64,000 bases of DNA from Sphaerolaimus hirsutus (taxonomy: Eukaryota; Nematoda; Chromadorea; Monhysterida; Sphaerolaimidae), in NCBI GenBank assembly GCA_964036195.1, contig OZ038451.1, positions 9,738,529-9,802,528 of the forward strand. The letters run 5' to 3'. Positions 1 through 64,000 of this stretch are shown here, piece after piece (the stretch's first letter is position 1; each line of letters begins with the position of its first letter). Under the pieces are notes generated by a model. The model ran no database searches and was not told the DNA's origin. It saw nothing but the letters and a program-made list of their open reading frames with translations. The position numbers were made by a program, and so were the translations under genes.

Positions 1-43
1 CACAGAGGCACAGGCCCATTCAAAACGCCATCAAAGAAGCCAC

Positions 44-3000
44 CTTTGCAAAGTCGACGGCGACGCAATTGGCGCCGGCGCGCTTGGCCGTGACGGCGAC
101 GGTGTGCAGCGGGGACATGGGCCCGTCGCCCAGGCCGACCAGCACGATGGCGAGCGGCAGCGCGGCCGCCTCGGACAGAGCCCAGTGCAGCGAGTCGCAG
201 TTGAAGTCGACCACCTGGAACATGGAATAGATGGGCGCTTGAAGATACTTGTAGGTAGAATTACTTTTGTAACTATCATTTCAAAAACGTTATTGTGTAA
301 TGCAAATAAGTAGTCTTGGAATGCATGCGTTACCTACAAGTTGCAATTTCGACTAATGGTAGCCCACACACACTGTTGACACACACACTAGTAGTAAACA
401 CCTTCCCGGTCAGGTCCGGCACCCTATTATTGATTTCACTTCGGGAAACTGAAGAGCGAAGCGGGAAAGTTTTCGTTTTCTACTTTCCCACTTGCGAAAC
501 TGGCCCCATATTTCTATTCCAACATGAAAGACCTCATGCCATTGCATCAGCCATATAGGTAATCCACACCAACTCAAGCCAACCTGGGCGTCGGTGAGCA
601 CGATGAGCAAGTGGTAGAGGTCCTCCTGGTCGGTGCCGGCCAGGCTGCACGTGCGTCTGATCACCGGCGCCAGCAGCGTCGGCCCCGAGCCCAGACGGCC
701 GCTCCGGCACGTGTCCAGGTAGCTGGGGGGTTGGTGCATGTGCATATGTGTGTGTGTGTGGTGAGGTGTGTAATTACGCATGTGCATTATATTACTGTAA
801 AAAAATCAATTTTTATGTCAAGTTGTTGCATATAGGTATGTATTTTGTTATCCTTCGTTAAACGTTTGTGACCAGGGTTGGTTTTATAAAAATCATTTGT
901 ATACAAATTGTATAAAAATTGTATAAAAATGTACTTTATTTTTATTTTATTCTTGTTTCATTTTATTTTATTCCAAAATAATAATAAAATAATAAAATGG
1001 ACCATTTTACAAAAATTTTACAGAAATTTTACAAAAAATCAGAATCTTGCATACAAGGTCAGAAAAATGTGACAATTAGACCTAAACATGAAAAACGTGT
1101 GACAAATTTTTACATTACTTTGCAAAAGTTGCATGCAGTAGGTATTGTTAGCTAGTTGCAAGTGTCAAGTTACAATTATCGATAAGAATGGTTGCATTTT
1201 CAGTAGAAGGATTACTGGAGTGTGCTGGGCGCATTTGTAAAACATCATGCAAAGTGTCAATTGTCATGACAAATTTAGTAAAGACTCAATTGGCATCTCA
1301 ACTGTAAAGCAAAGTATAATTGTCATGAAAAATGTCATGCAGAGTGTAAATTGTGTATCTAAACCTTATGTTTTGGTATCCAAACCTTATATTTTGGTAT
1401 CCAAATCTTATGTTTTTGGATCCAAATGTTCACATAATATTTGGTTACAAAAGATAAGATTTGGATACAATTTGCTTTACAGTTTCCACTTTAATTTATA
1501 TTTGTCATGACAATTGACACTTTACTTAACATTTTCATGAAAGTTGACACTTTCCATTCCATTTCATAAGACATTTTGACACTTTACATGGCTTAGGACT
1601 GCCCCAGCTATGCGAATGAACAGGTTGCACTATAAACAACAGAAAAAAATTTTTACAAAAAATATGAATTTTTACAAAAAAAATTTACAAAAATATGAAT
1701 TTGTATACAATTTTACAAAAATTTAACAAACATTCAAATTTTTATACAATTTTTATTTATATATAGAAATTTTCCATTTTTTTAAATATTATTTTATTCT
1801 TCAATTTTCCATTTTATTTTTATTTTATTTTTATTCTTTTCTGAGATTTTGCCAACCCTGTTTGTGACCGGTTACCGTCGGACCGCATGCTATGCATTGA
1901 CGTCATCGTTAATAAAATTAACATTGCTACAAAAAGAGAGAAAACGATTCAGTATAAAAACAATGTCCCGTGTACGCCACGCTGCCTTTTTAAAATTTTT
2001 ATTTTTATTTTGTGAAAGTGCACGCTTAAGTAAGTACCCTGCTCGCGTGTTGTCGACTAAGACTAGGGTTGGCCGATGTTTTTTTAAACGTTTTTTTATT
2101 TTAAAAAACACGTTTTTTAAGAAAAAACATGACATCCGAAATGTTTGTTTTTTAAACATCAGCCGAAATTTTTAGTACTAAGCACTAGGTATTTTGCGAA
2201 GTTTTTGCCCTCTAGCGCAAAATTTCACACACAAATTGATATTGGTGGTTGTTTTCATTGATTTTGTAGCATTTTTAGTACCAAAGCATCCATTTCTATG
2301 TGCTACCATGGGTAAATAAGCCGTCATATGTTGCTGTAGTATATAATATTCAGGTAATGTGCTTCCATGTACCTCCACAGTGAGTAAAATCACTCCCAAA
2401 GTAACAACCTCCTTTTATCACCTTGTTTGATCACTATTCCGTGCCAAACTTCACTTGAAGTCACGAACATTCGACTATAAGGCATTATATGAACATGTTG
2501 ACAAAAATTGACATTTTTGACACAAATCACCACGTATAACGCGATCCCAGGACTCCACAGCCATTATATGGTCATATATAACATCACAGAGTATTGCCAC
2601 TTGTCTGATATACCTATATATGTTGACACAAGGCCATATCTGGGAGCTTTAAAAAAACATGGACTTGAAAAAAACGTTTGTTCCAACCCTAACTAAGACA
2701 TATGTAACTCATTTTGAACGCATGCTTTGCGGTCCACCGAATATATGTGAGATTGCAAAAAATCTGCAAAATACCTATTCAGTACTGCAAATTTTGATAG
2801 CAGCAAATCACACCAGAAGGCAAACGTACCCACTCAAAAGAAAGTTCACATTTTGTTCATAAAGATCATAGCGACGAAATGAAACAACACAAAACGAACC
2901 GCTCAGCCGCCTGAGTAAACGAATCGCATTCATGGATGATAATCTCAGCGTCGTGGCTGTTCGTCTCGAGCACGCTGCGAAAGCAGGACATTTCCAATAG

Positions 3001-6000
3001 ATTCGGCTGCTTGACCATCGAACCACTGGGGGCAGTCCCGCACCCTGTAAGATGCTCTGTAAAATGTCAAATGTCATGCAAAGTGTCAAAACTCATGTGA
3101 AATGCCCTGCAAAATTGCAAACTTTTTGCGATTTTACAGGACATTTTACATGACTTTTGACACTTTGCATGACGTCTGACATTTTACACGCATTTTACAG
3201 GGTCTGGGACTGGCACCTGGTGTCCGTGAAACGAGTGTTGGCTGAGAACGCCATCAGCCTGATAACGCCGTCCGAAGCGCCGTTGAACTGTTCTAGTGCC
3301 GAGCCGAATGTTGTCAGCGCCTGGGGACGTGGCCAGGGACGATGACTTTAAGATTACCGTAACTCCTCGAATAAATCACCCTCAAACCACACTGCCTACT
3401 AATAACTTTCCCCTGTTAGCCAAGTGAGGGAAAAATAACCACCCTAACAGGGACGTATCCAGGATTTTTGAGCGGGGGGGGGGCTGTTTGTTTACGGAGG
3501 CCGGCGAGGGGGGGGGGCTCAGTCCCCCCCCCTCAAATTTGAGCTACATAGTTGCGGAATGGCGCCATGGCGCAGGCGCCATATTAGTAGGCGCCACGCC
3601 ATGGCGCCATTGTCGCTGGCGCCAGCGCCATGGAATGCTGTATATATATGTAAATATACATACAAAACAGCAAAAAGCAGAACATTGAGTGTATTTATAA
3701 CGATTTGTGGCCACCTGGAGCCAATTCGATAATAATAGGTCATGTGTGGTGAAGAATGCACGCTTGCGCGCAAAATTTTTTAAGCTGACGTTGAAAAAGT
3801 CGCATTTTCTGGTCACTTTCTGGTCTCGCGCCGGGAAGAGGGGGGGGGGGCTGCAGCCCCCCCCCCGCCCCCCCTGGATACGGCCCTGCACCCTAATAAC
3901 TCCCATTCTTTTTGACGGGTGGAGATTAGGGTGTCAACTTTCCGTTTTCCGTTTCCGCTTTCCGCAGGCAAATTTTTTTCCGTTTCCGTTGCCGTTTTCC
4001 GGCAAAAAGTTTTTGTTGACACCCTAGTGGAGATGTCACATGTAAAAAACTAAAAAAACAGGTATTCTTTGCAGACGTTATTCTCTATTGATATTCTTCA
4101 TATTGATTTCATTGGTTGAATTGGGTGAATTGGCATTCAGACTTAACCTGGGGCCAGTTCCGCAAGTAGACAAGTTAAGAGTTAAAAGTTAAGAGTTGAG
4201 TTAAAGGTTAAAAGTTGAGTCAAAAGTTGAGTTAAATGTTAAGAGTTGAGTTAAAGGTTAAAAGTTCAGTCAAAAGTTGAGTTAAATGTTAAGAGTTGAG
4301 TTAAAGGTTAAAAGGTGAGTGAAAAGTTGATTTAAAAGACAAATGGGTCATTCGTTGCAGAAGCGCAATACGCTGATCTTCAATCATATTTTGTCCCCGC
4401 ACGGCCATTTTGAAACAATGTTCCGCGATTTTTTTTTAGCGATAATTTTTTTGGATACGTTATTTTCAAATGTCGTGCATACAACATTGGCAGCATGCCA
4501 GCGAACAGCCGTATCAATACCAATTTCACATTTTTATTTTTTTACCATCATTTTCCACTTGTCTCTTAACTCTCAACTCTCAACTCTCAACTCTTAACTC
4601 AACTCTTAACTCAACTTTTAACCTTTAACTCAACTCTTAACATTTAACTCAACTTTTAACTCAACTCTTAAATTTTAACTTTTCTCTTAAACTTTAACTT
4701 TACTCTTAACTCGCCATTTGTCATTTTACTCAACTCTTAACTTTTAACTCTTAACTTGTCCACTTGCGGAACCGGCACCTGATCATGCACTTTACTGAAA
4801 CTTTGGTGAAAAAATACCTCCTATGGGGACTTACCGTATTACCTCGAAATACTCCCATGGGGGTTTCTTATTTCGCCAGCAAAATTTGAGGGGGGGGGGG
4901 GGTTAATTCGAGGGGAGGGGGGATAATCCGAGGTAATACGGTATTCGAGGATTGACGATATTTGGTCAAAACACTTGATACTCAGTCAGCATATTTAAAA
5001 AAGCTGTATATCCAATGCGATTCACAATTGAAACCCTTGACGAAAAAGTCAAATTCATGTAAGTTCATCGGAAACGGAAAAAATTGCTCAACCTTGTAGT
5101 ACGGGTTGTTGGCTCCGCGACTGCCGGCGACGAAATGCAATGAACGAGCTCCGAACGTGCGTCGACCCTGCCATTCGTTACTCGCTGCGAAAAGTGAAAG
5201 GGTAACGTAAATTCTCTAATAATACGACAGTCGTATTATTATTTTCAGCACATTTTTAGGTGTCGTACTATTGGAGATGTCGCATTAATCGAGAGTGTCG
5301 TATTATATTTTTCATCAAATCAACAACGTCACTGTCCACATAACTCAAACGTGAGCATGACATAGTAAAGCAATAAACATGGTAAATAGTGGCGGTTGTG
5401 ATGTGGCTGGTGCTCTTGCGAACTGCCCAGCGACTTTTGTGAACCGACAGCCACCGCGTTGTCCAAAAGCGCCGAATACGCGGCTTCCGCAGATTGCCAC
5501 ATCGTTACGTTGTTTTTCATTTTTTTCTAAGGTGTCGCACTATTGGAGAGTGTCGCGTTATTCTCACACAACGTGCCCAAACCTGTCGCACTATTGGAGA
5601 TGTCGTATTATTGGAACACTGTCGCCGAATTAGAAAATTTACGGTATAACATTGATTTAGGTACATACAGGGGTGGGCATCTTCAGTTACCGCTGGGAAA
5701 ATGCGATAGATTGAGCTACGGTTGAGCTATCAGAATGAAATTTTAACACAATGGAGTAGACTCCATAGGACACCTATTCTGAAGTTTGCAACCCAAACGG
5801 CAACATTTTGGGTGAATTGTGGAACACACGGTTTTTGGTGTAATTTTGTGACTTGGCGTCACCCATAGGATAAATCGAGGGTGGCATTTGAGGGGGGGGG
5901 GGATCATCGGTCGTTGGTGTCGTCCCATTCTGTCGTACATCGGCCGATTTTGATGCCCTTTGAGTATGTTGTGGTCGGGGCTACTACCAAATTCTTTTTT

Positions 6001-8228
6001 TACTCGAATAGTCCCCCAGTCCCGAGATAAGGGGGGTGAAGTCACAAAATTACACTAAAAACTGTGTGTTCCACAACTCCTCCAAACTGTGGCCGTTTGG
6101 GTTGCAAACTTCAGCATAGGTGTCCTATGGAGTCTACTCTATTGTGTTAAAATTTCATTGTGATAGCTCAACTGTAGCTCAAGCTATCGCGTTTTTCCAG
6201 CGGTAACTGAAGATGCCCACCCCTGTACTTGTCAACCTACAACAGGCAAACACTGTGAACCAATGAGTCCACAAAGCAGTTGACGTCGCAAATAAATATC
6301 AACTGGATATCAACTAAATAACACAAAAAAAAATTTGAAGCATCAATCGCACAACAGAAAAAAATGAAAATGGCGACAGTGAAGTGACACGACACAAATT
6401 TAACTAAAATACCGTATTTCCTCGAAATACCCCCTCCCCTCTCGAGACCACTATGAAACAATCACCCCCCCTCGGAATACCCCCCCAGATTGAGTGTAAA
6501 GAGTACGTACATGACAAATACTGCAGTTTGTGTTCTGCGTAGTGCAGAACACACCTTAAAACAATGTCGTAATCACGTTAGAGCAGTGTTTATACCATCT
6601 ACGTTTACTACTATTAGTCTACAGGAGTCTATACATGTCAGTTATTGATGCATTTTTCTACCCCAGTGTACAGCACAAACGACGATTTTGATCTAGGATT
6701 TGAAAAAATTTCTGGCGAAATAATAACCCCCCTCGTTTAACCCCCCCCCCCCTCTCGGGACCACTATGAAACAATCACCCCCGGGGGGGGGGGTTATTTC
6801 GAGGAAATACGGTATGCCCTATCACTCAGGAAACTTGAAATCATACAATCAACCAAAACCCAGTTGACACCAATTTCGATGTCAACTACCAAACTCAGTA
6901 CCCCCAAAAACAACTCACCACTAAAATCGACGGCCACCAAAAACCGGCAGCAAGACCTCAAGCCCGCCTCCGCAAGAGCCGCAGCCACGCCGGCGGGCGA
7001 CTCGAGTTTGTCGGCGAGCGCGGGCAGGCTGAGCGGGGCGGCGGGGCGGCCGGCCAGGGTCATGCCCGCCAGGCGGCGGCCAGAGGATAGTCGGACGGAG
7101 GACATCGAGTAGGTCTGAGATGTTTGGGTGGGTGTTTGAGAGAGGGATAGGGAAACTGTGTGAATGATGTATTTACTCGAATAGTTCCTCTGGGTAACTA
7201 TTTTTTGTCGGACCTTTATGAGTTGGGACTATTCCGCTGGGGGAATTATTATTTCAGCAAAATTTCCAGGCGTGTTTCTATCACACTACATCCACATGTG
7301 GTCCACATCCAAAATGTCCCGTCACCGTTGGTAGTGCACATTTGACTGCATTTTTTCACATCGGATGTGCTTAATCTGTTCTCGATGAATCAAACCAGAC
7401 ACAGCTCCTTTGCTTGCTCTGAATTCATCGACTTTAAAAAACTATATCTGCATTACCCTTTTTCCATCAACTGTGGGGGGGGGGTATTCAAATGGGGTAA
7501 GTATTTTTACCTCACCCGCCACACTGTAGGAGGGAAATATTCAAGGCAGTAATTATTCGAGTGGGGGAATTATTTTTCCTCACTCGTCTCACACGGGGGG
7601 AATATTCAAGTGGGTAACTTTTCAAGTGAGGTTCAATTATTCGAACAAACACGTTATTACACAAGACCCACTCACATCCTGCACGCGATCCCCATGCCCG
7701 TGGTCGAGCTCCAGCTGGGCGTCGGCGCAGGCGGCCTGGTCGGCGGCGGCGCGGGCGCCCGCCGCCGTCAATTGCGACTTGGTGCGCTCGTCGCGCTGCC
7801 ACGCGGCGAACAGCATAGCGCCCACAACCAGCGCGGCCAGGGGGCAGTCCCGGACCCGGTAAAGTGCTATGTAAAGTGTAAAGTGTCAGGTAAAGTGTCA
7901 GTCTTATGTTTATCCCTTTCTGTTTGGCAAAATGACATTTTCTGTCCGTAAAAATACGTTGTCTGTACTCGCGTACTGTCTGCAAGTACTGCTACTGGTA
8001 TTTTTTCCGTGAGGAAACGTAAACGTATTTACGCACTGCTCAAGTATACGGATTTATCGAGTAAACGTAAATAGGTACGTTTCACAACTATCGTAAAATC
8101 AATGAGTTGCCATTTCGCGGGGCATTTTACATGACATTTGACACTTTGCATGACATTTGACACTTTACAGGGCATTTTACAGGGTCCGGGACTGGCACCA
8201 GGTACAGCACCAAGGCCAGGCCCAGCAT
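44..8228 (-). CDS. RGLG/copine-type vWA-domain protein with N-terminal membrane anchor, 8 exons, 3' end beyond window
   Basis: Minus-strand gene read as exons 8199-8228, 7676-7837, 6919-7114, 5093-5184, 3217-3320, 2900-3025, 584-722 and 44-214, continuing left of position 1. All junctions keep the reading frame (phases 0,0,1,0,2,2,0) and all but one have GT..AG. The start is ATG at 8228. Residues about 3-26 are hydrophobic (a signal anchor interrupted by the first intron), followed by a charged Ala-rich stretch. The rest matches the vWA domain of RGLG ubiquitin ligases and copines: FLVAVDFSG then SNEWQGRRTFG, then NPYYKALTTFGSALEQF, then LGSGPTLLAP, LYHLLIVLTDAQ and PLAIVLVGLGDG. The metal-site DxSxS is changed to DFSGSN, as in the DFTxSN form of that family. 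Any RING or other C-terminal domain is out of view. Family assignment is by recognition of these motifs; the role is inferred only. Confidence 0.82.
215..583 (-). other. Intron 7 of the vWA gene
   Basis: Donor CAG|GTTGGC reads from 583 and the acceptor TTCCAG is at 215 on the minus strand; both flanking exons are in phase 0. It contains one end (about 398-425) of the repeat that also bounds the foldback at 28581-29729. No gene is seen in it. Confidence 0.6.
873..1860. mobile_element. hAT-like non-autonomous element, AT-rich
   Basis: The ends CAGGGTTGG / CCAACCCTG are inverted and flanked by a perfect 8-bp duplication, TTTGTGAC (865-872 and 1861-1868). The interior is A/T-rich and contains a further inverted repeat (about 1225-1605) whose arms resemble the TGCCAGTCCC introner family. 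It lies in intron 6 of the vWA gene. No transposase. Confidence 0.85.
2064..2691. mobile_element. hAT-like element with TAGGGTTGG ends
   Basis: Inverted ends TAGGGTTGG / CCAACCCTA are flanked by the perfect 8-bp duplication ACTAAGAC (2056-2063 and 2692-2699). No coding capacity. It sits beside a dispersed repeat (about 1869-2055) that recurs, diverged, near 30620-30840. Confidence 0.85.
3026..3216 (-). mobile_element. Introner: TGCCAGTCCC hairpin element forming all of intron 5 of the vWA gene
   Basis: The 191-bp intron is entirely a palindromic element (3030-3215). On the minus strand the left exon ends ACACCAG, the intron starts GTGCCAGTCC and ends CTGCCCCCAG, and the next exon starts TGG. 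The flanks CCTGG (3216-3220) and ACTGG (3025-3029) are the 5-bp target duplication with one change. Donor GT comes from the last base of the target plus the first base of the element; acceptor AG comes from the second target copy. Splicing restores a continuous vWA frame (phase 2). Arms share GACCCTGTAAAATG and CATGCAAAGTGTCAAA blocks with the copies at 7842-8197 and 56569-56760. Confidence 0.85.
3448..3888. mobile_element. hAT-like element with CAGGGACGTATCCAGG ends
   Basis: Inverted ends CAGGGACGTATCCAGG / CCTGGATACGGCCCTG, with the perfect 8-bp duplication CACCCTAA (3440-3447 and 3889-3896). Interior: G/C homopolymer runs and a self-complementary CATGGCGCC-rich block (about 3560-3630). Related copies are at 14820-15618, 20740-23040 and 62655-63849. 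Confidence 0.9.
3927..4026. mobile_element. 100-bp hAT-like MITE, TAGGGTGTC ends
   Basis: Inverted ends TAGGGTGTCAA / TTGACACCCTA, with the perfect 8-bp duplication GTGGAGAT (3919-3926 and 4027-4034). The interior is TTTCCG-rich simple sequence, shared with 25010-25362 and 25422-27379. Confidence 0.9.
4152..4777. mobile_element. Element of the TGCCAGT superfamily with CCTGG target, GTTAAGAG repeats
   Basis: Ends GGCCAGTTCCGC / GCGGAACCGGCA with flanks CCTGG (4147-4151) and CCTGA (4778-4782). The interior is degenerate tandem GTTAAGAGTTAAAA on the left arm and its complement on the right. The ends and the 5-bp target resemble the introner family. A single end of the same kind appears near 24835 (CCTGG then TGCCAGTTCCGC). 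It lies inside intron 4 of the vWA gene. Confidence 0.65.
4834..4941. mobile_element. CCGTATTACCTCGAAATA palindromic MITE, TA-flanked
   Basis: Starts CCGTATTACCTCGAAATA and ends with CCGAGGTAATACGG, flanked by TA on both sides, as in Tc1/mariner-type insertion. The centre has a G run. This is the most frequent repeat of the window. Confidence 0.75.
5668..6225. mobile_element. Foldback element with about 115-bp inverted arms (CAGGGGTGGGCATC)
   Basis: The left arm CAGGGGTGGGCATCTTCAG is matched in inverse orientation by the right arm ending GATGCCCACCCCTG; similarity extends past the block reading ACTCCATAGGACACC. No clear target duplication and no ORF of note. Confidence 0.7.
6412..6812. mobile_element. 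CCGTATTTCCTCGAAATA palindromic MITE, TA-flanked
   Basis: Ends CCGTATTTCCTCGAAATA / TATTTCGAGGAAATACGG, TA on both flanks. Internal arms carry poly-C and poly-G tracts and a segment (about 6500-6700) shared with the copies at 20285-20714 and 21679-22042. Confidence 0.75.
7115..7675 (-). other. Intron 2 of the vWA gene, mostly a TATTCGAG-type palindromic repeat
   Basis: Donor GAT|GTGAGT at 7675 and acceptor CTCAG at 7115 (minus), both exons phase 0. Positions about 7168-7620 are an imperfect palindrome with TTTACTCGAATAG-type ends, related to the CCGTATT..TCGAA family. No gene. Confidence 0.6.
7838..8198 (-). mobile_element. Introner-family element splitting the membrane anchor of the vWA gene; 3' end is TG, not AG
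   Basis: Element 7842-8197, flanked by perfect CCAGG copies (7837-7841 and 8198-8202 on plus; CCTGG on the coding strand). On the minus strand exon 1 ends TACCTG, followed by GTGCCAGTCCCGG; the other end reads GACTGCCCCCTG then GCCGCG. Removing everything between restores an uninterrupted hydrophobic anchor in phase 0, so the insertion is clear. The duplicated target is CCTGG rather than CCAGG, so the 3' boundary is TG. The nearest upstream AG (plus 7867-7868) would add 29 nt and break the frame. Confidence 0.75.
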
Positions 8229-8928
8229 TGTTTCTCTGGAAAAATATTTGTGTTCGTTACAGTGGTGGTAAATAGGAATGGATGCTGAGAAAAACGCTCG
8301 CAAGATGGTCGTAAAGCGTTCGGGCCCATAAAGAAACGCATAAACGAGACCGGTGAATGAATATCTAAGTGAAGGTTTGCTCTGCTCGCTTTGCGGCTAG
8401 GCTAATGCCGTAAATACGCAAAGCCGCGACACATTTAGCCCGCTTCACGTCAAGAAAATGTCATGTTCAAGTGTGTAGTAGTTGATTGAACTTGAAGTTT
8501 ATAGCAAGTCAACCAATTTAAATACAGCACATTGGACAAATGACAAGACTAAGGCGCTCATGGAAATATTTCCTTGCCATATTTATCATTCGATCTTAAC
8601 TTGACCATGTGATTTGGCTCTGCAGAGTTTAGCACATTTTATCCGGTTGGATGTCAATTAACCAAATAAAATAGTTACCGTAAATCTAGGGGGGTTCAAT
8701 AATACATAAATAGCGCCATTGTACTAATCAATCAGTCACTGCCAGTTGTGCTTTGTTTCATGGACACATCTAAACCCATCACACATCTAAATCCGCCACC
8801 CATCTAATTCTACCCATCACACATCTAGGATAAAGAGATTAGCGTAAAATATTATTTGAAACACCCGCCTTACAGGGGGCGGCAAACACGAAAGCATAGA
8901 CCTGTATGCCTTTGTGTTTAACTAGCAG

Positions 8929-9365
8929 GATTCTCTCCGACCTTCGGTCGGGTTTTGTGGTTCTCTACAATTAATACCATTGGAGAAAATATGATACTTT
9001 AGTTAAGTTTGCCCACATGCTAGGCATGTGTTTTGAAATGCGGTATGTAATCTACCAACAATAACAAGACCAATACCAAAGATGCAATGTTTTGGAATGG
9101 ATTTTTGTAAACTTCTGTAAAATGGTTGGGCATGAAACTCGGTAGTAAAATGTAGACAGTTTGCGATTTGGTATGATGGTGTGCAGTGTGCATTCTGTGT
9201 GGTATAGGTTTTGTGATATGATAGTGTGGTTTTTGCAAGGTGTCAAACTTTGTTGTAATCTTCAATTGGTTACATTTGTGCTTTGCTGTTCTTTTTGTGT
9301 TTGTAAATCCTTGTGGTATAAATTGTAGAGAACCACAAAACCCAACTGAAGGTTGGAGAGAATCC
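8929..9365. repeat. Inverted repeat pair bounding a 440-bp segment at the satellite edge
   Basis: A 45-bp block starting GGATTCTCTCCGACCTTCGG (8929-8973) is repeated in inverse orientation at 9319-9365. The inverse copy (CCAACTGAAGGTTGG) starts the first 361-bp satellite unit. Upstream, 8229-8928 holds the vWA 5' leader and no gene that I can see. Confidence 0.65.
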
Positions 9366-10290
9366 TGCTATAGGTACCCACTACTCAGAGGCTTGCAAAA
9401 ACTGACACCCCAATGGGGACCCCCTCCAAATGGCACCCCCTGGGGAACCTCCCAAAAGTGGCACCCCCTGGGAACCGCCCAAAAATGGGACCCCCTAGGG
9501 CCCCACAAATATGGCACCACCTGAGGACCACCAAAAAATGGCACCTCTTAGGGACCCCCCAAAAATGGCACCCCCTTGGGACCCCCCAAAAATAGCACCC
9601 CCTGGGGACCCCCCAAACATGGCACCCCCTAGGAACCCCCACAAAAATGGCACCCCCTGGGGACCCACCCAAAGTTGGCTCCCCCTGGGGACTCTACAAA
9701 ACCCAACTGAAGGTTGGAGAGAATCCTGCTATAGGTACCCACTTCTCAGAGGCTTGCAAAAACTGACACCCCAATGGGGACCCCCCTCCAAATGGCACCC
9801 CCCGGGGAACCCCCCAAAAGTGGCACCCCCTGGGAACCGCCCAAAAATGGGACCCCCTAGGGCCCCAGAAATATGGCACCCCCTGAGGACCACCAAAAAA
9901 TGGCACCCCTTAGGGACCCCCCAAAAATGGCACCCCCTTGGGACCCCCAAAAATAGCACCCCCTGGGGACCCCCCAAACATGGCACCCCCTAGGAACCCC
10001 CACAAAAATGGCACCCCCTGGGGACCCACCCAAAGTTGGCTCCCCCTGGGGACTCTCCAAAAATGGCACCCCCCTGGGGACCCCCCCCCCCAAAATGGCA
10101 CCCCCTATGGACCCCCCCACAAAAAAAAATATAGCACCCCCTGAGGACCACCAAAAAATGGCACCCCTGGGGACCACCCAAAAAATGGCATCCCATGTGG
10201 ACCCCCTTGAAATGGCACCCCCATATGTACCTCCAGAAAATGGCACCCCCTGGAGACCCCCCAAAAATGGCACCCCATGGGGACCCCCTC
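9337..10290. repeat. Minisatellite of about 30-bp CACCCCCTGGGGACCCCCC units in a 361-bp duplication
   Basis: Units of the form GGGACCCCCCAAAAATGGCACC are repeated in tandem. The segment starting CCCAACTGAAGGTTGGAG at 9341 recurs at 9702, so the array grew by duplication of a 361-bp block. All frames stay open over long stretches because the unit lacks stops; I regard those ORFs as by-products. Confidence 0.85.
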
Positions 10291-10439
10291 TAAATCCTGT
10301 AAACACAGCCCCTAGTTTGGAAACTCCTGTAAACTCAGCCCCTAATTTGGAAAATGGTATGAATATTTCAAAAAATCACTATCATCAATCCACAAATGCA
10401 TCAATTCACAATTTTCAATTTTTTAGCCCCAGGGGTTAG

Positions 10440-13000
10440 ACTTAAAAAGTTATGGTAATGTAGAGTAGAAATGGAGTGCACATTTCAAATCACTGCAATA
10501 AAAAACCCACAAATGCATCATTTCACAAATTGAAAGTTTTTGTGCCCAGGGGTTCATTATCAGGGTTTTAGTAATGTGGTGTCAAAATGGAGTGCATATT
10601 TGAAATCGCTACAATCAGAAACCCACAAACACATCATTTCATGATTTGAAAATTTTTGGCCCTGGGGGTTCATTTTCAGGGTTATGGTAATGTAGTGTCA
10701 AAATGAAGTGCATATTTCAAATCAAGGCAATCAAAAAGCCACAAATGCATCATTTCACAATTTCTAATTTATTAGCCCCATGGGTTCAATTTAAGGCTTA
10801 CAGTAATGTAGAGTTGAAATTGAGTCATTTCAAATCAGTGCAATTAGAAACCTGCAAAATGCATCATTTCACAATAAGAAATTTTTGGGTCTAGGGGTTC
10901 AATTTCAGGGTTTTAGTAATGTAGTGTCAAAATGGAGTGCATATTTGAAATCACTACAATCAGAAACCCACAAATGCATCATTTTATGATTTGAAAGTTT
11001 TTGGCTTAGGGGGTTAATTTTTATGGTTATGGTAATGTAGTGTCAAAATGAAGTGTGATTTCACAAATTGAAAGTTTTTGGCTCCAGAGGTTCATTTTCA
11101 GGGTTATGGTTATGTAGTTTTCAGGGTTATGTAGTGTCAAAATGGATTGCATATTTCAAATCAGTGAAATTAGAAACCCACATCAAATCATTTCACAATT
11201 TCTAATTTTTTAAGCCCTGGGCATATTTGAAATTGCTACACTCAGAAACCCACAAATCCATCATTTTATGGTTTGAAAGTTTTTGGCCCAGGGGGTTCAT
11301 TTTTAGGGTTATGGTAATGTAGTTTCAAAATGAAGTGCATATTTCAAATGAGTGCTATCAGAAACCCGAAAATGCATCATTTCTCAAATTGAAAGTATTT
11401 GGCCCCATGGGTTCATTTTTAGGGTTATGGTAATGTAGTGTCAAAATGGAGTGCATATATCAAATTGGTGCAATCAGAGACCCAAATTTGAAATCAGTGC
11501 AATCAAAAACCCAAAAATGAATGATTTCACAAATTGAAATTTTTTGGCTCCAGAGGTTCATTTTCAGGGTTATGGTTATGTAGTTTTCAGGGTTATGTAG
11601 TGTCAAAACAGAGTGCATATTTCAAATCAGTGCAATTAGAAACCCACATTGGATCATTTCACAATTTCTAATTTTTTAAGCCCTGGGCATATTTGAAATT
11701 GCTACACTCAGAAACCCACAAATACATCATTTTATGGTTTGAAAGTTTTTGGCCCAGGGGGTTCATTTTAGGGTTATGGTAATGTAGTGTCAAAATGAAG
11801 TGCATATTTCAAATGAGTGCTATCAGAAACCCGAAAATGCATCATTTCTCAAATTGAAAGTATTTGGCCCCATGGGTTCATTTTTAGGGTTATGGTAATG
11901 TAGTGTCAAAATGGAGTGCATATATCAAATTGGTGCAATCAGAGACCCAAATTTGAAATCAGTGCAATCAGAAACCCAAAAATGAATGATTTCACAAATT
12001 GAAAGTTTTTGGCTCCAGAGGTTCATTTTCAGGGTTATGGTTATGTAGTTTTCAGGGTTATGTAGTGTCAAAACAGAGTGCATATTTCAAATCAGTGCAA
12101 TTAGAAACCCACATTGAATCATTTCACAATTTCTAATTTTTTAAGCCCTGGGCATATTTGAAATCGCTACACTCAGAAACCCACAAATCCATCATTTTAT
12201 GGTTTGAAAGTTTTTGGCCCAGGGGGTTCATTTTAGGGTTATGGTAATGTAGTGTCAAAATGAAGTGCATATTTCAAATGAGTGCAATCAGAAACCTGAA
12301 AATGCATCATTTCTCAAATTGAAAGTATTTAACCCCATGGGTCCATTTTGAGGGTTATGGTAATGTAGTGTCAAAATGGAGTGCATGTATCAAATCAGTG
12401 CAATCAGAAACCCAAATTTGAAATCAGTGCAATCAGAAACCCAAAAATGCATCATTTCACAAATTGAAAGTTTTTGGTCCCAGTGGTTCATTTTCAGGGT
12501 TATGGTAATGTAGTGTCAAAATGAAGTGCATATTTCAAATGAGTGCAATTAGAAACCCGAAAATGCATCATTTCTCAAATTGAAAGTATTTGGCCCCATG
12601 GGTTCAATAACGGGTTATGGTAATGTAGTGTCAATGGAGTGCATATATCAAATCAGTGCAATCAGAAACCTAAATTTGAAATCAGTGCAATCAGAACCCC
12701 AAAATTGCATCATTTCACAAATTGAAAGATTTTGGCCCCAGTGGTTCATTTTCAGGGTTATGGTAATGTAGTGTCAAAATGGAGTGCATTATATATCAAA
12801 TCAGTGCAATTAGAAACCCACAATGCATCATTTCACAATTTGAAAGTTTTGGCCCCATTTTGGGTTCAATTTCAGGGTTATTGTAATGTACTGTCAGAAT
12901 GGAGTGCATATTTCAAATCATTGTAATCAGTAACCCACAAATGCATTATATCACAATTTATATTTTTTAGCCCTGGGGGCCTCACTTAAGGATTATGGTA
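10440..13000. repeat. Satellite array, about 117-120-bp unit, with a 466-bp higher-order repeat
   Basis: About 20 diverged copies of a unit with GAAACCCACAAATGCATCAT, TTGAAAGTTTTTGGCCC and TTCAGGGTTATGGTAATGTA. A variant reading GGCTCCAGAGGTTCATTTTC occurs at about 11080, 11546 and 12011, so a block of about 466 bp was itself duplicated. Flanks (10300-10370 and 13010-13210) are a shorter AACTCAGCCCCTAATTTG repeat. Confidence 0.85.
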
Positions 13001-13463
13001 ATGTTATTGTTAACTCCCATAAACTCAGCCCCTAATTTGGCAAACACCCATCAACTCAACTCCCAAAAACTCGGCCTCTAATTTGTGAACTTGTGTCAAC
13101 AGCCCCTTATTTTTAAACTTCTGTCAACTCAACCCTAATTTATAAACACCCATCAACTCAACCCTGAATTGTAAACTCAGCCCCTAAAAACTCAAGTCAA
13201 CCCCCTATACATGTGCAATTGCATTCTTGGGAAGCAACTTTGCCATCTACTAACCCTGTTTGTCAAGATTGTGGATCGTGTTTGTAAAGGGCATTTGTAC
13301 TAATAAATAGTGACTGAATTGTGTGCAAAAACACACACGAATTGGGCACAATGAGGCCTGCGATTGTGCCTCCTATCTTTTGCATTGAAGCATCCTTAGC
13401 GTGCAGTTCTCTCGAAATTGTATAGGTGGAGATACCCACTGTAGAGCGGGCGTGTCGAATAAT

Positions 13464-13629
13464 GGCCCCACACACGCTAGCTGACATCGACACCAAATGT
13501 CAACTGGTTCACAGCCCAATACAAAGGTTGTATTTGAACGTGGTTCGTCGGATCGTCAGCAAGCTTTTTATTGGGATGGGAACCAGTTGACATTTGGTGT
13601 CGATGTCAACTAGCGTGTGGAGGGGGGGC
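13464..13629. mobile_element. Palindromic MITE with CACACACGCTAG..TGACATCGACACC arms
   Basis: The left arm reads CACACGCTAGCTGACATCG and CAAATGTCAACTGGTTC; the right arm is its inverse. Same family as 19029-19276, 50686-51263 and 55229-55482. Nothing else is seen in 13260-14080. Confidence 0.7.
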
Positions 13630-14084
13630 ATTATCACCATCCTCCAACCAAATTCGGGCGCGCTGATGATGGAAACAATGCATGGTGCCAGCGCCGCTGA
13701 ATAATGAGCTATGTTTGGTTGAATGATAGACGTTGATCGATCCAACATGTAGATAATCGCTGTTTATCCGCAGACTCTGTCTAGATGTGTAATGGGTTTG
13801 GATGTGTAGCGGCACAGGTTCGTTTCATGCTACATAGCAGTTTTCTTAACTACGGACAGTTTGACCTATGCCTGTCGACATGGCGTCATGAAATGCATAG
13901 TAACAGAGATAACTTACGAGTAGAGATGTACCTAATCGCGAATGAGGTATAAATAGTAACAGCTGATTTGTATTAAAACCTATCAAATATTCAATTGGCG
14001 TATTGAACGGAAGCCTTTCTTAGCATTTATTAAATATTTAGTGAGTTACATATTCATGAATATGTATCTACCTATATCTAAATA

Positions 14085-14767
14085 TGAAGGGTGTGCTTCT
14101 AAAAGTACCGATCTACAAATTTTTCAAATTTGAGTTAGGACCATTTTTGGGGTCCCCATAAAAATGCGCTTCAAAAATATATATAATATGTGGGGGGTGC
14201 GAAATTCAATTTTGAGATATGGGGGGTCGAAAAAAGCAAAAAAATCGCAAAATACAGTTTTTGAAATTTTAAAAGTACCGATCTACAAGCTTTTTCAGCT
14301 TTTGTGTCTTTAAAAGTACCGATCTACACACTTTTTTCAAAATTGTTCTTTTAAATGTACCGATCTGCACATTTTTTTTGTGCTTCTAAAAGTACCGATG
14401 TCAGATCGGCGTCCTGCTGCGCAAAAACTCATTTTGTGCTTTTTTATTATGGGTAAAAGTACCGATCTACAGCTTTCTGATTTTGTGCTTTAAAAAATAC
14501 CGATCTACACGTTATTACCAATTTGTTCCTTTAAAATGTACTGTACTGCAAAAATACAATTCCCTAAATTTTATATAGCTAGTGATATGTGTATAATCAA
14601 TGATTATACCCATGCATGTGGATACCCAACAATATGGCCGAAATACCCTTACCCAAAATTCCCATACCCAATACCCATGTATGGGTATTGCATGCTCCAA
14701 ACTTTCAATCGCGATTATCTCAAAATCGATTTTTTGTAGATCGGTACTTTTAGAAGCACACCCTTCA
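14085..14767. mobile_element. TA-flanked element with TGAAGGGTGTGCTTC ends
   Basis: The ends TGAAGGGTGTGCTTCTAAAA are perfectly inverted at the right end, flanked by TA at 14083-14084 and 14768-14769. Internal short repeats AAAGTACCGATCTACA. A near-identical 2nd copy lies at 21102-22956. No transposase, so non-autonomous; TA duplication fits the Tc1/mariner superfamily. Confidence 0.85.
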
Positions 14768-14819
14768 TATCCACGCTGACAGCCTGTCTATTGTCAAGAC
14801 ATGCACATGCTGATTACTG

Positions 14820-15618
14820 CAGGAACGTAGCCAGGGTTTTTGAGCGGAGGTGGATTGTATACAGAACTCGGCGAACGGGGGAGGGGCGCCCCCCCTAAAA
14901 TTTGACCAATGTAGTAAGAGAATGGCATGGCACCATGGCGCTGGCGCCATGCCATGGCGCCATTGGCGTTGGCATAGGCGCCATGGACCGCTGTATATGT
15001 ACCGTATTTACTCGAAATAACCCCCCCGGGGTGATTGTTTCAGAGTGAGAATTTTTGAGGGAGGTTAAACGAGGGGGGTATTTCGGGGGGGGGGGGGGCT
15101 TATTATTTCGCCAATGAAATTCCAGTACTAAATTGTCGTCTGTAACGTACGTAGATGTAAAAAACTCAACAATAATCGCTATATATGAGTCTATTGACTT
15201 TTAAAAGTATGTAACACTGTTCTAACGTAACAATTCATTGTTTTTGTTTTGCAGTTTTGTCAGATACGTTCTCCGTACACTCAAATGGGGGGGGGGGTAT
15301 TTCGAGGGGGGCTAATAAATTCATGGTGCTCATTTTGAGGGGGGTATTTCGAGACGGGGGTATTTCCAGGAAATACGGAATGTATTTTCAATACATAAAC
15401 ACGTTTGAGACGCTGACGCCAACACATTTAAGGCTGTTGCGACCGCTGAGTTTAAAAAGACCTGTCATGTGATCAAAAATGCGCGCGGCGCGCAAATTTT
15501 TTGAAAATCACTGTAAAAATCGGTCCCGAAATCATGATTTAGTGCCCGTTTCTACTATTAACCGGGAAGGGGGGGTGTGTGGCCACCCCCCCCACCCCCC
15601 CAACTGGCTACATCCTTG
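14820..15618. mobile_element. hAT-like element (CAGGAACGTAGCCAGG), containing a nested TA-flanked MITE
   Basis: Ends CAGGAACGTAGCCAGG / CTGGCTACATCCTTG; flanks GATTACTG (14812-14819) and GATTACAG (15619-15626), one mismatch. A CCGTATTTACTCGAAATA palindrome (15002-15378) sits inside it. Confidence 0.8.
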
Positions 15619-16383
15619 GATTACAGCGTCTCCATACTTTACTCGAGCACTTTTCCAGTGGCTAAATTAATCCAGTTGTATATACTTGGGCAACGTCGCA
15701 CGCAAAATGTCGGAGCAAATAAAATCACACCGCAGTGCAATGGGAATGAGATTTTGCAGAAAATGCACTGCGCGTCGCTTCAAATTGGGATTCACTCCCA
15801 CGCTTGAAGGGGCTAGTCAATAAATAACTGCGTTAGCCGTTATAAAGTATCAAACTTAAAAAGGCTGAATATTCTAGCAAAGTGGGCAGTGGTAAAAAAA
15901 GCGGCGCCGCACTTTAGCACAAGCAGCACGAGATAAACACAGCTCCTTTCATGAACTGAAACGGAAGTTACGTATTATGAGTACGTATACTTTGTGTATA
16001 CATTTTACGGTCTGTAGGTAGCATAGTGAGTGAGCGCATAAATTGTGCATGGGAACAACGTAGCGCAGATGGCAAAATACCGTAAATACTTTGGAAAAGG
16101 TCAATGTAAAAAAAATACATTTTCTTGATTTATAGCATGGATCTTGACGGCTCAATCCAATATTACACAAAGCCAAAATTACAGTATGTATAAAAAAAAA
16201 TATCCGTAGGTGGAGATATTGCAGGATGTCACCCTATAAATTTTTATTTTTGCAAAAATACCCGATTCTGTATTTGGATAGTTTTCCAGAACATGTACAA
16301 AGGCCCTGCGCACACTAATTTTTACATGAAATTTCGAAAACTCATAAAATCTAAAATATCTCATTTAATGAGCTTTGAAAGTA
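15619..16383. other. Stretch without recognisable gene
   Basis: Mixed sequence with short ORFs only. None resembles a protein family I know; no transposon ends found. Confidence 0.4.
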
Positions 16384-17133
16384 CCGTATTACCTCCAATA
16401 TAAGGCATCCCTCTAATATAAGGCATCCCTCTAATATAAGGTACCCTCTAATATAAGGTATAACTTTTGGCTATTTTGAACGCGACGAAAAAAATATAAG
16501 GTACCCTCCAATATAAGGCATACCTCTAATAAATATAAGGCACAGCTGGCTGCGTGCCAAAACGCGCTAAATCATCACAACGGTTGCCAAACATGCCGGA
16601 AAATGATAAAAATGGTGCCGAATGGCACTGCGATAACTGTTCGTCGACTTCCGCCATTTTGTATTTATCATGTACCACTTATTTCGTGCGTTCCAATATG
16701 AAAAAATGAATTGTATCGTTGTTTACTGTTGGTAACATTTCTGGAAAATCTGGCTAAAATAATTGAAGGTACCCTCTATAATAAGGTACCCTCCAATATA
16801 AGGTACCCTCTAATATAAGGTATACTCGGCGTACATGATACTCTGCCCTCGCACTGATTTATGTCTCGTGTTGGAAGCGTGCCAATGATCATTAAATCAT
16901 GCGGTTTCCGTAAAAAGATGAAAAAATTCATCGATGTGTATATGTTAATGAATAACACTATAACAACAATCAATTTTGCATCTTTTTATGCAACTCGCAC
17001 GCGTTAACCATCGTTGGCACACTTCCAGCTGGAACCACGCGTGCAAGGTGTAAAGTAAGCGGAGTATATAACATTTGGCTCAAAAAACTGACGAAAACAA
17101 TATACGGTATACCTTATATTAGAGGTAATACGG
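16384..17133. mobile_element. TA-flanked element with CCGTATTACCTCCAATATAAGG ends
   Basis: Left CCGTATTACCTCCAATATAA, right TATATTAGAGGTAATACGG, TA on both sides. Repeated TCTAATATAAGGTACCC motifs near both ends. Related in its first bases to the CCGTATTACCTCGAAATA family, but with different arms. Confidence 0.75.
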
Positions 17134-17547
17134 TATTTGAGTTTTCCACAATAAGTCATTTATAATCTCCGTCAGCTGTAGTTGACGGCCACCGCCCCAT
17201 TGTAGAAAACTCAAATGTGTTCTAAGCTGATTTGTGAGTTTTCAATTTCATGTGAAAACTAGTGTGCGCAGACACAAAGGGACAGAACAGGTAAACGTCA
17301 AGGTTTTTTGTTTTCCTGACTGTGGCGCAGGCATATTGTAGGCGCAAAAGCATGGATGTGTATTGTGTGGATAATCGGTGCTGTTGGAAAAACCTGTTTA
17401 TGATACCGTACATCCTCGAAAAAGACCCCAGGGGAGTTATTTTTTCGTCAGATTTTTTGAAGGGGGAAATTTTCAAGGAGGAGGAGTTATTCAAGGGAGG
17501 GTTTTTTTCCTCAGAAACTTGGAGTTAGTTCATCGTATATCCAGGTA

Positions 17548-17999
17548 CCGTATTTCCTCGAAATACCCCCGGGGGGTTTATTGTTTCAGAGTGAGAATTT
17601 TGAGGGGGGGGTTAAACGAGGGGGGGGGTATTTCGAGGGGGGGGTTATTATTTCGCCAGAAATTTTTTGAAATCCCAGTACTGAAATGTCGTCTGAAACG
17701 TACGCAGACGGCGAAAAATGCAACAAAAATCGCCATTTATAAGACTCTAAAGACATTTATAAGTGTGTAGACGTACAAACACTGTTCTCACATAACAGAG
17801 TCATCGTTTTTAACGTGTGTTCTGCATTGTCGGGATGACAAACCGCATCCTTTGTCATTTACGTTCTCTATACACTAATATTGGGGGGGGGTATTTCGAG
17901 GGGGGGGGTTTATAAGTTCATAGTGTCCATTTTGAGGGGGGGTATTTCGAGGGGGGGGGGGTATTTCGAGGGGGGGGGGGGTATTTCGAGGAAATACGG
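17548..17999. mobile_element. CCGTATTTCCTCGAAATA palindromic MITE, TA-flanked
   Basis: Ends CCGTATTTCCTCGAAATACC / GAGGAAATACGG with TA flanks; several GAGGGGGGGGTATTTC repeats at the right arm. A fragment of a TATTCGAG variant precedes it (17404-17545), and another variant is at 18130-18272 and 18638-18898. Confidence 0.75.
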
Positions 18000-19028
18000 T
18001 ATTTAACAGTTCAACAACAACAAAAAAGTGGTTACACATTGCATACAAGTCATGTATCTGCTGTCGCTGCCATACCTTAACATTCTTTTGTATTTTCATC
18101 GATCATTTTTGTAAATTTTTAATTCTATAGGATATTGTTCACCCAGAGGGGGGCTTATACAAGAGGGGGAGTTATTCAAGGGGGAGTTATTTTTTCGTCA
18201 GAGTTTTGGAGGGGGAGTTATTCAAGGGAGAGGAGTTATTCGAGGGGGGTTTTATTCGAGGATATACGGTATAAAGTTTTTGAGAACAAAAAACAATAAG
18301 ATATGAGTATAAATAAAAATATAAATAGAATTGCACGTTTTCTACCGCGCGTTGCTAACAAACAACCATTAATGCACGCATACAAAAGGCTCAGCCGCAG
18401 CCATCAGTTTCAGCGAAACGAAACTTGAAGTCTTAAAAAAGGTTTCCAAACCTATAAATAATTTTTTACTTATTTATCCACCGTGTATCGAAATAGGCTC
18501 AAGGTCCCAAAGGCTCGTGAAAAAAATTGTGACGGACGGATCTGAAAATAATACCGGTAATCTACATGCACTGTAATCTGTCCGCACTGATCAGAATCAC
18601 CGGAAGCTAGCTGGCAATGCACGCAAAACATACCATATATTCGAATAAGCCCCCCCCCCTCGAATAAATCCCCCCTGTAAGCTAGGTGAGGAAAAAGAAC
18701 TCCCCCTCTAACGTAAAGACGTTTTATGTTGTGGGAAAACGGTTTATGGGACTAATTAAGGCTGATTAATACAATATATCGATCATAATTTTGCTAAATA
18801 TTCTGATGAAAAAATAACTCCTCCCCGCGAATAACTCCCCAGTCAAAAAATCCTTACAAAAAATAACTCCCCTGTGGACTTATTCGAGGATATACGGTAC
18901 ACTGAATTACCACCCGGGCAGGCGAACAGTAGCCACGAGCATCCAAGTCGGGGAAACAGTCATCACTCGCAGACGGGCGGACAGCCAGTAATTTGTACGG
19001 CTAGCTGCACGGCCGCCGCCGCGCATTT

Positions 19029-19276
19029 GGGCCCACACACACTAGTTGACATTGCAAATTCGTGTCAACTGAATGTCAACTGACTAACACTTTTTAGTCT
19101 GACTAAAAACAATTTTAAAAGCATCACACTTAACAGAATCAATGAAAATTGGACGTCACGATATAAAATTAACTAGGTATGCTCTATCACCTAGAAGAGT
19201 TGAAATCACATAGGTAATTAACCAAAATTGAGTTGACATGGATTTTGATGTCAACTAATAATGTGTATGTGGGCCC
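19029..19276. mobile_element. Palindromic MITE GGGCCCACACAC..ACTAGTTGACAT
   Basis: Bounded by GGGCCCACACACACTAGTTG on the left and its imperfect inverse ending TGTGGGCCC on the right. No reliable duplication because the ends are palindromic. The rest of 18900-20280 shows no gene. Confidence 0.65.
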
Positions 19277-20284
19277 TTAGGGCCGCGCCGAGTGCCGAGA
19301 TGCAAGCGTGCAGACCGGCCGCCCGGCCAATCAGACACTAACTGGGATTGGTGGCTAGCCTATGCAAGCACCTTGGATGCATGCCCAACTTTATCATCCA
19401 TCAAACAGAGTGCAGTCACTTTTGCTATTTACGACTGCAATGTGCAGCCGGCGCCTGGGCGGAAACGCGGAGAAATTAGATATCTCGCTTACCGGGCGCT
19501 TTGCGCTTGAAAAAAACACCTAGAGTTGGTGTTTGGGAAAATTTGATGAAAAAATCAAACAAAAATGTTTGAAATTTTCATTGTTTGTTGCCTTTACAAA
19601 CAAGAAAGTGAAATTCAATATCATGCTAATTGAGTCTGGAATGCATCAGTATACTCCAGCGACATTACACCTTACAATGAAATCTACCATATCCCATCTG
19701 AATAAAAGAACAAACATCATTTTTATTTCATTGTATCAATAAAATCGCTTCTACTTTGGGTGAGTTTGGTGCAGTTTTTAATGTGGTCATGTTTCATGTG
19801 GTTCTTGACTTCAAAATATAGTAACATTCATTGTCAGGCGATCTGTCCGTCCAGTTTGGCACTTTTTATAACGTAAAAACGAACCTACAGAATGTAGGTT
19901 TTGCCACACTTTGGCATAAAGTGACAGAAGAAATAGAACGCCGTGTAGAATATGCGGAGGTCTTTAAAAAAATAAAACCGTATAAAGTTCACTTTTACAA
20001 TTCTATGTAATGAAACAGTACAGCGAAACGCAGCCTGCAGAAGGTCCAGTTCCAGTAGAATGCTTCAAGATTTTGGCCCTCGCTGGGGTGGGGTAGATGG
20101 CAAATCGCTCTTCTGTAAGGATAGATAGCTGAAATTTTTTCTGGGGGGGGGGCTGGGGGAGGCTTGGGGGGGGGCTCACGGGGGCAAAATATATAGGCTT
20201 TTTCAATTAATAGAAGGCAGAAAGGAAAAAATCGCTGAAAACAGGTTAAAAGTAACCCAATTAGGCTCAAAATGGCTAAAAATA

Positions 20285-20714
20285 CCGTATTACCTCGAAA
20301 TACCCCCAGGGGGTTTATTATTTCGCCAGCAAAATTTGAGGGGGGATAATTCGAGGGGGGGGGTTTATTCGAGGGGGGGGTCTATTATTTCGCCAGAAAT
20401 TTTCGGAAATTCCCCACACGCAGACGTAGAAAAATCGGACAATCACATAGATTTATATGTGTTTATAGGCATATATTACTGTATATAGGTACACAAAAAC
20501 CCTTCCATAACGTCACTTAATCATCAGTTTTAACGTGTGTTCTGCATAGTACAGACCACAAACTGCGGTATTTGTCATGTACGTTCACGTTAAACTCAAT
20601 TTTAGGGGGGGGGGTATTTCGAGGGGGGGGGGGGTATTATTTCCTCAGCCAAAATTTAGGGGGGTATTTCGAGGGGGGGTTAATTCAAGGGGGGGATAAT
20701 TCGAGGTAATACGG
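20285..20714. mobile_element. CCGTATTACCTCGAAATA palindromic MITE, TA-flanked
   Basis: CCGTATTACCTCGAAATACC at the left, TCGAGGTAATACGG at the right, TA flanks. Interior shared with 21679-22042 (GTGTGTTCTGCATAGTACAG). Confidence 0.75.
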
Positions 20715-21253
20715 TAGGTATATAACCGTGTGTAGGGGCCAGGGACGTATCCAGGATTTTTGAGCGAGGGGGGGGCTGTTTGTTTACGGGCGTCGGCGAA
20801 CGGGGGGGGGGCTCAGCCCCCCCCCCTAAATTTTTTCCCTGTATAGGGACGGAAAGGCGTTTTGGCGCTAGCGCCATACAAAGGCGCCACGCCATGGCGC
20901 TATTGGCGTTGGCGCCAGCGCCAGGAGCCGCTTTATATGTATGTAAAATGCATACATATGCAGCGAAATTCGCAAAAATGTGTTTATTTCTGAGGATATT
21001 GGTTCGCAGGGGCCGATCCATTGAAATTACATGCATGGGGAAGAAATTGCACGCTTGCGCGCAAAATTTTTAAGAAACATCGGAAAATATATAGGAAAAT
21101 ATGAAGGGTGTGCTTCTAAAAGTACCGATCTACAAATTTTTCAAATTTGAGTTAGGACCATTTTTGGGGTCCCCATAAAAATGCGCTTCAAAAATATATA
21201 TACCTAATATGTGGGGGGTGCGAAATTCAATTTTGAGATATGGGGGTCAAAAA

Positions 21254-22414
21254 TAGGGTGGCAGACGGTACGGCCTTGCGGTAAACCGTACGGTACGGTA
21301 AATTTTCCATTTTGCGGTAAACGGTACGGTACGGTAAATCTTCAATTTTGTGGTAAACGGTACGGTACGGTAAATCTGAAAAGTGCGGTACGCGGTACGG
21401 TATGGTACGGTACGGTAAATTTCCGATTGTCAGAAATGTATCGGTACCGGACTACCGACCACTTTTACTTCATAAATTGACACCAAATTCAGTTACACAA
21501 TTTGATAATGGACTTTCGAACAAAATAACAGTGTGATGACATAAAATTACATTACCCACAATGCAGGGGCTCTATATATAGGCTTTTTCAAGGTGTAGAA
21601 GGAACAAAAGAGAGAAAATAGGTAAAAGTGGGTGAAAAATTGCTAAGTAATTGAAAAATAGGTATAAAATGTCATATACCGTATTTCCTCGAAATACCCC
21701 CGGGGGGTGATTGTTTCATAGTGGTCCCGAGAGGGGGGGGGGGTTAAACGAGGGGGGGGGTATTATTTCACAAGAAATTTTTTGAAAACCAAGTACGAAA
21801 TAGTCGTCTGAAACGTACGCAGACGTCGAAAAATGCAACAAAAACCGCCATTTATAAGGTTCTGTAGACTAATATTAGTATGTAGATGGTATGTACACTG
21901 TTCTAACGTGACACCGACATTGTTTTAACGTGTGTTCTGCAGTACACAGAACACAAACTGCAGTATTTGTCATGTACGTTCCCTTTACACTCAATTTGGG
22001 GGGGGGTATTTCGAGGGGGGGGGGTATTTCAAGGAAATACGGTAGTACAAAAATAGCTGAAAAAAAGCCGTAAGGCATGAATGCCATTGGGGAACAATAT
22101 AGCATCTGGAAGGGCTGAAAATTAGTGAAAACAACATTGTGAAAATTGCGTGCTTGTGCGCAAAAAATTTGCAGAACAGCACATAAATATTTATCACTAT
22201 ATTGAAAAATTTAAGGTAAATCTGAGTAAAATTTACCGCGTAAAATGCGGTAAATGAGTGCGGTACGCGGTACGGTACGGTAAATTTCGGAAAATGCGGT
22301 ACGCGGTACGGTACGGTAAATTTCTAAAATTGCGGTAAACGGTACGGTACGGTACGGTAAATTTCCCAAAAATGCGGTACGGTACGGTACGGTACGGTAA
22401 ATTCTGCCACCCTA
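21254..22414. mobile_element. Third-level hAT-like element with GGTACGGTACGG repeats
   Basis: Ends TAGGGTGGCAGACGG / CTGCCACCCTA, perfect 8-bp duplication GTCAAAAA (21246-21253 and 22415-22422). Both arms carry CGGTACGGTAAATTT minisatellite units. The intact sister copy near 14230 shows the unoccupied site. Confidence 0.9.
21679..22042. mobile_element. Fourth-level CCGTATTTCCTCGAAATA MITE
   Basis: Ends CCGTATTTCCTCGAAATACC / AAGGAAATACGG with TA flanks, lying between the two arms of the third-level element. Confidence 0.8.
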
Positions 22415-23078
22415 GTCAAAAAAGCAAAAAAATCGCAAAATACAGTTTTTGAAATTTTAAAAGTACCGATCTACAAGCTTTTTCAGCTTTTGTGTCTTTA
22501 AAAGTACCAATCTACACACTTTTTTCAAAATTGTTCTTTTAAATGTACCGATCTGCACATTATTTTTTGTGCTTCTAAAAGTACCGATGTCAGATTGGTG
22601 TCCGGTTGCGCAAAAACTCATTTTGTGCTTTTTTATTATGGGTAAAAGTACCGATCTACAGCTTTCTGATTTTGTGCTTTAAAAAATACCGATCTACACG
22701 CTATTACCAATTTGTTCCTTTAAAATGTACTGTACTACAAAAATACAATTCCCTAAATTTTATATAGCTAGTGTTATGTGTATAATCAATGATTATACCC
22801 ATGCATGTGGATACCCAACAATATGGCCGAAATACCCTTACCCAAAATTCCTATACCCAATACCCATGTATGGGTATTGCATGCTCCAAAGTTTCAATCG
22901 CGATTATCTCAAAATCGATTTTTTGTAGATCGGTACTTTTAGAAGCACACCCTTCATATGCATTTTCCGGGACTTTTTGGGTCTCACCCGGGAAGGGGGG
23001 GGGGCTGCAGCCCCCCACGCCCCCCCTGGATACGTCCTTGGTAGGGGCAAAAGCCGCGATTTAGAAGGTAAAGAACTA

Positions 23079-24722
23079 CCGTATTACCTCGAATTACCCC
23101 CCCCCCCTCAAAATGGGCTGGGGAAATAATAACCCCCTCGAAATAGCCCCCCCCCGTCGGAATGAAGTACGTCATGTAAGCAATAAATACGTCATGTATG
23201 CAACGTAAACTGGTGAACAATTTAAATGGAAAATTGACTACATAAATTTTCGAAATATTCTCATGTGCAAATGATCAGCCCAATCTAGCTAAAATTTTGT
23301 GTGAATGTGGGGCCAACATTTCTTTACATTGTCCCCAAATGGCCACCCCCCAGCACCCCCCTGGTTAGCTATGACAGCGGTCTATATATTTTTCCATTTT
23401 TTTTCTGGTCAATATAATTGGAAAATTTTGGAATCCCACACAGAATATTGCTGCGGGAAAGTGCGCTGCCATTTTTGGCATGCTGCCAACACAAGCATTG
23501 GATACGCTTGTGCTGGCAGTTTTTTGATGGAAAAAAAATCACTAATGGCTCGCTCAGAGCCGCACATAGGTTGCAGGGTGATTTTTACCCGCTGCTGCCC
23601 CCACACTGCTGCTGCCTCACAAAAATCCATCCTAAATTGCAGATATCAGCCACTTCATGACATTCAAACATATTAAGAACTTTATAAGTGCAAACATTTT
23701 GATTGTGATTGCAAAAACCACAAATTTACACTTTCTGGGAATGACCTCTTCATCTGTCTGGCCCATTTACACAAAATACAGGACACATTTCCAGTTGTCC
23801 CCTGGTATATGTTTAACAGATAATTGTTGCCTGAATTCAATGGGCACTAGCATTGAATGATTTGCATGCAGATGCTGCAGAGGCCGGTCAAGCTTTTACA
23901 GAAATGCTGTCTTTGAACAGTGGTATTTCCACTGATCGCCATAAATGCAATCTTCGTGCAACAATGTGGTGCAGGACCAGCCACATGTTGCTCATGACAC
24001 TTAGGAAGCCAGTCCTGGCCACCATGTGCTGTATCATAAGCCTGGGGTTGTGTAAGACACATTAGTTCCAATATATGTTTTGTTCACAAAAATATTTCAG
24101 GTTTGATCTTCAGCAAAATTTTGGTGTAGGGATTGCGTCGGTTGTGAGGGGGTGGAATAGTTGCAGGAAGTTACCATCTCATATGTCCCAAAAAATCAGT
24201 GGCCTAAACCATCCCCAACCCATTTTATAAATAAATCAAATGCTGGCCTGAACAAAAATTTGTATGGATTTTCCATTTATATTTACCAGAAAAAAAGTGG
24301 AAAAACAATATTTTCAGCAACAAGGGTGGCCTGAGGGGGTGCCACTTTGGTTATATATAGTATATACTTTGGGGCACCCTCACACTATGTGACAGCCTGC
24401 TGGCTTGCTTGTGTGATTTTTAAAATGTTATTTTGTGAATTTTCCATTTATATTGTCCACCAGTTTACATGATGTATTTATTACTGCTAATTTGCATTGC
24501 AGTTACACATAGACTAGTTTGTGTAGCTATCTACGTTTTTATGTCGAAATATATCCTGTTTGGACACATTTATTACCTGTTTTGGGTACGCAGATGCCTA
24601 CTTTTTACTACGATCCTAACGAAAATTTCTGACGAAATAATAAAAAAACCCTCGAATAAACCCCCCTCAAATTTGACTGGCGAAATAAAAAAAACCCATG
24701 GGGGTATTTCGAGGTAATACGG
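23079..24722. mobile_element. CCGTATTACCTCGAATTA element interrupted by another transposon
   Basis: Ends CCGTATTACCTCGAA / TTTCGAGGTAATACGG with TA flanks. Its halves match the uninterrupted element at 32067-32440, including GTAAGCAATAAATACGTC before the insertion and CATGATGTATTTATTACTGC after it. Confidence 0.8.
23208..24465. mobile_element. TA-flanked element with AACTGGTGAACAA ends, nested
   Basis: The left end AACTGGTGAACAATTTAAAT and the right end TATATTGTCCACCAGTT are inverted, with TA at 23206-23207 and 24466-24467. The sister host element at 32067-32440 has a single TA (32196-32197) at this point, so insertion and duplication are seen directly. The short ORFs inside show no transposase motif. 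Confidence 0.85.
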
Positions 24723-25009
24723 TATAAAATGTATGAAATTTCACAATATTGAGCGAAAATTGGGTTCGGGTTCGGGTCGGGTTCCCAACATTACCGAATA
24801 CCATACAATTTTACCTGAAAACTCAACCCGATACCTGGTGCCAGTTCCGCAAAATGCCTATTTAACACAACTTAAACGAAAATGAACCCTGAACTTTTCT
24901 GAACTGGTTCCACGGAAAAAAAACAATTTTTCATAATGCACATTTCTCGTCACATTAGCTTCCACAACTTTCTACGAGCCTAATTTCGCAGGGGCGCAGC
25001 GGTCTTGCC

Positions 25010-25362
25010 TAGGGTGTCTACAAAATTTTTTTTACGGAAAACGGAAAAATTAGCACGGAAATGGAAAAAATTGCTGAAATTTTGCCGGAAACAGAAAAAA
25101 TGGCAGAATTTTGCAGGAAATGGAAAAAATTGCACAAATTTTGCTGGAAATGGAAAAAATTGCACAATTTTTTTGCTGACAACAGAAAAAATTACATAAT
25201 TGAAAACCTGCATGCATGTTTACCTGTTAGGCTGGGACAGAAAACAGAAATTTGGGCCAGAAAAGGGGAAAAATGAAGCAGAAAAACAGAAAATTTTTGC
25301 CGGAAAATGGAAAATGAGCCGGAAAACACAAAAAGTTTTGCCTGCGGAAAGTGGACACCCTA
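25010..25362. mobile_element. hAT-like element with TAGGGTGTC ends, GGAAAATGG-rich
   Basis: Ends TAGGGTGTCTAC / GTGGACACCCTA. Flanks GTCTTGCC and GTCTTGGT match in 6 of 8 bases. The interior is CGGAAAATGGAAAAA-type simple sequence. Confidence 0.75.
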
Positions 25363-25421
25363 GTCTTGGTAAGCAATAATGGCAGCGACGTGACCGTACT
25401 ACCTACAATTGTAGGTACATC

Positions 25422-27379
25422 TAGGGTGTCAAATTTCTGTTTCCGTTTTCCGTTTCCGCCTTTCCGCAGGAAAATTTTTTACCTTTCCGTTTTCCGGCAG
25501 CCGAAAATTTTTTACCTTTCCGTTTTCCGTTTTCCGGCAGCTGACAAATTTTTACCTTTCCGTTTTCCGTTTTCCGGCAGCTGAAAATTTTTTACCTTTC
25601 CGTTTCCGTTTTTCCGGCCCATTTTTCCGTTTTCCGGCTGAAAAATTTTTACCTTTCCGTTTCCGTTTTACCAAGCCATTTTTCCATTTTCTGGCTTGAT
25701 TTTCAGTTTTCTGGCATTTTTCCATTGTTTTTCCAATCTGTATTTATCTTCAATTGGCTCATCCCATTGTGTTGTTTTTGTCTCTTGGAGCAGCATTGAC
25801 AACTGGGATTTCAGGGTCAGTGAAACAGGTGCTGTGAACCCAATTGGGTCATAAGCTGACACCAATAATTGTTTCAAGTTTTGTCTGGTTGGTGTTGTGA
25901 TGCTGTCAATTTGCAATTTTGGTGTTGATATTGCCAGCATGTCCGTTCGGTGATTTTATTTAATTCCCATTACTGCGACAATTTTATTCACCTTTGGACT
26001 CCTGTCGTTTTCTGCTATTTCATTCATGACTGATCTGGAGTTTGACAGCCATTCCCTCATGTTCATAGAACATTGGTTAAATAAAGCTTTGACTTTGTAA
26101 TATAGTTCTAAAGCTTCAACTTCATTTGTGACACTCATGATGAAGTTATCGACGTAAATGTTGTTTATTATCATCACCAACTGGTTTTGTTCCCCTTCAT
26201 TTTCTTCATATTCATTCATGTTGTTGATTGTCACATTTAAATGGTATTTTATGACTGCTCCCAAAATTGCTGGGCTGCAGACAAGTCCAAACAGTACTCG
26301 TTTAAAATGAAGTACTATTAAGTTATTTTCAGTTACTGGTTTTGAGGCATCTTTCAGCAAGAAAAATCGTGTGCAGTCTCTAGCTTGGTCATGCAATCCT
26401 ATTTGCAAAAATGCCTTTTCAATATCGGCAATTAATGCTAGATTGCCTGCCCTGAACCTCAGGAGTAGGCCCAGTGCTAATGGTGTTGTAATTGGTCCTC
26501 TAAAAAGGCACTCGTTGAAACTGGGCTTACCTGCCGACCCATTGTACACGATTCTGCATGATGTCGATTTGCCCGGCGTGATTACTGGCTGGTGTGGCAG
26601 GTAATGAATCCCCTTGTTGTCTGTTTTGTCATCACAGATCTCAATTATTCCCTTTTCTAGTTGGTCATCCAAAACTTTCCGGTATTGTTTGAATAAGTTT
26701 GGATCTTTGTTGAATCTTCTTATCAGTGATTTAAACCACACCAAGGCTTCTGCTTTTCCCGTGGGCAGGTCACTGATACTCTATTTATATGGCCAGTCAA
26801 TATAGTATCATTTGTGGTTGTCGTTGAATTTTATGCTATTTATTATCATCTCCTCTGCAATGTTGTCATCAATTGCATAGTGGTCATCAGTGATTCCCAC
26901 TGCTTCTAGACTGTGAAATTGTCATAGTGTTTCCTTTCCTATGGCTACTATGGCTACTTTTTGATGATTTTTTGTTGGTTCAGTTAAGCTTGAACTACAA
27001 GTGAAGTTACAGGCATGATCCATAGTTGCAGGATGTACAGCTACCACAATCAAAGCCAAACAGGCAAACCTGCATGCAGGTTTTGCTTCTGCAAATTTGT
27101 CTATTACCGTGCTAATTTCACTTTATTTTTTTCTGTTTCCGTGAAAATTTTGCTTTCCGTTTTCCGTTTTCCGGCATTTCATTTTTCCGTTTTCCGTTTT
27201 CCGGCCGACAATTTTTTTTTACCTTTCCGTTTTCCGTTTTCCGCTGAGTGAAATTTTTTTACCTTTCCGTTTTCCGTTTTCCGGCAGAAATTTTTTTTTA
27301 CCTTTCCGTTTTCCGTAAAGTGAAAAAATTTTACCTTTCCGTTTTCCGTTTTCCGTAAAAAAATTTTTTTGACACCCTA
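25422..27379. mobile_element. hAT-like element carrying a BEL/Pao RT relic
   Basis: Ends TAGGGTGTCAAATTT / TTTGACACCCTA with the perfect 8-bp duplication GGTACATC (25414-25421 and 27380-27387). Both arms are CCGTTTTCCGTTTTCCGGC minisatellite. The centre (about 25680-27100) is unrelated low-copy sequence holding a retroelement pol fragment. Confidence 0.9.
25668..26744 (-). pseudogene. BEL/Pao-type retrotransposon reverse transcriptase fragment, decayed
   Basis: A 262-residue ORF (26744-25956) has the BEL/Pao RT order: YLPHQPVITP, CRIVYNGSAG, ECLFRGP, LLLRFR, ALIADIEKAFLQIGLH, then FGLVCSPAILGAVIKYHL. The catalytic box reads YVDN instead of YVDD, so the second Asp is lost. A stop follows and the next segment (25940-25668, with ISAYDPIGFTAP-like LVSAYDPIGFTAPVSL) continues the pol downstream region in a separate ORF. 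No gag, protease, integrase or LTRs seen. It lies within the hAT-like element 25422-27379, whose ends are unrelated to it. Confidence 0.8.
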
Positions 27380-27387
27380 GGTACATC

Positions 27388-28580
27388 TTCAATTGACTAC
27401 TTTTTTCTGTACCCTTCTGAAACCCTTTGAGAGGGTGCCTTTTAAGGCAGGTATGCCTACAATTAGAGGTAATACGGTATCTGGGGCAAGTACCGCACAG
27501 TAAATACACGATCACAAGCAACAACAACACGAGCAGAAAAGGGATAAAACGTGAAAACCCTGCACACCTGCAAAAAGTCCACCGTTCCCGCTCGCAGTGC
27601 AAAAGTCCACTGGAGGGCCATTTTCCTGCAAAAATAAATATTGATGAAGCGTCACATTTAACTAAATTCACGCAATATAAATATACGGTAAAGTCGGCGG
27701 ACATTTCACCCTACAAAATCGGAGAGTTAGAATTCGCTCGCGAATAGAGCGAACAGAAAACTTGGGTCCCACCCGGACGCTCGGAATTGAAAAAGAAAAC
27801 AATATTAAAATAGAAATGGACGCTTTGCCGTGTCCGTGCGTGCACGCCGCCCGTTTCGACGTTTCGTTTCAACGTTGTCTGTTGGAAGCGAAAAAATTTG
27901 ACTGTTTCAAATGATCCTTTTACCGTTTTTGTTAATTTTTCATTCGTTGGCTCCGTTCCAATGGAAGAGTTCCCATATGAGAACTTGGCAGCCAGCCAAA
28001 ATTGCGAAATCCGCTATAAATGTGAATAAAAAAAGCTAACACTAACTATATAACCATGTATATAAACAAAAATAGCGATTATAAAGGTGGAAATTGGCAA
28101 AGTGGAACAATTTTTAACGATTTTTAGCTAACTTTGACTTTTCACTCGCATTTGTATAATATGCAACTGGAAACTGGGATAAGAGCCAAGTTTTCATACG
28201 TGACCCGATCCATTCCAATCATAAAAATATTGCGTCACAATAATGACGACATGCACTCTCCACTGGAGAGACTGACGCAAATGTTTGTAGGGCGATACGT
28301 CTGCCGACTTTATGTAAGTATGAAACTTTATGCGAAGTTGTATCACAGAGCCAAATTGGACACGCACCACGGGCCTGGAATTGGATTGGAAACTTAAAAT
28401 GCGATTTACTCAAAATCACATTTTGTGGACTTCTCGACTTTTAGAACTAGAGGCGTCAAATTTAATATCACGCGTTATCATTGTAGCACTTTCGATTGTA
28501 CCGTAGCTGAGGAATAAATATATTTGGTTATGTGCTTCTCAGGGGTTTTGTAGATTTCGACTCCCGCAGGGGTTCATATA
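27388..28580. other. Stretch without recognisable gene
   Basis: Short ORFs only. A TCGCTCGCGAATAGAGCGA palindrome at about 27733 and fragments of CCGTATTACC repeats (about 27462-27480). No protein family recognised. Confidence 0.4.
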
Positions 28581-29729
28581 AACACCTTCCCGGTCACGTC
28601 CGGCACCCCATTTTTTATTTTACTTGTGACATCCTATCTCCATTCTAGGGTGCTCTATTCTAGGGTGCGCCAGAAGCTGAAACTTGGGGGAGATATTGGC
28701 GCAACTCCCCTCTACTTTGTATGAATTGTGAGGGTCGCGGCAACCCCTATCAGGGTGGGTTGCCCTGACTGCAAAAAATTTTATTGGCTTTTTTGGTGTC
28801 CAATACAGGTCCGGCACCCACTTATTTCTGAGCTGTGGGAGGGGTATAAATCTAAAATTTTGGGGATGTGTTACCAACACCCCTCCCCTACTATACACTA
28901 TTCAAAAATGTGAGATTTATGTGAAAAATTTCTAAAAAATTCTCATATTCTCTAAAAAAACACCACCCCCAAATAGATGGATGACAAAAAACTTTGGAAT
29001 TTTTTTATTAGACACTTGAAGAGCCGGTTTACAATACTTTAAAGGGAAGGGTTCGATGTTTAAAGTTATGTAAATAAACTTACCTCTAAAATGCCTGCAT
29101 TGCCAAATTTACTTAGGGGGGATTTCAAAGTGCAAATGTTGTAAATTTTTGTTCCTGAAATGATGTCATTATGATGTCATTATGATGTCATAAAATTCCC
29201 ACCAAGTAAATTTTGCAATGCATGCATTTTAGAGGTATGGTTCTTTACATAACTTTAAACATCAAACTCTTCCCTTTAAAGTATTGTAAACTTGCTCATA
29301 AAGTGTCTAATAAAAAAGTTCCAAAAAGTGAGTTTTTTGTCATCCATCTATTTGGAGGTGGTGGTTTTTAGAGAATAAGATAATTTTTTTAGAAATTTTT
29401 CACATTATTCTCACATTATTGAATGGTGTATAGTAGGGGAGGGGTGTTGGTAACACATCAAGAAAATTTTAGATTTATACCCCTCCCACAGCTCAGAAAT
29501 AAGTGGGTGCCGGACCTGTGCGGGACACCAAAAAAGCCAATATAAATGTTGCACTTAGCGCGACCCACTCTGTAAGGGGTCGCCGCGGCCCCCTCAATTC
29601 ATGTGAAGTAGAGGGGGGTTGCGCGAATATATCCCCCACGTTTCAGCTTCTGGCGCGCCCTAGAACTGGAGCTAGGATGTCACAAGTAAAATCAAAAATA
29701 CGGTGCCGGACGTGACCGGGAAGGTGTTT
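28581..29729. repeat. 1.15-kb foldback with AACACCTTCCCGGTCACGTC ends
   Basis: The left end AACACCTTCCCGGTCACGTC and the right end GACGTGACCGGGAAGGTGTT are inverse. Similarity between arms continues for most of each half, including the AGTAGAGGGGAGTTGCGCC / GCGCAACTCCCCTCTACTT blocks near 28695 and 29610. One end of the same repeat is at about 398-425. No clear target duplication. Confidence 0.75.
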
Positions 29730-31649
29730 GGATAGCAAATCGCTCCTCCGGAGGGACAGATAGCTGAAAAAAAATTTTGTGGGGGTTGGGTTCGCGGGGG
29801 TTCAATTGATAGGGATTTCCGAGGTATAGAAGGAAGACGGGGGAAAAATCGCTATATAAGCACATATATAGCCAAAATAGGCGATAATGAACATGAACTA
29901 GCGATTTTGGAGGCGAAAAGCTAAATATAAAAAGGTACGAAAATTGGCGATTTTGAGCGAAAATCGGCTAAAAAATTTAAAAATCGCTCCAGATAGATAG
30001 ATAGCTGGACGATTTGGGGGGGGGGGGGTTTAGGGGATAGTAGCCAAAAAATTTGCCTCCGCGATAGATAGATAGCTGAGCGGGCCTCCGGGATAGATAG
30101 ATAGCCCTGGTGCTTCTGACAAGCTAAACGCCTCTTTCATGCACAAATAAATGTCGAACATAAAACGAATTCGGCCGACTGCTGTTGCATGGCTTTGTAA
30201 CTGGGGGGAGAAAAAATAATGCTCTGAAAATGGATACCTCATTCGCTTGAATAATTCCCCCTGTTAGATAAGTGATGACTGAGAAAAAATACCCCCCACC
30301 CCCACTTGAAAAATCCCCCCTTAATGCATATCGTCCATTTGTTTTGTCCAATTTGAAAAAATGGCATGTTTTGTGAATAACGCATACTTGATTAAATGAG
30401 ATGGTAGAAAAATTCTTGAAAATTTTGACGAAAAAATAATTCCTTCACGTAAATAATTCCCCCTCGAATAGTTCCCCCTCAATAAAGTCTGACGAAATAT
30501 AAATTCCATAGGAGAATTATTCGAGCAAATACACTAGTGTAAGGAACTGTGAAATTATCTGCATTCATTTGCAGGTATGTGAAGTGGCTTGCCAAAAGCG
30601 CGACGAAATTTAATTAGGTTTACTCGACGGACTGCACGCTATGCATTTTACTGAAGGAAACACTCCATCATGACGTCATCATTAATAAAATATAAATGAT
30701 TCCAGCAAAAAAGAAACATGACGAGAAAAACATTCTCGTTTGTACTCGACTCCGCTTTTTCATTTTTTTGATATTTTTCTTTTTGTGAAGATGCATAGGT
30801 ACATAAGTATTCAGCGCGCGTTATCGACCAAGACATAAATAAGTTTGGACGCATACCTTGCGGTCCGCAGAGTATAAATAGCAATTAATTTTTTTCAGGT
30901 ACCTAGCTCGATTCAATGTTTTTTTGGGTTGGCGGGTTGCCAAAAAACGTGTCGGGCAACACGAATTTCGCAAACGGAAGATAGTATTGGTATTTAGTAA
31001 GACGAACCTTTTGTTCAGGTAGACATTTAGACAAGAGATTACGATGTGTTAAAAAGCTGAAAATCACGCTTCATTCAATCAATGAATACAAGATCGATAA
31101 AACTGCATCTCAGGTGTATTTAACTTCCTGATCTTGGTAGAAATACATGGAATTCGATCATTCAACACAAAACGGTATATGAACCAGTGTATTTACAGCC
31201 TTATATACAGCGAATACATACAGACGACAGTTTTTTGTACAAAACAGAAACATCGTAAATGGGAGAAATACCGTTACACAAGCTTCCCAAAAGTAGATAA
31301 ATGAGACATACAAATGCGCATAAATACAATAGAAATGTGAATTACTAACAGCTGGATTAAATTAATATTGAAAAATATAAAAGCAAGTAATCCTCAAGTA
31401 TATAAAGAAAAAGGAAAACATGCTTTCACACAGATAGGTTTCCAAGATATTTTGGAAACAAAAAAACACAACTTTTTCCAAAAACAAAGCAATGTTTGGA
31501 TATCGTTTTTTGAAAAAAGTAAATCCCAATCCTTGGCTCATGTCCATCGGGAGTATACAAACAATATGTTCACCATGAAAAAAATTCTGTACAATATGGA
31601 CAAACAAAGATCATTTGCGAGGGGGGGGGGGTGATTTATGAGCGATTCA
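29730..31649. other. Stretch without recognisable gene
   Basis: GATAGATAGATAGCTG clusters (29990-30115), TATTCGAG-type repeat pieces (30240-30530), and a diverged copy of the 1869-2055 repeat (30620-30840). The interval 31360-31630 precedes the YPEL stop and may be its 3' UTR. No ORF of known family. Confidence 0.4.
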
Positions 31650-34600
31650 TCACCGAGCTGTGTCCCAGCCATTTTCTTTGATCATATGAGCCAGTTCGAT
31701 GATAAACTTGCCCTCTTTGTATTTCTGACTAAATTCGAATGCCTGCTCCTGTGAGACGAGAAATAGATTTACATTACAGAAAGAAAAAAGAAAAGAGAAT
31801 AAGGTATTTCCTCGGAATACCCCCAGGTTTGAGCGAGCTTATGAAAAAAAAGCCCCCCCCCTCGAAATACCGTCACCCGAAATGACATTCTTTCGTTTTC
31901 GGAAATTCGTGTTCAAATGCCTATAACTCTTGAACGATAAGCTCAAATTATCTTCATGTGTGTTAATCGGCATGTGTGTAAATACACTTAACTAGTGAGT
32001 ATACTTCACTGCATTTCCTCGCAAATTATGGAACTTTATACCGGAATTATGGAAATTTCTCACTTACCGTATTACCTCGAAGTAACCCCCCTTCAAAATG
32101 GGCTGGGGAAATAATACCCCCCCCCCCCTCGAAATACCCCCCCCCCTTGGAATGATGTACGTCATGTAAGCAATAAATAAGCCATGTATGCAACGTACAT
32201 GATGTATTTATTACTGCTAATTTGCATTGCAGTTACAAAGACTAGTTTGTGTAGCTATCTACGTTTTTATGTCCAAATATATCCTGTTTGGATACATTTA
32301 TTACCTGTTTTGGGTACGCAGATGGCTACTATTTACTACGATCCTTACGAAAATTTCTGACGAAAAAAACAACCCTCCCTCAAATTTTGCTGGCGAAATA
32401 ATAAACCCCCATGGGGGTATTTCGAGGTAATATTTACGGTAATGGTTTACGGCACACCAGGCCGTGTAAACGACCCTTCACTAGTGATGGAAAAAGCGCC
32501 AAGAGTGCCATGGCGATTTTTGCTTTCGCGCTAGCACCAGGCGCCAGCGCCATGGCGCTTTTCCATCACTACCCTTTACACTTTACTGAAATTGTGTCCG
32601 AGGGTGAGAGATCGGTCTCTGACAGCATCAATTCGCAAAAATGGCAAGCACCCATAGCGCAACCTAAACCAACCCCTAAAATACCCCCCCAACCGACATA
32701 TTTCCAGCCGAGCGTTGTCTTGCAGCACTCGCAGTAAATGTCGGCGACAGCGTGCAGCCCCGTGAGCAAGACGCGCTCCTCCGCAGGCCCGCAGGACACG
32801 TTCACCACCGAGTTGAACAGGTACGCCTTGCCGTGGCTCCCTTGGAAGGACTGAGGGCAAGGGGGGGGGGTGACTGTGTGCGCTGAGTTGTCAAATTTCA
32901 TATTTATTTACCGTATTTCCTCGAATTGACACCCCTTGATTTGAATTGAGGCATCTAATTCTAAAAGTCGACAAGTCCACAAAATGCGATTTTGAGTAAA
33001 TAGCATTTTAAGTTTCAGACCCAATTTTAGGCCCGTGGTGCGTGTCCAATTTGGCTCTCTCATGCTTTTCATTAAGTTCCATATGTTGACAATAAAGTGT
33101 CAAATTTTCAGCCCCTGGTCCCAACCTATATGTGAGAAATGGGGTGTCCATAAAATTCCATTCGGTCAGAGCAAAACTGTTTCAGGGAGGGAAATGGACT
33201 TGTCGACGTCATGCACTCGAGAATCATTTTGTTCCCGGCGACGCCAAGGCAGCCTTATAGGCAATTTATAGACTCGTCGACTTTTAGAAATCGGTGTCCA
33301 CGGTGGACTAATCACATTTATTGCTTTTTTCTAACAAAAAAAGGAGACGAAAGATGGACTTGTCGACTTTTAGCCCAAAACTAAGTGGACTTGACGACTT
33401 CTTGCGCAATTTTTTTTGCATTTTTCCATAAAATGTCAAATTCGACACTATCGTATAGGGTCCAAACGGGATCCCGATCCCGAATCCCGAAAAATTTATA
33501 TGGTAGACAGTGGTATGAATGCGAATGCCAGGCAGCCCATTGCGCAGTGCCTAAATGAATCCATAACATTCTTTTGGATGCCAATTTAATCTAACGTTTC
33601 TGGGGTCCATTGTTTTTGGTGTTTTGGGTCATTTCGTGAAATATCAGGAAAAAAACCCTAAAAACCAATTTTTTAGGCCAAAATCCCGATCCCGAAAGGT
33701 CAATCCCGATCCCGAAAGGTCAATCCCGATCCCGATCCCGAAATCTCAAAAGCCAATCCCGATCCCAATCCCGATCCCGAAAGGTCAATCCAGATCCCGA
33801 TCCCGATCCCGAAATCTCAAAAAAACAATCCTGATCCCGATACCGAAAAGTCAATCCCGTTTGAACCCTCATATAGGCATGTGAGGTCAAAAATTTATGG
33901 AAAATAATGAAAAAGCCCCAAATTTTCCGGGCCTAACTCGAAATTTTCATATTTTGGACCTGTGGACTTTTAGAATTGGACACCTCAATTGAATTGACTC
34001 CTCGATATCAGGGATTACTCCCAGAATTATAATATCAGGGATTACTCCCCGACTCTGTAGAATGCGCTGTAAAATGTCAACTGTAGTAATTCAAAGATCA
34101 AAAGTCATGTAAAATGACATGTAACTGCCGACTGCAAGCAGTGACATCGCATGACATTTGATGTTAGTAGTTGTTAACTAGGTGGAGGTCCCCATGGCTA
34201 AAATAGATGTTTAGAGTTTTTCTATTTTCTAACACAGTCACATGCATTTTCACGCGCGCGGTTAAAAAAAACTTATTTACCCACATACAGGTACATTTTA
34301 TACTGATATATTTATACTTTTGTAACACAGATTTTACAACTACTGTTTACTAAAAAACCATTTTGTGACACAAGACGTTTCTCCATGCATTTTCAGGCGC
34401 GCGGTTTAAAACTTTTATTTACCCACATACCACGCATACCAATAAAGTTTTGTATCACAGATTTTGCAAGTATTGTTTACTAAAACTCATTTTGTAACAC
34501 AACTGTCTTGTCAACGAAAAACCCATTTTGTATCACAGATTTTGCAAGTACTGTTTACTAAAACTCATTTTGTAACACAACTGTCTTGTCGACGAAAAAC

Positions 34601-37600
34601 CCATTTTGTATCGCAGTTTTTCTCACACGCCCACGCAATTTGGTGGTATATAAGGAGGGTTATTTGTCCACTTTAGACACTCACAAGAGAAACAAAATGA
34701 CCAAGCAACCAGAGGACAATATCGACCAGACGACCACCCAGCAGACGACACCCGATCCAGTTGAAATGGATACCACACCTATGGAATACGAATTGGTAGA
34801 CTCAGAAGCAGAACAGGACGATGAAATTCAAATACATCCTGAAGAGGATATCTTTGATGAAACTTTGGTAGAAAATCTTGTAGATTCTGGCGTGAATGAT
34901 ATTGACATTAAACAACATTACAATTTTTTGAGTAAAAATGTATTCGATATCGAGATTGAATACCCCGAATGGAAGGGTCTTTTTGAAATATCTGAACCAT
35001 ATCAGGAAGAAAATGGAAAGTTTTACGTAAAATATTTTGTGTATGATGTGAAATTTGTAAATGATCTAGCCGATAAAGTTTCAGACCCAATCTTATTTTT
35101 GGAATATGTACTTACAAAATGTTTAAAATCTGTTTTTGTGGAATATTTAAACACTGACAATAAACGTAAAATGCTCGCAGGTGTGAAAATTATGAGTAAG
35201 GCATTTGATAAAGGTTATATTTTAACTAAAATGACAGATGTAGAAAATTTATCAATTTCAGCTATTTTAAATAGAGTAGAATTAATTTTTCAATCTGAAG
35301 CATTGGATGAACATTCATTATTGAATGGGTTTTTTGTACACGTAACAACGGTAGAAAAAGATAACGTAATTGCATGCGGATTTTCCAATTACAAATGTCT
35401 CGCTTCAACCAAGCAACGAATAAAAAAATTTTCTAGGTCCATTTTAGAGCCACCTGAAATACCAGGTTTAGAAGAAAAATGTCTACCTATTTGTATTTAC
35501 ATTGGATGGAATCATTTATTAACTAAAATGGTAAAAAATCGCAAATTTTATAGACATGCGATGAAAAAGTCACGTAAAGGTAAATACAATAATATGGAAA
35601 AGGACACGTGGAATTTGATAAATGTAGCGACATCGCACGGTTATTTAGGCAAAGGTGATATAAGTGTGGATACCAAACCTCTCATAATGGCTTTGAACAC
35701 GCTTAAACCAAAAATTGCAAAAATACTTTTTGGTACTCGTATTTGGAGATTCGAAGATGGAGGCTTGGAGTTAGTTTACAAATTTCCAGAATTAAACAAG
35801 AACGTTTTGTGGATCGATTTGTTACATACAGATCAAAATCACACAGTTCTCATTAAATCAATCGCGGCAGTATCAAATTCGCATACGGTAACTGATTGTT
35901 GCTCCAAATTTTTGTATAGTGTGGCAAGTACTTGTAAATGTGAACACGGTGTTTGTCCAATGTGTTATTCAAATACAATGTGTAAAATCGATCGAAGTGT
36001 GAAAATTATCGAGTGTTCAGACTGTAATAGAAAGTTTTATAGTAAAGAGTGTTATAAAAATCATTTTAAAAATATTTATTCCACAAAGAAAAATGTCATG
36101 ACAAAAATGCAAATAGATGAAAATTTCAACGAATCCAATGATTCTGCGTATTTTGAAGAATTCAAATTACGTGATCCGCAATGGGGAGATAACGATTTAA
36201 CAATATGTCAAGCTGTAATGTTTTGTAAAATTTGTAAAAAAAAAGTAATTTTGGGAAGTGGTCATCAATTCTGTGGATACACTAAATGTTATTACTGTCA
36301 AAAGTATATACCAATTGAAAAATCATTTAACGATCACATGTTCGAGTGTTTTTTTCAAAAACCCATTCCGTATGAGATAAAAAATCCCGGTAAAGAATTT
36401 CAATTGATTTTTTACGACACTGAAACTTTTACTCAATCGTGCGAAGATCCGATAATTAATAATGTGAATTTTGAAAATAAACTGGAAAATTTATCAAAAC
36501 GTAAGTTACACAAAACTTATGCCGTATACTGCACTAGGCGTTGTAATCTGTGTTTTTTTAGCAACGAAGCTTGCAATCAATGTAAACTGGGAGAAAAGTT
36601 TTTTTATGGATTACAAGCAATAGAACAGTTTTACTTTTTTCTCATGGATTATGGATATAACACCAACGCGACCGCGATAGCTCATAATTTAAGTTTTGAT
36701 TTGTGTGAAATATTAGCATTACTGATTAAAAATGGACTAATGCCAAAATTATGCCTGAGCAATGGTAAGAGAATATTTTATATGGTTGCAAACAAATGTT
36801 TGAGTTTTTTGTGTAGCATGAAATTTTTTCCAATGGCTCTCGCGAGTTTGAGTGAAGCGTTTAAATGTAAAACTGTCAAAGGGTATCACCCTCACCATTT
36901 TATCACAAAAGATAATTTGTACAATAAATACGATTGTTTACCAGAAATTCGGTATTACGATTCAATCAATATGAAAAAGTCGACGGAAAATGATTTTTTA
37001 GAGTGGTATGGAAAGCACAAATTCGATCCCTTTGATGTTAAGGAACACACTTTATATTACATACGGAATGATGTTGCAATTTTGGAAGAAGCCTTTATGA
37101 AGTTTTCTCAAGAAATTTATTCAATGTTTCAAATTATACCGCATCTCAATGCCAAATCATTGAGTTCTTTGGCCAATTTTATTTGGAGATGTAAATTTTT
37201 AGATTGTAATTTAATTCTTCATACACCAATCAATAATACCTACAATTTTGGGGATAATCAGAGTGCATCTGCACTCAAATCTATTTTAGCATTGGCGGAA
37301 TATTATAATAACAAATATATACGTTATTCTAGAACAGAAGGGGGTGAATTTACAGTAGAATGTTTTGATAGACAATTGGGAAAAAATCGAAAATTCAAAA
37401 TTGATTGCGTGGTATACAAAGATATTGAAAAGCAACAAATTGAGTTGTTTAGAGAAATAAATGGATGTTTTTGGCATGGTTGCCCCAATTGTTACCCTTC
37501 GCGTTACAGAATCCCACCCCAAATGCATTTTTCCCATAAGAACAATCACGAAGAAACTATGAGACGAAAAGCTATGATTGAACAAACAACGGGAATAAAG

Positions 37601-40600
37601 CTAGAAAGTTGGTACTCTTGCGACATTGCGAGATTGAGGGAATCTAATTTAGAATTTGCTCAAATATACAATAAAAGTAAAATTAAGGAACCTTTAAATA
37701 TACGTCGAGCTTATTATGGGGGTCAAACATCCTGTTTTAGAACATTTTGTAGCACTCATCCAGATGCGACACTTTTTGACGAAAATTTCCCATTTCACTA
37801 CAGTGACGATTTTAAAATTGGATATATTGATATTTGTTCCATGTACGCTAGCGTAATGAAAAAAGCATCATTTCCGGTAGGTGTTCCTCGCGTATTGAAT
37901 GGGGAACAGTTGACTAATATACAAAACTATTACGGTAAATCATTGCCATTCGCAGCCGGTGTTTTACAGGTTGATATATTAGCCCCTAAAGGTTGCTTGT
38001 TACCGTGTTTACCCGTAAAAGTTGGTAAATTATCAGTTTTTGCAACGTGTTTTAATTGCGCGTTCATTTACGCATCTGGCGCGAATGAATTTCCAAAACC
38101 CGATGGTTCATATAGGTGCAAGTGTACCGACAAACAGAGAAAAATATTTGGGACATATTCTGTAAACTGTTTGAATATGGCATTGGAAAGAGGATACAAA
38201 ATTTTAAGATGTTATGAAGGACTTATTTACAACCATATGTGTCAGTGGTCCCAGGCCAATCCACATACTAATTTATTCAGTGAGTTTATTGATACACTTT
38301 ACGCCAAAAAATTAGCCGCTTCAAAGCAAAACTTTAAAACAAAGGAAGAAAAAGAAAAATTTTGCAAAGATTTTATGGATAAAGAAAGTTACGATATTAG
38401 CGCAGAAAATTTTAATGTAAATCCTACAAAGGCAAAAATTTGCAAATTGTTGATGAATAGTTGCTACGGTCAATTGGGACTCAATGCGAACAAATCACAA
38501 TTTTTGTTTATCAAAGATCAGAAAAAATTCTTTGATATTGTTTTCAATGCAGAGAATGAAATTTTGGAATTATTTACCATGTCACCTAATATTATGAGGG
38601 TCAAATTGCAAAGAGTGGATGAATTTGCTCATAATTCTAGAAATAGTTGCCTTATTTTAGCGCTTTATATTACGAGTCACGCTAGAGCGGCCTTGCAAAG
38701 ATTGCTCGAAATGTTCGAATACGATAGGTTACTGTATTGCGATACCGATAGCGCAATTTATTGTACACAAAAAGGACAAAGTGAACCTCAACATACACCT
38801 AATGATTTAGGTGGATTGAAGGATGAGATTTCGCCTGATCTTTTTATAAGCGAATTCTGTTGCATAGCTCCAAAAATGTATATAAATACATATAGGAATA
38901 AAAATGACCCTAATATTGGATACACAGATGTCAAGGCTAAAGGAGTTAGAATAACTAACAAAAATTTTTTAAATTTACAGAATACAGAATTCAAGAAGCA
39001 ACTGATTGCTTTTTTTTACGGCACCTCTCCCGCGGAGAAACTCCCCGACCCTATATATACTGAAAATCTTCAATTTAGAAATATTAATTCCATTACCGGT
39101 GTTACAACTGGTGTTACCACAAAGCAAGTATCATTACATTTGAGGAAACGATACCACTATATAAATAATCACAAAACTTTCTCTATACCTTGGGGGTACG
39201 CGGAACATTTGATGCCGCATGAAATGAACTAGGATGGATCAAAAATTTTCTTACGATGACATAAAATTTGCAGATTGGAGGCAGTCTTATTTAATAGTAG
39301 GACCAACTCAAGCGGGTAAAACTCATTTTTGCATTAATTTTTTACGTGCAGCACTCGATGGAAATTTAGGATTAGATCCACCAGTTGAAAAAGTAATCAT
39401 ATGTTCAGGGTCAACGCAAAAAAATCAACAATCAATGTATCCTAAATTAGTCGATGAATTTGGTACTGATAAAGTAAGGGTATTAGAGAGAAACCGCGTA
39501 GTTGATTTGGATAAAATTGAAGATGACCCAACCCCATCTATAATAGTATTTGATGACCTACAACTTAACTTACCTCCACTTTACGTTAGTAGACTATTTT
39601 CAAATGTTGTCAGTCACGCAAAAAACTTGATAGTACTTTTTATGGTTCAGGATCCTTTTTTATCACACCAAATGAAAATCTTGAGGAGGATGTGTTCTTA
39701 TCTTGTTCTATTTAAATACCCCATGTCAAATGTAGTTGTTAATTTAGCAAACAGTTGGTTCGGTAGAGGTGAACAAAGGACAAAGTTTTTGCAAGCATAT
39801 CAAGACGCGATAACAACGCAACATTACGGATATTTAACTGTTTGCTTTCTAACAGCTATCAATCCAATGTTTCAAGCTAGATCCAACCTATTTAATGAAA
39901 ACGATCTCGATGAAATGATCATTTATGATTTAACGAATGCTATTGAATCTGATATTTACAATCTATAGATATGGAGAACAAAGTAATCAAAAATAGAAGA
40001 GTTCCTAGAGTTCTCAAATACATGGACGCGTTAAAGAAAATGCGTCAATTTTCTTCCAGTGAGGGGTTGAAAACATATATAAACAAGGTGTCGACTCGAG
40101 TTTTAGCCACATTTATGGATTGTGTTTACAACTGTTCAATCAATGATTCTTACCGTAAGACCTTAACGAGTTTTCAAAAAAGACGAATAGACTATTACAA
40201 ACCATTGTCTGATAAATTATTATCAATTAGGGGACCTTTGGGTACAAGAATACGTAAGAATTTGTCTCAACACGTTTCTATTAAGTATATCGAGTCAATT
40301 TTACAACCTATAATTTCAAAGTTTGATGGAGGCTCCAAGAGGGACGAATAGAGTTAATGTGCGAGATTTCAAGTGGGTTCTCAAGAAATTTGTATCAGAA
40401 GAAAATGATAAACAAGTTTTGGAAAATGTTTTAAACCGCATAATTCACAGTAAGCGATTATCTGCTAATGAAAAACTCCATTTATTAAACGCGGTTCGAA
40501 ATAAAATTTCTACAGTTTTGAATTCCAAATATCGAGTAGACATGTTTCCAAATGAACATAGTGCAGTTAATAACTCGTCTCAACAAACATTCAGGCTACC

Positions 40601-43600
40601 CACACCTCCACCGTCACCTACTAGAGAAGATGAAATGCGAGTAACGCCTAAACGAGAATCACCAGATGAAAAATTTAGTTCCAATTATTCACCAAATGAG
40701 CTGTTCGGTATTGACACAGGTAATTTAACGGGTGATCATCAAAGTAGGACTATTCTTAGGAAACGTAGATCTCAACACGCAACTTCACCTAGGGGTAAAG
40801 TCACCAAGAGGCGTAGCAACGTAGCAAAACAAATAGATTTTGACCTCGAAACAGATGAAAATGTAACACCTTTACAACAAAGAAGGGAAACTGGTTTGAA
40901 TTCACCTATAGTTACGGGTAACCCCACATTTGAAATGGAATACGAAGATAGTCCAAAAATGAGAAAAATGTTGAAATCTGTCGATCGACAGTTGCAAAGA
41001 AGAAAAGTAAAAGTTGACAGTATGAATAGAATTTTTTCCCCCAGCACAAATAAACCAATCGAAGGTAGTGATTATTCAGCAATGGTGCGTTATTTAGCAT
41101 CTATTAAAGCAAATGAAGGGCAAATAAAAGGCGCGAAAGGTGAAGTCCCCATCGGCATTCAACAAATGAGCGAGCTAATATCGAAACAAAACTTTGGAAA
41201 AACTAGAAAAGACACTCAAGCGTATATCAACTTAATTTTGAGTCAAATAGGTAGAGGGGCTTTGTGGACTAGGAGGAAAGTAGTAAATGGTCACATTGAC
41301 TGGTTGGAAAATGACTGGTAAACGATACAATGCGCTGTTGAATTATTTATGGACAGGAAAAATATCCAGTGGTAAAGTTCAGGCAAAAAAAATCACAAAA
41401 GCTCTTTTTTCGAGACCGGAAATTCTTTTCCAAGAAGCCAAAAAATATAACAAGTCAATAACTAAAAAAGATGTAGTTCAGTGGTTGGAGAAACAACGTG
41501 GGTACATTTTAACGAAACAACAAAAACGAAATAAAAGAAAAACGAGACCAGTTATCGCTACCGGTTTATATCAGACTTTATCAATTGATATAGCTTTTTT
41601 TGCGCCACCAAAAGGTAAGTTTTTTTTAGAGAGTTTTTTTAGCAATTTGTCCCTTTTCAGATATGATCCACTTTAGATTACTGAAAAATAAAACAGCAAA
41701 ACACGTAAAAGAAAAATTTTCAGAAATTTTAGACGAAGTACGAGCGAGGGGGGGATCACCCAATACCATCACATGCGACATGGCGAAGGAATTTTTGAGT
41801 AACGAATTTCGTTCATTTCTAGAGGAAAATGGAATAAATTTAAGACCTTTGGCATCGTATCAAAAAAATAGTCCAGTTGAGAGAATTATAGGAACAATAA
41901 GAACCCGTCTGGGACGTCATTTTACCACAACGAAATATAAACGTTATTATTATATTCTCAAACACTTGATTGATGCCATAAATCAGACACCCAGAAAGTA
42001 TTTAAATGGAAAAGCACCGATAGAACTAACCATTTTGAATGACCGCGAGATTTTTAAAAAACGTTTCTCTCCCAAATTAACAAAGGGTACTTTACGTAAC
42101 ATTCCGCGTGAACGCAGACCTAAACCCAAATTTAAGATTAACGACATCGTGCACGCTCGCATACATAAAACATTCACCAAATCAACTGATCAAAAGTTTA
42201 GTGAAAATACATATTTTGTAGCTGAAATAAACAACAATTTTGTACCATACACGTATAAGATTTCAAAGGGTAGGGACGGTGAGGTCACTTTACCAACTGT
42301 ACTTTACGCTGAAGATTTGGTTTTAGCTACGACAAACAACTAAGATATAAAATTTTCCAATGTATACCAATACCAAGAAACCTGATAGTTCAATTAACTA
42401 TAAAGATGACAAAAAAATCGAACCATTAATCATGGAAGCACCGCGAACTCAAACTAGAGACAAAACGTGTAACGTGAATAAAAAGTTTATTTTACAGTCG
42501 AGCATAACTACGCTACAACTCGTGACTATCGTCATTCTGTTAGTATTTATAAGCATCAACTACCCCCCTAAAAAAATTCACTCTTCGATTCGGGAAGCCA
42601 GTAATCTCTTATTGGAGTTTTTCAAGTTATTGAACATACCGCAAAACACGAAGTTGTATCGCATGGTATTTAACAGTACGTGGTAAGTAAAAAATGGTGT
42701 ATTGCAGCGAGCTTTACCTAGACATTGTGTTACGGGGAGATAATTTAATTTTTGATTTTCCCAATAACTTAAAATTTAATCCCAATGAAAGTTGGGAATT
42801 GGGATTACATTCAATTTACATAAACAGCGTAGATAAGAGCGTCAATTTTTTCAATTCATCACTGAAAAATTATTTCGTAGTGTTCGATGCTTACGGGCAT
42901 TTTTACTTTGCCCGTGTAAACTTTGACAGCATTTTACATAAAGCTGGACAATTCGAGTTTTTGTCAAACGTTCCCACCAAGGATGAAATTTTAAAATGTA
43001 TAGAAGAATCGATAAAAGAGGGGAGTGTCAAGTGTGATTCGTTGTCGGATCTCAACCAAAAATGCGGTCAATTTTGGATGGAAGTGTTGCAAGAAATTGG
43101 AACATATCAACGCGATTTTAATATTAGATACCGGAGAGATATCGTAAATAAGCAGTATATTCCACCCCAATTGACAATTGCCACGAAACCCCACCTAGCA
43201 TTTTCACACGTCGATCCGTTACACCCCGATAAGGGTTTAGTTAAGATTCAAAAAGAAATGATACCCCTGATACGGTCCTATAACTGGATAAAACCCATAA
43301 GTGAAGGTGCGGACATTGAAAATCCAAAATTTGAAAGCGTGTTACAATATGAAAGGAAAAATAATCATATAATTTTTGAAAATACATTTCCTCAGGTAAA
43401 ACGGGATGACAACTGCTCAACGATTATATTTTCAAAGCCTCTGCGAGAACTGTTGGGGTTAAAATCACCATTCATTGGAACAACAGAGTCTGAAACGACA
43501 CCTAGTGTCGTAAATGTCCAAGACAGTTCGGGAAATTTTTTGGGGTCGCAAATGCTCTACGTGACGTGTATAGCATCGCTTGAAAATACAATTTTTGGCT

Positions 43601-46600
43601 CTAATAAGGTGAGTATAGCGAGTATTCCGTTATCGAATGATTCTGTAATTGAAAATATCAATTATGAAGCAAAAAACATCAAATATTTTCCAATTGGTTC
43701 AATTTTAACAGACAAATTACAATTTGATTTTTTATACGAAAGTGCATCTCGTGTAAATTTATTACCAAATGCTCGCATTTTTTTATCCCTAGTTTTGAGG
43801 AAAAGACCTATATTACACTAGTACATTGAATGGTATATAAACACGAACCATCTTAACATTTTTAGTATCGCAACGATGGACAACGAACGGGCAGAAAAGG
43901 ACTGTCAGAACATTCACAGGTATAATTTCGGCCTAACAAATTATCCAAATTCTAAATTTTACTCAGATGTTATTAAAAAGTCATCAACCTTTTCTGGATT
44001 AATGGGTCTAGGTGGGGACAAACAAAAACCAAATTCTAAAGTTTATTCTACTTGTATAGAAAAATCAACTAGTGCAGTGGGATTAGGAAAAGATATGAAT
44101 AATCTAGCAACTACTAGATCGTTAACTGAACCGTTAGTAATTAGTAGTAATCAACCCAGCCAGGATAATACTGGTACAAAGTTGGTAGAATCAAAAAAGC
44201 GAAAAACAAGAAAACGAAAGATTGGGATGGGTACGAAATGAAAGGTGGGTGGAAAACGCAACAAAATTGGAGGACGCAAAGTTGGTCGAAGGGGTAGACG
44301 CGTAGCAAAAGGGCGACGCAAAAGTACAACGCAAAGAAGACGACGTAAAAGTAAAAATCCAGTAACTATTCCACTATTTCCACGGTGAGCATCTCAAAAC
44401 CGACTGGTTAGTATATAAATAGAGACCAAACGATCATAGCTTTCAATTTTTCAACAAATTTTTACAGAAACGATGGCTTTGTCGAGGGGCGGTAACATTA
44501 CGGCCGTGGCACCAGAAACGTTACTCAAATCAAAACCGGATATAGACAGCGATTTTATAATTCCAGAGGAAATATTGTATCATAGAGCACCAGGCGTATA
44601 TTCGGCATTCGTTCAACAAAATCTATTACCTATTCCATTATCAACTCAACATCAACCCGATGCTACCAGTTGGACGTTTGAACTCAATACATCGCAATAT
44701 TATTTAGACTTGAGTAATATATTTATCAGAGTCCAATTTCAAGTGGTTCAAGAAGATGGTACAAACATTCCAGCGCAATGGGGAGATACGAATGAATCGT
44801 GCGTATCGTGGGTTGCTCCTATTCCAGGCATAGCTCAAACAATGTGGAGAACTGTAAAACTTTTTTCACGTGACCAACTAATTTTAGAAATTATTGATAC
44901 GTACGCATACCTAGCTGAATTAAAAAATACCGTACTAAGCAATATCGATGATCACATTAAGGTTAAAGAAATTCAAGGGTGGTTCAAAGAGAATTACGAT
45001 AATCTAGAAAGTGAAACTCCAACCGAAGCTTTCGTGAAACGAGCTAGGCAAATTTCTGGATCAAAAATGTGTAATTGTTTTTCACCATTACTGTTGGACA
45101 TGTTAACTACAAAGTGTTTATGGCCCGCCAATTTTCCGATTAAATTTCAATTACAACGTCATAGTGATTCATTCATGTTAGAGTGTTTTAAAAAAAGTAT
45201 TCCAGAGTTTGTAAACCAAGCTAAAAAGTACAAGTTTAAGTTTCATAAAGTAGAAATGTTTGGTAGATTTTTACAACCTGATGGTGAAACTGCTATAGGC
45301 GTGGAAGAAACAATAGTAGAAAAACCATTGAAAATGCATTTTCTCAATTGTCGAGTAGTGAGATCGCAAATACCCCCAAATGCTAGCGAAAGTTCAACAA
45401 CGGCTATTGTGAGTGGAAAACTCCCATCGTTCGTGATAATCCAGTTTTTGGATAACAATAGATATCTTTCTAATGACATTACACAACAAAAATTTGTATT
45501 TCAACCAAATAATATTGAAAGAGCATCCGTGATTTTTGGGTCAAACAGACATCCAGCAAACCCATTTGAATTTGAAACGGGCGGTGGAGATTTTGGATAC
45601 GAGATTGCATATGCAGAGTTGTGTCGATGTTTGAAGAAAAATTTTGGTATTGAAGAAGTGATTTGGTTTAGACATTTCAAGACTGGAAAATTTTTATTAG
45701 CGTTCGACCCAAGTCCATGCTCTGTGAATCAAGAACAATCAAATCTACATTCTATTGGTAGTTGCGCCTTAGATTTGAGATTCCACACACCGGTTGGTCC
45801 GAATGGACTAACGGTGTTGGTATACATGTTCACATTAGCTTCCGTCCATTTACACGCAGATCGTACCATTTTGAGCAATGCTAATTATTGACAATGGAAA
45901 TTGATGATATTAGTACGATCTTGAAATCTGATGGGTTGATGAAATGGAAAACAAAGTGTATAAAGTTAGAAAATGCATTTCCAATAGGTGTAGGTTGTGG
46001 GGTGGTCTGTTTTTTACAATACAAGAATTTGTCTTACGGTCATTTTGTGTCTTTATTTCGCATTAATCAGGATTGTATTTATATATTCGATAGTTTAGGA
46101 GAGACAAATCTACACGATGATACCATAATCTTTTTATTGAAAGCTTGCGCTCCTACTTGTAGTACAATTATGATAAATAGTGTTCAACCCCAAAGTAAAA
46201 ATTCTTCAAAATGTGGTTTGTACGCCGTAATATTTTTAAAACTCGCGCTCATGATAACAGTTGATAATAATTACGCACCACTTACATCTATGAAAGATGC
46301 TATAAAAATTATTGAACATTGTAACAAGGGTAATATAGGTATGCTATTTAGAATGTTATTTCCTTACACTCCATTGAATCGACTATCAACTAATGCTATT
46401 CGCTTAATTCGCAGTACGTAATGTATACAAATAAATGTTAAATGAGTAAATTATGGAATTTGGAATCGGTGTAATGATGCTGGGTGTAATGCTTAAAACG
46501 AGATAACTACTAACAATTTAGAGGTTACACTGTAGGAAAACCTCCTCCCTATGACAAAAAAAGGGTACCCCTCAATGCAAACCGCTGGCTGCGACCCCCC

Positions 46601-47120
46601 TGGGTAAACCCTGACCACGACTCTCCAAAAACGTCTGAGCAACTGCAACCCCTCCTCGCAATCGCGCGCGAGCCAGCGCACGCTCATGCAAAGTGTCAAT
46701 AGTTACGGGAAATGTGCCGTAAAATGACAACTCACTGAAAAAACTGCAACCCCCCTGGGAAACTGCCTGAAAAACTGCAACCCCTCCTCGCAATCGCGCG
46801 CGAGCCAGCGCACGCTCATGCAAAGTGTCAATAGTTACGGAAAATGTACCGTAAAATGACAACTCGCTGAAAAAACTGCAACCCCCCGGGAAACTGCACT
46901 GCAACCCCCCTGGGAAACTGCACTACAACCCCCTGGGAAACTGCCTGAAAACTGCACCACTGGGAAACTACCGGGAACTGGCCGGAAAACTACCCTACAA
47001 CCCCCGGGAAACTGCACTGGACCGGTGAAGAACCCCCACGCGCGCTGGCGCGCGCCGAGTTCAACGCGCATGTCGATGGGGTTACCCGCAGGGTAACCCC
47101 ATCGGCAGGCGCTCCGTCCA

Positions 47121-47164
<44 letters not shown>

Positions 47165-50100
47165 TGCACGCACGCCGGCGGGGACGCTGCCCTCGCGGCA
47201 GCGGGATTATTGAGCGGGCGTGGCCCGCGCGCTAATCTGGAGGCGGTCGGCGGCGGCTACTCCGATACCCGTTTCCAAACACGAAGGCCGCCGTCGCCGC
47301 CGACAGCGCGGTCCATGCGACCGCCGTCTCCGCGGGAATGACCTGTTGACTGACTACAAAATGTTTGGGATTCAGGACAGTGTTTGAGGCCTAGTTTCAA
47401 TCACTCCTTTTGTTGCTAGTTGACATGTTGTATTTAGTTGACTAAAAATTACCATTTTATATAGATTCATAGAGAAAATAACTGCACTGGAAGGAGAAAA
47501 AATCACTGCTGGAAAAATCACTGTACTGGAACAAGAGGAAAATTACTGGAAAAGAAAATTTAACTGTACTGTAACCAATGTACTGCTAAAATGAATGCCA
47601 ATAATGCCAAAAATGAATGCCCACACAGGCCGGATGTCAACTGAATTCAAGTCACCTCAATGTCAAGTCAACTAAATGACACAAAATAAATAGATTTGAC
47701 ATCCAACATTTGTAGCAGAGTGAAACGCGTTATGCAATTGTAAAGAATCGTGAGTTGTATAAAGGAATGCCAATAATTGACACAAACATGCTAGTTGACA
47801 TGGCAAATTCATGTCAATTCAATGTCACAAAAATTGAATATTAATTTGACAAAATCTACGAAAATTGAGTACCGCGGTTTAATTATCAGAAAAAAGTTTC
47901 GGTAAAATTGAGTTGACAGGAATTCAGTTGACATCCAGCATGTGCAAAGCGAAACACTGTAGATTCGCAATTTCTAGAATCACCGTACTGGATAAAACAA
48001 ATGCCAATAATGGGTCCACACACGGTAGATGACATCTTAGTTTGTCAATTCAATATCTAATAAATGCCGCAAAATCGATGAAAATTGACACAAATGACAG
48101 TTGACACCCAGCGTGTGTGGTACCAATGCTATCATAAAGCGCGCAGTTACCGAAAAAATAAAGCATACGGTTACCGAGAGAAATAAAGCGAGTACCAAAA
48201 ATGTGGAATTTACCGAGAGAAGGACTAGGGTTGGTAAATGAATTTTAGCAGTTGAAAATTGATTCAAAATATTAACTACTTCAAAAATTACTGGTGAAAT
48301 TTTTTGCACATAAAAATCCATAACCAACCCTGTATGAACAACCCAAAAAGTCACACAACCACCCAACTTCAAAACCAACCAAATCTCCATTTTCAATCAC
48401 CGAATCTCCCCAACAAAGTGTTCCAAAATCTACCCAACAAAATTTTCCAAAATCCCAAGCATTTTTTATTTTACTCGCCCCTCCCATGGGAAATACAAAA
48501 AAATTCGAAATGTTTTGCCTATAGAAATTTTACACTTATACCCCATAAAAATATGAGCGAGTACTTTTTTTTCGAGAAAATATGAATGTATTTACACAGT
48601 ACTCGAGTATACGTACTTTTCGAGTAAAAATTTGAAATGTTTTGTCTATAGAAATTTTACCCTTATGCCCCCATAAAAATATGAGCGAGTACTTTTTTTT
48701 GCGAAAATATTAATTTAATTACACAATACTCGAGTATACGCACTTTTCGAGTAAACGTATTTACACAGTACTCGAGTATACGTACTTTTTTTTAGAGTAA
48801 ACGTAAATACCCCATATCCTCGAATGAGACCCCTCAAGCAAATGCAGCGTGTGAAAAGGTTAGCTTATGACAACAAGGAGTGATACAAAGTGTCTCCTGT
48901 TTCGAATAACTTCTTCAAAGACAAAAAATCCCCAGGGGTCTTATTCGAGAATATACAAAACTCAATACAACAGGTGGGCGTTCGGCTCCACCTCCTCGTG
49001 CTGGTGGAAAGTAGTGGTCTGCTGGTTCGATGCAGATCCGTGGCGACGCGATGCGGATCCGTGGCGGCGAGATGTGGATCCGTGGCGGCGCGTCTCCCCC
49101 CTGCGGGTAGGGTTCGATATCGATCATGAAAAAAGCTCAATTTTGATGGTGATCCCGAACAACTACCAATCCCGGTCCCGAAATGTCAATCCCGATCCCG
49201 AAAGCCCAATCCCGATCCCGGGCAACTACCAATCCCAGTCCCAAAAGGTCAATCCCGATCCCGAAATGTCAATCCCGATCCCGATCCCGAGAGCCCAATC
49301 CCAGTCCCAAAATGTCAACCCCAGTTCCGAAATGTCAATACTGGTCCCAAAATGTCAATCCCGATCCCGAAAGCTCAATCCCTGTCCCAAAATGTCAATC
49401 CCAGTTCCGAAAAATGCCCTCAATCCCAAAAAAATCCCAGTCCCACAAAATACCAATCCCGATTCCAAAATATCACTCCTGAACCCTACCTGCCAGAGTC
49501 CGCCCTGCGCGTGTTGGTCGTGCGCGAGTCCCCCCTGCGGGAGGTAGACGGAGGGGTGCGCTCATTCTCGCGGCTACACACCGATGGGGTGTCTACCCCC
49601 TCGTACACGGAGCACTCCAGCGGGCCGGACACGTGAGGGGCGAGCGGGCCGGGCACGTGAGGGGCGGCGACGTGCAGCATCGGCATGGCGCGGGCGGGGG
49701 CACCGGCGGGAACCATGGGCAGCGAGATTCTGATTTTGGTGGGAGGGTGAGTAAATTGGAGGATTTTTGAATAACTTTTCCGAGTAAAAACGTGTTCCCT
49801 CATATGGCAAGCTTTTTTTCACATTAGGCTCTCATATCTTTGATCAAATAGATACGGAACACTTGTAATCATTGGGAAATGTGAAAAGAAAATCTACCAC
49901 TATTCCTCGAATAATCCCCCCATTCGAAACTTTTTAATGAATTACCAGGGGATCTTATTCGGGGTTTTATGGTATTTCAATTAATGTCAATTAACCTGGG
50001 CACCGGGCGCCGGCACTGAACCCCCTCGATGGCTTGACGCCTATTGCGCATCTGCGAAAAAATAACCATTTGATGGCATGTTTTCACATCTAGTGTAGTA

Positions 50101-53100
50101 GTTTGGGAAACTGTTGCAAAATTTCAGCTCAAATTGCACACCTTCAGAATTCCGAGCTAAGTTTCAGGTCAATCAGAACCTACCTACGAAAGAAATGGCA
50201 CATTCTACTCATGACATTTTTGTTTTCATCATTAGGTGTATACGCAAAAAGTTACAACATCAACGTCCCCCAACCAAAATTGAACTATTCAACCTACCTT
50301 ATTCACCGTCTTTGCGTAATAGCACAGTCCAATGATGCTCGTGAGGGAAGTGATCGCTATGCCGATTGTGACCCACATTTCGGGATTGTTCAGCAGGCTG
50401 GGGCACGACGGCGGCGGGCACTGAGTGTGAAAAATTTTCGTTGATTTTTTGCAAAATGTTTTCACTCACAATTGAACTCGCAAAATGTTAAAAGCGGTAA
50501 CTAAATGTAACTAAGTGAAAAAAAGCATGGGGTCAATACGCGGGTCAGTTGTAATTCCAGGACACGCGTACTATTCTTGCAACTCACAAGCCATCAAAAT
50601 TTTTCCACTTTTTTTCCACTTAGTTACACTTAGTTTCCGCTTTTAACATTTTGTGAGTTCAATTGTGAGTGAAAATTGTTCCACACACGTTAGTTGAAAT
50701 GGATCCCAAATGTCAACTGGCAACGACCCCGATTCAAAGCTTGAGCCCATTGTGACCCCTTTGTTATACCACGCGCCAGATGCCAGAAAATGTCACATGT
50801 CACGCACAAGTGTAAAAGTTACGTCTAATGCGCTGGAGGTAAACGACGAGTGGGAAGACCGTGCCGACGGTCATGTAAACCCGCTGGACATGTAGCTTCA
50901 AAGTGTCGATTTTCGACATTTTTGTCACTTTTCACTTTTTTCAAGTGCTAAACACTTTTGGTGAAGTCAACTATCATAAGAAATGTCATTAATTATAAGA
51001 TTTGACTGTATTCAAATAAATTCACTTTAAAGAAATGTCAAAAATAGGCACTTTGACGCTACATGTCCAGCGGGTTTACATGACCGCTGGCACGGCCTTC
51101 CAGCTCGTCGTTTACCTCCAGGGCATTTGACGTAACTTTTTACACTTGTGCGTGACATGTGACATTTTCTGGCATCTGGCGCGTGTTATAACAAAGGGGT
51201 CACAATGGGCTCAAATCGGGGTCGTTGCCAGTTGACATTTGTTGTCCATGTCAACTAGCATGTGTGGGTCAAAACAAACACTCGGTGGGTCGCAATGTGT
51301 GATGAATAAAAATTGTGATAAACTTCATAATAAACTATTCCATATTAGAAATGAAATATTACTATAAAACTGTATAATTTTTGGTTTATTATTCAGGTGA
51401 GTTCTGGTATGTTTCAACACCAAGTGCGATATCCACCGAGTGTACCAACTGAACAACGCTAGACACTAGAAGGTAGAGAAAAAACATCAGGGGATAAAGT
51501 GAAATCATCAGAAGTAAAAGAGAATGAGAACACCACACCAAACAAGCAAATTAATGCATAAACATTGCGAAAACCTCCGGAACCTGCTCTGGGAAACCAC
51601 TCAGCATGGGTCTGTGCGTCGTTGACTGAGTAGGAGCTCCCGTGGTGCTGGTCGTGGTGTGCCTGGCCGCTCTAGCATGGAACATGGCTGGGTGCAGATC
51701 ACCCCAGATCTTCGCGGTGGTGGGTGTCGGCGTAGATGTCGTTTTGACGCGTCGGAAAAAGAAACGCGGGTAGCGTCCCCCAGGGGTGGGTGTAGTGCCC
51801 CTCGTGATGGTGCTCACGGTGCTGCGCAGGGTACTGGTCACTGTGCTGGGTGGGGTACTGAGCAGGGTACTGGTCACTGTGCTGGGCGGGGTGCTGGTCA
51901 CTGTACTGGTCGGGGTACTGGTCACTGAGCTGGTCAGGGTACTGGTCACTGTGCTGGTCGGGGTACTGGTCACTGTGCTGGGCAGGGTACTGGTCACTGT
52001 GCTGGGCAGGGTACTGGTCACTGTGCTGGACAGGGTACTGGTCACTGTGCTGAATGTGGTTCTGCTCGGTGAGGGGTAAAAACTGAAGCCCACCACAACA
52101 CCAACTAAGAACACTACAAAGTAGAAGTGTTTATCAGGCTGTTACTTACTTTTTCATTCTCCAGCTGTTATCTGGTGCATCTCGCAACACTGAAATAAAA
52201 TGTCAGTTGTGTGTGGTAAAATTAAATGTGATTTTTAGTACAAGCTTTGTACTCACCCAGCCTGTTCCTCATCTGAAAATGTTGATTTTGATTTTTTTAA
52301 TATTCAAATTGAGTAAAAAACCTACAAGCACACGCACACGCACACACACACACACACACGCACACGCTTATGCACACGCTTACTATTATCACATTTCACT
52401 GGGTTCAAACGGGATTGACTTTTCGGGATTCGGGATCGGGTTACCGGGTCGGAATTAGGTTACGGGATCGGGTTTGGATGATAGCATTGAGGTTTTTGTA
52501 TCGGGGTATTTTTGGGATCGGCGACATTTTTTTGCCATCGGATTGGAGTCGGTATGGGGTGATTTTTTGGGATCGGGATTGGGAGCTGCAAAATCTCGGG
52601 ATCGGGATCGGTGTGACAGAATTGGAGTAATTGGATCGGAATTGTGTCAAAAATGGTTTATGGAGTGAGTATTGGACACCTCAAAATGGCAAAGATTCGG
52701 GATCCCGTCTGAACCCTTCTTATCACAAGATCCATATACTTTCCAAAAAACTGACCAGATTGGGGCCCTGATTGCTCCAAGCCTGCGGCGACTGGTGCGT
52801 CGTGGTTTCGTCACAGTTCTGCAAGAGATAGAAATATTTTTCAAATAGCATTCATGTTAAAAAATAACGCAATGTACACTAGTTTTTTTGGAAAAATCAT
52901 ACTATACATATTAGATTTACTGTCAGATTGCACACTAGTTTTTTTGTAAACTCATAAATCGAGTTTGATCGCAAATGAATTTACCAGTATGCGGTGTCCG
53001 CATAAAGTGTAAAATGTGAATCAAAACAGAAAAATTTTATTACTAACCCTCTATTTTGTATGACAATTGTCGTGACATTTTACACTTTACGTGGACACCG

Positions 53101-56100
53101 CATACTGGTAAACTCATTTGCAATCAAACTCGATTTATGAGTTTACAAAATACTAGTGCGCAATCTGACAGTAAATCTAATATGCATACCGTATTACCTC
53201 AAAATACCCCCATGGGGGTTTATTATTTCGCCAGCAAAATTTGAGGGGGGGTTAATTCGAGGGGGGTTTATTCGAGGGGGGTTTATTATTTCCTCAGAAA
53301 TTTTCGTAAGGACCGTAGTAAATAGTAGACATTTTCATACCCAAAACAGGTAATAAATGTGTCCAAACAGGATATATTTGGACATAAAATGTAGAGAGCT
53401 ACACATAGACTAGTTTGTGTAGCTATCTACGTTTTTTATGTCCAAATATATCCTGTTTGGACACATTCATTACCTATTTTGGGTATGAAAATGCCTACTA
53501 TTTACTACGATCCTTACAAAAATTTCTGACGAAATAATAAAAACCCCTCGAATTAAACCCCCTCGAACTAACCCCCCTCAAATTTTGCTGGCGAAATAAT
53601 AAACCCATGGGTATTTTGAGATAATATGGTATATGACAGTTGAATTACACATGACACTTTGCACGGCATACAAAAGGTTGATTTATGTGAGTAACCCACC
53701 CGGTAAAATAAAAAGTGAATTGGGAGACGGTTAAGAAATGACATAATCATTGTCAACTATAAAATCACATTGCATGACATTTAATAGGGAGCTTGACACT
53801 TTGTAAAACATTAAACAGGAACCTTGACACTTTGCATGACATTTGACATTTAATAGGGAGCTCAATTTTTCGGGATTTTATGGTGTCTATAACAAAAACT
53901 CAATCCCGATCTCAAAAAGCCAATCCCGGCCCCAATCCCGATCACAATCCCGATCTCAAAAAGACAATCCAAATTCCAATCTCCTTGAAAACTCACCTCA
54001 GTGCCCTTACCCTCCATCGATGTTTTCAAATCTGGCACGGTGCACTCCTTTTTCACTGCAAACGATTCGCGTAGCTTCGTCGCAACCAGCATGAAGAAAC
54101 CGGTGCACATCTGTGAGTAACGTTTAACAATTAAAAAAACTCAACACATGACACACTTCACATAACATTTGACACAAGGGTTCAAACTGACATAACTTTT
54201 CGAGGAGATTAGAATTTGGATTGCCTTTTTGAAATCGGGATTGTGATCGGGATTGGGATTGGAATTGTCTTTTTGAGATCGTGATCTAGATTTTAGTTGG
54301 GATTGTGATCGGGTTTTTTCTGAATCGAGATTTTACCATTCTAATAGTTGACGAAATAGTACTCATTAAATCTGTCGAGTGATACTACAATTGTGACATA
54401 AGACCCTCAGATTAATCAACAACTATTTATAGTCAGTCAGAACCTACCTAATGTGAAATCACAACCTACTCCTGGTGTGTTTTTTCATCACTGGGTCAAC
54501 ACTGCACCTACCGTAATTCCTCAAATTACCCTAGGGGGATTTATTTTTTCAAAGTGAGAATTTTGATAAAAAAACATGAAAATGATCGAAAATTAAATAT
54601 TCATGACCAGTTCCCTATGAAAAACATGACTTTTCACATCGAAAATGCATCAACACACATCTTGGACCTTCAGAGTTTCAAATTGAAAATGCACATGTCC
54701 AAAATTTACAATTTTTCAAAATCGTATTTTATGAAAGTCCCCATTTACACATTCTCACCTCAGTCAAACTATTATAACAAACCTTCTCGACGGACACGTT
54801 CTTGATGTTGAAGTCCACGTTGTTGCCGGTCAACGTCTCGATCAGCGACTCGTGATGCATCTCAGTTGATAGAAAAATAATAAATTCCAAATTTTAAAAT
54901 TTCAGTGCCTGCAAATGATAAATGAAGAAATTAACAACTCAAAAATATTAGCTCACACATTAAATTCGTTGCCTACAATTTGTTAATTGAAAATGAGTGA
55001 ACATATGTTACTTGACAAATTTTTGTCAACATAGTGTCAACTTAATAAGAGAAAACAATGTTCACTGAAATAAAACTTATGTTAGGTCGAATTAAAAATG
55101 GAAACAACACATGAAATCACCTAATGTGATAAAAATCTAAAAATTTATATGCACAATCTTGATTTGATCAAGATTGAAATCTATTTCTAAGAACAAATTC
55201 ACAACATAGATTATCAACTTACTAAAAAGGGCCCAAACACGCTAGTTAAAATCGACACCAACTGTCAACTGGTTACCTTTGAATCGAATTGGACCCAGTT
55301 GACATTAACACCATAAACTAGTGTATATGATTCCAATCTGGTAAATCTATGCACACTTAAAATCCAGATTGCTTTATGTCCATACCAACTGTCAACTGGT
55401 TACAATATCAACTGGTTCCAATTCGATTCAAAGGTAACCAGTTGACAGATGGTATCAACTTTAACTAACGTGTTTGGGTCCAAAATGACAAATCTAAACA
55501 CAAAATGAAAATGACATTCCCGATTTTTGAGATAAAAATCTAAATGGAAAACACTCGGAACGTTTTATGATGTAAATGGATAAGAGAACATTTTCAGACA
55601 TAATACAGATGGCATCAGTAATATATCTGTGTGTAGCTGATCTTGATAGAAAAGGGGTTGTGGGGAGGGGGGTTTTGGCAAAATTTTTAGGGGTTTGTTT
55701 TGCTTCACATTTTACATGACACTTTACATGATAAGAGACTACCACACTTTACAGGATACAGCATTATCTATTTAGGGGTTGGGAAACACACAAACCTATG
55801 TATAAATCATTTAGAATTTTGGGGGGTTTAAAATGTGGGGAGGTTGAAAATATTTTGGGGTTACCGTTTGTGTGTTCTCAACGCAAATTTTTGCACCCCT
55901 AAACTTTTTGAATCTACCAATTTAATTATTGTTTAATTTAATATTTTTATACTCAAAATAACGTTACCCCCTATTAAAAATACATCTGAAATGTAATGAA
56001 AATTTTTGCAAGTTAACTTAAAAGAATTGAATTATTTGGTACTGGGAGAGTATCGTTATTTTGAGTATAAAAATATTACAATAATTCAATTGGTGGATTC

Positions 56101-58391
56101 AAAAAGTTTAGGGGTGCAAAAACTTGAGTTGAGAACACACAAACTGTAACCCCAAAATATTTGCAACCTCCCCACATTTCCAAACCCAACAACATGTAAT
56201 AAATTAAAATAACCCACACAAAATTATCTATAATTTCAATCTCACTTAAAGTAACCTTATCTAATATTTTTGATCAATTTCAGTTCAATATACGTTTTTA
56301 ATCACATTAAAAGTTTTTCATTTTTGCCGCAACTTTTTATCAAATACAAAAATGGCTGATCTGATCAAATGTAATTACTACATGTCTAGAGATGATCTTA
56401 AATTGGAGGAAATTAAAGTTGTGATCGAAAACTGCGACATTTTCGATAAAATAAAAAATACCCAACTAAAAGTGATTATCTATTCTTCAGATCAAAGTAA
56501 TGTTGAAATTTATCAACATATTCAAGCCGAAAATGAGGCATTAAAACTGGCACGTCAAGAATACCGGGTTCAAATCCCAGACCCTGTAAAATGACAAGTG
56601 TCAACTATTATTGAAGATGTCAATCACAATTTTATGATTCTCTATTTTACACATTACGACAATTTACACTTTACATGCGATAAAAATTGACATAAATTTT
56701 TATAGTTGACATCTTCAATAACAGTTGACACTTGTCACTTGACACGGTCTGGGACTATTCCCAGGAAATGCTTGAAAATATAAAAAGGGACAGAGAAATG
56801 CGCAAAAGGGAAATGGAAATGATGGAGGCTACAAAAACTTCTCCAATCTTGTCCTGTGACAAAGCCTACAAGGAAAATGAAAATGGCGTCAGTGATATGG
56901 ATATTCAGATGGAAATTGTTGAAACGCCAGAATGTTCCGAAGAAGTTGTTATTGAGTAAAACGTGAAAAAATTTTTGTTTTTTTTTTATGTGACTATGAT
57001 TTTTTCATATAAATTTTGGTTATTTCGAATAAGCTAACATATTTGAATTTTTTTGCGCATAAATAATAATAATAAAACAATTATGTCAATAAATTGTGAT
57101 TTTTTCCTATTTAAAAACAAATACTTAACACCTGTTCAAATGGGATTGACTTTTTGGGATTGAAGTTTCGGGACCAGGGCATTTTTCGGGATCGGGGTAT
57201 TTTTTTGAGATTGAGATTGAGATTGAGATTTTGAGGTTGGAGTATTTTTCGGGTTTGGGGATCGGGGCATTTTTTTCGGGTTTAGGGATCGGGGCATTTT
57301 TCCGGTATCGGAATCGGGTGTATTTTTCGGGATCGGGATTGGGATCGGGAGTATTTTTTTCGGTATCGGAGGTATTTTTTGGGATCAGGGTTTCGGGATT
57401 GTAGTATTTATTTCGGGATCGGGGGTATTTTTACGGGATAAGGATGTTTTTTCGGGATCGCGATTGGGGTTGGGAGATTGAGACAATAAAAATTGAAATT
57501 TAAGGGGGGTGTTTGAACTGTAGTACAAAAAAGGGGGTAAGTTTAAATAGAAAACTTGTGTAGAGGGGAATGCAAAAAACAAGAGGATAAGTAGAAAAAA
57601 GGAAAACTTACGCAGGTCAGGAAAAAACGAAGCGTACGGAATAAAACTGAAAATTTGAGAAAAATAACGCAGGGAAAACGTATAATAAAAGCGACTGTAT
57701 AAATGTGCGGCCGGGGAAATAGCAAATGGAGATAGCAAAAAATAAGCGGGAAATGAATAGGTTGTTGGTGAAATAAAACAGAAAATGTCAAAAAATGCCG
57801 ATAAGAAAATTAGACGCTCAAAAATGGGCAAGCTTTGTTTTTTTAAACTGACGGATTTTTTTATTTGAATGTGTTAAAAAAAGTATACGCGAAAGGAATA
57901 TTTTATGCACTAAGAGGACACTTTTTATGGTTACAATTAGTGTTTATTATGGGGATGAAAATATACGAACATTAAACACATGTTTTTTAACCGCGCGCGT
58001 GAAAATGCGTGTGACTATGTTAGAAAATAGAAAAACTCTAAAACATCTATTTTAGCCATGGGGACCTCCACCTAGTTAACAACTACTGATGTTACAGGGA
58101 ATTTTACAGGGCCCAGGAATTGCACCAGGTAGGGTTGCGAATTTCAAAAATTTCGGTTCCGGTTCACGGTTCTCGGTTCCAAAATTTGCTTGGAACCGGG
58201 AACCGCGGTTCGGTCCGATTCGGGTCGGTTCGGGGTCCCAACCCTAGTACCAGGTACCTGAAGCATCCCCAAAAAGTAACAATCCAACCCACCTTCGATA
58301 TCAACTGGTCATGATCGGCCAAATTTGCCCTGCAATGAACGCAGCTATATGTCCTGCCGCCGGCCGGCAAATACGCTTGAAACGTTTTCAT
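31650..58391 (-). CDS. Yippee-like protein (YPEL1-4 type), complete, 3 exons, Polinton in intron 1
   Basis: Minus-strand exons 58293-58391, 32698-32850 and 31650-31748 give 33+51+32 codons plus stop, 116 residues; vertebrate YPEL1-4 are about 118-121. All introns are phase 0 with GT..AG (AAG|GTGGGT, TAT|GTCGGT; acceptors CCCTCAG and TCACAG). The Yippee zinc-binding fold is intact: CVHC at residues 17-20, then [20 protein letters not shown] with CECC and TTLGWKY, then [19 protein letters not shown] to the C terminus. The family is nuclear/centrosomal in animals; exact function here is unknown. Intron 1 is 25.4 kb because of the Polinton at 34166-58087. Nothing in the exons suggests loss of function. 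Start is the only ATG before the conserved KTFQAYLP. Confidence 0.95.
32067..32440. mobile_element. CCGTATTACCTCGAA MITE in YPEL intron 2 (empty-site copy)
   Basis: The left end CCGTATTACCTCGAAG follows TA; the right end is diverged (TTTCGAGGTAATATTTACGG). Colinear with 23079-24722 without its nested insertion. Confidence 0.7.
32482..32571. mobile_element. 90-bp hairpin MITE, TAGTGATGGAAAAAGCGCC ends
   Basis: Ends TAGTGATGGAAAAAGCGCC / GGCGCTTTTCCATCACTA; flanks CCCTTCAC and CCCTTTAC (8 bp, one change). Sits in YPEL intron 2, about 125 bp from exon 2. Confidence 0.8.
33458..33868. mobile_element. GGGATC-minisatellite element (TAGGGTTCAAACGGG family)
   Basis: The left end AGGGTCCAAACGGGATCCCG and the right end CGTTTGAACCCT are inverted; the inside is (CCCGAT)n with AAAGGTCAAT and AAATCTCAAA spacers. 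A unique block (33500-33650) also occurs at 63858-64000. Confidence 0.7.
34040..34165. mobile_element. Left part of an introner-family MITE split by the Polinton
   Basis: It reads CTCTGTAGAATGCGCTGTAA near the left end and CATGACATTTGATGTT at the break. After the Polinton the sequence resumes at 58094 with ACAGGGAATTTTACAGGGC and ends CACCAGG, as other copies do (GACATTTGACACTTTACAGGGC near 8156). The left border (TCAGG at 34035-34039) is less certain because the adjoining AATATCAGGGATTACTCC is duplicated. Confidence 0.75.
34160..34165. repeat. Polinton target-site duplication, left copy
   Basis: GATGTT, identical to 58088-58093; 6 bp is the standard Polinton/Maverick duplication. Confidence 0.95.
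34166..34269 (+). repeat. Polinton left terminal inverted repeat
   Basis: 104 bp from AGTAGTTGTTAACTAGG to GCGCGCGGTTAAAAAA; matches the inverse of 57983-58087 with a few substitutions and one 1-bp indel. Confidence 0.95.
34242..34430. repeat. Subterminal direct repeat, 142-bp period
   Basis: CATGCATTTTCACGCGCGCGGTTAAA with TTATTTACCCACATAC at 34242 recurs at 34384; the interval includes TGTAACACAGATTTTAC, the precursor of the 78-bp units that follow. Confidence 0.7.
34451..34616. repeat. 78-bp tandem repeat upstream of the PolB promoter
   Basis: Units start TGTATCACAGATTTTGCAAG at 34451 and 34529, with a partial third at 34607; they contain AACACAACTGTCTTGTCGAC. The repeats end about 30 bp before the TATA box, so they may act as binding sites for replication or transcription factors (inference). 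Confidence 0.8.
34647..34654 (+). promoter_or_regulatory. TATA box of the PolB gene
   Basis: GGTATATAAG lies 50 bp before the ATG at 34697. The same GTATATAA core precedes the core-protein and major-capsid genes. Confidence 0.7.
34697..39232 (+). CDS. polB: Protein-primed family B DNA polymerase of the Polinton
   Basis: 1511 residues. The ATG at 34697 is chosen because it follows the TATA box; the upstream in-frame ATG at 34586 lies before it. The N-terminal third is acidic, then come two Cys clusters (about 412-440 [17 protein letters not shown] and about 509-555 CKICKKK..HMFEC) that could bind zinc. The 3'-5' exonuclease has FYDTET (D574, E576), AHNLSFD (N664, D668) and YIRND (D792). The polymerase has motif [10 protein letters not shown] (D1045), motif [16 protein letters not shown] (from K1247) and motif [10 protein letters not shown] (D1349, D1351), so all catalytic residues are present. 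It would replicate the linear element from its ends with a protein primer. The ATPase gene follows after 1 bp. Confidence 0.95.
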   Translation: MTKQPEDNIDQTTTQQTTPDPVEMDTTPMEYELVDSEAEQDDEIQIHPEEDIFDETLVENLVDSGVNDIDIKQHYNFLSKNVFDIEIEYPEWKGLFEISEPYQEENGKFYVKYFVYDVKFVNDLADKVSDPILFLEYVLTKCLKSVFVEYLNTDNKRKMLAGVKIMSKAFDKGYILTKMTDVENLSISAILNRVELIFQSEALDEHSLLNGFFVHVTTVEKDNVIACGFSNYKCLASTKQRIKKFSRSILEPPEIPGLEEKCLPICIYIGWNHLLTKMVKNRKFYRHAMKKSRKGKYNNMEKDTWNLINVATSHGYLGKGDISVDTKPLIMALNTLKPKIAKILFGTRIWRFEDGGLELVYKFPELNKNVLWIDLLHTDQNHTVLIKSIAAVSNSHTVTDCCSKFLYSVASTCKCEHGVCPMCYSNTMCKIDRSVKIIECSDCNRKFYSKECYKNHFKNIYSTKKNVMTKMQIDENFNESNDSAYFEEFKLRDPQWGDNDLTICQAVMFCKICKKKVILGSGHQFCGYTKCYYCQKYIPIEKSFNDHMFECFFQKPIPYEIKNPGKEFQLIFYDTETFTQSCEDPIINNVNFENKLENLSKRKLHKTYAVYCTRRCNLCFFSNEACNQCKLGEKFFYGLQAIEQFYFFLMDYGYNTNATAIAHNLSFDLCEILALLIKNGLMPKLCLSNGKRIFYMVANKCLSFLCSMKFFPMALASLSEAFKCKTVKGYHPHHFITKDNLYNKYDCLPEIRYYDSINMKKSTENDFLEWYGKHKFDPFDVKEHTLYYIRNDVAILEEAFMKFSQEIYSMFQIIPHLNAKSLSSLANFIWRCKFLDCNLILHTPINNTYNFGDNQSASALKSILALAEYYNNKYIRYSRTEGGEFTVECFDRQLGKNRKFKIDCVVYKDIEKQQIELFREINGCFWHGCPNCYPSRYRIPPQMHFSHKNNHEETMRRKAMIEQTTGIKLESWYSCDIARLRESNLEFAQIYNKSKIKEPLNIRRAYYGGQTSCFRTFCSTHPDATLFDENFPFHYSDDFKIGYIDICSMYASVMKKASFPVGVPRVLNGEQLTNIQNYYGKSLPFAAGVLQVDILAPKGCLLPCLPVKVGKLSVFATCFNCAFIYASGANEFPKPDGSYRCKCTDKQRKIFGTYSVNCLNMALERGYKILRCYEGLIYNHMCQWSQANPHTNLFSEFIDTLYAKKLAASKQNFKTKEEKEKFCKDFMDKESYDISAENFNVNPTKAKICKLLMNSCYGQLGLNANKSQFLFIKDQKKFFDIVFNAENEILELFTMSPNIMRVKLQRVDEFAHNSRNSCLILALYITSHARAALQRLLEMFEYDRLLYCDTDSAIYCTQKGQSEPQHTPNDLGGLKDEISPDLFISEFCCIAPKMYINTYRNKNDPNIGYTDVKAKGVRITNKNFLNLQNTEFKKQLIAFFYGTSPAEKLPDPIYTENLQFRNINSITGVTTGVTTKQVSLHLRKRYHYINNHKTFSIPWGYAEHLMPHEMN
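39234..39968 (+). CDS. A32/FtsK-HerA-type genome packaging ATPase
   Basis: 244 residues. Walker [10 protein letters not shown] near residue 24 and Walker [13 protein letters not shown] near residue 103. This is the Polinton/adintovirus packaging ATPase that would drive DNA into the capsid. Starts 1 bp after the PolB stop and ends 2 bp before the next ATG, which suggests a shared transcript. Reading frame intact and of normal length. Confidence 0.93.
   Translation: MDQKFSYDDIKFADWRQSYLIVGPTQAGKTHFCINFLRAALDGNLGLDPPVEKVIICSGSTQKNQQSMYPKLVDEFGTDKVRVLERNRVVDLDKIEDDPTPSIIVFDDLQLNLPPLYVSRLFSNVVSHAKNLIVLFMVQDPFLSHQMKILRRMCSYLVLFKYPMSNVVVNLANSWFGRGEQRTKFLQAYQDAITTQHYGYLTVCFLTAINPMFQARSNLFNENDLDEMIIYDLTNAIESDIYNL
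39971..40351 (+). CDS. Small basic protein of unknown function
   Basis: 126 residues, Lys/Arg-rich, mostly helical in appearance, with no Cys-pair pattern and no membrane segment. I do not recognise a family. It sits between the ATPase and the next unknown gene and overlaps the latter by 26 bp in another frame; such tight packing supports real coding. A DNA-binding or virion role is possible but not shown. Confidence 0.75.
   Translation: MENKVIKNRRVPRVLKYMDALKKMRQFSSSEGLKTYINKVSTRVLATFMDCVYNCSINDSYRKTLTSFQKRRIDYYKPLSDKLLSIRGPLGTRIRKNLSQHVSIKYIESILQPIISKFDGGSKRDE
40326..41321 (+). CDS. Unknown Polinton protein with disordered Pro/Ser/Arg-rich centre
   Basis: 331 residues from ATG 40326. The N-terminal 70 residues look helical. 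Residues about 90-200 are low-complexity, with a [11 protein letters not shown] stretch (possible kinase or SH3-type site) and basic runs KRRS that could act as nuclear signals. The C-terminal 100 residues are again ordered-looking, with [11 protein letters not shown] at the end. Overlaps the preceding gene and, by 35 bp, the integrase gene. Family not recognised. Confidence 0.75.
   Translation: MEAPRGTNRVNVRDFKWVLKKFVSEENDKQVLENVLNRIIHSKRLSANEKLHLLNAVRNKISTVLNSKYRVDMFPNEHSAVNNSSQQTFRLPTPPPSPTREDEMRVTPKRESPDEKFSSNYSPNELFGIDTGNLTGDHQSRTILRKRRSQHATSPRGKVTKRRSNVAKQIDFDLETDENVTPLQQRRETGLNSPIVTGNPTFEMEYEDSPKMRKMLKSVDRQLQRRKVKVDSMNRIFSPSTNKPIEGSDYSAMVRYLASIKANEGQIKGAKGEVPIGIQQMSELISKQNFGKTRKDTQAYINLILSQIGRGALWTRRKVVNGHIDWLENDW
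41287..42343 (+). pseudogene. int: Retrovirus-like (RVE) integrase with one frameshift in the catalytic core
   Basis: The N-terminal part (41287-41676) has the Polinton integrase start, with [19 protein letters not shown] and the first catalytic Asp in LSIDIAFF. The second part, open from 41630 to 42343, holds [10 protein letters not shown], the second Asp in ITCDMAKEF and the Glu in [15 protein letters not shown], then a C-terminal PKFKINDIV domain. The frames differ by +1, and a single extra T in the T run at 41634-41640 explains the shift. A 46-bp GTAAGT..CAG intron (41615-41660) is also conceivable but would delete a core strand of the RNase H fold. The enzyme is therefore probably dead in this copy. 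Confidence 0.85.
42360..42686 (+). CDS. Small single-pass membrane protein
   Basis: 108 residues. A polar N-terminal 40, then one hydrophobic segment (about 48-66, [18 protein letters not shown]), then a short tail. Follows the integrase by 16 bp and precedes the penton gene by 7 bp. Small membrane proteins of unknown role are common in Polintons; I cannot assign it further. Confidence 0.75.
   Translation: MYTNTKKPDSSINYKDDKKIEPLIMEAPRTQTRDKTCNVNKKFILQSSITTLQLVTIVILLVFISINYPPKKIHSSIREASNLLLEFFKLLNIPQNTKLYRMVFNSTW
42694..43821 (+). CDS. Minor capsid protein (penton-like, single jelly roll)
   Basis: 375 residues, intact. The N terminus has the Polinton penton pattern: [19 protein letters not shown], then [10 protein letters not shown], a strand-rich start where the protein 'measures' a target strand. 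The C terminus ends in basic LRKRPILH. It would form the capsid vertices with the major capsid protein. Assignment rests on the N-terminal pattern and gene order. Confidence 0.85.
   Translation: MVYCSELYLDIVLRGDNLIFDFPNNLKFNPNESWELGLHSIYINSVDKSVNFFNSSLKNYFVVFDAYGHFYFARVNFDSILHKAGQFEFLSNVPTKDEILKCIEESIKEGSVKCDSLSDLNQKCGQFWMEVLQEIGTYQRDFNIRYRRDIVNKQYIPPQLTIATKPHLAFSHVDPLHPDKGLVKIQKEMIPLIRSYNWIKPISEGADIENPKFESVLQYERKNNHIIFENTFPQVKRDDNCSTIIFSKPLRELLGLKSPFIGTTESETTPSVVNVQDSSGNFLGSQMLYVTCIASLENTIFGSNKVSIASIPLSNDSVIENINYEAKNIKYFPIGSILTDKLQFDFLYESASRVNLLPNARIFLSLVLRKRPILH
43834..43840 (+). promoter_or_regulatory. TATA box of the core-protein gene
   Basis: TGGTATATAAACA, 42 bp before the ATG at 43876, in the gap after the penton stop. 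Confidence 0.7.
43876..44388 (+). pseudogene. Basic virion core protein (adenovirus pVII/pX-like) with in-frame TGA
   Basis: The first 121 codons have two repeats around FYSD.I.KSS.. and VYST.IEKST and become basic (KKRKTRKRK). A TGA at 44239-44241 stops the frame. The same frame then continues for 48 codons, extremely rich in Arg, Lys and Gly (for example [11 protein letters not shown]), to TGA 44386-44388. Such a tail is typical of DNA-condensing core peptides and unlikely to persist by chance. Either a recent nonsense mutation or readthrough/recoding explains it; mutation is simpler. Own TATA box upstream. Confidence 0.8.
44412..44420 (+). promoter_or_regulatory. TATA box of the major capsid gene
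   Basis: GTATATAAAT, 61 bp before the ATG at 44473, in the 84-bp gap after the core gene. Confidence 0.7.
44473..45891 (+). CDS. Major capsid protein (hexon-like, double jelly roll)
   Basis: 472 residues, intact. The start region with [20 protein letters not shown] is the usual Polinton/adintovirus major capsid signature, and the C terminus has [19 protein letters not shown]. Trimers of this fold build an icosahedral shell. Usual length for the family is about 450-550. The protease gene follows after 2 bp, and the shared late promoter at 44412 probably drives both. Confidence 0.92.
   Translation: MALSRGGNITAVAPETLLKSKPDIDSDFIIPEEILYHRAPGVYSAFVQQNLLPIPLSTQHQPDATSWTFELNTSQYYLDLSNIFIRVQFQVVQEDGTNIPAQWGDTNESCVSWVAPIPGIAQTMWRTVKLFSRDQLILEIIDTYAYLAELKNTVLSNIDDHIKVKEIQGWFKENYDNLESETPTEAFVKRARQISGSKMCNCFSPLLLDMLTTKCLWPANFPIKFQLQRHSDSFMLECFKKSIPEFVNQAKKYKFKFHKVEMFGRFLQPDGETAIGVEETIVEKPLKMHFLNCRVVRSQIPPNASESSTTAIVSGKLPSFVIIQFLDNNRYLSNDITQQKFVFQPNNIERASVIFGSNRHPANPFEFETGGGDFGYEIAYAELCRCLKKNFGIEEVIWFRHFKTGKFLLAFDPSPCSVNQEQSNLHSIGSCALDLRFHTPVGPNGLTVLVYMFTLASVHLHADRTILSNANY
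45894..46421 (+). CDS. Adenain-type cysteine protease (capsid maturation)
   Basis: 175 residues from ATG 45894. Catalytic order as in adenovirus protease: His in YGHFVSLF (about 49), Asp in YIFDSLGE (about 65), Gln in SVQPQ (about 99) and Cys in KCGLYAVIF (about 109). All four positions are present. It would cleave capsid precursors during maturation. Last gene of the compact viral block; an AATAAA follows at 46430. Confidence 0.92.
   Translation: MEIDDISTILKSDGLMKWKTKCIKLENAFPIGVGCGVVCFLQYKNLSYGHFVSLFRINQDCIYIFDSLGETNLHDDTIIFLLKACAPTCSTIMINSVQPQSKNSSKCGLYAVIFLKLALMITVDNNYAPLTSMKDAIKIIEHCNKGNIGMLFRMLFPYTPLNRLSTNAIRLIRST
46430..46435 (+). terminator. Poly(A) signal of the late capsid transcript
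   Basis: AATAAA 9 bp after the protease stop; end of the plus-strand viral block. Confidence 0.6.
46640..46900. repeat. Two 132-bp direct repeats with GCGCGCGAGCCAGCGCACGC
   Basis: CCTCCTCGCAATCGCGCGCG at 46651 recurs at 46783; units include CATGCAAAGTGTCAATAGTT and a G/C-rich ACTGCAACCCCCCTGGGAA tail repeated to about 47020. Part of the non-coding stretch 46436-48961 inside the Polinton. Confidence 0.75.
47120..47174. repeat. (CGCA)n microsatellite
   Basis: About 13 CGCA units with one CATG interruption. Flanked left by the palindrome GGGTTACCCGCAGGGTAACCC (near 47085) and right by a G/C-rich block to 47340. Confidence 0.9.
47340..48961. other. Gene-free stretch of decayed MITEs inside the Polinton
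   Basis: Repeated TGTCAACTGAATGTCA and CACACGGTAGATGACATC arms (47640-48120) belong to the CACACACTAGTTGACAT palindromic family. 48480-48800 has GAGTATACGTACTTTTCGAG repeats. No coding sequence seen; the stop of the minus-strand gene is at 48962. Confidence 0.5.
48962..54860 (-). CDS. Cargo gene: spliced type I membrane protein with mucin-like stalk, at least 9 exons
   Basis: Exons on minus: 54783-54860, 53997-54110, 52756-52818, 52257-52272, 52150-52189, 51584-52082, 50298-50420, 49996-50051, 49490-49729, 48962-49100. Every junction is GT..AG and every phase fits, giving about 455 codons. Order: two short ectodomain pieces with few Cys; a 16-nt microexon; a 166-residue Thr/Ser/Pro mucin-like stalk of STVTSTLP repeats; a membrane exon ([24 protein letters not shown]); then a basic, Arg/Pro-rich cytoplasmic tail ending RRHGSAS repeats and EPNAHLLY. 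No signal peptide seen, so one or more 5' exons are missing; the ATG at 54860 may not be the start. Family not recognised. It lies wholly between the Polinton TIRs and opposite to the viral genes. Confidence 0.7.
49108..49488 (-). mobile_element. hAT-like introner (GGGATC-minisatellite family) forming the last intron of the cargo gene
   Basis: Ends TAGGGTTC / GAACCCTA, flanks CCTGCGGG (49100-49107) and CCTGCCAG (49489-49496), 6 of 8 bases equal. On the minus strand the exon ends CTGGCAG, the intron begins GTAGGGTTCAG and ends GAACCCTACCCGCAG, then the exon continues with G. The donor GT is the last base of the duplication plus the first of the element; the acceptor AG lies in the other duplication copy. 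Intron 49101-49489. The inside is CCCGAT/CCCAGTCCC minisatellite with AATGTCAAT spacers. Confidence 0.8.
50686..51263. mobile_element. 578-bp perfect-looking foldback, CACACACGTTAGTTG ends
   Basis: Left half CACACGTTAGTTGAAATGG, then AATGTCAACTGGCAACGAC and CCCATTGTGACCCCTTTG; the right half is its inverse with few differences. Hairpin turn near 50975. Lies in an intron of the cargo gene. Confidence 0.8.
51790..52070 (-). repeat. 24-bp minisatellite coding the mucin stalk
   Basis: About 11 units of CAGGGTACTGGTCACTGTGCTGGG (plus strand). The coding frame gives STVTSTLP; a second minus frame gives QHSDQYPA and is also open. Phases of the neighbouring exons select the Thr/Ser frame. Confidence 0.85.
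52402..52712. mobile_element. GGGATC-minisatellite element, both ends visible
   Basis: Left GGGTTCAAACGGGATTGAC, right GGGATCCCGTCTGAACCC. Preceded by an (AC)n microsatellite (52328-52360). In an intron of the cargo gene. Fragments of the same family are at 53870-53985 and 54180-54340. Confidence 0.7.
53189..53632. mobile_element. CCGTATTACCTCAAAATA palindromic MITE
   Basis: Left CCGTATTACCTCAAAATACC; right TATTTTGAGATAATATGG, diverged. The centre is a near-perfect palindrome around CTACACATAGACTAGTTTGTGTAG (about 53399-53423). In an intron of the cargo gene. Confidence 0.7.
54861..56351. other. Intergenic part of the Polinton cargo region
   Basis: Contains a GGGCCCAAACACGCTAGTTA palindromic MITE (55229-55482) and an inverted repeat with GAGAACACACAAACTGTAACC arms (about 55790-56190). 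A signal-peptide exon for the minus-strand gene was looked for here and not found. Confidence 0.5.
56352..56959 (+). CDS. Cargo gene: small acidic coiled-coil protein, two exons
   Basis: Exons 56352-56567 (72 codons) and 56765-56959 (64 codons plus stop), joined in phase 0 across an introner. 136 residues: an N-terminal part starting [20 protein letters not shown], then a charged heptad-like helix ([13 protein letters not shown] continued by [20 protein letters not shown]), and an acidic tail ending EVVIE. Without splicing the frame stops 9 codons after the exon border. Family unknown. An AATAAA at 57071 follows. Donor CGG|GTTCAA is weak, so the splice model is less certain than for the vWA gene. 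Confidence 0.6.
56569..56760 (+). mobile_element. Introner-family element in the coiled-coil gene
   Basis: Arms TTCAAATCCCAGACCCTG / GGTCTGGGACTATTC and matching GACAAGTGTCAACTATTATT inverse blocks; flanks CCGGG (56564-56568) and CCAGG (56761-56765). Intron 56568-56764 runs GTTCAAATCC..CTATTCCCAG, with donor and acceptor at the same element positions as in intron 3026-3216. Confidence 0.75.
57071..57076 (+). terminator. Poly(A) signal of the coiled-coil gene
   Basis: AATAAA in an AATAATAATAATAAAA run, 112 bp after the stop. Confidence 0.5.
57127..57480. mobile_element. GGGATC-minisatellite element, left end only
   Basis: Starts GTTCAAATGGGATTGACTTT and continues as GGGATCGGGGTATTTTTC units; no matching right end seen. 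Confidence 0.6.
57600..57720 (-). promoter_or_regulatory. Possible promoter and 5' leader exon of the minus-strand cargo gene
   Basis: On minus: CATTTATACAGTCGC, then TTTTCAGTTTTATTCC (initiator-like), then CTGACCTGC|GTAAGT as a donor. Close to the right TIR and in the right direction for the cargo gene. Weak evidence. Confidence 0.3.
57983..58087 (-). repeat. Polinton right terminal inverted repeat
   Basis: 105 bp, inverse of 34166-34269; ends CCTAGTTAACAACTACT immediately before GATGTT. Confidence 0.95.
58088..58093. repeat. Polinton target-site duplication, right copy
   Basis: GATGTT, identical to 34160-34165. Confidence 0.95.
58130..58246. mobile_element. 117-bp hAT-like MITE, TAGGGTTGCG ends
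   Basis: TAGGGTTG / CCAACCCTA ends; flanks GCACCAGG (58122-58129) and GTACCAGG (58247-58254), 7 of 8 equal. It inserted at the CCAGG end of the MITE that holds the Polinton. CGGTTCCGGTTC-rich. Confidence 0.8.
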
Positions 58392-61108
58392 CACAATCAC
58401 AGTTGAGCGGTGATATTTACAGTGAGCTATTCAATGGCCGGACAATTAATTAATGCACGTAATTATTATGTAGGATAGATTGGGTGTGGGCCCAGTGGCC
58501 GCCACCCCTTTCAAGTTTCCGGTGTCGCGCTGTGTAGCCTGCGGGGGGGGGGGGGAGGGTCGATGGAAGTTTGTGATCAAAAATAAACACCGTTTTTTTT
58601 ATGTATTCACGGTGGAATTTTTGGAAAAAAATGTTACAATATTTTGATATCAACATCAGCATAAAAGTCGATACTTTGTTGAATGTTTATGCTTTTTTCC
58701 ACGGCAATGAATGTTTCAAACGCTGCATTTGCTGCATGCGCTTACATTTGCAACGATCTTCCACACCTCAGAAGCGCATGGAAGCACAACTATGTTCGCA
58801 TGGCTTCGTAACAATTCATGCTTCTAAACGGAAATGAATGAAATGCCAATAATCTCAATATGAAAGACGGCACAAAGGCAACTTCCCGCGTGATTGTGAA
58901 ACATTTCAAGGGAACAGAAAAACATGTATTTATTGGCTGCCATTTAAAAATGGTTCAAAATCCCACCCTTTAGGTAATGTTGAACTTTTTCAAAAAAGGT
59001 GATAAAAGCGCTTGCATCACCACGTGATGTAAGTGAATGATTTCGAAACGTTTCTTTCACTGTCCATTCAAAGTCAACAGAGAAAAAGTAAAGGGGAATC
59101 TTTATTTTACTCTGAAGTTTATCAGTCTTGTCACGTGAAAAACTAGCATTCGAAATATTATTTTGCCATAGGTATTTTATCTACCTTCTATTTATCTTAT
59201 AAAATATTGTGATATTTACGAAATATTGTTGTGTGTATATAAGTAACCATCTAACAGTTATTTATGATGACACACATAGATTGAAAGCAGACTAGGTAAA
59301 TAAATATGAGATAAATAAATGAAAAGCGAACGCTCGTTGTTTGAGCAGTTGGCGTGTCGCTTAAAAATCAGAAGCATCAATTTCCGGCCACTACAAAAAA
59401 GATAGATGGATGAAAAAGCTACTGCCTGCCAACCTCTTGGGAAAATGTCTGAATATGTAAATACAGAGAACACAGATCTTAAAGTCCATCATATCGACGG
59501 TTAAAGGCATGTGGGTGAAGCCAACAGCTACATTTTGAAGCAGTGCGCAACAAGTGAAAACGGTTGCATGGTACGAGGCAACTGTGTAAGTAAGCATCCA
59601 ATTATATAGTTGCCTTTTTCCACATGAAACAATCTTAGCTGCCTCCTTCCACTGTAGTTACCATGTTCCTCATTTATCAGTGACAATTCTTACCACCGCT
59701 TTATGCAATGTGCAATGCATTCGATGACCCTAGTTCTTGAAGTCAATACATCCAAAAAGTATAAGTTAATATTGAGAAGATCGCGATGCGCAATTCCAGA
59801 TGCCATTTCATGAATAAGGCAATTTTTGAAACTCGGATAGAAAAATAGTAAAAATGTCAGGCAATCAGAAATTATGATTTTCCTTGCAGAATATGATAGC
59901 TGGCACCACAAAACGCTATCACCAATTGCACACATTAATGATTGCCATTTCATCAAAGTAAGTAGCACATGACAGAAAAAGTAGACACCAAGCTCAAGTG
60001 ATGATATGCATAAAAGTGGCCAGTTTACACATTTGGGGTTGCCCTGTCGGCATTATGTCAGTTAACAGATTAGGTTAGGATAACTCATCACACATAGCAG
60101 TGGTTGCCTCCTGCGATGTTGCCTTATTCGCCAATGCAGTAAAAATCATGCTCAGCTTGTTGTGCTGTCAGTCGCTGTATACTTGTCGACCATTTTACAC
60201 AGTAACAGAAAGTTTCAAGCTCAAAAGATGTTCTACATGTGCATCAGCCATATTTGATAATAATTTCGCTTTCAAGACTTTGGCTCGGATTTTGCTATGA
60301 GAAGGACTTTTGGATTGTAAACTGGCATCGCTAAGCAGCAGATACAACATGTGGTATTTACATAAATATTTAGATCTGTGATACACGTTAATTCACGTCA
60401 GTAAATCTAGATTTCTAACATGCTTGTAATGTAATCGCGTTAGAAATTTAATTTAGACTAGTCAAAGCACTAGAACGCATAAAAAAACGAACGCAATAGA
60501 GACAAATAAAAATGCGCATCGCGAGTAGGAACGAGCACATGGAGCAGCTCGGCAGCGTATACCGCATACTTATGTACTTTTGTACATAAATACTTTTACA
60601 AGGTATTTACAATACATGTACGCAAATACATATTACATGTGAATACATAAAACGCGGGTAGTATGCAAGCGGAAGCAGTCTTCAACTTGTGGTCGGGCGC
60701 ACGTACGCAGTGCACTGCACGACCCCCCCCCCCCCCCTCAAGCAAATGTATAGGGGGAAATTGAGTTGACGAAAAAATATTGAGTTATGTATGTAGGCGG
60801 TAGAAGTTGACGGTTGTGATAAATCTCAGACTCTCCTATTTATATCCATATAAATTCAGAATAATTCCCATATTTTACCATCAAAGGGCATACTCTGGCA
60901 CAACACTTTTCACACATCTCTCAAACCATACGAGTACGCGAGAAAAACAGTATCTTAAAGGCGGCGACTGGTACAGAGAGAGCAAAGTTGCACTTTGGTC
61001 ACGTGCGCCGCCCAGCGGAAGAATTTCGGAAGCATTCATCTTTCCCTACTATTTACGCTTTCGTTTATTTTCCAGCTTTTCAAGGAGTGGTGGGCGGGAA
61101 AGTATTTA
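58392..61108. other. Region upstream of YPEL without recognisable gene
   Basis: Includes the YPEL 5' leader and probably its promoter; no clear TATA box chosen. Short ORFs only, none of known family. A C-run (60722-60738) and GTACATAAATAC repeats (60570-60650). Confidence 0.4.
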
Positions 61109-61274
61109 CCGTATTTCCGCGAAAACGACCCCCTTGAATAACTCTGTTGAATCACCTTGAATAACTCCCTTCTGTTGGCCAAGTGAGACTACAATATATC
61201 CCCTTGAATAACTCCCCCCTCAAAAACTCAGACGAAAGGATAACTCAACTGGGCTCTTATTCGAGTATATACGG
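61109..61274. mobile_element. CCGTATTTCCGCGAAAA palindromic MITE
   Basis: CCGTATTTCCGCGAAAACG left, TTCGAGTATATACGG right, TA flanks; AATAACTCCC repeats inside. Confidence 0.65.
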
Positions 61275-61547
61275 TACCATGTTTAAACCGCGGATTTCAA
61301 TGTTAATTTTCGAAAGTGAAATCACGGTGCGGCGTATTTTCATATCAATTTGAGTTTCGATTAACTTTTTCGAGTGCGCAATAAATATCTATTCGAGAGG
61401 GCGGTTAAATCATTGAGTGAAAAATAACAGAAGGTACTTTGGCAGAACAGCAAGTTTTCGTTTAGGGAGAAATGGCCAAACAACAAACAGTACCAGCTGA
61501 TCCCGGTCCTTCTCACACCGCATAAAAAAATCAACCAACATCGTTTA

Positions 61548-61907
61548 CCGTATTTCTTCGATTAGAATGGCGCGTTTGCTTTTGAAGTTTATATTCAACT
61601 TTTCACTTTTCTTTACGGATGCTTGACAACTTCATGACACTTTTAAAAATGAAGCATACAGAACTTGAGTGAAAAATGTGAACTATTTTTCTACAGTTTT
61701 TTTTTCTAGAACGGTTCTTCTAACCTGTTTTCAACGACAGCAAGAAACGTCGACAAGATTTTGAATGCTTTGAGCATTTGCACAATCCACACTTTTGTCG
61801 CTTTTTTGCGACCTTGGCACATTTACAAATTGACTGCCGCATGCACAGTTGTCTATATCACGACAGGAAAAAAGTTGCAGAACGTGCCCTTTTTCGAAGA
61901 AATACGG
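61548..61907. mobile_element. CCGTATTTCTTCGATTAG element, TA-flanked
   Basis: CCGTATTTCTTCGA left, TTCGAAGAAATACGG right, TA flanks; interior without family-like ORF. Confidence 0.65.
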
Positions 61908-62283
61908 TAGTTGTATTCAGTGCAAACTTCAAACATAAACAAATACATACGCAGGTATCGACAAATAGACCTTGACTGATATGTTGAGTCTGTATACATT
62001 GAGGCACGCACACTAGTACACCACCGAAATTTGGGAAACTCATAAATGTGTATTGAAAACATTTGAGTTTACCAGAAGGCTACTCATTGTGGTAAACTCA
62101 AATGTGTTCAAAGCAGATTTATGAGTTCCCCGAAATTTTCGTAGTCCACCGATGTTAATGTGTATTTACTTTTTCTCAAAAAGTACGCATACTCGAGTAA
62201 CGAGTAAATACGCATACGCACACTTTGAAAAAGTATCTGTACTTGCCTGTACGCTTACTTTTTGAGAGTACTGGGGTACAGTT

Positions 62284-62465
62284 AGGGTTCAAACGGGATC
62301 CCGATCCCGAATCCCGAGAAATTTCGAGATTTTGTGGTCCCGATCCCGATCCCAAAACCTCAATCACGATCCTGATCCTGAAATTTGAAAAAGCCAATCC
62401 CGATCCCGACACTTTGACGATCACGATCCCAGAAAAAATGCCCCAATCCCGATCCCGGTAAAATT
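62284..62465. mobile_element. GGGATC-minisatellite element fragment
   Basis: Starts TAGGGTTCAAACGGGATCCC; CCCGATCCCAAAACCTCAAT units follow; right end not found. Confidence 0.6.
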
Positions 62466-62654
62466 CAGACACAAAAGGTGCCAGAAATGGCTCTTTTAAA
62501 GGACCATTTTGTATGCAGTTTGCAAAAATTTTGCGTGCAAGCGCGCATTTCTTCACCTCACTATATCTCTGTTCCATGGGCATGGACACCACTACAAATG
62601 GACCTGATATAGTGCCCATTGCCATAGTGTAAGGTTAATACACAAGCATATATG

Positions 62655-63849
62655 CAGGGGCGTATCCAGATTTTGGAGCGGGGGGGCTGCTTGTTTATGG
62701 AGGCCAGCGAGCGGGGGGGGGTCAGCCCCCCCCCTAAATTTTTACATGCAGAGTGGCGGAATGGCTCCATGGCGCTGGCGCCACTAGTAGGTGTAACGCC
62801 ATGGCGCCATTGGCGTTGGCGCCAGCGCCATGGAACGCTGTATATGTATGTAAATATACATACAAATGGCCCTACACACACTAGTTTTCACCGTGACTGA
62901 TGTGAAAACTGAAATGGCGACATGGCGACATCCAGCCTACTCATTTTGTATGCTTTATGTGTTTTAGTTTTCAAATTTTCAAAGTTTAACTATCATTTAT
63001 TAAAACTCAAATTTAAATAAAATCAAATCATTCAACCGTGATTTTTAATTTGCATTTGAAAAAAATTCAGTTTTCACACGAAGTCACGGTGAAAAGTAGT
63101 GTGTAGGCACAATACAGCAAACAGCACACAATTGAGTATATTTATAACGATTTCGGTCACAGGGAGCAAATTTGCTGATAATACATCACGTCTGGTGAAA
63201 AATGCGTGCTTGCGCGCAAAATTTTTTCACGCTGACATTGAAAAAGTGGCATTTACCGGCCACTTTCTGGTCTCACCCCGGGAGGGGGGGGGCTGCAGCT
63301 AGGGTTCAAACGGGATTGACTTTTCGGGATCGGGATCGGGATCGGGATTGGTTTTTTGAGATTTCGGGATCGGGATCGGGATCGGGATTGGCCGGGATTG
63401 GGGTCACGGGATCGGGATCGGGATCGGGATTGGCATTTTTTCGGGATCGGGATCGGGATTGGCATTTTTTCGAGATCGGGATTGGGGTCGTGGGATAGAG
63501 ATTTTGGCCAATGTTTTGGCATCCACAGTTGTTCATAAAGGTCTAAAAACACTGTTGGATGCCAGAAACGTGGCATAAAATGAACGCTGGGGGTTTGCGT
63601 TCACATTTTTGCATGCAAAAACGTCGTTTTTTCACGTTTGATAATTACCACTAATTTTTCCGGGATCGGGATCCCGGACTTTGGAGTTTCTCGGGATCGG
63701 GATCGGGATTTGAAAAGTTTCGGGATCGGGATCGGGATCGGGACTGCTAAATCCCGGAATTTCACGGGATCCGGGATCGGGATCGGGATCCCGTTTGAAC
63801 CCTAGCTGCAGCCCCCCCCCCCGCCCCCCCCCCCCTGGATACGGCCCTG
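62655..63849. mobile_element. hAT-like element (CAGGGGCGTATCCAG), with two nested MITEs
   Basis: Ends CAGGGGCGTATCCAG / CCTGGATACGGCCCTG, perfect 8-bp duplication CATATATG (62647-62654 and 63850-63857). Inside are a palindromic CACACTAGTTTTCACCGTG element (about 62875-63108) and the GGGATC element 63300-63804. Confidence 0.9.
63300..63804. mobile_element. GGGATC-minisatellite hAT-like element, full length
   Basis: TAGGGTTCAAACGGG / CCCGTTTGAACCCTA ends; perfect 8-bp duplication GCTGCAGC (63292-63299 and 63805-63812). (GGGATC)n arms around a unique centre (63495-63655). Best reference copy of the family that gives the intron at 49101-49489. Confidence 0.88.
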
Positions 63850-64000
63850 CATATATGGTAGACAGTGGTGTGAATGACAATGCCAGGCAGCCCATTGCGC
63901 AGTGCCTAAATGAATCTATAGCATTGTTTTGAATGCCAATTTAATCCAACGTTTCTGGCATCCATTGTTTTAGGTGTTTTGGGTCATTTTGTGAAATGTC

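Follow-up and report, generated by a model that had tools for sequence, protein, structure and literature searches.

A PIF/Harbinger-like hairpin transposon family that very probably forms introns in genes of Sphaerolaimus hirsutus

Introners have been found in 175 of 3,325 genomes and in only two animal groups, and some of those derived from DNA transposons carry one splice site themselves and take the other from the target site duplication (Gozashti et al. 2022, PMC9860276). The miniature element (MITE) family described here resembles them in its terminal inverted repeats (TIRs), its target site duplications (TSDs), its many genic copies and its one borrowed splice site. In the nearest type shown in that paper (its Fig. 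2C), the element likewise carries the 5' site and the duplication supplies the 3' site; there, however, the TSDs are 4 bp long and TIRs are lacking. Going by the published description, our family is set apart from those introners by a Harbinger-like CWG target, an animal host and many coding copies with would-be TG or GG ends. NuwaI elements (PHIS), which occur only in animals, duplicate CWG and usually have TIRs starting with GGG (PMC4482050). The CWG duplication, the animal host and a GGG at the right end are shared by our family, whereas its left end is GTG, and gene-splitting intron copies do not appear in the consulted parts of the NuwaI description. Zebrafish Harbinger3_DR has the palindromic target AAACACCWGGTCTTT (PMC3016246), which has the core CACCWGGT in common with the target of our family, while the outer target bases differ, being GTGG-like and GC-rich in the latter. 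Finally, 95% of the introns in tunicate genomes are reported to escape the GT/AG rule (PMC13326754). The present case is also an animal genome with putative introns departing from GT/AG, but here the introns of the gene that hosts the first element are otherwise GT-AG in our gene model, and the MITE family would depart at the 3' end only. Among the titles and abstract openings covered by our literature search, we found no paper on a Harbinger-type CWG introner.

The analysed window is a stretch of 64,000 nt (G000:C2:9738529-9802528) of the S. hirsutus assembly, which was searched as a whole (348 Mb in 762 contigs); the features of the window are collected in Table 1. The vWA gene that had been predicted on the minus strand was borne out: the assembled protein, used as query, matched the Pfam family Copine and the structures of RGLG1, RGLG2 and RGLG5, which identifies an RGLG/copine-type vWA protein. 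A doubt over the vWA identity, raised by empty Pfam and PDB searches with single exons, was dropped in view of the Copine match. Homologues occur in Macrostomum, gastropods, sea urchin and ticks. The gene model was made by hand and comprises seven exons in the window, the first of which carries the start together with a membrane helix; in this model, the remaining introns are GT-AG. Elsewhere in the window, by eye only, a run of long open frames on the plus strand (34562-46421) has the look of a Maverick/Polinton, with polymerase-, ATPase-, integrase-, protease- and capsid-like frames, and a minus-strand frame (25956-26780) resembles a retrotransposon reverse transcriptase.

Table 1. Elements and exons of the copine/RGLG-type gene in the window
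Feature	Position in window	Strand	Flanks or basis
Element 1, 188-bp hairpin MITE	3029..3216	-	CAG 3217-3219 and CAG 3026-3028
51 nt after element 1	2975..3025	-	exon in the original prediction; most likely remainder of an older intron; last base of acceptor TGTCCTGCTTTCGCAG at 2975
Element 2, 358-bp sister copy in exon 1	7841..8198	-	CTG 8199-8201 and CTG 7838-7840
Element 3, diverged relative	56568..56761	+	CGG left, CAG right
Element 4, 628-bp MITE, different interior, similar ends	4151..4778	+	CTG either side; within the exon 3-exon 4 intron
Exon 1, first part (ATG, membrane helix start)	8199..8228	-	gene model, homologue alignment
Exon 1, second part	7676..7837	-	gene model, homologue alignment
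Exon 2	6919..7114	-	gene model
Exon 3	5093..5184	-	gene model
Exon 4	3217..3320	-	gene model, Copine and RGLG matches
Exon 5, preferred model	2900..2974	-	gene model, RGLG match, homologue alignment
Exon 6	584..722	-	gene model
Exon 7	below about 210, may run off window	-	gene model

Read on the minus strand, element 1 and its surroundings are CACCAG/GTGCCAGTCCC...GGGACTGCCCC/CAG/TGG. The inner arms of the element (64 nt) are 89% complementary and the outer arms (37 nt) 76%, and the 242-nt stretch 2975-3216 has a folding energy of -136.9 kcal/mol compared to -59.6 +/- 4.5 for 200 shuffles (z -17). This confirmed the terminal inverted repeats and the hairpin that had been proposed for the site. 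The proposal of a frame intact across the gap also held, as the frame is open on either side of the element, and the sister copies were recovered in the window as well as genome-wide. The proposed 5-bp duplication of CCAGG failed, as the right copy at element 1 is CCAGT and the duplication of the family is a 3-bp C-N-G.

The perfect 26-base left end occurred 796 times in the 348 Mb (reversed-pattern control: 0), and 19-base left ends were counted genome-wide 1009 times with CAG and 842 times with CTG; in viral contigs, the element pattern gave 0 matches. For the C1 set, the sites of the 26-base search on contig C1 were taken by position; 90 of the 91 sites were read, 85 had both ends, and 79 were left after near-duplicates had been dropped. 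The GT of the sampled copies is fixed by the search pattern itself. Pairs of copies with nearly the same flanks (L012/L013, L038/L039, L053/L054, L082/L083, L103/L104, L112/L113 and L116/L118) are local duplications or assembly duplicates; most of them lie close together on one contig, several on opposite strands. Equal CNG triplets bordered 53 of the 79 distinct elements (CAG 30, CTG 20, CGG 2, CCG 1), and over 42 equal-CNG copies the flank consensus was CACC-W-GGTG. What is duplicated at the target is a 3-bp C-N-G, mostly CWG, inside the palindrome CACCWGGTG. A 5-bp CCNGG duplication was rejected across the family too: in the same 42 copies, G stood 3' of the right copy in 29 and C 5' of the left copy in 29, and since each was found in 29 only, the outer C and G reflect target preference and the element's own end bases. 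A sample of the top 30 copies was left out of all TSD ratios because its query flanks had biased it to CAG (CAG/CAG in 46/95 pooled versus 23/66 in the C1 set).

The ends of the elements are near-palindromic, with GGG at the right end and GTG at the left. The matches listed for the genome (150 candidates scored) include 163 to the transposase family PF13359, none of which was linked to the MITE family; the one pair examined, a possible autonomous partner near C1:27.12 Mb, was rejected, as the transposase and the MITE there are separate and unrelated. Most of the listed PF13359 matches score nearly equally and are interrupted at four TGA codons, which may represent a single intron of an autonomous family that has spread recently. 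Among 46 standard-length MITE copies, the median pairwise difference was 10.6%, with 10-13% for L015, L050, L058 and L077, and the copies are therefore not recent breaks.

According to the original prediction, the intron at element 1 is exactly the element. We compared this 191-nt intron, whose acceptor is CAG/TGG, with a 242-nt intron that uses the same donor and the acceptor TGTCCTGCTTTCGCAG/CGTG, 51 nt further on with the phase unchanged. The longer intron scored higher against Copine (66.7 versus 56.4 bits) and matched RGLG2 in one piece (88.7), while the shorter one matched in two (78.7). With the shorter intron, 13 columns past the junction were empty in 13 of 14 homologues and 10 in the remaining one. 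With the longer intron, D-T-S-V-L-E aligned ungapped with D-E-A-V-F-P-like stretches of 10 homologues, except for 3 residues in P0001, while further on this alignment still contains about 7 extra residues. From a domain score of 58.0, the preferred acceptor led to 68.1, another in-phase acceptor to 64.5, and the deletion of 15-17 other nearby residues to 62.6-64.3. Against the more distant acceptor speak the gain in score from other deletions nearby, the extra residues that persist, and the open frame of its 51 nt, a length divisible by three. In our judgement, which is not a computed value, the intron ends probably do not coincide with element 1 and its duplication, and the intron is most likely 51 nt longer. 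The residues following the junction of the 191-nt intron are absent in the homologues and the Copine score falls, so the predicted identity of intron and element is probably wrong for this copy.

The competing reading, in which the element plus CAG became a 191-nt intron inside an exon and the next 17 residues are real and lineage-specific, would require no mutation, given CAG on either side; it yields GT...AG ends with a frame open over the gap, and exact CAG cases exist elsewhere in the family (L003, L008, L014, L022 and L081). We consider it unlikely, although not far-fetched: the extra residues are missing from the homologues, both the Copine and the RGLG scores drop, and the acceptor at 3025 scored -3.0 compared to 2.5 for the one at 2974 (by position weight matrix). 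Furthermore, the base after the right CAG of element 1 is T, found in 1 of 42 family sites. On the preferred longer intron, element 1 would have landed on the CAG/GT donor of a pre-existing intron of about 52 nt, in a sequence that we take to have read CACCAG/GTGG and that matches the family target CACCWGGTG. It would have brought a new donor and lengthened the older intron to 242 nt (3216..2975), and the subsequent loss of one G on its right would have inactivated the former donor.

Element 2 interrupts exon 1 where the codons for YL are followed by those for AA. The homologues align across this site ungapped (P0001 YLAA, P0002 YMAA, P0003 YIAA, P0005 YVIA), and exact removal of the element restores the membrane helix; the 3' end of its would-be intron is TG. 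Judged by this alignment, element 2 is the better candidate in the window for an exact intron copy that splits a conserved exon. Element 4, which combines similar ends and a CTG duplication with a different interior, appears to belong to a second MITE family. It sits within the intron that separates exon 3 from exon 4, so relatives of the family need not be introns themselves.

We next turn to the position of the family relative to coding sequence. When the flanks were joined and scored by codon usage, 23 of 62 C1 copies appeared coding-like; among control CWG sites, taken 250-800 bp away at the same loci, 21 of 496 did (odds ratio 13, p 7e-13). Copies falling in introns no more often than expected would have spoken against the prediction; taken as exon-interrupting positions, these counts point the other way. 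Training of the codon model used the copine exons and 13 loci from the first sample; L004, the sole C1 copy used in the training, was excluded from the 62. The model is rough and mixes up strands, and as strand calls from codon scores alone proved unreliable in GC-rich exons, orientation was taken from domain matches instead. The other 39 of the 62 copies were not scored coding, hence the family is not limited to exons.

Upon removal of the element and one CNG, conserved domains ran across the junction in ten different genes, in all ten cases in sense orientation. Five of 10 sense frames in one batch gave such a match (L003 ZP-N, L008 trypsin, L014 laminin EGF, L015 nicotinic receptor ligand-binding domain, L022 SLC12), as did four of 8 in another (L037 Oscp1, L058 E1_dh, L077 Helicase_C, L080 AMP-binding), and L081 added a homeodomain. 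In the first of these batches, the RRM match of L030 stops at the junction, the TPR repeats of L005 remain under the cut-offs, and the sense frames of L016, L017 and L024 had no domain match. Another batch of 10 sense frames gave 0 matches above the curated cut-off, and a further one gave 1 in 10 (LDL receptor class A, confined to the left side); at least half of the sense frames in the batches of 10, 8, 10 and 10 matched no family. In the first C1 set, 87 sense frames yielded 5 families, which we assigned by sequence to L045, L058, L059, L077 and L081. Antisense frames gave 0 domain matches in 74, 0 in 10 and 0 in 2; for L001-L030, the antisense scan covered L002. With element and one CNG removed, the best solved relatives were ungapped at the junction for BCKDHA, the nicotinic acetylcholine receptor alpha-7, ATRX and Abd-B. 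For the joined flanks of L081, the best solved match of the homeodomain was Drosophila Abdominal-B; this Abd-B-like homeobox (G000:C1:12716402-12718452) is split after about the twelfth conserved residue, with CAG on either side. Excision of the element together with one duplicate would thus regain the conserved reading frame exactly, and the sense orientation in genes fits splicing.

The 3' ends of these would-be introns were a surprise. Among the ten domain cases, L015, L037 and L058 are flanked on either side by CTG and L077 by CGG, and L080 has CTG on the left and CAG on the right. Four of the ten do not allow a strict GT-AG intron with exact ends, and their intron would end in TG or GG. 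Canonical sites within the element, part of which would then be kept, were tried by hand from the end sequences and rejected, as the frame is shifted. At the right CNG, coding-like copies had AG in 16/29 and TG in 9/29, and the other copies AG in 26/50 and TG in 14/50; because the AG share is similar in both, a strict need for AG is disfavoured. Genome-wide, counted over CAG and CTG, CAG made up 1190 of 1996 right copies compared to 1009 of 1851 left copies (p 0.0014). Unequal pairs in the C1 set were CTG/CAG in 7 cases and CAG/CTG in 1 (one-sided p 0.035), several of them not coding-looking. This suggests a trace of selection toward AG on the right side.

Taken together, the copies studied here very probably belong to a PIF/Harbinger-like, NuwaI-type MITE family that forms introns, with element 1 placed on an older donor and element 2 as the better exact copy. 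The prediction of transposon-made introns thus stands for the family, through its enrichment in coding sequence, its sense orientation and the restored proteins, and falls in three details, namely the 5-bp duplication, the origin of the GT and, probably, the exactness of the copy it named. Likewise, of the splice sites thought to arise from the duplication, the 3' end is indeed the duplicated CNG, while the GT donor is the element's own. In the proposed mechanism, a non-autonomous hairpin transposon inserts into CACCWGGTG and duplicates the central CWG. The pre-mRNA would then be spliced from the GT with which the element starts on its left to the close of the CNG on its right, which is AG if the middle base is A and otherwise TG or GG. 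The hairpin may bring the intron ends together and so make a poor 3' end tolerable. As a proposal, the orientation bias would arise because the reversed element begins with GG and offers no donor there. From copies that are exact, sense, in frame and old, we infer that they are spliced.

The main alternative to GT-dependent splicing, in our view fairly improbable, is a relaxed or different removal step, possibly non-spliceosomal, that recognises the hairpin in the RNA and for which the 3' dinucleotide would be irrelevant. It would account for proteins being restored with CAG, CTG and CGG alike and for the lack of AG enrichment in coding-like copies, and the copies do fold well, the median share of paired bases being 84% over 89 folded copies versus 55% over 92 flank controls. 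Nevertheless, the orientation is sense-only and the right side is shifted to AG across the genome, which suggests that GT and AG matter. That the copies just disrupt genes or lie in dead ones, and are never removed, would fit CTG copies ending without AG; it is very improbable, as the copies are not young (median difference 10.6%) and yet the conserved frames on either side are open and alignable, and the orientation is one-sided. DNA excision in body cells in the manner of ciliate IESs, leaving one CNG, would restore frames regardless of the middle base but should ignore the gene strand, and with all ten domain cases in sense and no match among 74 antisense frames, it is the least credible of these explanations.

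Returning to the splicing of a transposon-made intron, the broader reading is that of an animal introner family, probably of well over a thousand copies, whose target CACCWGGTG is a proto-splice site and whose introns run from GT to NG (AG, TG or GG) with their ends joined by the hairpin. We hold this tentatively, as a possibility somewhat short of an even chance. If true, a new sense insertion could be removed immediately, whichever base stands in the middle of its duplicated CNG, selection would gradually convert TG ends to AG, and the birth and maturing of introns would be visible in one genome. The origin of introns is a long-standing question, and transposon-made introns in animals are few. 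The family adds numerous cases of insertion into known genes, among them an Abd-B-type homeobox, ATRX and BCKDHA, and suggests a simple rule that ties the target of a transposase to splice sites, while its set of non-AG 3' ends provides material on the AG requirement and on selection toward AG.
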